In this document: in pieces, positions 1-37,154 of the stretch
Layout: each line of letters opens with the position of its first letter
How positions within the stretch are numbered: the first letter of the stretch is position 1
Origin: Bacteroidota bacterium
GTDB taxonomy: Bacteria > Bacteroidota > Ignavibacteria > Ignavibacteriales > Ignavibacteriaceae
Length of the DNA: 37,154 nt
Assembly (NCBI GenBank): GCA_021783875.1
Contig: JAJXTM010000004.1
Location: 1-37,154, forward strand
Direction of reading: 5' to 3'
Position numbers and translations under genes: made by a program
Notes under the pieces: model-generated
What the model saw: the letters and a program-made list of their open reading frames with translations, nothing else
What the model was told of the DNA's origin: nothing
Databases searched by the model: none

Positions 1-1055
1 ATGTTAATTATAATTATGATAATGCTAAGGAAAAGCTAGTATTAAATGTAGAGCAAGTTCAGAAGGTGGATAGTCTAACCCCTGTTTATAAAATGCCGGT
101 AAATATTTTTATCGTTACAGCCAAGCAAAAAATTTATAAGAAAATATGGGTGGACTCTTTAAAGAATACGTTTTCATTTGATTTAAAGGAAAAGCCATTA
201 ATGGTAAATTTTGATGAGGGACATTTATTGCTTGATGAAGTTAATTTCAAAAAATCAACCGAAGAATTATCTTATCAATTAAAAAATGATCCTGATGTCT
301 CCGGTAGAGTTTGGGCTGCGGATCAGTTATCTTTAAAAAATGAAAAGGATGCTGTGCCCGCTCTTGTCGAATCAGCCAAGAATGATAAATTTTGGGGAGT
401 TAGACAAGCCAGTTTATCAGCAACTGGGAAGTTTTATTCACAGAACATTGAAAACGAATTAATCCAGGCATTAAAAGATAAAGACACTAGAGTTGAGTCG
501 GAAGCAATCGATCAATTAAAAAATTATAAAGGAAATCAAAATATTTCTGGTATACTGAAAAAAATCTTCGATGATGAAAAGAATTATTCTATGCGTGCAG
601 CTGCATTAACAACACTTGTTTCTATTGACTCTATAAAAGCAATGCCATATATAAATAAAGCGCTTAATATTGATTCGCATCAAGAAACAATACGTAGTTC
701 AGCGCTTCAAGCTTTGATGAAAGTTGATCCCGGGAAAGGATTTATCGTAGCTGAAAGATTCTTAAAGTACGGGCAACCTGACCCTCTTAGAATAAGAGCT
801 TTAATTTCAATAACGATGTCAAAGGATAACAAAGATGCTGTCCTTAAAATTGTCAGGCAGGGTTTAGAAGATCCCTATTGGCTTATTAGATTGATTGCAG
901 CAGGAGATTTGGGAAGGCTCGGTGACAAATCTGATATTGCATTGTTAGATAATCTTGTAAAAAATGCTAACAATAACTTTATCCTTAGAACAGCGCAAAG
1001 ATCTATTGAAATGATCGAAAATAGGATGAATAAAAAACTAAATACAGATAAATAG
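1..1055 (+). CDS. M1-type aminopeptidase with C-terminal HEAT repeats (5'-partial)
   Basis: The reading frame is open from base 3, so the gene begins before the window; the GTG at 66 in the ORF track is an internal Val, not a start. The first ~80 residues (for example KVDSLTPVYKMPV, then FDEGHLLLDEVNFKKS) resemble the beta-rich segment that follows the catalytic domain in M1 metallopeptidases of Bacteroidota/Chlorobi. The rest is a string of alpha-helical HEAT-like repeats (WAADQLSLKNEKDAVPALVESA; LRIRALISIT; WLIRLIAAGDLGRLGD). The zinc motifs HExxH and GAMEN would lie in the missing N-terminal part, so catalytic competence cannot be judged. The family releases N-terminal amino acids from peptides, which fits the nearby peptide transporter only loosely. 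A strong terminator follows 50 bases after the stop. Confidence 0.75.
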   Translation, partial: VNYNYDNAKEKLVLNVEQVQKVDSLTPVYKMPVNIFIVTAKQKIYKKIWVDSLKNTFSFDLKEKPLMVNFDEGHLLLDEVNFKKSTEELSYQLKNDPDVSGRVWAADQLSLKNEKDAVPALVESAKNDKFWGVRQASLSATGKFYSQNIENELIQALKDKDTRVESEAIDQLKNYKGNQNISGILKKIFDDEKNYSMRAAALTTLVSIDSIKAMPYINKALNIDSHQETIRSSALQALMKVDPGKGFIVAERFLKYGQPDPLRIRALISITMSKDNKDAVLKIVRQGLEDPYWLIRLIAAGDLGRLGDKSDIALLDNLVKNANNNFILRTAQRSIEMIENRMNKKLNTDK

Positions 1056-1103
1056 ATGAAATTTCATAAAAAACTTTTATTTTAAAATGAAAGTTATTTA
1101 GTA

Positions 1104-1137
1104 AAAAAAGCCCCGATTATACGATCGGGGCTTTTTT
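1104..1137. terminator. bidirectional rho-independent terminator
   Basis: A perfect 14-bp stem (AAAAAAGCCCCGAT / ATCGGGGCTTTTTT) encloses a 6-base loop. The A-tract and T-tract make it work on both strands. It sits between the convergent aminopeptidase gene (+) and the surface repeat protein gene (-), whose stop codon starts only 2 bases away, so it probably ends both transcripts. Confidence 0.93.
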
Positions 1138-1138
1138 A

Positions 1139-1618
1139 TCAAAATGACCAGTTTATTATTGGAAAGGCAGGAAATTGCCCGCCCGTTTTTATAATATTTA
1201 AAATTCCTATCTGAAGCCCATATAAACTCTCTGCATAATTCACTAGCCCAAGTTGAAAACCACTTACATGACCTCCGGAATTATACCAGCCGCTTTGAAA
1301 TCCTTTAACATTATTTTTACTAATGTTTAGTAATCCATCTTGCCAACCGACAACATTTCCATCGCTTATATTAGCAAATCCCAATTGAACACCATTAAAA
1401 CCTCCCGAACCAACATCGTTAACAAATCCCCAATCTAATCCTGTCATTGCAATATTCCTACCATATATTAGGTTTATTCTAATTCCTTCTATTGAATTGC
1501 CTTCTGGGAAAATCTGAATAGGATTGAACAAAGCAATGTTGATTGGTTTATATTGAGCTTTGCCTACAGATGGCAAAACAAGAATGATCCAAAGCAACCA
1601 AATGATTTTATTTTTCAT
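1139..1618 (-). CDS. LA_2272-family-like surface repeat protein
   Basis: A 159-residue protein with an N-terminal signal peptide (IIWLLWIILVLPSVGKAQ, cleavage likely after KAQ). The mature part carries repeats of roughly 20 residues built around G-x-Q-x-G-x-x-N: GVQLGFANIS, GWQDGLLNIS, GFQSGWYNSG, GFQLGLVNYA, GLQIGILNII. This pattern matches the 'LA_2272 family surface repeat-containing protein' description, known from Leptospira and Bacteroidota; its function is unknown. The C-terminus ends in an aromatic residue (INWSF), compatible with an outer-membrane or surface location. An AGGAAA motif precedes the ATG on the minus strand. It is transcribed toward the shared terminator and is divergent from the cytochrome gene. 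Confidence 0.7.
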   Translation of the reverse strand: MKNKIIWLLWIILVLPSVGKAQYKPINIALFNPIQIFPEGNSIEGIRINLIYGRNIAMTGLDWGFVNDVGSGGFNGVQLGFANISDGNVVGWQDGLLNISKNNVKGFQSGWYNSGGHVSGFQLGLVNYAESLYGLQIGILNIIKTGGQFPAFPIINWSF

Positions 1619-1677
1619 TTCATTTTCCTTTCATGATTTTATTAAGTTGATGTAATATACAAAAATATTTTGAATGA

Positions 1678-1731
1678 GTCATGTGACATTGTGAAAGTGA
1701 CCTTTTTAATAATTTTATAGGTAAATGTCAC
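1678..1731. promoter_or_regulatory. possible operator: inverted repeats in divergent intergenic region
   Basis: The 171-base gap between the divergent surface-protein and cytochrome genes contains GTCA-TG-TGAC (1678-1687) and a wider inverted pair GTGACATT (1683-1690) / AATGTCAC (1724-1731), with a further GTGAC between them. The GTGAC clustering resembles a transcription-factor site placed to serve both genes. No regulator is assigned and the match could be chance in AT-rich DNA. Confidence 0.3.
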
Positions 1732-1789
1732 TATTATTCTTTATTTTTGAGAACAAAATAATTAATAATTGAAATAACCTAGGTTTAAA

Positions 1790-2206
1790 ATGACAAAGCC
1801 ACAAATTTGGGTAGCAGCTTTTCTTGTAATTTTTCTTTTGCTATTTTTACTTGAAAAATCAACAAACAGAAGTGATATTCAGGAAAAAAGTGCTTCTTCA
1901 TCAGCACCTCAAATGGGGCAATCTACTCAAGCCTCCTCTCCACAAGATTTAATGTCAAGTATCGGATGTACTGGCTGTCATGGAACAGATTTGAAAGGTA
2001 CAAAAATGGCTCCCAATATTCACGGTGTAAAAAAATATTGGACTAGAGATAACCTAATTAATTATTTGCGCAACCCAGTCTCCTTTATGTCCTCTGAACG
2101 TTTTAAAAGCTATAGAATAAAATATGAAGTTATGATGCCATCATTTAATAATATTGATGTGAAAAATCTAGGTAAAATTGCAGATTATCTCTTACAGCTT
2201 CAATAA
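1790..2206 (+). CDS. membrane-anchored mono-haem c-type cytochrome
   Basis: A 138-residue protein. Residues ~7-22 (WVAAFLVIFLLLFLLE) form one N-terminal membrane segment or uncleaved signal anchor, followed by a Ser/Gln/Ala-rich linker. A single haem-binding motif CTGCH (about residues 64-68) starts a class-I cytochrome c domain, and the MMPSF near the C-terminus supplies a plausible axial Met. The domain would face the periplasm and carry single electrons between membrane complexes; its partners cannot be identified because no oxidase or reductase gene is nearby. Its last 7 bases overlap the end of the convergent ABC ATPase gene. Confidence 0.85.
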   Translation: MTKPQIWVAAFLVIFLLLFLLEKSTNRSDIQEKSASSSAPQMGQSTQASSPQDLMSSIGCTGCHGTDLKGTKMAPNIHGVKKYWTRDNLINYLRNPVSFMSSERFKSYRIKYEVMMPSFNNIDVKNLGKIADYLLQLQ

Positions 2207-3000
2207 TTAATTAAATAAATCTCCTGTGAAATTTCTTCATAAGATAAATTGTAATTACTGGCTTTTAATAAAAATTTTGTATACGGATGTCCGGGAGATT
2301 CGAATATTTTATTTACAGAATCTTTTTCAACAATTTCCCCATTATATAATATTATCATATCATCGCATAGATTATTAAGTATTGTTAAGTTATGAGCAAT
2401 GCAAATAATAGTAATCCCAAACTCTGAGTTTATTTGTTTAAGAATTTTGAGCAGGTTTAATTGCGATATGGGGTCTTGAGCAGAAAAAGGTTCATCTAAA
2501 ATTAATAATTCCGGATTTGAAGCAATAATTCTTGCAAGTGCAATTCGCTGCTGTTCTCCTCCGCTTAATTCAAATCCTTTTCGATTTCTTATTGAGACAG
2601 GAATATTTAATAAATGAAATATTCTTTCCTTCTCATTGTCTATTTGTTTATTTTTATATCGAATTCTTAGCGATTCATCTATTATTTTTTCGACGTTTCT
2701 AAGAGGATTTAATATTTCGCCATTATTTTGGAATAGAATTTGAACCGGATAGGGCTTAAGTTTCTGCCATCCATCAGCAAAATTCGAAAAAATCTTTCCT
2801 TCGGTGGGTAAAACTATTCCGGCTATAATTTTAGCTAGAGTAGTTTTTCCGCTTCCCGATTCACCTGCAATACCTAAAATCTTTCCTTTTTCAAGTTCGA
2901 AATTAATTTGTGATAAAATGGTTTTCTTGCGGTACTTATTTTTAACTGAATTTTCAGGTGCAGAATAACCAATATTTTCTAATCTTAATAAAAAGTTCAT
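2200..3000 (-). CDS. oligopeptide/dipeptide ABC transporter ATPase (OppF/DppF type)
   Basis: A 266-residue ABC ATPase with Walker A GESGSGKTT, Q-loop region QILFQNN, signature LSGGEQQRIALARI, Walker B LLILDEPFSA and an H-loop His in CIAHNL. The C-terminal GHPYTKFLLKAS is the short tail typical of OppF/DppF subunits. It would power peptide import together with the neighbouring ATPase and the divergently encoded permeases. Its start overlaps the stop of the upstream ATPase gene by one base (TAATG), indicating translational coupling. The end overlaps the cytochrome gene tail-to-tail. Confidence 0.9.
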   Translation of the reverse strand: MNFLLRLENIGYSAPENSVKNKYRKKTILSQINFELEKGKILGIAGESGSGKTTLAKIIAGIVLPTEGKIFSNFADGWQKLKPYPVQILFQNNGEILNPLRNVEKIIDESLRIRYKNKQIDNEKERIFHLLNIPVSIRNRKGFELSGGEQQRIALARIIASNPELLILDEPFSAQDPISQLNLLKILKQINSEFGITIICIAHNLTILNNLCDDMIILYNGEIVEKDSVNKIFESPGHPYTKFLLKASNYNLSYEEISQEIYLINY

Positions 3001-3737
3001 TATACCAATTCATTTTGAATTTTATTAAAGTCGGCAAATTCAGATCCTTGATCCAATGAAAAATTATCTATTGAAGTAAATTTAGAAATACTTCTGTTTG
3101 CTAAAAAAGCTATTTCGTGACTAGCTTTTTGAGCAAATTTAATGTCATGAGTAACAAGCAAAACAATATTATTTTTTTGGGAAGCAAATTGTCTTATCTT
3201 TAGCAAAAATAAGTTAGCAATTGCTGAGTCAATGCCTGAAGTAGGCTCATCTAAAATTAAAATTTCTGGTTCATTAAGAAGCGCCAAAACAAATCCGATT
3301 CTTTGAGCCATTCCTCCGCTTACTTCATAAGGAAAAAGCCGAGATAAATTAATTTTATCGGGAAGTAAAAAAAATTTTAATAAACTCTCAATATCAACTT
3401 CATTCTTTGAAAAAATTTTAAAATAAAATTCGAATTTTTTTAAAGGATCAAAACTATTGATTGCATCCTGAAAAACATATTTAATGAAATTTTTTCTAAT
3501 AACTAATAATTCTTCATAAGTTATACTTAACAAATCTTTATTGTGAAAAATCACTTTACCGTTTATTGAATAAAATCTTTTATCAAGTAAACAAGTAAGA
3601 GAATTTATTAGAGTTGATTTTCCTGATCCGTTTGGACCGATAATTGTATAAATCCTATTGTTTTCTAATTTGAAATTTATATCCTTTAGTAAGGTTATAT
3701 TGTTTAGTCTAATTTCATTAATTTTAACATTAAGCAT
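3000..3737 (-). CDS. oligopeptide/dipeptide ABC transporter ATPase (OppD/DppD type)
   Basis: A 245-residue ABC ATPase with Walker A GPNGSGKST, signature VSGGMAQRIGF, Walker B ILILDEPTSG and an H-loop (LLVTHD). The signature has the VSGGMAQR form typical of OppD/DppD. It is shorter than the usual ~320 residues and lacks the classical C-terminal cysteine cluster of Opp ATPases. It is first in a two-gene minus-strand operon, divergent from the binding protein and permease genes by 68 bases, so a shared two-way control region is likely. Import of peptides is inferred; substrate is unknown. Confidence 0.88.
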   Translation of the reverse strand: MLNVKINEIRLNNITLLKDINFKLENNRIYTIIGPNGSGKSTLINSLTCLLDKRFYSINGKVIFHNKDLLSITYEELLVIRKNFIKYVFQDAINSFDPLKKFEFYFKIFSKNEVDIESLLKFFLLPDKINLSRLFPYEVSGGMAQRIGFVLALLNEPEILILDEPTSGIDSAIANLFLLKIRQFASQKNNIVLLVTHDIKFAQKASHEIAFLANRSISKFTSIDNFSLDQGSEFADFNKIQNELV

Positions 3738-3805
3738 ACTTGTTCATCAATCATTTGTATTTAAATAACAAAATAATAAATTAAGACGAAAATTATGGAA
3801 TTTTT
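3738..3805. promoter_or_regulatory. divergent promoter region of the peptide transporter
   Basis: This 68-base, very AT-rich gap separates the minus-strand ATPase pair from the plus-strand binding-protein/permease genes, so it must hold the starts of both transcripts unless distal promoters are used. I see no clear operator. Confidence 0.4.
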
Positions 3806-5479
3806 TTGCAAATACTAAAAAAAATTAATTTCTTCGGATATATTGTATTTATTTTACTGATTGTCATTTTACAATCATGCAGTAACAACTTTAATAAGCA
3901 TCCAAATGCAATAATTATAGGAATTTCATCCGATATTGAATCAACAAATCCTTTGTTTTCATATACTGTAAATGAGGGGGATATTTCAGAACTGCTGTAT
4001 ATGAGTTTAATTCAATATAAATGGGATGAAAAAAGCGGGGAATTGATTGATGAACCCATGCTTGCCAAAGATTGGAGTTGGAATAGTGACTCTTCTTCTG
4101 TGACACTTGATTTAAGAAATGACGTATATTGGTCCGATGGAGTCCAATTTACTGCTGAGGATGTAGTTTTTTCATTCGATTTATATTCAGATCCTATAGT
4201 ACAAAGCAGCAGGTACGGAACTTTTAAAACATTTGAAGCCGATACTACACTTCATATTGATATTAATAGAACATTTGAAGTTGAAAGTCCATTTAAATTA
4301 AGAATAAATTTTAAAAAAAATATTCCACCTGACCTAATTGATTTAACTGTACCTTTAATACCAAAACATATTTTTCAAAATATTGATAGAAAAAATTTAA
4401 TTACCATTGAAAAGCAAATCAAACCGGTTACGGATGGTCCATTTTATTTAGCTGAATGGCAAAAAAACCAGGCAATAATATTAAAGTCAAATGAAAGATC
4501 TTTTCTTCATAAACCATCAGGGGCGAAAGAAATTATTTTTAAGGTCGTCCCCGATTACTTATCCCGCATAACACAATTAAGGGAAGGGGAAATTGACTTA
4601 ACAGAAGATATTAAAACAGAAGATTTAAAACAGTTATCAGGTAAAAAATATTTACAATTAATGCCAATAAAAGGCAGGGAATATGATTATTTAGCATGGA
4701 ATAATATCGATCCTGAGTCTTACAAAAAAGATAATAAAATTGTTCCTAATAAAATTTTCGGTGACGAAAAGGTCAGAGAAGCATTAACTTATGCAATAAA
4801 CCGAAATGAAATTCTGCATGAGTTCTTAAAAGACCAGGGAGAACTTGCTGTGGGTCCTATAGCTCCGATTTTTAAAAATGCAATAGACACATTATTAAAA
4901 CCGCTTCAATTTAATCCCAAGAAAGCTGCTAAGATCTTAGCTGATGAAGGCTGGCAAGATATAAACAAAACCGGAGTCTTAGAAAAAAACGGGATGAAAT
5001 TTTCATTTTCCCTTTTTATTCCTTCGGGAAACCCATTGAGAGAATTTGCTGCCACTATCATAAAAAATGATTTAAAAGAAATTGGAGTCGATGTAAAAAT
5101 CGAAACATTAGAACCCCAAGTATTCTTTGAAAGAATGTTTAAACATGAGTTTGATGCTTGGATGGCTGGCTGGTCGGTTGCTATACCCCTTGATATGAAA
5201 TCATACTGGTATTCAGATCTTAAAAAAACTCCGATGAATTTCTCTTGTTATCAAAATAAAAATGCGGATAAAATAATAATGAAAATCGATTCCGAAAAAA
5301 ATAAAAATATAAAAAATCATTTATATAAAGAGTTAGAGCAAATAATATATAAAGACAATCCCGTTACTTTCCTATATTGGATAAATAATAATGTTATGTA
5401 TAATAAAAGAATTAAAGATATCAAAATCTCTCCTCTGGGCGCAGTCTACCACGCCTGGAACTGGACATTAAATAATTAA
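3806..5479 (+). CDS. peptide-binding lipoprotein of ABC transporter (SBP family 5)
   Basis: A 557-residue extracytoplasmic solute-binding protein. It begins with a lipoprotein signal (FILLIVILQSC, lipobox Cys about residue 25), so it is anchored to a membrane. The body has the SBP_bac_5 landmarks: TNPLFSYT near the N-terminus, LRNDVYWSDGVQFTAEDVVFSF, and VREALTYAINRNEI, with FDAWMAGWSV late. It would deliver peptides to the two permeases directly downstream. The start is a TTG; the in-range ATG at 3795 is in another frame and closes quickly. The true substrate (peptide, nickel or other) cannot be read from sequence alone. Confidence 0.9.
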   Translation: MQILKKINFFGYIVFILLIVILQSCSNNFNKHPNAIIIGISSDIESTNPLFSYTVNEGDISELLYMSLIQYKWDEKSGELIDEPMLAKDWSWNSDSSSVTLDLRNDVYWSDGVQFTAEDVVFSFDLYSDPIVQSSRYGTFKTFEADTTLHIDINRTFEVESPFKLRINFKKNIPPDLIDLTVPLIPKHIFQNIDRKNLITIEKQIKPVTDGPFYLAEWQKNQAIILKSNERSFLHKPSGAKEIIFKVVPDYLSRITQLREGEIDLTEDIKTEDLKQLSGKKYLQLMPIKGREYDYLAWNNIDPESYKKDNKIVPNKIFGDEKVREALTYAINRNEILHEFLKDQGELAVGPIAPIFKNAIDTLLKPLQFNPKKAAKILADEGWQDINKTGVLEKNGMKFSFSLFIPSGNPLREFAATIIKNDLKEIGVDVKIETLEPQVFFERMFKHEFDAWMAGWSVAIPLDMKSYWYSDLKKTPMNFSCYQNKNADKIIMKIDSEKNKNIKNHLYKELEQIIYKDNPVTFLYWINNNVMYNKRIKDIKISPLGAVYHAWNWTLNN

Positions 5480-5485
5480 TACTCA

Positions 5486-6472
5486 ATGAAAAAAGAAATT
5501 TTTATTTTATTAATAAAAAGAATTTTTTCTTCAGTATTAGTTTTGTTTTTATTGATAAGTTTTCTTTTCTTTTTGTTAAGGCTATCGCCGGGTGATCCAT
5601 CTTTAAAATATTTCTCTCCTGATCTAAGTCCGCAGCTTGCTGCAAAAATAAGAGAATCATTTAATCTGGATAAATCATTAATTAATCAATATAGCTCTTT
5701 TTTGTTGAATCTTACGAGAGGTAATTTCGGAATATCTTTTACTTATCGGATTCCGGTATTTTCTGTTATAATGGACTTCCTCCCCTTTACCCTATTGTTC
5801 TCAATTACAAGCTTTATAATTCAGCTTGTGCTCGGATTTTTCCTTGCTTCTTTATCGATTAAAAAAATAAATGGAAAACTAGATAAAGCGATCTCCCAAA
5901 TAAGCCTTATTATCTATGCAGCTCCGACTTTTGTTATTGGAGTTTTGCTTGTTTTAATATTTTCGTCATCTTTAAATATTTTACCTTCATCGGGATTATC
6001 CTCTTTTGAAAATAATTCCTATCCCTTAATTCCAAAACTAATGGATAATTTATCTCACCTAATAATGCCGCTAATTACGCTATCATTGGGTGGAACAGCA
6101 GTATTTTATAAATATTTGCGCGATAATTTTGAAAATGTTTATAACCGTACTTTTATTACATATCTGCGCTCATACGGTATTCCGGAAAAGAACATTTATA
6201 AACAAAATGTAATCCCAAATGCAATAAATCCTCTTATTTCAATCGCCGGAGTTGAATTAGGAATTTTATTTAGCGGGGCTTTAATTACTGAAGTAATATT
6301 TGGGCTGCCGGGAATGGGAAGACTCACTATTAATGCCATCCTATCTCGCGACTATCCTCTAATAATTGGAACTACTTTTGTCTCGGGTGTGCTAGTTATT
6401 ATTACGAATCTTGTAGCAGATATCCTAAAGGTAAAGTTGGATAAACGTCTAATAAAGGGACTTCTTAATTAA
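5486..6472 (+). CDS. peptide ABC transporter permease (OppB/DppB type)
   Basis: A 328-residue integral membrane permease with an N-terminal membrane segment, the family motif RLSPGDPS near residue 30, and several further hydrophobic segments. The cytoplasmic EAA-type loop (YLRSYGIPEKNIYKQNVIPNA) contacts the ABC ATPase, followed by ITEVIFGLPGMGRL, typical of OppB/DppB. It begins 6 bases after the binding-protein stop and ends directly against the next permease gene, so it is co-translated with both. Confidence 0.92.
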   Translation: MKKEIFILLIKRIFSSVLVLFLLISFLFFLLRLSPGDPSLKYFSPDLSPQLAAKIRESFNLDKSLINQYSSFLLNLTRGNFGISFTYRIPVFSVIMDFLPFTLLFSITSFIIQLVLGFFLASLSIKKINGKLDKAISQISLIIYAAPTFVIGVLLVLIFSSSLNILPSSGLSSFENNSYPLIPKLMDNLSHLIMPLITLSLGGTAVFYKYLRDNFENVYNRTFITYLRSYGIPEKNIYKQNVIPNAINPLISIAGVELGILFSGALITEVIFGLPGMGRLTINAILSRDYPLIIGTTFVSGVLVIITNLVADILKVKLDKRLIKGLLN

Positions 6473-7759
6473 ATGAAATACAAATTAAAAAATTGGTATT
6501 TGTTAATTGGTATATGCCTCTTTATTATTGTAATAAAATTTGAGATAATACTTAATACGTACTCCCTTATATTTATTGTTTTTGAGTTATTAATTAAGAA
6601 TTATAAAATTGCAGTTTTGCATTTAGATATGCCCTTAATTGATATGTTCGCCTCTTCAATGCTGATAGTTATTATGCCGGCTATAGCATTTTATTTGAGG
6701 CGAAAATTAAAAATATTGGACACAAAAATTAGTATAACTTCTATTTTATTATTAATCCTTTTGATATTTTTCATTTTTGCTCCTTTAATATCAAATGCTA
6801 ACCCTGACTTTCAAAAGAATTTAAATGAAACGCATTTGCTTCCGCCTTTTAGTTCTGTTGAAGTTGTTCATCTTAAGACAAAACAGATAGTCGGGAATAA
6901 TATTCAAAGCAAGTTCTTTGCCCTGAAATCAAAAATAATTAAAAATTCATTTGATGAAAATATTATACTAGCAGACAGTATGCATTTTGGAAATGAAGCT
7001 GATATTTTTGAAAAAGATGGCAAGTTAGCCTTGCCTAAGGATACAATAGCGAATTCATTTGGGAAGCCGGTTATTTCAAGAATGTTTTATCTCCTTGGTA
7101 CGGACGAATTTGGCAGAGATATTTTTTCAAGATTGGTTTTTGGTGCCAGGGTTTCTCTATTTGTAGGATTTGGCTCTGTTTTAATTTCTCTTTCCCTTGG
7201 TTTAATTCTAGGATTTTTATCCGGTTATTTAGGTGGATTTGTGGATTTAATCCTAAGTAGAATAGTGGATATGTTTTTATCGTTCCCTGCAATATTTTTT
7301 GTAATTCTTATTTTAGCTTTTTTTGGTAATTCTCTTTTATCTGTTATTGTCGTTCTTGGATTTTCCGGCTGGATGAGTCTATTCAAAATTGTTAGAAGCG
7401 AAGTAATTTTAATAAAATGCAAAGATTATTTTATTACAGCTAAAATGGTTGGCTTGAAACCAAATAATCTATTAATTAGAGAAATTTTGCCTAATATATT
7501 ATCACCCATTATTGTAAATCTGGTTTTTCAGTTCGGGGCTGTAATTTTGGCTGAAGCTGCGTTGAGCTACCTTGGGCTTGGTATTGGTAATTTATATCCA
7601 TCTTGGGGAGCAATGATTAATTCCGGTCAAAATTATTTAAACCAAGCCTGGTGGATGATATTGTCTCCAGGGCTATGTCTAATTTTAACAATTTATACAG
7701 CAAATGATTTAGGAAGAAAGTTGAACTTATATTTTAATCCGCGATTAAATAATGGTTAA
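6473..7759 (+). CDS. peptide ABC transporter permease (OppC/DppC type), N-terminally extended
   Basis: A 428-residue permease; usual family length is about 290-310. The family core is clear: LLGTDEFGRDIFSRLVFGAR, EAA loop (MVGLKPNNLLIREILPNIL) and LSYLGLGI near the end. The extra length has two parts: ~90 N-terminal residues with about three hydrophobic segments before the usual first membrane helix (ILLLILLIFFIFAPLI), and a longer-than-usual periplasmic segment of ~100 residues between that helix and GTDEFGRD. The ATG follows the previous stop without a gap. The last 8 bases overlap the start of the kinase gene, which ties kinase synthesis to the transporter. Confidence 0.9.
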   Translation: MKYKLKNWYLLIGICLFIIVIKFEIILNTYSLIFIVFELLIKNYKIAVLHLDMPLIDMFASSMLIVIMPAIAFYLRRKLKILDTKISITSILLLILLIFFIFAPLISNANPDFQKNLNETHLLPPFSSVEVVHLKTKQIVGNNIQSKFFALKSKIIKNSFDENIILADSMHFGNEADIFEKDGKLALPKDTIANSFGKPVISRMFYLLGTDEFGRDIFSRLVFGARVSLFVGFGSVLISLSLGLILGFLSGYLGGFVDLILSRIVDMFLSFPAIFFVILILAFFGNSLLSVIVVLGFSGWMSLFKIVRSEVILIKCKDYFITAKMVGLKPNNLLIREILPNILSPIIVNLVFQFGAVILAEAALSYLGLGIGNLYPSWGAMINSGQNYLNQAWWMILSPGLCLILTIYTANDLGRKLNLYFNPRLNNG

Positions 7760-10700
7760 TGGAAGATATATAATTAAAAAGAAAATTGGGGAAGGACGAA
7801 GCAAAGTTTTTCTTTGTAATGATTCAATATTTCCCGGAAATGATTTAGCTATCAAAATCTTATCTGACAAATGTGAGGAAACTGAGTGCATATTATTTAG
7901 AAATGAATACTTTACTTTGCGGAAACTGAATCATCCTAACATTATCAAAGCCAATGACTTTGGTGTTGTATCTAATTATTCGGGGAAAGAAGATATTTCA
8001 ATAGGTTCATTATTTATAACTATGGAATATTTTAATGGGGAAGAACTTTCTAATATTAAGTTATTTTCTAACTATGACTTCCTTATAGATATAATAAAAC
8101 AACTTTGTTCTACTCTTTATTATCTCCATCAATCAAATTATATCTATTTTGACCTAAAACTCGAAAATATTTTAGTGTCCGAAAACAATGATAAACCGGT
8201 TATTAAATTAATTGATCTTGGTTTCGCACAAAATATATTTAAAATGAATGAAAATGTCATAAGAGGCACAGCTGAATATATCGCTCCCGAAATATTGCGC
8301 AAAGATAATTATGATTATAGAGTTGACTTATATTCATTAGGTATTTTATTATATAAAATTGTTTATGAAGAATTTCCGTTTGATACAAAAGATGAACTTG
8401 AAATATACAAAGCTCACTTAGAAAAAGAATTTAAATATCCTCCGACAAATTATGCAGATAAGTTCATAAATGTTATAAAAAAGTTATTGACAAAGAATCC
8501 CGATGAAAGGTTTCAGAATGCTATTGAAGTAATATCAGCGTTAAATTTGCCCATTGATCAGACTCTATACAGGGACTGGGTACCGGCTAGGGTATTTTCC
8601 GATAGAACCGATATTTTAACAATAATAAATACTTTTTTTGAAGATAATCTAAGTAATGAGATAATTACAATAAGAGGCTCCCAGGGTTCCGGAAAATCAT
8701 CTCTTGTTGAAGAAATATATTATTGTTTCGAGAAAGTGATATTAATTAAAAATAATAAAACTAAAACAGGATTAGAATACATAAAACTATTTTTAAGCCA
8801 AATAATCTTCAATAAGTTTGTCTATGAAATACTATCTCATAATATTTTGGAAAAGGTGGATGAAATATTTAATGCCTTATCTAAGGATTTAATGGCAGAT
8901 TTAAAAATAATATTTACTTCAATTTCAATGCGTATCAGACTTACTATTGTGTTGGACGATTTTAATTCTTATGACGGGTTGGCCCTCGAAATGTTTAGAA
9001 ATATAATTCCGATTTTTCAGATAAATAAAATTAAAGTTATACTTACTGAAAACTCAGATTTAAATTATTTATCAGAATATTTTTTTAATTTGCACAAAAT
9101 AAGCCTAAATCCGTTCACAGGAAATAATGTCGAGGAGTTCGTGACCTTAAGTTTCAACAATAAATTTCCTCAAAGTGACTTAAAAAAATTGATTTTAATT
9201 TATGCCGACTTACTGCCAGGGAATATTATATCATTTATAAGAGATATTATATATCTTCAAATTATAGAGTTTAAATCTACAGGGATTACTGTAAAAACAA
9301 ATGAAAAAGATGTTTCAATTTTAAAAAAATCGCAGGCGGAAATCTTTAATTTGCGACTTAATGGATTATCCAAGGAGGAATTGGAAATAACCAAATTAAT
9401 CTCGGCTTTTAATATTCCTTTGGAAATTCCGGTAATTTCAAAATTAACCAACTTATCATTTGAGTTGGTAACATCAAATGTTTTTGATTTACAGCAAAAA
9501 AATATTTTGCAGCATTATAATAGAAATGAAGGTATTGCCTTTACTTCAGAGGGAATGAAAAAATATGTATATGAAAAAATTGAAGACCCCATTAATTACC
9601 ACGTGAAAATAACCGATAAGTTAGAAAAAGAATTTAAATATTTTAATAAAATTGAAATAGCCAGACATTATGAATTATCAGGGGAATACATTAAAAGCTA
9701 TGAATTATTTTGGAATGAACTAAATTATCCGGAAAATTTATCAGCCTTTTCTTATCAAAAAAATATTCTTTTACATCTGCTCAGTCTAAGACTTAATGAT
9801 AATTATTATTTCGACGTTAAATATAAGCTTGTAAATATTTATTATAAATTGGGAGAATATCAAACCGCTTTAACAATTATAAGCGAACTTCTTGATCAAA
9901 ATAAAAAATATGATTTAAGAAATGAAATTTTATTGTTAAAAGGAGTTTGTTTAATAGGATTGGGAGAAAATGAAAACGGAAAAAATTGTTTAAACGAACT
10001 TTTACCGTCTATTATAGATAAAACGAAGCAACAAACAATTCTTGCCGAAATTGCAAGCGCTGAGTTTGAAATGAATAAATTTGAAACAGTTATTCACATT
10101 TGCAATTCTGTTATTGCAAATTCTTCTAGCTTGCCGGAAGATATAGCCAAATGCTTTAATATGTTAGGACTTATAGGGCTATTTCGGAATGATATTTTGA
10201 AGAATTCAATAGTATATTTTGAAAAGGCTAAGAAAATTTATGAAGAATTAAAAATACCAACTAGAATAGCTCAAATGAATGCTAATATAGGGATAATTTT
10301 TAATATTCAAGGGGATCATGAAAGTGCAAAAAATTATTGGACAATTGCACTGAAAGCCAATGAAGAAATAGGCAATCTGGAACAAGAAGGGAAACTTCTA
10401 ATAAATTTTGGTATTTATTATTATGAGAAATTGTTTTTTTCTGATGCTATCGATTATTATAAAAAAGCTGTATCTATTTTTTCAAATATTGGGGATAAAT
10501 TTGGAGAAGCCCAAGCTCTGGAAAATTTGAGTGAAGTATACTTATTTACTTGTAATTATCAAGAAGCACTTAGCTCTATAGAAAATTCTATTTTGATCTT
10601 TTCAAAATTAAAATATTTTATAGAAGAACTTTTTGCTCAGTTTTTACTTGCTAAATTGATATATATAATTGGTGATTTTAAATGGGTTTCTAAAATTATA

Positions 10701-11315
10701 GGAAATGTCTATCCGGTACTTTGGAAAGAATCAACTCCAGAAAAAAACAGAACACAATTATTATATTTATTGGAACTTGAAAATGCTGCTTCAAGTTTCT
10801 CTGCTACAAAATTAGATTCTCTTCTTTCTCTTCAATCTAAATTCTTTGAACAAAAAGATATGATACATTATTTTTCCATTACGATCCTTATTGTAGAATT
10901 TCAAATCTCATCCAATAGAATAGAAGATGCCCTTGCAGCACTTACAACTGATATTATAAAAAATTTGATTAAAGAAAATGCAATGATTTTTGCTGAGCAA
11001 AAATATATGCTGGGGAGAATATGCAGCATTAAATCAAATGAGAACTTTCTTTCACCGATTGAATATTTTCTGTCTGCTTTTGATGCAATTAAAGAGTTTT
11101 ATATTACTGAGCTGACATGGAAGATATTGTTTGAACTGGGATGCGCTTATTATCAAAGAGGTAATTACGGTAAAGCGAAAGAAAATTTAATCTATTCGAA
11201 AGAAATTATTAATTATTTCGCCGATTTAATTAAGAATAAAAAATTACGCGAAACATATCTAAATAGACCTGACCGTCAAAGCACATTGAAAAAAATTAAA
11301 GAAATGGGAATTTGA
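7752..11315 (+). CDS. Ser/Thr protein kinase-AAA ATPase-TPR signalling protein (PknK-like architecture)
   Basis: A 1187-residue cytoplasmic protein. Residues ~1-270 are a Hanks-type kinase: Gly loop IGEGRSKV, ATP-binding Lys35 (LAIKI), catalytic loop FDLKLEN with Asp134, metal-binding Asp155 (IDLGFA) and APEIL. The usual HRD is YFD, so the RD Arg is absent, but the catalytic Asp remains and activity is plausible. Residues ~290-570 are an ATPase module with P-loop GSQGSGKSS (309-317) and VLDDFN as Walker B. From ~650 to the end are TPR-like helices (YKLGEYQTALTIISELLD; NLSEVYLFTCNYQEAL). PknK and related STK-ATPase-TPR proteins couple input to transcription. The gene overlaps the permease by 8 bases and the sigma54 activator by 4, placing it between transporter and regulator; that it controls the activator is an inference. 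Confidence 0.88.
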   Translation: MVNGRYIIKKKIGEGRSKVFLCNDSIFPGNDLAIKILSDKCEETECILFRNEYFTLRKLNHPNIIKANDFGVVSNYSGKEDISIGSLFITMEYFNGEELSNIKLFSNYDFLIDIIKQLCSTLYYLHQSNYIYFDLKLENILVSENNDKPVIKLIDLGFAQNIFKMNENVIRGTAEYIAPEILRKDNYDYRVDLYSLGILLYKIVYEEFPFDTKDELEIYKAHLEKEFKYPPTNYADKFINVIKKLLTKNPDERFQNAIEVISALNLPIDQTLYRDWVPARVFSDRTDILTIINTFFEDNLSNEIITIRGSQGSGKSSLVEEIYYCFEKVILIKNNKTKTGLEYIKLFLSQIIFNKFVYEILSHNILEKVDEIFNALSKDLMADLKIIFTSISMRIRLTIVLDDFNSYDGLALEMFRNIIPIFQINKIKVILTENSDLNYLSEYFFNLHKISLNPFTGNNVEEFVTLSFNNKFPQSDLKKLILIYADLLPGNIISFIRDIIYLQIIEFKSTGITVKTNEKDVSILKKSQAEIFNLRLNGLSKEELEITKLISAFNIPLEIPVISKLTNLSFELVTSNVFDLQQKNILQHYNRNEGIAFTSEGMKKYVYEKIEDPINYHVKITDKLEKEFKYFNKIEIARHYELSGEYIKSYELFWNELNYPENLSAFSYQKNILLHLLSLRLNDNYYFDVKYKLVNIYYKLGEYQTALTIISELLDQNKKYDLRNEILLLKGVCLIGLGENENGKNCLNELLPSIIDKTKQQTILAEIASAEFEMNKFETVIHICNSVIANSSSLPEDIAKCFNMLGLIGLFRNDILKNSIVYFEKAKKIYEELKIPTRIAQMNANIGIIFNIQGDHESAKNYWTIALKANEEIGNLEQEGKLLINFGIYYYEKLFFSDAIDYYKKAVSIFSNIGDKFGEAQALENLSEVYLFTCNYQEALSSIENSILIFSKLKYFIEELFAQFLLAKLIYIIGDFKWVSKIIGNVYPVLWKESTPEKNRTQLLYLLELENAASSFSATKLDSLLSLQSKFFEQKDMIHYFSITILIVEFQISSNRIEDALAALTTDIIKNLIKENAMIFAEQKYMLGRICSIKSNENFLSPIEYFLSAFDAIKEFYITELTWKILFELGCAYYQRGNYGKAKENLIYSKEIINYFADLIKNKKLRETYLNRPDRQSTLKKIKEMGI

Positions 11316-12697
11316 ATTTGTCCTCCAAAGATAAAATACAAATAAAAATATTTTCGGATATTAAAGATGTTTCTTCTATTAGTTCATCTGTTAACCAGCT
11401 TGTGCTAAAAAAAATGAATACACACTCTTCCTTTCCAAAAATTTTTGAAATTTTACAGAATGAAATTATTATAATTCAAATAAATAGTATTCAATCAAAG
11501 TATCTTAATAAAGCACTCGAAGATAAAAATAATCTAAAAAATAAGATAATATTTGTAACTCAAAATAATGATGCATTGTTAATAAGTTCATTAGTTAAAC
11601 TCGGATACAGTGACATATTTATATTTCCCTATGAATTATATAAATTCATTTCCTATATTAATGAAATAATAACTACTCGTTCCTATATTACCGAAGAGTT
11701 TTCGCCTGACAACTCCGAGAAAAGATTTGACGATTTTAAATCTTTAATTGGAAATTCCAGTCATTTCGTTAAAGTTATTGAACTTGCCAAAAAAGTTGCA
11801 GTAAAAAGTGATTCCAATATTATAATACTAGGAGAAACAGGAACAGGCAAGGGGCGCCTTGCAAAAGCAATACACATGTTCAGCGAAAGAAAGGATTCGC
11901 CATTTGTGGATATTATTTGTAATGCTATTCCTGAAAGTTTATTGGAATCGGAACTTTTTGGATATGAACCGGGCGCCTTTACTAATGCAAAAATACGGAA
12001 ACTGGGGTTGTTCGAAATTGCTGGTAAGGGTACACTTTTTCTGGATGAAATAGGCGACTTATCTCTAAATATTCAATCCAAGCTTTTAAGAACCATAGAA
12101 CGAAAAATTATTAGAAGACTTGGAGGAACAAAAGATATTTCTATTAATGCACGGATATTATCTGCCACAAATAAAAATTTAACTGAAATGGTGGAAGATA
12201 ATTTATTTAGAAGAGACCTTTACCACCGGCTAAATGTAGTCTCCCTGGAACTCCCTCCTTTAAGGTCACGTGGTGAAGATGTTCTGTTATTAGTTGAAGA
12301 TTTTATAAATGAGTTTAACTTACAGTTTAATAAAAAAATTAAAAGTATTGAAAAACCTGCTAAAGATTTTATTTTGCAATATCAATGGCCCGGAAACGTT
12401 AGAGAACTTCGAAATGCAATCGAAAGAGCAGTTCTACTTAGTGAAAGCAATACAATAAAACTAAATGATTTTTCTAATCTTTTATTTACTGAAAATTCAA
12501 AAAATGATTTACCTAAGAATGAAATTGATTTAATGCCTCAACATATCAGACTTGAATTTAACTATTTTGACACCGACCTTAAAAAAGTTTCAAAAGAATA
12601 TGCTAAAGAAATTCTTTCCAAAATGAACGGTAATAAATTTCGTACTTCTAAAATCCTACGAATTTCTCGCCCAACACTGGATTCTCTTCTAGAATAA
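11312..12697 (+). CDS. sigma54-dependent transcriptional activator with degenerate receiver
   Basis: A 461-residue bacterial enhancer-binding protein. Residues ~8-125 fold-match a receiver (IIIIQINS, IIFVTQ, LVKLGYSDIFIFPYEL) but the phospho-acceptor Asp is replaced (Gln/Asn in IIIIQINS) and the conserved KP Lys is Phe, so Asp phosphorylation is unlikely. The central AAA+ domain has Walker A GETGTGKG (174-181), ESELFGYEPGAFTNA with the sigma54-contact loop GAFTNA at 221-226 (consensus GAFTGA), Walker B DEIGDL and RRDLYHRLNV. A Fis-type HTH (GNKFRTSKILRISRPTLDSL) closes the protein. The TTG start shares bases with the kinase TGA stop (TTGA), a coupled arrangement. Sigma54-like promoters lie just downstream before two genes, its likely targets. 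Confidence 0.9.
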   Translation: MNLSSKDKIQIKIFSDIKDVSSISSSVNQLVLKKMNTHSSFPKIFEILQNEIIIIQINSIQSKYLNKALEDKNNLKNKIIFVTQNNDALLISSLVKLGYSDIFIFPYELYKFISYINEIITTRSYITEEFSPDNSEKRFDDFKSLIGNSSHFVKVIELAKKVAVKSDSNIIILGETGTGKGRLAKAIHMFSERKDSPFVDIICNAIPESLLESELFGYEPGAFTNAKIRKLGLFEIAGKGTLFLDEIGDLSLNIQSKLLRTIERKIIRRLGGTKDISINARILSATNKNLTEMVEDNLFRRDLYHRLNVVSLELPPLRSRGEDVLLLVEDFINEFNLQFNKKIKSIEKPAKDFILQYQWPGNVRELRNAIERAVLLSESNTIKLNDFSNLLFTENSKNDLPKNEIDLMPQHIRLEFNYFDTDLKKVSKEYAKEILSKMNGNKFRTSKILRISRPTLDSLLE

Positions 12698-12747
12698 ATA
12701 TTTCTAATTCTCTTGTGAATAAAAACTTATTAGACCATTAATATTTC

Positions 12748-12764
12748 TTGGCATGTTGCTTGTA
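12748..12764 (+). promoter_or_regulatory. candidate sigma54 (-24/-12) promoter of the ZU5-like lipoprotein gene
   Basis: TTGGCATG-TTGC-TTGTA matches the sigma54 consensus TTGGCACG-N4-TTGCW, with the GG and the second element at the correct 10-base spacing; the -12 element is GT instead of GC. Predicted transcription start is near 12775, leaving a ~25-base leader with a good TAGGAG ribosome site before the ATG at 12801. The adjacent upstream gene encodes a sigma54 activator. Confidence 0.65.
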
Positions 12765-12800
12765 TGATAATGTGCATATTCATTAAGCAATTAGGAGTTA

Positions 12801-13358
12801 ATGGTGAAAAAAATTATACTTTCTTTGTTTGCTATAAGTATATTCTATTTAGGCTGCTCGGATCTAAAAACAAATATGAACCCCGTCAATTCTGCAGTCA
12901 GTTCGAAAACAGCAATAAAATTGCCTCTAAAAAGCGGGGTTAATATAGAATCTGTTTTCTCAGCGAGTCAATTAATTTCCGGAGAAAATGGCGGTTCGGT
13001 TCAGCTGCATGAAAGCTATATCTCCGGTAAAACGCAAGTTACAATAGATGCAGAACTTAGCGTTCCTATTGGCGCATATAGCGGTACCAAAAATATATCA
13101 ATGCAAATAGGCGATGATGCTGCTATTGATTTTTCGCCGACATCATTATTTAATATTCCATTAGTATTGAATCTAAAAATAACAGGAGTTGATTTAACCG
13201 GAATCAATCCTAACGATATAAACTTTTATTACTTTGCCCAAGATGGTTCAGTTTCTTTGGTTCAAAATGACGGAATAACAATTGTCCCACAAACCGGAAC
13301 ACTGGAAATAATTAATGCAAAATTACCGCATTTTTCAAGATATGGCTGGGGGAAATAA
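12801..13358 (+). CDS. secreted lipoprotein with ZU5-like domain
   Basis: A 185-residue protein with a lipoprotein signal (IILSLFAISIFYLGC, lipobox Cys about residue 19). The rest has the hallmarks of a ZU5-like beta domain: GGSVQL, LSVPIGAYSG, IDFSPTSLFNIPLVLNLKI and the closing LPHFSRYG. Such domains occur in isolated lipoproteins of Bacteroidota-group bacteria; no biochemical role is assigned, though surface display or protein contact is likely. The start is supported by TAGGAG 6 bases upstream. It lies 103 bases after the sigma54 activator gene and has its own candidate -24/-12 promoter, so it is probably a regulated output gene. Confidence 0.72.
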   Translation: MVKKIILSLFAISIFYLGCSDLKTNMNPVNSAVSSKTAIKLPLKSGVNIESVFSASQLISGENGGSVQLHESYISGKTQVTIDAELSVPIGAYSGTKNISMQIGDDAAIDFSPTSLFNIPLVLNLKITGVDLTGINPNDINFYYFAQDGSVSLVQNDGITIVPQTGTLEIINAKLPHFSRYGWGK

Positions 13359-13456
13359 AAAAGTTTGCTGACTTATCCCTCATAACATTGAGCGGGAATC
13401 TATGAGAAAATAATATTTCTTTTGATTCTCGCACAATTCTTTATTTAATAAATTGA

Positions 13457-13487
13457 AAATAAATGTAAAAAATTTTTACATTTATTT
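13457..13487. repeat. 31-base near-perfect palindrome; candidate enhancer site
   Basis: Two perfect 15-base arms, AAATAAATGTAAAAA and its reverse complement, flank a single central base. It lies 86 bases upstream of the candidate sigma54 promoter at 13573, the distance usual for enhancer sites of sigma54 activators. It has no following T-tract, which argues against a simple terminator, although an AT-rich terminator of the lipoprotein transcript is an alternative. Confidence 0.5.
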
Positions 13488-13504
13488 AAAAATTACCATC
13501 TTAA

Positions 13505-13537
13505 TAAAGTAAATTTTACCGCTTCCAAATTACTTTA
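13505..13537. promoter_or_regulatory. inverted repeat TAAAGTAA-N17-TTACTTTA
   Basis: Perfect 8-base arms at 13505-13512 and 13530-13537, about 36 bases upstream of the -24 element at 13573. It could be a second binding site for the activator or another regulator; unlike the palindrome above it shares no sequence that I can align with the 12698-12747 region. Confidence 0.35.
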
Positions 13538-13572
13538 CTATAATTATTGATACAAAGACTAATATTCAGGTA

Positions 13573-13588
13573 TGGCATAATCGTTGAA
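13573..13588 (+). promoter_or_regulatory. candidate sigma54 (-24/-12) promoter of the tandem-repeat protein gene
   Basis: TGGCATAATCGTTGAA fits TGGCACG-N4-TTGCW with correct GG-N10-G spacing; the -12 element is GA instead of GC. It closely parallels the promoter at 12748 (TGGCAT-N5-TTG-W-A in both). The predicted start is near 13599, 41 bases before the ATG at 13640. It lies inside the over-long ORF of the track, which supports the shorter start. Confidence 0.6.
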
Positions 13589-13639
13589 AATTTAGAGTTG
13601 CTTAAAACAATTTATTTTCAATTTTTTTTTGAGGGATTT

Positions 13640-14179
13640 ATGTCAAAATCTATTTTCACCTTATTGTTATTGGGAGTCTTTGTTATTGCAGTGCAAGCTA
13701 AAGACCCAATTCAAAAGAATAACATTGAGAAAGCCACTCGCTATCAGGTTATTCAAATTAATCGCACTGTTGAGTTTAATAATGTTACCCGTACAACGAC
13801 GAGAACTAGCGAGATTAGAACCAGAACATTTGTTGATAATTCATCTGCTCAGGTAGGTAATCTTGGAAGTTCTTATGGATACTCAAAGTCCAATAGCCAA
13901 GTAGGTAATCTTGGAAGTTCTTATGGATACTCAAAGTCCAATAGCCAAGTAGGTAATCTTGGAAGTTCTTATGGATACTCAAAGTCCAATAGCCAAGTAG
14001 ATAATCTTGGAAGTTCTTATGGATACTCAAAGTCCAATAGCCAAGTAGATAATCTTGGAAGTTCTTATGGATACTCAAAGTCCAATAGCCAAGTAGATAA
14101 TCTTGGAAGTTCTTATGGGTACTCAAAATCCAATAGCCAAGTAGATAATCTCGGTAGCTCATACGGCTATTCAAAGTAA
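13640..14179 (+). CDS. secreted tandem-repeat protein (16-residue repeats)
   Basis: The start is taken at ATG 13640 (MSKSIFTLL), with GAGGGA 4 bases upstream, rather than 13547 in the ORF track, because a promoter candidate lies between them and the signal peptide (IFTLLLLGVFVIAVQAK) begins here. The product has 179 residues. A ~50-residue Thr/Arg-rich stretch (VTRTTTRTSEIRTRTF) is followed by seven copies of Q-V-G/D-N-L-G-S-S-Y-G-Y-S-K-S-N-S, the last cut after SYGYSK. Regular Gln/Asn/Gly/Ser/Tyr spacing recalls fibre-forming or amyloid-like repeats such as curlin, but the curlin consensus is not met; function is unknown. It is probably exported. Confidence 0.75.
   Translation: MSKSIFTLLLLGVFVIAVQAKDPIQKNNIEKATRYQVIQINRTVEFNNVTRTTTRTSEIRTRTFVDNSSAQVGNLGSSYGYSKSNSQVGNLGSSYGYSKSNSQVGNLGSSYGYSKSNSQVDNLGSSYGYSKSNSQVDNLGSSYGYSKSNSQVDNLGSSYGYSKSNSQVDNLGSSYGYSK
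13850..14176 (+). repeat. 48-bp in-frame tandem repeat, 6.8 copies
   Basis: Six 48-base units plus a 39-base seventh encode the 16-residue repeat. Units 1-3 have GGT (Gly) and 4-7 GAT (Asp) at the third codon; units 1-5 are otherwise almost base-identical, unit 6 has a few silent changes and the last has many (CTCGGTAGCTCATACGGC), suggesting recent expansion from older edge copies. Copy number could vary by slippage without breaking the frame. Confidence 0.95.
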
Positions 14180-14242
14180 TTAATTTAAATTTTAATGGAT
14201 GGGGGATTTTATTACAATAAATTTGTAAAGATTTGTAAATTA

Positions 14243-14269
14243 ATGCCTGCAAAATAAATTTGCAGGCAT
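14243..14269 (+). terminator. probable rho-independent terminator after the repeat protein gene
   Basis: An 11-bp perfect stem (ATGCCTGCAAA / TTTGCAGGCAT) with a 5-base loop, 64 bases after the stop. The tail (ATTTATAAATT) is only moderately T-rich, so termination may be partial and some reading into the next gene is possible. Confidence 0.65.
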
Positions 14270-14295
14270 ATTTATAAATTATTGAGAAAAACAGT

Positions 14296-17200
14296 TTGGC
14301 TAAAATTATTCGACAATGTTCTTTACCTGGTATAAGACGATTTTTAGTTCAGATTTTAATATTTTTTTTTATTTTTATTTTTGCAGTAGATGCTCATAAT
14401 AAATGGCGCGAAATGAGAAGCCAAAATTTTAAATTAATTTATAAGGAAAATTATTCGTATTTGGCACCGCACATTTTATACTCTGCAGAAAATGCTTTGA
14501 AATCTTTAGATAGCATTTTTAACTATACTCCATCAAACAAAATAGTTATAATTGCTTATGATTTTGATGATTATGGATTTGGCGCGGCAACTACCCTTCC
14601 TCGAAATGAAATACAATTAGAAATTGAACCCTTTGAACCTGGTTATGAGAACCTTCTTTATACAGATAGAATACAATGGACCTTAAGCCATGAATTAGTT
14701 CATATTGTTGTGGATGATAAAACAGCTGGTTTGGAAAAATTTTTACGTAGTTTATTCGGGAAAGTTACACCAGAACAAATTAATCCGCTTACTATATTTT
14801 ATAGCTTATTGACTAACTATAATCGTTATACACCACGTTGGCATCAAGAATCAATTGCAGAATTTTTTGAGACTTGGTCTAATGGCGGTTTTGGCAGAAT
14901 GTTAAGCAGTTTTGATGAAATGTATTTTCGTGATATTGTTGTTGAAGAGAAGTGTTTTAAATCTCCCTCTGAACTAGAAAATCTATCAAATACTTCATTT
15001 CTTTTAGGAACAATCTATTATCTCTATGGAGAGAGATTTGCAGCGTATTTAGTGCAACATTATGGACCTGAAAAATTGATTTCCTGGTTTAATTCTGATT
15101 CTTCCGGTTTTTATGAAAATTTCATTTCAAAATTTAATAAAAATTATAGAATTGGCTTTGATAAAGATTGGGATGAATACTTTGGGACAAATTTTTATAA
15201 AGAATGGAATAATTTTTTAACTTATGAACAAGAATTCCAAGAAAAAAATATTCAGAAAATAAAATCCGCTTCTCTTTCACCAGTCAAGAAAATTACTCAA
15301 AAACCATTTGGATGGGTAACTCAGCCTTTTTTCAATTCACGAAATGGTAATATATATTTTGGCTGCAATATGTCGGGATATCTGGCATCTATCCAAAAAT
15401 TAAATTATAAGAATGGAAAATCAGAAGTTGTCTCCACTTTACCTACACCAAGTCTCTTGCAAGTTTCTTCAGTAGCTTATGATAATAGTCTTAATCTTTA
15501 TTTTTATACTACAAATAACAATGAACTTTACCGTGATATTTGGGTTATGGACTTAAATAATCGTAAGTCAAAAGAATTATTTAAGGATTATCGAACGGGC
15601 GATATTACAGTCTCGTCTTCAACTCATGAACTCTGGGGGATTCAGCATGATATCGGAAGCGTATCTTTAATGTACTCTTCCTATCCATATAAAAAGCTTG
15701 AACCCTTAATTGATTTTGGTTTAGACTATAACATTTTTAATTTATCTGTAAGTCCGGACGGTAAAAACCTCGCTGCAGTTATGCACAAAAATAATGGTGA
15801 ACAATCTTTAATAATCATCGATTGTGATAATCTAAAATTGACAGGAAAATTTAATTTTAAGACAATCACCACCGGTGGGTCACCTGAAAATCCCTCTTGG
15901 AGTCCTGATAGTAAAAATCTTTTTTGGGATTCTTATACAAATGGTGTCTCAAATATCTATCGCGATAATTTTGAAGATTCATCAATAGAAGTATTATCCA
16001 ATACACTAATAGGTCTATTTAAACCTATATACCTTAATGCAGACACTTTATTTGCTTTTGAATATTCATCTGATGGATTTGTGCCGGTTTTAATTCCGAA
16101 TAAAGCAATTGATGAACTTCCTGCTATTAATTATTTTGGCGAAAAGCTGTTGAAATATTATCCAAAGATCACGAATTATTTGTTAAATTATAATAATACT
16201 AATATAGATACATCTGACTTTTCCATTAGCGAGAATTATAATGGTATTTCAAATTCAATTATTCAGACATTTATTCCTGTTATCTCCGGTTTTCAGACAG
16301 AAAAGGTCTTGGGTTTTTATACTCATATTGCAGATCCTATTTATTTTAATGATTTGACGATGGAATTTGGCTACTCTCCTTTCAATGATAACATTGGCTT
16401 ACCAAGATTTCATTTCAAGGGGAAATACGAATTCAAGAAAGAAATTGAATTAGATATAGATTATAATGCCTCGGATTTTTATGATTTGTTTAATGATAGA
16501 AAACGAGGCATGATCGGAACAAGAATTGCTTTAGCCGATACTTATTATTGGATTTATGATAATCCATTAAAAATTAAACAGAAAACAGAAGTGGATTATT
16601 ATAGCGGGATAAAGTCAATAAATGATAATTTGATAAAAGTTTCTCAATCCGATTTTACTTTTGCTCAGACTAATTTTAATTCTAAAAACTTGCGTAGAAG
16701 TATTGGAAGTGTTGATTATGAAGAAGGAAATGAATATAATTTTACACTTCTAGGATTTGGTGCCGGTGTCAGCAAGATTCAACTTGCCGGCGAGGTTTAT
16801 GGAGCTTGGGATAACTATTCAATATTTATTTTTCCGCATAATATTTTCCACTTAAAATTTGCTGCCGGATATACTCAAAAGAATCAAAATCTTGAGCAAG
16901 CTAATTTCTATTTCGGTGGCTTTGGAAATCGAGCATTGGAAGATGTTCCCGTAAAACAATACCGGGATGTCTTTAGGTTTCCTGGTATACCAATCTATAA
17001 TTTGTTAGTCAATAATTTCGCCAAAATTCTTCTTGAAAATAATTTTCCCCCTATAAGAATTGACAATATTAGTGTAGGAGAACATTTTTTAAATTATATA
17101 GACATTTCTATTTATACTGAAAATCTAATTAGTGGATCGAATCGAATTAAAAGTTGGAATGATGTTGGAGGTCAAATTAATTTTAATTTTAAACATTGGT

Positions 17201-17307
17201 TTAATTTAGAATCTACTTTTTCTTCGGGTATAGCAAAAGCCTGGTATGGTAAAGATAATGCATGGGATTGGTTTGTGTCTTTTAAACTACTTCAAAATAT
17301 TTTTTAA
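14296..17307 (+). CDS. surface zinc peptidase (MA clan-like)-TolB propeller-outer membrane barrel protein
   Basis: A 1003-residue secreted protein with N-terminal signal (FLVQILIFFFIFIFAVDA). Residues ~35-300 are peptidase-like: HELVH at 132-136 in WTLSHELVHIVV, with a candidate third zinc ligand Glu185 in WHQESIAEFFE. Residues ~310-600 have PD40/TolB-type propeller blades (LSVSPDGKNLAAVM; NPSWSPDSKNLFW). The remaining ~350 residues are beta-rich, and the protein ends in an aromatic (KLLQNIF), as outer-membrane barrels do. A cell-surface protease or peptide-processing role is inferred. The TTG start is the least certain part; no in-frame ATG precedes the signal. It ends two bases before the TPR gene. 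Confidence 0.78.
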   Translation: MAKIIRQCSLPGIRRFLVQILIFFFIFIFAVDAHNKWREMRSQNFKLIYKENYSYLAPHILYSAENALKSLDSIFNYTPSNKIVIIAYDFDDYGFGAATTLPRNEIQLEIEPFEPGYENLLYTDRIQWTLSHELVHIVVDDKTAGLEKFLRSLFGKVTPEQINPLTIFYSLLTNYNRYTPRWHQESIAEFFETWSNGGFGRMLSSFDEMYFRDIVVEEKCFKSPSELENLSNTSFLLGTIYYLYGERFAAYLVQHYGPEKLISWFNSDSSGFYENFISKFNKNYRIGFDKDWDEYFGTNFYKEWNNFLTYEQEFQEKNIQKIKSASLSPVKKITQKPFGWVTQPFFNSRNGNIYFGCNMSGYLASIQKLNYKNGKSEVVSTLPTPSLLQVSSVAYDNSLNLYFYTTNNNELYRDIWVMDLNNRKSKELFKDYRTGDITVSSSTHELWGIQHDIGSVSLMYSSYPYKKLEPLIDFGLDYNIFNLSVSPDGKNLAAVMHKNNGEQSLIIIDCDNLKLTGKFNFKTITTGGSPENPSWSPDSKNLFWDSYTNGVSNIYRDNFEDSSIEVLSNTLIGLFKPIYLNADTLFAFEYSSDGFVPVLIPNKAIDELPAINYFGEKLLKYYPKITNYLLNYNNTNIDTSDFSISENYNGISNSIIQTFIPVISGFQTEKVLGFYTHIADPIYFNDLTMEFGYSPFNDNIGLPRFHFKGKYEFKKEIELDIDYNASDFYDLFNDRKRGMIGTRIALADTYYWIYDNPLKIKQKTEVDYYSGIKSINDNLIKVSQSDFTFAQTNFNSKNLRRSIGSVDYEEGNEYNFTLLGFGAGVSKIQLAGEVYGAWDNYSIFIFPHNIFHLKFAAGYTQKNQNLEQANFYFGGFGNRALEDVPVKQYRDVFRFPGIPIYNLLVNNFAKILLENNFPPIRIDNISVGEHFLNYIDISIYTENLISGSNRIKSWNDVGGQINFNFKHWFNLESTFSSGIAKAWYGKDNAWDWFVSFKLLQNIF

Positions 17308-17309
17308 TA

Positions 17310-18539
17310 ATGAATTTTAAATTTGAAATATTAAATCAAGTCTTGCCAAATTTTTTTACCGAGAATGAAGTTCTTGAAATTAAAATGAAATTGAAAAGTG
17401 CTTCATTGGTAAAACAAAAATCCGGCATAAAATTAAATAATAATACAAAGTATCTCCTTAAACAAACGCGGATAAATTCCGGCCGCACATATTTTACTCT
17501 TTTATTATCAATTGTAAAATCAAAACTATCTAAATCAAAGCTATCGGAATTTTTATTCGGTTATGGGGAAATACTAATGGCAAATGGTGAATTTGATTTT
17601 GCAAAAGAAGTATTTATTCATATACTAAATCTTACACATTCCGAATTACAATTAGTTAGTCTTCGGGCTTATACACTTTTAACTTTAGGAAATATTTTTA
17701 GCCGCCAGGCTGAATGGGAACAAAGCATTAAATTTATAAAAAACGCAAAAATAATTTTTACTGCCGAAAAAGATTATCGAGGATGTGCAAGATGTGAAAA
17801 TCTTTTAGGAACTATCTATGGCGACAAAAGCAATATTGGAAAAACCAAATTACATTTTGAAAAAAGCCTTTCCTATTTGGATCCCAAAAAAGATTTTGTT
17901 TGGATTGGTATAATTGAAATGAACGTTGGAATCATAAATAGTATTCAAGGGAATTACAATGATGCAATGTCTTATTTTAAAAGAGCATTATTAAAATTTG
18001 AACATGCAAAAGATTTTAGACGAATATCAGAATTAAGGAACAATTTGAGTATTTATTTTATTAACAAGGGAGATTTTAACTCAGCTTTGAATGAGCTTGA
18101 TATTAGCATTGCTCTTCATAATAAAACAGAATTTTTACCAAATTTAGTTATATCATACGTTTCAAAGTCTTATATTTATGCAATTATAAAAGATTATATA
18201 TTTGCGTCTGCTTATATTCAAAAATCAATGAGTATTTGCAAAAAAATAAACGATAGACTTTCTATTGCTGAGTTATATAAGATTAAGGGAATTATATATA
18301 GAAATAAGAAGAAATACTCTTATGCAGAAAAATTCTTTAATGCCAGCCTTAAAATCAATAATGAGTTTGATAACAAAATGAATGAAGCCGAAACCTTTTA
18401 TGAGATGGGTTATTTATATTCAGAAATGGGAAAAAAACCAGAATCAATCCGTAATTGGAAAAAATCACTTCAGTATTATAAAAAGATAAAGCACTCCAAC
18501 ATGATTTCTAAAATTGAATCTTTGCTTAAACCCCATTAA
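17310..18539 (+). CDS. tetratricopeptide repeat protein
   Basis: A 409-residue protein without signal peptide or membrane segment, built of about seven TPR-like helix pairs from residue ~90 on (GNYNDAMSYFKRALLKFEHA; KYSYAEKFFNASLKIN; GKKPESIRNWKKSLQYYKKI). TPR arrays bind partner proteins. It starts two bases after the peptidase stop, so both are made together, and its repeats resemble those at the C-terminus of the upstream kinase. I see no HTH or enzymatic domain, so a scaffold or sensor role is an inference. Confidence 0.8.
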   Translation: MNFKFEILNQVLPNFFTENEVLEIKMKLKSASLVKQKSGIKLNNNTKYLLKQTRINSGRTYFTLLLSIVKSKLSKSKLSEFLFGYGEILMANGEFDFAKEVFIHILNLTHSELQLVSLRAYTLLTLGNIFSRQAEWEQSIKFIKNAKIIFTAEKDYRGCARCENLLGTIYGDKSNIGKTKLHFEKSLSYLDPKKDFVWIGIIEMNVGIINSIQGNYNDAMSYFKRALLKFEHAKDFRRISELRNNLSIYFINKGDFNSALNELDISIALHNKTEFLPNLVISYVSKSYIYAIIKDYIFASAYIQKSMSICKKINDRLSIAELYKIKGIIYRNKKKYSYAEKFFNASLKINNEFDNKMNEAETFYEMGYLYSEMGKKPESIRNWKKSLQYYKKIKHSNMISKIESLLKPH

Positions 18540-18655
18540 CAATTTTTTGAATTTTTTGTCCTTTTTAAGTTATATTAACCCGAACAATTATTTTTAATTT
18601 ATTTACATAACAGTATATTAACAAATAGCAGTAATCAAATTATCAATAAATATTA

Positions 18656-19963
18656 ATGAAATTTTCTGAGTTTAAGAAAAATATTGACAATCCGGCATCC
18701 GGGAGAATCTCAATTGATGAATCCTCTTCAAAGTCGAAAAACCTCGAGGTCATACTAGATATTGTAAAAATTATTAATCACACATTAATATTAGAAGATG
18801 TATTAAATCTTGTTCTAAAATATTCCGTCAAACTCACTAATTCAGATAGGGGCTTCATCGTATTAAAGAGCGGCCAAGGAAAACTGGAATATAAAATCGG
18901 ACTTGATTCCGCAGGAAACTTACTTCCGGAAAATCTTTTTAATATTAGCACATCTATTGTTGAAGATGTTTTTCGTACCGGTCAATCAAAATTTGTTGAA
19001 GGAGCCCAAAGTGATACAAATTTTGACCCTACCAAAAGCATATTAAATCTAGATCTACAAACAATTCTATGCTCGCCTTTAATATGTGATGACAAAAAAA
19101 TTGGTGTGATTTATGTTGATAGTCGAGATATTCATAAAATTAAAATTAAAGAAATAACCGATACTTTTGAAATCATGGCAGGCCAGGCTGCTACTGCAAT
19201 TAGAAATGCTCAGCTATATAATGGACAAATCTCCGCATACAATGCTCTGAATGAAGCCAATATTCAGTTAATACAATCGGAAAGGAAAGCTTTAAAATCA
19301 AGCATTGATTCTGAAATAGGTCAATCACTTCAAGGATTAGTGCATTTAGCTCTTTTAGAAAATGAAAGTTTAATGAGAGTAATTGAAAAAGCTCAAAAGG
19401 AATATGAAATAAATTCCACTAAAATAGATCCAATTTTATTGGACCGTCTAAATCTTAAATGTAAAGTAGCAATAGATAGTATCAGAAACATTCAGAAGTT
19501 TGCGCAGATACTTCTCGAAACATCAATTATGAATTTAAATAAAGATAGTGGAGACTTAAACAAAACAATTCAATCTGTAATAAAATATATTTCTCCGATG
19601 AAAAAATTTTACAGCATTACTTTTAACACTGAATTTAATCCTTTGCCGCTTTGTAATTATGACTCCGAGCAAATTCAGCATTTATTAGTTCATCTTTTTA
19701 ATAATTGTGCAGAAGTTAAAAGTGATATTACAATAACGGTCAGAACATATTATGAAAACAGCAGTATTTTCGTTCAAGTGAAGGATAATGGACCCGGTTT
19801 CCCGGAAGATTTAATAAATCCTTTCAATGAGATTATTTCTGCAAAAAAAACTAGTTATGGGCTTTATTTATGCAAAAGCATTATAGATAGGCACAATGGT
19901 CAAATAAAAATTTTGGAGCGAACTCAAGGCGCGACTGTACAATTTTCATTACCTGTTAACTAA
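18656..19963 (+). CDS. GAF domain-HATPase signalling protein, phospho-acceptor His not visible
   Basis: A 435-residue protein. Residues ~35-185 are a GAF domain (SDRGFIVLKS, LCSPLICDDKKIGVIYVDS). A helical linker follows, then a histidine-kinase-type ATPase: N-box-like HLFNNCAEV, G1 DNGPGFPED and G2-like YGLYLCKSIID. The canonical H-box (H-E-x-x-x-P) is missing; the corresponding region reads SLQGLVHLALLENES, with one His but no family context. It may lack autokinase activity or use an unusual site. The ATG is 116 bases after the TPR gene, and the next kinase starts 4 bases after its stop, so the two kinases are likely an operon. Confidence 0.85.
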   Translation: MKFSEFKKNIDNPASGRISIDESSSKSKNLEVILDIVKIINHTLILEDVLNLVLKYSVKLTNSDRGFIVLKSGQGKLEYKIGLDSAGNLLPENLFNISTSIVEDVFRTGQSKFVEGAQSDTNFDPTKSILNLDLQTILCSPLICDDKKIGVIYVDSRDIHKIKIKEITDTFEIMAGQAATAIRNAQLYNGQISAYNALNEANIQLIQSERKALKSSIDSEIGQSLQGLVHLALLENESLMRVIEKAQKEYEINSTKIDPILLDRLNLKCKVAIDSIRNIQKFAQILLETSIMNLNKDSGDLNKTIQSVIKYISPMKKFYSITFNTEFNPLPLCNYDSEQIQHLLVHLFNNCAEVKSDITITVRTYYENSSIFVQVKDNGPGFPEDLINPFNEIISAKKTSYGLYLCKSIIDRHNGQIKILERTQGATVQFSLPVN

Positions 19964-19967
19964 TCCT

Positions 19968-21482
19968 ATGACTGATACAATCTTAAAATATTTCAATATC
20001 TTCTATGAATATATTCCTTTTCCCATAGAAATTATTAATGAAGAAGGGAAAATTATATATATAAACGAGTCCTTTTCATTTCATTGGGGTTATAATCTTT
20101 CAGAGATAAATGAATACAGGATATTTAATGATTTGGAATTAAAAAGAAGCGGTGTTCATGATGCAATATTAAAAACTTTTGAGAATCGAGACAAAAGGAT
20201 TGTAGATAATTTTACCGATTCTCTCTTAAAAAGTCGCGATATTATTCTTCCTATTTTTCGAACAAAAATATTTCATATACCTTATGAAGAAAAAAATTTT
20301 GTGGCTCTTTTCCACGAAGATCAGACGGAAATTGTACTGACTGAAGCAGAAGTTAGGAAGGCGCGTGATGGTAATAAAGAAGCCGAAAGGTTAAAAAATA
20401 CTTTTCTTACTGTCTTATCTCACGAACTTAGAACTCCTCTCAACATTATTTTGGGTTATACATCAATAATAAAAGATAGTTTTAAAGATAAAATAAATCC
20501 CGAGGATCAAGTTTATCTGGATAACTTATATAGCGGTGCGCAGAGACTGCACACAAGCATTTCACAAATGCTAGAATTTGCCCAAATCGAAGCTGGTAAT
20601 TTCTCAATAAATTTTGAAAATGTCTCGCTTGGAAATATTATTAAACATTGTATGGATATTAATATCCAAAGTGCTAAAGAAAAGAATTTAGAGGTAAAAA
20701 CAAAATTTTATCCTCAGGAAATTTTGGTATTTGCAGATGTTCAGATTCTTGAAAATGCTATTAATAATATTCTAATTAACGCTCTTAAGTTTACTAAACA
20801 AGGATTTATTGAAATAGAAACAAACATTCTCGATGATAGGGAATTAGCAATTTGCAAAATTAAAGACTCCGGTGTAGGAATTTCAACAAATTATTTAGAC
20901 CATATTTTCCGCCCATTTAGTCAGGAAGATTTAAACATCGGACGGAATTATGAAGGTAATGGTTTAGGTTTGGCTTTAGCAAAAAGGTATATTGAAAAAA
21001 TGGGAGGTTCGCTTCTGGTTGACAGTTTGAAAGGTGTCGGTACAACATTTACATTTACACTCCCCCTGTCGAATAGTTTATTTAAGGGAAATCCGAAAAG
21101 TTTGCAGCCGCTAAATTTAAAGAAAATCTTGATGATTGATAATACAAACGATTCTTCAAATCTTCTAGGTGCTTATCTCAAAAATAAATATGAACTTGAA
21201 ATAATAAGTTTATCAGATTTCAAACTTGAAATAATAGATCGAAAAAATTTCGATTTTATTATTATAGATGTTGATAGGAGTTTTTGGGAGCAATCTTTAA
21301 AAATATCCAGACATATAAAAAAGATAGACCCATTGGAAAGACCGATTGTAATACTATCAAATGAATTTGATGAAGAAAAAACAGAACAGTTTATAAAAGC
21401 TGGTGTAAGTAAATTATTAATTAAACCATTTACCAAAAATGATATATTTAATGCCCTAAATTCTGTTACTCACAAAAAGTAA
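19968..21482 (+). CDS. PAS-histidine kinase-receiver hybrid
   Basis: A 504-residue protein without membrane segments. Residues ~10-120 are a PAS domain ([16 protein letters not shown]). The HisKA H-box SHELRTPLN holds the phospho-acceptor His152, followed by the ATPase: [19 protein letters not shown] and [10 protein letters not shown]. Residues ~385-500 are a divergent receiver: the acidic pair is DN in MIDNTND, but an acceptor Asp (FIIIDVD), Ser (ILSN) and Lys-Pro (LIKPF) remain. It is a soluble sensor kinase, paired with the GAF-ATPase gene four bases upstream. A separate response regulator is not encoded beside it; the nearby sigma54 activator is not a likely target because its receiver lacks the Asp. 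Confidence 0.92.
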
Positions 21483-21504
21483 ATATAAAGATTTTTATTA
21501 CCTT

Positions 21505-23187
21505 ATGTCAGATCTGGACTACTTAAAAGATAAAGTTCAAAAAGCCTATAATGATTGGGAAATCAATTCCTATAAAAAATTTATTTCAAAATATCCAGAA
21601 CGGCAAAAAAATTTCCAGACAATTTCTTTTGAAAAATTAAAGCCTCTTTATCATAAATGCGATAATGAAGATACTAATTATCTTGAACAAATCGGTTTTC
21701 CTGGGGAATATCCTTTTACTCGAGGTATACAGCCGTCAATGTATAGAGGAAAACTCTGGACGATGCGGCAATATGCTGGCTTCGGCTCAGCAAAAGAATC
21801 TAATAAAAGATATAAATATTTACTGTCACAAGGTACTTCTGGATTATCTGTAGCATTCGATTTACCTACTCAAATTGGATATGACAGCGACGATCCTATA
21901 GCTTTCGGTGAAGTCGGAAAAGTAGGCGTAGCAATAGATACATTGGCAGATATGGAAAATCTATTTGATCAAATTCCGCTTGATAAAATTTCAACTTCAA
22001 TGACGATTAATGCATCTGCATCAATTTTGCTTGCAATGTATATCGTAGTAGCGGAAAAGCAAGGAGTATCTAAAGATAAAATCAGTGGAACAATACAAAA
22101 TGATATATTAAAGGAATATATTGCTAGAGGAACTTATATTTTCCCTCCCAAACCTTCAATGAAGCTGATAGTTGATATATTTAAATTTTGTACTATGGAA
22201 GTACCTAAATGGAATACAATCTCTATTAGCGGTTATCATATACGGGAGGCAGGATCAACTGCTGCTCAGGAAGTTGGGTTTACTATTGCAAACGCAATTG
22301 CCTATGTAGATGCTGCATTAAGTTCAGGATTAAATATAGATGATTTCGCTGGACAACTATCTTTCTTTTTTAATTCACATATTGATTTATTGGAAGAAGT
22401 AGCTAAGTTTAGAGCTGCACGTCGTTTGTGGGCGAAAATCATGAAAAATCGATTTCATGCAAAAGAACAAAAATCATTAATACTCAGATTTCATAGCCAA
22501 ACAGCCGGTTCAGCATTAACTGCACAACAAGTTGATAATAATATTTGTCGTGTTACAATTCAAACATTAGCTGCCGTTTTAGGGGGGACTCAAAGTCTCC
22601 ATACTAACGGTAAGGATGAAGCTCTGGCTTTACCCACTGAAGAGTCTGTCAGAACTGCCTTAAGGACACAACAAATTGTTGCTTATGAAAGCGGAGTTGT
22701 AAATTCAATTGACCCCCTTGGAGGATCTTATTTAATTGAATCGCTAACTGATGAAATTGAAAAAAAAGCGGAAGAATATATCAATAAAATAGATTCTCTT
22801 GGGGGAATGATTTCAGCCATAGAGAATGGGTATGTCCAATCAGAAATTCAAAATGCGTCTTATAAATATGAAAAACAAATTGAAAGAGGAGAAAGAATCG
22901 TAGTGGGTGTTAATAAATTTCAGATTGAAGAAAATTTGAAACCCGATTTGCTAAAAATTGATCTAAAAACTCAGGAAGAACAAATTAAATTTCTTAAAAA
23001 AATTAGAAGTGAAAGAGATAATTCAGAAGTCGAAAATTCTTTACTAAAATTAAAAATAGCAGCTTCCAAAAATGAAAATTTAATGCCGCCAATTATTAAT
23101 GCTGTAAAATCTTATGCTTCTGTTGGTGAAATTTGCAATATTCTTAGGCAAGTATTTGGAGAATATGAAGATAAATTAATTATTTAG
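21505..23187 (+). CDS. methylmalonyl-CoA mutase family, catalytic (alpha/N-terminal) subunit
   Basis: A 560-residue catalytic barrel of the adenosylcobalamin-dependent acyl-CoA mutases, converting (R)-methylmalonyl-CoA to succinyl-CoA or the reverse. Landmarks: [69 protein letters not shown] and [19 protein letters not shown]. By my recalled alignment the Tyr and Arg that contact the methylmalonyl carboxylate are present, favouring methylmalonyl-CoA over isobutyryl- or 2-hydroxyisobutyryl-CoA. The length stops before the B12-binding domain (no DxHxxG motif), so a separate small subunit encoded elsewhere is required. It is 22 bases downstream of the hybrid kinase, but functional linkage is not implied. 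Confidence 0.92.
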
Positions 23188-23434
23188 AGGTATTGCCGCA
23201 AAAAATGAAAAAGTATCTTTAGAATATTTATTAAACTATATTTTTGTAACAAAATTGACATTTTACAATTTTTTACTGACTAAATCTAAAATTGAGAATT
23301 CATTTTGTGTCCTCTTTCTACTTTTTTATCTTTAATCTTATTATCTTCAAACAAAATATTGTTTATTTTCTCAGGTATTGATAAATTGAATTAAAAATTG
23401 TCTCGAATGTTAAAAATTGTATTTTGAGTGGAAA

Positions 23435-23671
23435 ATGAAATTTAAAATAATTGTAGTTATGCTATTAGTAATTCTCTTTACTATTTTTGTATCTCAAAAT
23501 ACTGAATTGATTCAAATAACCATATTCTTATGGAAATTCCAAATTCCTACAATAGTGTTAATATCAATTACATTAGCGCTTGGAATTATTTTAGGATTTT
23601 TTGTTGAAGCAATATTTGATTTAAAGAAAAATAAGGAAAACAAATCTCCCATTATAAATAAGGAAAATTGA
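23435..23671 (+). CDS. LapA-domain (DUF1049) small membrane protein
   Basis: The product is 78 residues if started at ATG 23435 (MKFKIIVVM); the TTG at 23417 in the track adds six residues without support. Two hydrophobic segments, KIIVVMLLVILFTIFVSQN and IPTIVLISITLALGIILGF, with TELIQITIFLW between, then a charged tail (DLKKNKENK), are typical of LapA/YciS-like proteins, which in proteobacteria assist lipopolysaccharide assembly. Here the role is only inferred. It is a single gene between the mutase and the translation cluster; no gene lies in the 247 bases upstream of it. Confidence 0.7.
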   Translation: MKFKIIVVMLLVILFTIFVSQNTELIQITIFLWKFQIPTIVLISITLALGIILGFFVEAIFDLKKNKENKSPIINKEN

Positions 23672-23765
23672 TCAAATTCGAAAGTAATTTATAAGATAAT
23701 GAATAATTGCACTAATCCACTTCTTGCTTATTGAGAGAATAAGTAGTATTTTTGGTTAACTTTTT

Positions 23766-23788
23766 TCGCCCCTTTGAGGGCGATTTTT
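23766..23788 (+). terminator. terminator-like hairpin immediately upstream of rimP (possible leader attenuator)
   Basis: TCGCCC-CTTTGA-GGGCGA followed by TTTTTG: a 6-bp GC-rich stem and T-tract. It ends 6 bases before the rimP ATG and its right arm includes the GAGGG that is the only ribosome-site-like sequence nearby. It may simply end the LapA transcript, or act as an attenuator/ribosome-site hairpin for rimP. Confidence 0.6.
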
Positions 23789-23794
23789 GTTTCA

Positions 23795-24253
23795 ATGAAT
23801 TTATTTAATGAAAATATTAACAGAATTGCTATTGAGAAATCAGAAGAAAATGGTTTCTTCTTAATTGATATTATTTTTCGTGGCAATCCAAATAATAAAA
23901 TAATTGAAATATTCATTGACGGAGAAAAAAATGTTGATGCCGATGATTGTGCAAAAGTTAGCAGAGAAATTGAAGAGCAAATCGAAAATCTTGGTTTAAT
24001 TAGTGTGTCTTATCGTCTTGAGGTTTCATCTCCCGGTGTTGACAGACCTTTGAAATATTTAAAGCAATATTTTAAGCATATTAATCGTAAATTTGAAGTT
24101 TCTTATAAAGAAAATAATGAAACTAGGAAATTTAACGGCAAACTTATTAGTGTGGAAAATGATAAACTTAAATTTTTGCATGATAATAAAAATACAATAA
24201 TCATTAATTTTAATAACATAATAAAAGCTAAAGTATTAATAAGTTTTTCTTAA
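23795..24253 (+). CDS. rimP: ribosome maturation factor RimP
   Basis: The start is taken at ATG 23795 (MNLFNENI), 152 residues, since the TTG at 23774 in the track lies inside the hairpin. Conserved RimP features: GFFLIDIIFRGN, VDADDCAKVSREIEEQIE and the highly conserved LEVSSPGVDRPLK. RimP binds the 30S subunit and is needed for its maturation. It opens the rimP-nusA-infB-rbfA-truB cluster; the nusA ribosome site begins two bases after its stop. Confidence 0.93.
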   Translation: MNLFNENINRIAIEKSEENGFFLIDIIFRGNPNNKIIEIFIDGEKNVDADDCAKVSREIEEQIENLGLISVSYRLEVSSPGVDRPLKYLKQYFKHINRKFEVSYKENNETRKFNGKLISVENDKLKFLHDNKNTIIINFNNIIKAKVLISFS

Positions 24254-24269
24254 CGGAGGAAACTATAAA

Positions 24270-25517
24270 ATGAATTCAGATATTGTAGAATCTTTTGCGC
24301 AAATGGTTAGAGAAAAAGGAGTCGACAAGGACGTCCTCGCCGGAATTATCGAGGAAATCTTCGGCATTCTTGTAAAGAAAAAATATGGCGAAGAATCAAA
24401 ATTTGATGTCGTTGTCAATATGGATAAAGGAGATATTGAAATTTTTCTAGAACGGGTAATTGTTGATCTTGTCGAAGACCCAAATTCGCAGATATCAATC
24501 GATGAAGTGAACAAGCGCGGAAATGAAGACGAACTTGAAGTTGGCGATGATTTTGTCGAAAAACTTCCTCTTGAATCCTTCGGTAGAAGATTAATCATTC
24601 TTGCTAAACAAGGATTAAACCAGAAAATACGTGAAATTGAAAAAGATATTGTTTTTAATGAGTATAATGAACTTCTTGGTGAAATAGTTGTCGGAGATAT
24701 TTATCAGCTTAGAAAAAATGATATATTAGTTAACCATAATAAAAAGGAATTATTACTGCCTCGTAATGAACAAATACCTTATGAACGTTACAAAAAGGGA
24801 GAAACTATCCGCGCTATAATTAAAGAAGTCAAAAAGACTAACAGTGAACCATTAATTATAATTTCTAGGTCAGATAACACTTTTCTTAGAAGATTATTTG
24901 AAATTGAAATTCCGGAAATATATGATGGTATTATCGACATAAAGGCAATTGCAAGGGAACCTGGCGAAAGAGCAAAAGTTGCTGTTGAATCACAGGATAA
25001 TCGTATTGATGCTGTCGGAGCATGCGTCGGTATGAAAGGTGTTAGAATTCATGCAATTGTCAGAGAATTAAATAATGAAAACATTGATGTTATTAATTAT
25101 TCCAGTGATCCAACTACCTTTATTCAAAGAGCTTTAGCTCCGGCTAAGATAAAAAAGATTGATATTGATACACATAATAAAAAAGCAATAGTAACTGCCG
25201 ATAGTGATCAGGTATCCCTTATTGTCGGGAGAAATGGGGTAAATATTAGATTGGCAATGAAATTAACTGGATATGAAATCGAAATTTTGAGAGAAGAAAA
25301 ACCGTTTGAAGAATATGATGAAGACATTGAACTAATAGATATAAAAGAAGAATTAGGGAATGATATATATGAGTTGCTGATTAATCATCGTTTTGATACA
25401 GCTCTTGAAGTGCTTAAAGCTGGTCCCGAAAAATTAAAAGAAATTGAAGGACTTGATGAAAAGAAAATTGAAGAAATAATTGAATTGATTAAATCACAGT
25501 TTGAAGAAGAAGAGTAG
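24270..25517 (+). CDS. nusA: transcription elongation/termination factor NusA
   Basis: 415 residues in the order N-terminal RNA-polymerase-binding domain (~1-125), S1 domain ([20 protein letters not shown], ~130-200), and two KH domains ([10 protein letters not shown]-like [21 protein letters not shown]; then [21 protein letters not shown]). The C-terminus has one helix-hairpin-helix region ([19 protein letters not shown]). NusA modulates pausing, termination and antitermination. A strong GGAGG lies 8 bases before the ATG, the clearest ribosome site in the cluster. Confidence 0.97.
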
Positions 25518-25534
25518 ATAAAGGCATTTATTTT

Positions 25535-28192
25535 ATGACCGAAACCCAATCCAAAAAATTAAGAGTAGTAAAGTTAGCATCCGAGATAAACCTTTCAACG
25601 GAGAATCTTGTCGATTTTTTACGCAAAAAAGGATTCGAGGTTAAAGGTCCGAACTCTTTAGTCTCAGAGGATATGCTCAAGGAAATTTCTGATCACTTCA
25701 AAAAAGATATTGAAAAAGCTGAAAAACATAAGAAAGTTGTGGCAGAATTCAATAAAAAAAGAGGAGAAAAATCAGAAAGTGAAAAGGAAAAACCATCAGC
25801 TAAAGTTGAAGAACATATAGAAAATCAACCTACCTTAAATAAAGTTGAAGAACAAGTAATTCCAGATGAAATACAGGATAAAAAGCCTGAAAAAATTGTC
25901 GAAATATCTCAAGAAAATACTTCTGACGAAGTCCCAATCCAATCATCAGCTAATGATGAAGAAGAATCGACCTTAGTTTTAGTTGACGAGGCCGGGACTG
26001 CTTCTTCCGAAAGTAAAATTATTGTTGAAGAAGAAGCTAAGTTTATTTCTCCAAAAGACTTAGAAGCCTCCAAGAAAAAAGGATTAAAAGTAGTAGGTAG
26101 AATAGACCTTGGAGGAGAAACAAAAAAAGTAGAAAAGAGAGAAACATCCGAAAATAAATCTACCACTATTTCAACTGGAGATACGGTTAAGAAAAAAAGA
26201 AAACCTAAAGCTAAAAAGAAAACCCAAGATGCTCCTATAGAGGAAACTCCAGCCGTTAAAAAGAAAAAAAGAGTTAAACGTTTTGAAATAGATGAATGGG
26301 AAGTAAAAGAAGCTATTCGCAAAACAATGCTTAGTATGGATGACTCTGCTGTCTCCGAACGAGCTATCTCGAGAAAGAAAAAAAGAAAAGAAAGAGAAGC
26401 TGAAGAAGAAAGACGATTAGAACAAAAGACCCTTGACCAAAATAAAATTAGCGTTACTGAATTTATAGCAGTGAATGAACTAGCAAACCTAATGCAGGTG
26501 CCAGTATCTGATGTTATTTCCAAATGTATCGAACTTGGATTAATGGTTTCAATAAACCAAAGACTAGACGTTGAAACAATTACGTTAGTGGCAGATGAAT
26601 TTGGTTTTGAAGTTGAATTTCAAAAAGAATATACATCTGAAGCATTGGAAGATACGGCTGACGGAGTTGATACATTAACTCATCGATCGCCAGTAGTAAC
26701 AATAATGGGGCATGTAGATCATGGCAAAACATCATTGCTCGATTATATCAGAAATTCAAATGTTGTTACTGGAGAAGCAGGAGGTATTACTCAGCATATA
26801 GGAGCCTACAGAGTTAATGTTGGTGAAAATAAATTTATTTCATTCTTGGACACTCCTGGTCATGAAGCATTTACAGCAATGAGAGCCCGAGGTGCGCAAC
26901 TTACTGATATTGTAGTTCTTGTTGTAGCTGCAGACGATGCAGTTATGCCCCAGACAATTGAGGCAATAAACCACGCTCAGGCAGCTAATGTTCCTATAGT
27001 TATTGCAATTAACAAAATTGATAAACCTGGTGCAAACCCGGAAAAAATTAAACAACAACTTGCTGAAAGAAATATTTTGGTTGAAGAATGGGGTGGTAAG
27101 TATCAATGTGTCGAACTTTCCGCAAGAAGTGGTTTTAATGTGGACCTTTTATTGGAAAAAATTCTACTCGAAGCTGATGTATTAGATCTCAAGGCTAATT
27201 CAAAACGATTAGCTCGCGGAGTTGTTGTTGAATCGCAATTAGATAAAGGAAGAGGAATTACCGGAACTATCTTAGTTCAAAAAGGTACATTGCATATTGG
27301 CGATCCTTTTGTAGCAGGTATCTATCAGGGTAAAGTCCGAGCTATGTTCGATGAAAGGGGCAATAAAGTTTCCGATGCTCCTCCATCTACTCCTGTATTA
27401 GTTCTTGGTTTTGAAGGCGCTCCTCAAGCAGGCGATACATTTGTTGTGGTAGAATCTGATAAAATGGCACGGGAAGTTGGCCTTAAACGCCAGCAATTAA
27501 AAAGAGAGCAAGATCAGAAGCAAGTTCATCATATTACTCTTGATGAAATTGCCAAAAATATTAGTATCGGCGGTGTAAAAGAATTAGCGCTAATTGTAAA
27601 AGGTGATGTTGATGGTTCAGTTGAAGCCCTCTCTGATTCTTTAATGAAATTGTCTACTGCTGAAGTAATTGTTAGGGTAATACATAAAGGCGTAGGAGGG
27701 ATTTCAGAAAGCGATGTTCTATTAGCCTCAGCATCCGATGCCATAATTATAGGTTTCCATGTCAGACCTAACTTAAATGCACGTAAATTAGCCGAAACTC
27801 AGAATGTAGATATTCGATTATATAGTGTAATTTATGATGCAATTAACGAAGTCAAATCTGCACTTGAAGGACTTCTATCTCCTGTATTATCTGAAGAAAT
27901 TACAGCTACGCTAGAAATTAGGGATACCTTTAAAGTTCCAAAATTTGGTACAATAGCTGGATGTTATGTTCAAGAAGGTAAAATTACTCGAAATAGTAAA
28001 GTTAGAATTATTCGTGACGGAATTGTAATTCACGAAGGTGAAATTGCCTCTTTAAAAAGATTCAAAGATGATGTTAGAGAAGTCGATGCTGGTTATGAAT
28101 GCGGTTTGAATATAACGAATTATAATGATATTAAAGCTGGTGATATAATTGAATCTTTCAAAATTGTTGAAACCAAGAAAAAACTTGCATAG
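25535..28192 (+). CDS. infB: translation initiation factor IF-2
   Basis: 885 residues. N-terminal IF2_N domain ([20 protein letters not shown]), then a long low-complexity Lys/Glu-rich linker (~70-255) and a second IF2_N-like region ([19 protein letters not shown]). The GTPase follows: G1 GHVDHGKTS (~391), G2 [11 protein letters not shown]3 DTPGHEAF, G4 NKID, then domains II-IV for fMet-tRNA binding. It places initiator tRNA on the 30S subunit. It is 18 bases after nusA, with only a weak GGCATT-type ribosome site. The A-rich linker produces a long antisense ORF that I regard as an artefact. Confidence 0.98.
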
Positions 28193-28251
28193 TTAAGAAA
28201 ATAGATTATTTATTAATTGATTTTTTCTTATCATGTTGGAAGGGTAATATT

Positions 28252-28608
28252 ATGCAGCATAGAATTGATAAAGTTGAAAATTTAATTAAGGAAGAAATAA
28301 GTTTAATTATCCTATATAAATTAAATGATCCTTCTTTTGGACTGGTGACAATTACTTCCGTTAAAGTATCTCCGGATTTAAAAATTGCAAAAATTTATAT
28401 TTCAGTTTTTGAAAAAGAAAAACGCGAATTGGTCCTTGAAAAGGTTAAATCAAAATCAGGACATATTCGATCTGAACTAGCTTCAAGAATTAAAATGAAG
28501 TTTGTCCCGGAGCTTAAATTTTTCTTAGACGATACTGCTGATTATGTGGAAAAAATTGAAGGACTTTTAAAAAAAATTCACGAGAATGATAACAAGGGAA
28601 ACGAATAA
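28252..28608 (+). CDS. rbfA: 30S ribosome-binding factor RbfA
   Basis: 118 residues: RIDKVENLIKEEISLII at the start, LVTITSVKVSPDLKIAKIYIS and VPELKFFLDDTADYVEKIEGLL are RbfA landmarks. RbfA aids processing of the 16S rRNA 5' end and 30S maturation. A GGAAGG ribosome site lies about 11 bases upstream. Its last 23 bases overlap truB. Confidence 0.95.
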   Translation: MQHRIDKVENLIKEEISLIILYKLNDPSFGLVTITSVKVSPDLKIAKIYISVFEKEKRELVLEKVKSKSGHIRSELASRIKMKFVPELKFFLDDTADYVEKIEGLLKKIHENDNKGNE

Positions 28609-29293
28609 TTTTATAAACTGCAATTTTATTGAAGGCGAAATTATTCTTGCCAACAAACCATTCGGTTGGTCCTCTTTCAAAGTTGTGTATGAAATTAGAA
28701 AAGCTATAGGAGCCAAAAAGGTTGGTCATGCAGGAACATTAGATCCAAAAGCTTCCGGTTTATTAATCTTATGCACAGGAAAAAAAACAAAAGAAATTAC
28801 AAAATTTCAGGAATTAGAAAAAACTTATACCGGTACCATTTTGTTAGGCAAGTCATCTCCTTCAATGGATCTTGAAACTGAAATCTCTGAAGAAAATTCT
28901 CTTGAAGGTATTACAAGAGACGACGTTTTAAAAATTAGAGATCAGTTCCTCGGAACGATAGAACAGGTTCCGCCAATGTATTCAGCTGCAAAATTTCAAG
29001 GAAAATCTTTATACAAACTTGCTAGAAAAGGAAAAGTTGTAGATCGTATAGCAAAAAAAATCACAATTTATAAATTTGAAATTACAGAATTTAATAAACC
29101 TGAAATTCATTTTAAGATAGTTTGCTCGAAAGGTACTTACATTAGAGTAATAGCAGATGAATTTGGGAAAAAATTAGGGTGCGGAGGACTTTTAAGTTCT
29201 TTAATACGAACAAATATCGGACAATACTCGGTTGAAGATGCTGTCTCAGTTCGAGAATTTATAGAAAAATACAAAGCAGTAACACAGATTTAA
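28586..29293 (+). CDS. truB: tRNA pseudouridine(55) synthase
   Basis: 235 residues. IILANKPFGWSSFKVV and KVGHAGTLDPKASGLL contain the catalytic Asp (GTLDP), and YSAAKFQGKSLYKLARKG and CSKGTYIRVIADEFG are family motifs. TruB makes Psi55 in the T-loop of tRNAs. The N-terminus is ~15 residues longer than most TruB proteins, which usually begin a few residues before the IxxxxKP motif. The only ATG near (28586) lies inside rbfA with no clear ribosome site; a non-ATG start near 28628 is an alternative. Confidence 0.94.
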   Translation: MITRETNNFINCNFIEGEIILANKPFGWSSFKVVYEIRKAIGAKKVGHAGTLDPKASGLLILCTGKKTKEITKFQELEKTYTGTILLGKSSPSMDLETEISEENSLEGITRDDVLKIRDQFLGTIEQVPPMYSAAKFQGKSLYKLARKGKVVDRIAKKITIYKFEITEFNKPEIHFKIVCSKGTYIRVIADEFGKKLGCGGLLSSLIRTNIGQYSVEDAVSVREFIEKYKAVTQI

Positions 29294-29393
29294 AAATTTC
29301 ATAATATGTTGTCAATTGTTTATTTCTACCCTAATTTCCTTTTCATTGAGAAAAAACTTATATTTATAAATTATTGTTTATAAAAACGTTGTA

Positions 29394-30329
29394 ATGAAAA
29401 TATTTTATAGCCTTTCGGAGGTTAATAAAGACATAAATACGATTCTGACCTTAGGAACTTTTGATGGAATTCATTTAGGTCATCAAAAAATAATTGAACA
29501 AGTGATTAAAAATGCAATTGAAAAAAAGTCAAGAAGTTTTTTAATTACATTTGATCCTCACCCAAGAATCGTTCTTTCTAAAGATAAAATTAAGCTTCTT
29601 ACAAGTTTTAAAGAGAAAATAGAAATAATTAAGAGTTTGGGAGTTGAGAATTTACTAGTGATTAGGTTTACTGATACATTTTCTCAATTAAGTTCGGAAG
29701 ATTTCGTTGAAAAATATATAGTAGGTTCAATAGGTGTTAAAGAAATTATCATTGGTCATGACCATCATTTCGGTAAAGGAAGGGGTGGCGATCAGCAGAC
29801 ATTATCAGAAATGGGAAAAGAGTTCAATTTCAATGTTTCTATTGTAGAACCTGTTAATCAAAACGGAATTATTGTAAGCAGTACTAAGATTAGAAATTAT
29901 TTAGCTAAAGGTGATGTAAAAGTTGCTAATTCATTGTTAAATAGGTTATATTCATTCAGCGGCGTTGTAATCTATGGCGATCAAAGGGGTAGATTGCTCG
30001 GCTTTCCAACTGCTAATATTGAGCTTGATGATAAAGATAAACTGCTGCCTTTTTTAGGGATTTATGCTGTAGAGTTTCTAATTGATAATAAAAAATATTT
30101 TGGTGTGATGAGCATTGGAAAACGTCCTACATTTTATGATGAAGGGAAAATAACTACAGAAGTTCATATTTTAGATTTTAATGCTGATATATACAACAAA
30201 TATGTTACAGTAAATATTGTTGAACGAATTCGCGGCGAAGAGAAATTTAACTCCGCTGAAGAACTAATTAAGCAAATGCATAAAGATTGTGAGAACGGAA
30301 GAAAAATTTTAACAAATTTAATTAATTAA
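29394..30329 (+). CDS. ribF: bifunctional riboflavin kinase/FAD synthetase
   Basis: 311 residues. The N-terminal FAD synthetase (nucleotidyltransferase) domain has LGTFDGIHLGHQKII, FDPHPR and the later STKIRNYL; the C-terminal riboflavin kinase domain has RGRLLGFPTANIEL, GIYAVEF and IRGEEKFNS. It converts riboflavin to FMN and FAD. It is 100 bases after truB and runs into the rpsO leader; position between truB and rpsO is common in many bacteria. Confidence 0.97.
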   Translation: MKIFYSLSEVNKDINTILTLGTFDGIHLGHQKIIEQVIKNAIEKKSRSFLITFDPHPRIVLSKDKIKLLTSFKEKIEIIKSLGVENLLVIRFTDTFSQLSSEDFVEKYIVGSIGVKEIIIGHDHHFGKGRGGDQQTLSEMGKEFNFNVSIVEPVNQNGIIVSSTKIRNYLAKGDVKVANSLLNRLYSFSGVVIYGDQRGRLLGFPTANIELDDKDKLLPFLGIYAVEFLIDNKKYFGVMSIGKRPTFYDEGKITTEVHILDFNADIYNKYVTVNIVERIRGEEKFNSAEELIKQMHKDCENGRKILTNLIN

Positions 30330-30350
30330 TCCTGGTAAATTCTGGGATTA
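30327..30350 (+). promoter_or_regulatory. candidate rpsO leader hairpin with GU/GC motif
   Basis: Starting at the ribF stop codon, TAATCCTGG-TAAATT-CTGGGATTA folds into a 9-bp stem including two adjacent U-G/G-U pairs next to a G-C pair. Ribosomal protein S15 is known to recognise GU/GC pairs in 16S rRNA and in several rpsO leaders. There is no T-tract, so it is not a good terminator. The autoregulatory role is an inference. Confidence 0.4.
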
Positions 30351-30380
30351 TATTGAATAATAAAAATAGGAAAAAATAAA

Positions 30381-30644
30381 ATGACCAAAGAAGAAAAACT
30401 CGCTGTAATTAAACAATTCGGCAAAGATGAAAAAGACTCTGGAAAACCAGAAGTTCAAATTGCTCTATTAACGAAGAGAATTAATGAATTAACTGACCAC
30501 TTTAACATTCATAAAAAGGACCACCATTCCAGAAGAGGTCTGATGATGATGGTCGGTAAAAGGAGAAGGCTTTTGGATTATCTGGCTGAAAAAGAAATTG
30601 AAAGATATAGATCAATAATTAAAGAATTGAATATTAGAAAGTAA
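30381..30644 (+). CDS. rpsO: 30S ribosomal protein S15
   Basis: 87 residues, one or two shorter than usual. [51 protein letters not shown] and the C-terminal [12 protein letters not shown] are full-length S15. It binds 16S rRNA helix 22 and often represses its own mRNA. An AGGA lies about 10 bases upstream of ATG. pnp begins 10 bases after its stop, the rpsO-pnp order seen in many bacteria. Confidence 0.98.
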
Positions 30645-30653
30645 AGGTTTTAA

Positions 30654-32762
30654 ATGTTAGTTATTAAAGAAATAGAAATAGGCGGAAAAATTTTTTCAAT
30701 TGAAACCGGGAGATTTGCTAAACAAGCAAGCGGTTCGGTTATGATTAAATATGGAGAAACAATGGTTCTTGTTACGGCTGTCTCTGCTGAGGAAGCTGCT
30801 CCGAACCAGGATTTTTTCCCTCTCCAGGTTGAGTATAGAGAAAAGACGTCAGCTGCAGGTAAAATTCCAGGTGGATTTATAAAACGCGAAGGAAGACCTA
30901 CAGAGAAAGAAATATTAAGTTCGCGTTTAATTGATCGGCCTATTCGCCCCCTTTTCCCAAGTTTCTTCAAAAATGAAACTCAGGTTGTTGCATTTGTATT
31001 TTCTCATGACGGCGAGAACGATGCCGATGTTTTAGCAGCGGTTGGAGCATCTGCAGCTCTTACAATTTCCGATATTCCATTTGATGGTCCTTGTGCTGAG
31101 GTTCGCATAGGAAGAGTAAATGGTGAATTTATAGTTAACCCTACAATTAAACAAATTAAAGAAAGTGATGTGGAACTTGTTGTAGCAGGAACTTCTGATT
31201 CTATAATGATGGTTGAAGGGGAATCAAAAGAAATTGGCGAACAAGATTTATTAGATGCTTTAAAGTTTGCTCAAATTGAGATTAAAAAACTAGTCAATCT
31301 GCAACTTGAACTTAAATCAGAAATCGGTAAAGCTAAGCGCGACATTCAAGCACCAGAAATTAATGAAGACTTGGTAAAAGATGTAATGGAGCTTGCCTTT
31401 GATAAATTTAAGTTGATTGTCCATTCAACACTTGCAAAAGAAGAAAGAAGTGCAAAAAATAAAGAATTGTCTTCTTTTGTAAAAGAAAATTTAGCCGAGA
31501 AGTATCCTGATCAGGAAAAAATTATTGGCGAAATTCTTCATGATCTTGAAAAGGATTTAATGCGGAAAAGAATCCTTGATGAAGGAATCCGGTTAGACGG
31601 GAGAAATACCAAACAAATTCGCCCAATAACCATTGAACTCGGAATTTTGCCGAGAACTCACGGCTCTGCTTTATTTACAAGAGGCGAAACTCAAAGTCTT
31701 ACTACGATTACTTTAGGAACAAAGAATGACGAACAAATTATTGACGGGCTTTTTGAAGAATACACTAAAAAATTCATGCTGCATTATAACTTCCCGCCGT
31801 TTAGTGTCGGAGAAGTTGGTAGAATGAGCGGTGTAGGTCGTCGCGAAATTGGCCATGGTAATCTTGCTGAGCGCGCCTTAAAAGTTCTTATGCCAACAGA
31901 AGATATATTTCCATATACAGTTAGGGTTATTTCGGATATTTTAGAATCTAATGGCTCTTCTTCCATGGCTACAGTATGTGCTGGATCTCTTAGTTTAATG
32001 GATGCCGGTGTTCCTATTCCTAAACCGGTTGCCGGTATTGCGATGGGGCTAGTTAAAGAGGAAGATAAATTTGCAATTTTGTCTGATATACTAGGCAATG
32101 AAGATCATTTAGGTGATATGGACTTTAAAGTTGCCGGCACTTCAGATGGTATTACAGCTTTCCAAATGGATATTAAAATTCAAGGAATATCATTTGAAAT
32201 AATGGAAAAAGCTTTGCACCAGGCAAAGGAAGGTCGTCTACACATTCTTGGAATTATGAATTCAGCAATTACTAAACCTAGAGAACAACTTTCTTCTTTT
32301 GCACCAAGATTAATAACAATGAAAGTTGAAACCGACCAAATTGGTTTAATCATCGGTCCCGGCGGTAAAACTATTCAAGGAATGCAAAGATTATATGGAG
32401 TAGACATTAATATTGATGATTCTGGCACTATCAGTATAGCTTCTCCGAATAAGGAAAGTGCTGCAAAGTGCAAAGATTATATCAAAAAATTGACTGCAAC
32501 ACCGGAAGTAGGTGAAATTTACGACGGAGTCGTTACAAAAATTATGGACTTCGGGGCGTTTGTAGAAATTCTTCCAGGTAAAGAAGGATTACTCCATATT
32601 TCGCAAATAGACAGTAAGCGTGTAAATAAAGTTACAGATTATTTTAAGGAAGGTGATAAAGTTACCGTCAAATTATTAAAAGTAGAAAACGGTAAATATT
32701 CTTTAAGTAGAAAAGAATTATTAAAAGATAACAATAATTCGGTAGCATCAGTTGAAAATTAA
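30654..32762 (+). CDS. pnp: polyribonucleotide nucleotidyltransferase (PNPase)
   Basis: 702 residues, normal length. Two RNase PH domains flank a helical domain: the first holds FPLQVEYREKTSAAGKIPGG, the second GSALFTRGETQ and SNGSSSMATVCAGSLSLMDAG. The C-terminus has a KH domain (IGLIIGPGGKTIQ) and an S1 domain (GVVTKIMDFGAFVEILPGKEGLLHISQI). It degrades RNA 3' to 5' using phosphate and is part of mRNA turnover. It closes the translation cluster. Confidence 0.98.
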   Translation: MLVIKEIEIGGKIFSIETGRFAKQASGSVMIKYGETMVLVTAVSAEEAAPNQDFFPLQVEYREKTSAAGKIPGGFIKREGRPTEKEILSSRLIDRPIRPLFPSFFKNETQVVAFVFSHDGENDADVLAAVGASAALTISDIPFDGPCAEVRIGRVNGEFIVNPTIKQIKESDVELVVAGTSDSIMMVEGESKEIGEQDLLDALKFAQIEIKKLVNLQLELKSEIGKAKRDIQAPEINEDLVKDVMELAFDKFKLIVHSTLAKEERSAKNKELSSFVKENLAEKYPDQEKIIGEILHDLEKDLMRKRILDEGIRLDGRNTKQIRPITIELGILPRTHGSALFTRGETQSLTTITLGTKNDEQIIDGLFEEYTKKFMLHYNFPPFSVGEVGRMSGVGRREIGHGNLAERALKVLMPTEDIFPYTVRVISDILESNGSSSMATVCAGSLSLMDAGVPIPKPVAGIAMGLVKEEDKFAILSDILGNEDHLGDMDFKVAGTSDGITAFQMDIKIQGISFEIMEKALHQAKEGRLHILGIMNSAITKPREQLSSFAPRLITMKVETDQIGLIIGPGGKTIQGMQRLYGVDINIDDSGTISIASPNKESAAKCKDYIKKLTATPEVGEIYDGVVTKIMDFGAFVEILPGKEGLLHISQIDSKRVNKVTDYFKEGDKVTVKLLKVENGKYSLSRKELLKDNNNSVASVEN

Positions 32763-32769
32763 TTATGAC

Positions 32770-32793
32770 GCCGCCAACAAATAATTTGGCGGC
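32770..32793 (+). terminator. hairpin after pnp (terminator or 3' mRNA stabiliser)
   Basis: An 8-bp GC-rich stem (GCCGCCAA / TTGGCGGC) with an 8-base loop begins seven bases after the pnp stop. The tail is AT-rich (AATATAATTGTATT) rather than a pure T-tract, so termination strength is uncertain. Confidence 0.65.
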
Positions 32794-33076
32794 AATATAA
32801 TTGTATTAAAAATTTAGCTTAATATTTTTCTATAAATTTTAATAAGGGATAATTTTAAGTTTTTATTTTAAAAAATTAGTTAACAAAAGCTCAAGGTGAT
32901 AAAAATTAAATTGTACATATTCCTTATTTTATATAATTCGGTATTTTTTTATCTGAATGGATTTGATTCAGATAAAGTAATTAAAACTGAAATTATTAGT
33001 ACATTCCTATCTAACCTTGAAGCGTTTAGAATTTACAATATGAAATTTTTAATTTCATTAAACGAGTTTGTTTTAT
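32794..33076. other. AT-rich gap before RNase G/E without a supported gene
   Basis: A stretch of 283 bases. It holds an 85-residue GTG-initiated ORF (32896-33153) that has no recognisable domain and overlaps the start of the RNase gene; I do not accept it as a gene. A promoter for the RNase operon is presumably here; no clear element was identified. Confidence 0.5.
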
Positions 33077-34657
33077 ATGACAAAAGAAATTATTATCAAC
33101 TCTTCCACTACGCAGACACGCGTTGCAATTACGGAAGATGGAAACTTAGTTGACTTTTTTGTAGACTACCCTGAAAATCGCAGGATGGTTGGGGACATTT
33201 ACCTCGGCAAAGTTGCTCGGGTTTTGCCGGGAATTAAGGCTGCATTTGTTGATATTGGGATGAAACATGACGCCTTTCTACATTTTTCCGATATCGGAGC
33301 AAGAACACAACAGTTTCAGGATATGCTGGGCGAGGATTCTGATGTTGATGAAGACGATGAGGATGAAGCAAATAAGAATAACTCTCGATTAAAAAATCCA
33401 AAACCAACATACGAATCTACCGGCATACCTAAACTTCATAAGGGTGAGGATATTATTATACAGATTACTAAAGAGCCAGTAAATAATAAGGGTGTGAGGG
33501 TTACTTCCTCAGTTTCACTCCCCGGACGTTTTTGTGTTTTACTGCCCTTTGATAATAAAATCGGAGTTTCAAAGAGAATTTCAGACTTTAAGGAAAGGAA
33601 AAGACTTCGGCATATTGCCAGAGAAATTCTACCTAAAAATTTTGGTCTAATTATCCGCACAGTTGCCAAATTTCAAACTGAGGAGGCTTTAAAGGATGAT
33701 TTAAGCAACTTAGTAAAAACTTGGCAGGGTATTGAAGCACTTGTAAAAACCGAATCACCACCGTCTTTAATTCATCAAGATTTAAATACAACTTCAAGTG
33801 TCATAAGAGATCTCTTTACCTCTGATATTTCAAAGGTTTTCATAGATTCTAAGAAATTATATAAGCAAATTAGAAGTTACGTTGAAGTAGTTCAACCACA
33901 ACTTGCAGATAAGATTGAACTATTCAAATCTAGCAATTCAATCCTTGATTCGTTCAAGATTGAAGAGCAAATAAAAACTTTAATGGGCAGAAAGGTGTCT
34001 TTACCTAGCGGGGGATATCTGATTATCGAACATACGGAAGCGATGGTTGTTATTGATGTAAACAGCGGAAGATATGCTAAAAGTAAAGAACAGGAATTGA
34101 ATTCCTTAAAAACAGATTTGGAAGCTGCACGCGAAATTTGTCGACAACTTAAATTAAGAGATATAGGCGGAATAATCGTTATAGACTTTATTGATCTTGA
34201 AGATGAAAAAAATAGAAAAAAGATTTATGATGAGTTAAGAAAAGAATTTAGAAAAGATCGGGCAAAAGTTTCCGTCTTGCCTATGTCCGACTTCGGACTT
34301 GTCCAAATTACGCGTCAGAGGGTTAGACAGAATATTATGCAGGCTATGAAGGAAGTTTGCCCTTATTGCTTAGGCACAGGGCTTCTTACAAAGCATTCTC
34401 ATTTAGTATATGATCTTGAAGAATGGCTTCGAAAATTTAAACGTATTTCTAAAGAAAGATCATTAATTATAAAATGCCACCCTGCAGTTGCTTCAAAACT
34501 TAAAGAAGCAAAATTTAAGACTTTCTTTAAGCTTGAATTAAAATATTTTATTTGGCTTAAACTTGTTGAAGATTCAAATCTTTCTATAAGTGAAATAAAA
34601 TTTTTCTCTAAGAAAACTCAAAAAGAATTAACTGATGAGATTAATAATGCAATATAA
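33077..34657 (+). CDS. rng: ribonuclease G/E family endoribonuclease
   Basis: 526 residues from ATG 33077 (MTKEIIINSS), three codons inside the track ORF. An N-terminal S1 domain (VGDIYLGKVARVLPGIKAAFVDIG) is interrupted by an acidic, probably disordered insert (DVDEDDEDEANKNN). The catalytic core has VVIDVNSGRYAKS and GGIIVIDFIDLED, holding the two metal-binding Asp residues, and a Zn-link-like CPYCLGTG. RNase G/E enzymes cleave AU-rich single-stranded RNA and mature rRNA. It lacks the long C-terminal scaffold of E. coli RNase E, so it is RNase G-like; the symbol is by family similarity. Confidence 0.93.
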   Translation: MTKEIIINSSTTQTRVAITEDGNLVDFFVDYPENRRMVGDIYLGKVARVLPGIKAAFVDIGMKHDAFLHFSDIGARTQQFQDMLGEDSDVDEDDEDEANKNNSRLKNPKPTYESTGIPKLHKGEDIIIQITKEPVNNKGVRVTSSVSLPGRFCVLLPFDNKIGVSKRISDFKERKRLRHIAREILPKNFGLIIRTVAKFQTEEALKDDLSNLVKTWQGIEALVKTESPPSLIHQDLNTTSSVIRDLFTSDISKVFIDSKKLYKQIRSYVEVVQPQLADKIELFKSSNSILDSFKIEEQIKTLMGRKVSLPSGGYLIIEHTEAMVVIDVNSGRYAKSKEQELNSLKTDLEAAREICRQLKLRDIGGIIVIDFIDLEDEKNRKKIYDELRKEFRKDRAKVSVLPMSDFGLVQITRQRVRQNIMQAMKEVCPYCLGTGLLTKHSHLVYDLEEWLRKFKRISKERSLIIKCHPAVASKLKEAKFKTFFKLELKYFIWLKLVEDSNLSISEIKFFSKKTQKELTDEINNAI

Positions 34658-34716
34658 AAAATATTTAAAATCCATAAGGTTTACAAAATCAAAAGTGGAT
34701 GAGGAGAACATTGTAA

Positions 34717-35799
34717 ATGAAAAAAACAAAATTTTTTGAAATACATCAAAATCTTGGAGCAAAGATTGTAGAATTTGCCGGATATCTTATGCCTATCCAA
34801 TATTCATCTATAATAGCAGAGCATAAAGCAGTTCGAAATTCAGTCGGCGTTTTTGATGTTTCTCATATGGGTGAAGTTTTTGTTTCAGGGAAAAATGCAT
34901 TGGAATTTGTACAATATATTACTGTTAATGATGCTGCCAAATTAGAAGTCGGAAAAGTTCAATACTCAGCAATGTGCTATGAAGATGGCGGAATAGTTGA
35001 TGATCTTCTTGTGTATAAAATTTCCGACGAGCAATTTATGTTTGTTATTAATGCTTCAAATATTGAAAAAGACTTTAGCTGGATGAATAAGAACAATTCA
35101 TTTGGTGTAACGCTTGAAAATGATAGCGATGATTACTCATTACTTGCTATTCAAGGACCAAATTCAAAAGAGATTCTTCAAAAAATTTGTGATAAAAATC
35201 TTGATATTGAATATTACAGTTTTATTTCAGCAAAAATTGGCGGTTATGAAATGCTGGTTTCAAGAACTGGATATACTGGTGAACTGGGCTATGAAATATA
35301 TTTCAATGGTGATGAAAAGATTGCTGCAGATGTTTGGAATAAAATTTTTGATTCAGGGAAGAATTACAACATCCAACCTGTCGGCTTAGGAGCAAGAGAT
35401 TCTCTTCGTCTTGAAATGGGCTTTTGCCTATATGGGAATGATATTGATAAAACTACTAATCCACTGGAAGCTGGACTTGGCTGGATAACCAAACTTAATA
35501 AAAAAAATTTTATTGCTAAGGAAAGTCTAAAAAAAATTAAATCTGAAGGATTAAAAAGAAAATTAGTTGCTCTTTCATCAGATGAAAAATGTTTTCCTAG
35601 ACATGGCCATGAGTTATCTGTCGACGGGAAAATTGCGGGGCATATTACAAGCGGGACTGTCAGCCCCGTTTTAAATAAAGCCATTGCACTCGCTTATTTG
35701 GATGCGAATTACTTTTATTCAAGTTCGAAAGTTAATTTCTTAATCAGAGGAAAAGAAATCAGAGCAGAAATTGTCAAACTTCCTTTTTTAAAAAAATAA
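34717..35799 (+). CDS. gcvT: glycine cleavage system T protein (aminomethyltransferase)
   Basis: 360 residues. GCVT folate-binding features: GVFDVSHMGEV, VQYSAMCYEDGGIVDDLLVYK, LLAIQGPNS, SRTGYTGELGYEIY and GLGARDSLRLEMGF, followed by the C-terminal barrel (AGHITSGTVSPVLNKAIALAY). It transfers the methylene group from the lipoyl H protein to tetrahydrofolate and releases ammonia. The P and H proteins are not in the window. A GGAG about 12 bases upstream supports the ATG. Confidence 0.96.
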   Translation: MKKTKFFEIHQNLGAKIVEFAGYLMPIQYSSIIAEHKAVRNSVGVFDVSHMGEVFVSGKNALEFVQYITVNDAAKLEVGKVQYSAMCYEDGGIVDDLLVYKISDEQFMFVINASNIEKDFSWMNKNNSFGVTLENDSDDYSLLAIQGPNSKEILQKICDKNLDIEYYSFISAKIGGYEMLVSRTGYTGELGYEIYFNGDEKIAADVWNKIFDSGKNYNIQPVGLGARDSLRLEMGFCLYGNDIDKTTNPLEAGLGWITKLNKKNFIAKESLKKIKSEGLKRKLVALSSDEKCFPRHGHELSVDGKIAGHITSGTVSPVLNKAIALAYLDANYFYSSSKVNFLIRGKEIRAEIVKLPFLKK

Positions 35800-35810
35800 T
35801 ATTTAATCAT

Positions 35811-36578
35811 ATGAAGATAAATGTTTTATTTACACCAATAATTGCCGATGAGCTTTATTTTACTGGGAAAACAACTGTAGTAATAGATGTACTACGTGCA
35901 TCAACTTCAATTGTAGCAGCTCTCCAAAATGGAGCGAAGGAAATTGTTCCTGTGGCTACTGTAGAATTTGCAGTAAAAGTATCCGGCGGTATGTTTGGAG
36001 GTCAAACTCTTCTTTGTGGTGAACGAAATTCAAAAAAAATTGAAGGTTTTGCACTCGGCAATTCACCTCTCGAATATTCACAGGAAATTGTTGCAGGTAA
36101 ATCAATTATCTTATTTACTACCAATGGCACCAAAGCAATTGTTAAAGCAAAATTTTCTTCCGCTTTATTTATTTGTTCTTTTACTAATATTTCTGCATTG
36201 GCAAAACAATTAGCAATGCGAGATAAGGACATTGAAATCCAATGCGCGGGAAATCAAAATAACTTTTCCTTAGAAGACACTGTTTGTGCCGGGAAATTAA
36301 TTTCTGAATTAGAAAAGATTAATTGCGAATTATACTTATCTGATTCGGCAAAAGCTGCATTAGTACTTAGCAAATCTTTGGGAAAAAATATGCATAAAAT
36401 GCTCTCAGAAACTGAGCATGGTAAAATGCTTCTAGAGAATGGGTTTGCTGAAGATATTAACTATTGCGGTAAGCTTAATATTTCTTCTTCAGTTCCCTAT
36501 CTTACTGGAAACGTAATTAAGTTATTTCCGGAAATTGATCCTTCTTTATCTGATATAAAAGAAAATATTAAAAGTTAA
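35811..36578 (+). CDS. comB: 2-phosphosulfolactate phosphatase (ComB family)
   Basis: 255 residues, normal length. TTVVIDVLRASTSIVAALQNGA near the start, LLCGERNSKKIEGFALGNSP and FTTNGTKAIVKA are the ComB signature regions. The family hydrolyses 2-phosphosulfolactate to sulfolactate, a step of coenzyme M synthesis in methanogens, and occurs in many bacteria that do not make coenzyme M, where the use is less clear. comA and comC homologues are not in the window. It is 11 bases after gcvT, and ftsK starts one base after its stop. Confidence 0.9.
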   Translation: MKINVLFTPIIADELYFTGKTTVVIDVLRASTSIVAALQNGAKEIVPVATVEFAVKVSGGMFGGQTLLCGERNSKKIEGFALGNSPLEYSQEIVAGKSIILFTTNGTKAIVKAKFSSALFICSFTNISALAKQLAMRDKDIEIQCAGNQNNFSLEDTVCAGKLISELEKINCELYLSDSAKAALVLSKSLGKNMHKMLSETEHGKMLLENGFAEDINYCGKLNISSSVPYLTGNVIKLFPEIDPSLSDIKENIKS

Positions 36579-36579
36579 A

Positions 36580-37154
36580 ATGGCACTAAAGAAAAAAGTA
36601 AAATCAAAAGCAGACAAAATTCCGAAAGATGAGAAGCCATCATTAAGGTCCGCTGGAAAAACAAAGAAAATCATTGGTACAATAATGATTCTTCTTGGAT
36701 TATTTATTATTTTGAGTATTATATCATATTCACGATTCGACAAAGCCAATCTTAATTATCAATTTTCTGATCTACTTAAACCTTTCGGATCAAATCCCGA
36801 ATTTAACTATAAAGCAGACAATATTAGAAACTGGCTCGGAATTTTTGGAGCATATACTTCCGAATTCTTTATTAATTCCACAATTGGAATATTTTCTTTT
36901 GTTTTCCCAGTTATTATTTTAATCTGGGGAGTATCATTTTTCGTAAAATTTAATTCTCGCAAGCTAATTAACGTCTCAAACTTTTTAATACTTGCGGCAT
37001 TACTATTTTCGACATTTTTTGGATTGTTTCTAGCTCATTATAAAATATTTACAAATTTCTATGAGCTTTCAGGGTCTGTTGGAATTTATCTCGGACTCAC
37101 TCTTAGTAGAATTGTTGGCGGGATAGGTACCTTATTTTTGAAAAATGCAATAAA
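36580..37154 (+). CDS. ftsK: DNA translocase FtsK, N-terminal membrane part (3'-partial)
   Basis: An open frame from ATG 36580 to the window edge, absent from the ORF track because it has no stop here. 191 residues are visible: a Lys-rich start (MALKKKVKSKADK), then four hydrophobic segments (IIGTIMILLGLFIILSIIS; GIFSFVFPVIILIWGVSFF; FLILAALLFSTFFGLFLAH; GSVGIYLGLTLSRIVGGIG) as in the FtsK/SpoIIIE 4TM domain, with NWLGIFGAYTSEFF, a familiar Bacteroidota FtsK feature, between the first and second. The motor domain lies beyond the window, so the call rests on the membrane domain. It starts one base after comB. Confidence 0.82.
   Translation, partial: MALKKKVKSKADKIPKDEKPSLRSAGKTKKIIGTIMILLGLFIILSIISYSRFDKANLNYQFSDLLKPFGSNPEFNYKADNIRNWLGIFGAYTSEFFINSTIGIFSFVFPVIILIWGVSFFVKFNSRKLINVSNFLILAALLFSTFFGLFLAHYKIFTNFYELSGSVGIYLGLTLSRIVGGIGTLFLKNAI

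Follow-up and report, generated by a model that had tools for sequence, protein, structure and literature searches.

A predicted sigma54-controlled locus for two candidate precursors of short peptides in a bacterium of the Ignavibacteriaceae

Introduction

Which genes does the sigma54 activator encoded in this stretch of DNA control, and what do their products do? The window, by which we mean the whole stretch of 37,154 nucleotides that was analysed, comes from a Bacteroidota bacterium of the family Ignavibacteriaceae. It carries, downstream of the activator gene, two intergenic sites that a sequence-only reading had taken for twin sigma54-type promoters in front of two surface genes, both of them assigned to the activator's regulon. 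We have compared this locus with its counterparts in other genomes, the window's own genome (G000) being 80% complete. Our best explanation for the whole, to which we give a probability of about 0.62, is that the two promoters, P1 and P2, drive the expression of two short-peptide precursors within an autoinduced, import-based loop.

Results and Discussion

Two sigma54-type promoters behind an activator gene

The elements around which the question turns are the following:

11312-12697, plus strand: sigma54 activator (EBP) with a Fis-type HTH (Pfam Sigma54_activat, 1e-61; ortholog alignment)
12749-12764, plus strand: P1, sigma54-type promoter TGGCATGTTGCTTGTA, predicted TSS around 12775 (core match, matrix rank and conservation)
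12801-13358, plus strand: lipo, a lipoprotein with the C-terminus HF-SRYGWGK, the heptapeptide codons lying at 13335-13355
13573-13588, plus strand: P2, sigma54-type promoter TGGCATAATCGTTGAA, predicted TSS around 13599 (first of 74,278 positions)
13640-14179, plus strand: rep, a signal-peptide-like N-terminus followed by seven units of 16 amino acids (array 13841-14176), each ending in SSYGYSK

Both sites lie where the sequence-only reading had put them, with a GG-to-G(C) spacing that is right for sigma54, and the C of the -12 GC element is replaced by T in P1 and by A in P2, as that reading had described under the name of local -12 variants. The end of P1 is 36 bases away from the lipo ATG (12801), and that of P2 is 51 bases away from the rep ATG (13640). 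Within the window, the exact core TGGCAT-N5-TTG (TGGCATNNNNNTTG) is limited to these two places, in keeping with the earlier remark that no comparable match was seen in the other intergenic regions, with 0.34 occurrences expected and at least two copies present in 6 of 100 shuffles. At the scores of P1 and P2, a generic sigma54 matrix yields 0.7 and 3.1 chance matches per window, so that the raw sequence of the two sites is unconvincing on its own; this matrix was discarded as the only judge of the sites, its result not being significant. Further intergenic TGGCAY-N5-TTG sites occur in the same genome, before genes that resemble by eye flgB, a polysaccharide chain-length gene and kdpA.

The strong evidence for P1 and P2 comes from the comparison across genomes. 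An independent matrix, trained on 21 orthologous sigma54-type sites that all lie outside the window's clade, ranked P2 first (17.3) and P1 second (16.1) among 74,278 positions, the next best score being 11.7. The genome encodes rpoN (PF04552, E 1.2e-60), a gene on whose presence the sequence-only reading had made its proposal depend. A sigma54-type site follows the 3′ end of the activator gene, before the next gene, in nearly all orthologous loci with downstream sequence. For genes preceded by a gap of 100 bp or more, the sigma54 pattern occurs before 9 of 11 lipo genes and 11 of 13 rep genes at activator loci, 8 of 17 lipo genes elsewhere and 2 of 152 control genes; a sigma54 match was absent in three rep genes away from activator loci. 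The core of P1 is kept in the sister genomes G006 and G008, 52-54 bp before the start codon and between diverged flanks, while P2 is aligned in G006 and G009 and present in G008.

That both matches arose by chance, lipo and rep being transcribed from ordinary vegetative promoters, is therefore very improbable. The chance expectation of the generic matrix and a TATGATAAT string overlapping P1 would agree with such an origin, but it clashes with the phylogenetic footprint and with the enhancer-like element found at fixed spacing (see below), and G006 does not retain TATGATAAT. For this lack of conservation, a sigma70 reading of P1 based on the string was rejected. P2 is almost certainly a sigma54 promoter, and P1 is quite likely to be one as well.

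An enhancer-like element and the reach of the activator

Between lipo and P2 there is a pair of palindromic elements:

13465-13479, plus strand: UAS1, a GTAA-N7-TTAC palindrome, 108 bp upstream of the -24 element of P2, with near-fixed spacing in orthologs
13509-13519, plus strand: UAS2, GTAA-N3-TTAC, 64 bp upstream of the -24 element of P2, with its spacing also seen in orthologs

In the orthologous loci, the offsets of UAS1 and UAS2 from the -24 element are mostly 105-109 and 61-65 bp. Of the 25 genomes that encode an activator ortholog, 15 have the UAS pair together with the TGG pattern, as against none of the 34 genomes that lack an ortholog, and in the window's genome the pair occurs once. 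On the grounds of this linkage and co-occurrence, the activator is predicted to bind the UAS. The large secreted protein encoded behind rep has an unlinked homolog in G008 (L092, C147:97160-97270) that carries the same UAS pair and a TGGCATAGCGGTTGGC site, an arrangement that marks a regulon. As judged from these sequence features, the adjacent activator very probably serves P2, and for this promoter the regulon assignment of the sequence-only reading is supported.

For P1, the same assignment is less secure, as this promoter has no UAS in G000 and G006 and lacks UAS1 in G008. The odds that the adjacent activator serves P1 seem to us even; the promoter may use the UAS from downstream, respond to another activator or be a relic. 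Slightly short of even is the chance that P1 lies outside this activator's control, either under another of the 12 or so activators or as a relic, with lipo co-transcribed with the activator gene. The missing UAS, the 12 strong sigma54-activator genes of the genome and an activator-lipo gap of only 103 bp all agree with this independence of P1, but not so the -24/-12 core and start distance, which are kept in three genomes amid diverged flanks, nor the fact that the UAS could act on P1 from about 700 bp downstream.

Orthologs of the activator are present in 24 relatives, with 44-72% identity, and their alignment shows conserved Walker A and B motifs in the AAA+ domain and a conserved HTH. The sigma54-contact loop reads GAFTNA here, GAFTSA, GAFTDA or GAFTQA in orthologs, and GAFTGA once (G030); a variable fifth residue in this loop (N, S, D, Q or G) is unusual for functional activators. 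The receiver-like N-terminus shows no conserved Asp in the ortholog alignment, and Pfam finds no Response_reg domain in it, so the activator does not carry the phospho-acceptor Asp of the NtrC type.

A conserved neighbourhood of importer, kinase and TPR genes

The activator, lipo and rep genes are flanked by the following genes:

2200-3737, minus strand: ABC ATPases ABC1 (2200-3000) and ABC2 (3000-3737), open reading frames divergent from the importer operon
3806-7759, plus strand: Opp-type peptide importer, composed of an SBP (3806-5479) and permeases (5486-6472 and 6473-7759)
7752-11315, plus strand: soluble Ser/Thr kinase with AAA and TPR regions (Pfam Pkinase, 1e-42; TPR_12)
14296-17307, plus strand: large secreted protein with a HELVH-type putative metallopeptidase motif and a TolB-like propeller (ORF, Pfam, NCBIfam)
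17310-18539, plus strand: TPR409, a cytoplasmic TPR superhelix
18656-21482, plus strand: GAF histidine kinase (18656-19963) and hybrid histidine kinase (19968-21482), from Pfam, kept in the cluster

The importer proteins match the NCBIfam models Opp4A, Opp2B and Opp4B below the curated cut-offs, and homologs of ABC1 and ABC2 in other genomes adjoin SBP/permease and lipo-TPR genes. The kinase gene overlaps both the last permease gene and the activator gene; its product has conserved kinase motifs and no strongly hydrophobic stretch of 19 residues. In relatives, the importer genes are likewise found upstream of the kinase, and the order permeases, Ser/Thr kinase, activator, and then lipo and/or rep is kept, often continuing with the large secreted protein, TPR409 and histidine kinases. 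TPR409 has lipo or rep as a direct or close neighbour in most loci, with one gene in between in the window. In genomes of another family in which no activator ortholog is present, lipo and TPR409 are adjacent or close and occur with the importer in rearranged order (G043, G048, G052, G055, G057 and G058), the kinase being included in several of these loci. This recurrence of lipo, TPR409, importer and kinase in a different arrangement indicates a module rather than a mere neighbourhood. This activator is missing from some of the genomes that have lipo or rep, and one locus of G031 (L070, contig C40) has three TPR409 and four lipo genes behind a single activator, with sigma54-type sites before some of them.

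One heptapeptide in two unrelated proteins

The C-terminus of lipo and the end of each rep unit share the same heptapeptide form, of the type S-x-aromatic-x-aromatic-x-K/R. Among the 16 genomes with both genes, the lipo and rep heptapeptides are identical in 10 and differ by one mismatch in three more. The heptapeptide is genome-specific: the shared versions are SRYAFAK (two genomes), SRYAFAH, SRYIFAK, SRYAFAQ, SRFGFIK, ARYGFTR, SRYGWAT, SRYGFLR and SRYGFTR. When rep was shuffled among genomes, 0.75 matches were obtained on average and 10 were never reached in 200,000 trials, a figure that ignores kinship; when only the window's genus is considered, with its five genomes that match exactly, our own arithmetic gives 2 in 120. 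In G047, two heptapeptide variants occur in rep and both are also found in lipoproteins of that genome. Gene conversion as the source of the shared heptapeptides is disfavoured by their codons, which differ between lipo and rep at 2-7 of 21 nucleotides. The window's own clade is the exception, with SRYGWGK in lipo versus SSYGYSK in rep in G000 and similar pairs in G006 and G008, the two heptapeptides differing by 3-4 residues throughout this clade. In G009 (L052), where no lipo was detected, rep consists of eight SSWGYSK units, with SRYGWAK, of the lipo type, as the last unit; an array with both unit types suggests two peptides in this clade.

The rep array is made of seven tandem 48-bp repeats, and its units are exactly 16 amino acids long, with up to 16 copies elsewhere. 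They are near-identical in protein while their synonymous sites have diverged (pS 0.60 and pN 0.04 in G012; 0.40 and 0.02 in G005), and purifying selection acts on the repeats. An antisense ORF of 145 amino acids (13815-14252, minus strand) crosses the repeats and is probably a by-product of them. We dropped a reading of rep as a RiPP in view of its N-terminal export-type signal and because no modification enzyme was recognised in an informal look through the window ORFs.

Regarding lipo, the C-terminal HFSRY is invariant in 12 aligned members. The structural model (pLDDT 82) is all-beta; HFS sits between the final two strands, and the C-terminus forms a beta strand. The best match in a fold search was the GAIN-containing receptor CD97, a weak one (E 0.0098, TM 0.25), which leaves self-cleavage at HF/S only a lead. 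Pfam ZU5 reached E 0.064 in one of the 12 members, below significance, and an assignment of lipo to ZU5 was abandoned, as neither the Pfam nor the PDB sequence search gave significance. Variants in G024 and one G015 copy keep the heptapeptide without HFS, which points to the heptapeptide as the conserved part. In the G024 variants (L175 and L195), GGARYGFTR or DGARYGFTR stands at the end in place of HFSRYGF, matching the rep unit of that genome, ARYGFTR.

An exact, genome-specific heptapeptide shared in 10 of 16 genomes makes lipo and rep better read as precursors of short secreted peptides. The sequence-only reading had called them surface genes; peptide precursors are preferred here over ordinary surface genes.

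Two other roles for the heptapeptide have to be weighed. It could be a C-terminal tag, in the style of PEP-CTERM or LPXTG, recognised by a sorting or processing machine for export or anchoring. We consider this improbable: a genome-specific C-terminal motif on unlinked lipoproteins would be expected of such a tag, but not its repetition up to 16 times inside rep, nor the residues that follow it in some lipoproteins, and the related C-termini that a search of five genomes returned were those of lipo and rep alone, apart from two matches that look unrelated. The second possibility, unlikely but less so, accepts the sigma54 promoters and takes rep and lipo for structural envelope proteins, in which the heptapeptide would be the docking motif for a shared partner in the envelope, with rep as a multivalent scaffold or adhesin. 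Export-type signals on both proteins and a modelled lipo C-terminus that could be structural, as a beta strand, are compatible with it, and so is the preference of sigma54 for genes of the bacterial exterior (PMC3162934). However, a role in the envelope would leave unexplained both the conserved linkage to genes for peptide import and for cytoplasmic TPR proteins, kept also in other families in rearranged order, and the near-identity of the repeats despite strongly diverged synonymous sites.

A candidate peptide-signalling loop

Peptide signalling remains the reading that we moderately favour, and it would work as follows. The sigma54 activator (11312-12697) would bind the UAS pair (13465-13519) and turn on P2, which would drive rep and probably also the genes behind it. 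Rep, once exported, would be split into numerous copies of the heptapeptide, and the C-terminus of lipo would release a related heptapeptide, perhaps through cleavage at HF/S. The Opp-type importer, whose genes immediately precede those of the kinase and the activator, would then take up the heptapeptide, which in the cytoplasm may be sensed by TPR modules, those of the kinase and/or TPR409. The kinase would in turn control the activator, closing a positive loop; that it does so by phosphorylating the activator is a guess from gene linkage.

To our knowledge, such peptide signalling has not been described in this group of Gram-negative-type bacteria, and our search of the literature on this lineage together with sigma-54 or peptide quorum sensing returned nothing relevant. 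We give slightly better than even odds to the system being an undescribed one, in which two unrelated precursors carry the same genome-specific heptapeptide and are combined with a dedicated Opp importer, TPR readers and autoinduction through a TPR kinase and sigma54. If true, import-based TPR peptide communication would be wider than known, reaching beyond Firmicutes, its new elements being an output through sigma54, a Ser/Thr kinase and a pair of unrelated precursors for one peptide. The heptapeptides can be read directly from the genomes, so the idea is testable at once with synthetic heptapeptides.

Comparison with known systems

The regulatory part of the locus resembles the NtrC/NifA type in its rpoN, its AAA+ activator with a Fis-type HTH, its -24/-12 promoter and its palindromic UAS some 80-135 bp upstream of the predicted start. 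It departs from that type in having GAFTNA, GAFTSA or GAFTDA instead of GAFTGA in most members, a receiver-like domain without the conserved Asp, and a Ser/Thr kinase gene as partner rather than an adjacent histidine kinase. Lipo, for its part, recalls the autoproteolytic ZU5, GAIN and Nup98 domains (HF/S, HL/T) in its all-beta fold and in the position of HFS, between the two final strands, whereas its profile and fold matches are weak and some members lack HFS.

Enterococcal sex pheromones are short lipoprotein-derived peptides imported by an Opp system, but they come from the signal peptide of the lipoprotein, while the candidate here is the mature C-terminus. The yeast alpha-factor precursor carries tandem identical copies of a peptide in one exported precursor, as rep may do, in an unrelated organism and with unrelated processing and receptor.

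A parallel in logic is found in Firmicutes, where the RRNPPA systems carry out import-based peptide quorum sensing with TPR receptors (PMC9765709, PMC10075063). The RRNPP/RRNPPA systems (Rap-Phr, PlcR-PapR, NprR, AimR) combine an exported propeptide, Opp import and a cytoplasmic TPR receptor, for all of which there are candidates here. The model of TPR409 is a TPR superhelix (pLDDT 89), and peptide-bound RapF and a phage Rap are among its fold matches (TM of 0.70 and 0.69, normalised to target length); TPR superhelices are generic, and LGN and other TPR proteins obtain better E-values, so this likeness is compatible with a Rap-like receptor, not diagnostic of one. By sequence, TPR409 matches general TPR-type models only and belongs to no Firmicutes receptor family, for which reason we do not file the system as RRNPPA. 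Some exported propeptides of RRNPP systems are multi-copy, with up to six copies reported (PMC9765709), versus up to 16 in rep. The present locus also differs in occurring in another kind of bacterium, with the TPR gene beside a lipoprotein and a repeat protein, no HTH on TPR409, no homology detected by sequence, and a sigma54 and Ser/Thr kinase output. By analogy, then, the module is best read as comparable in logic to the RRNPPA systems of Firmicutes, and as standing outside that family.
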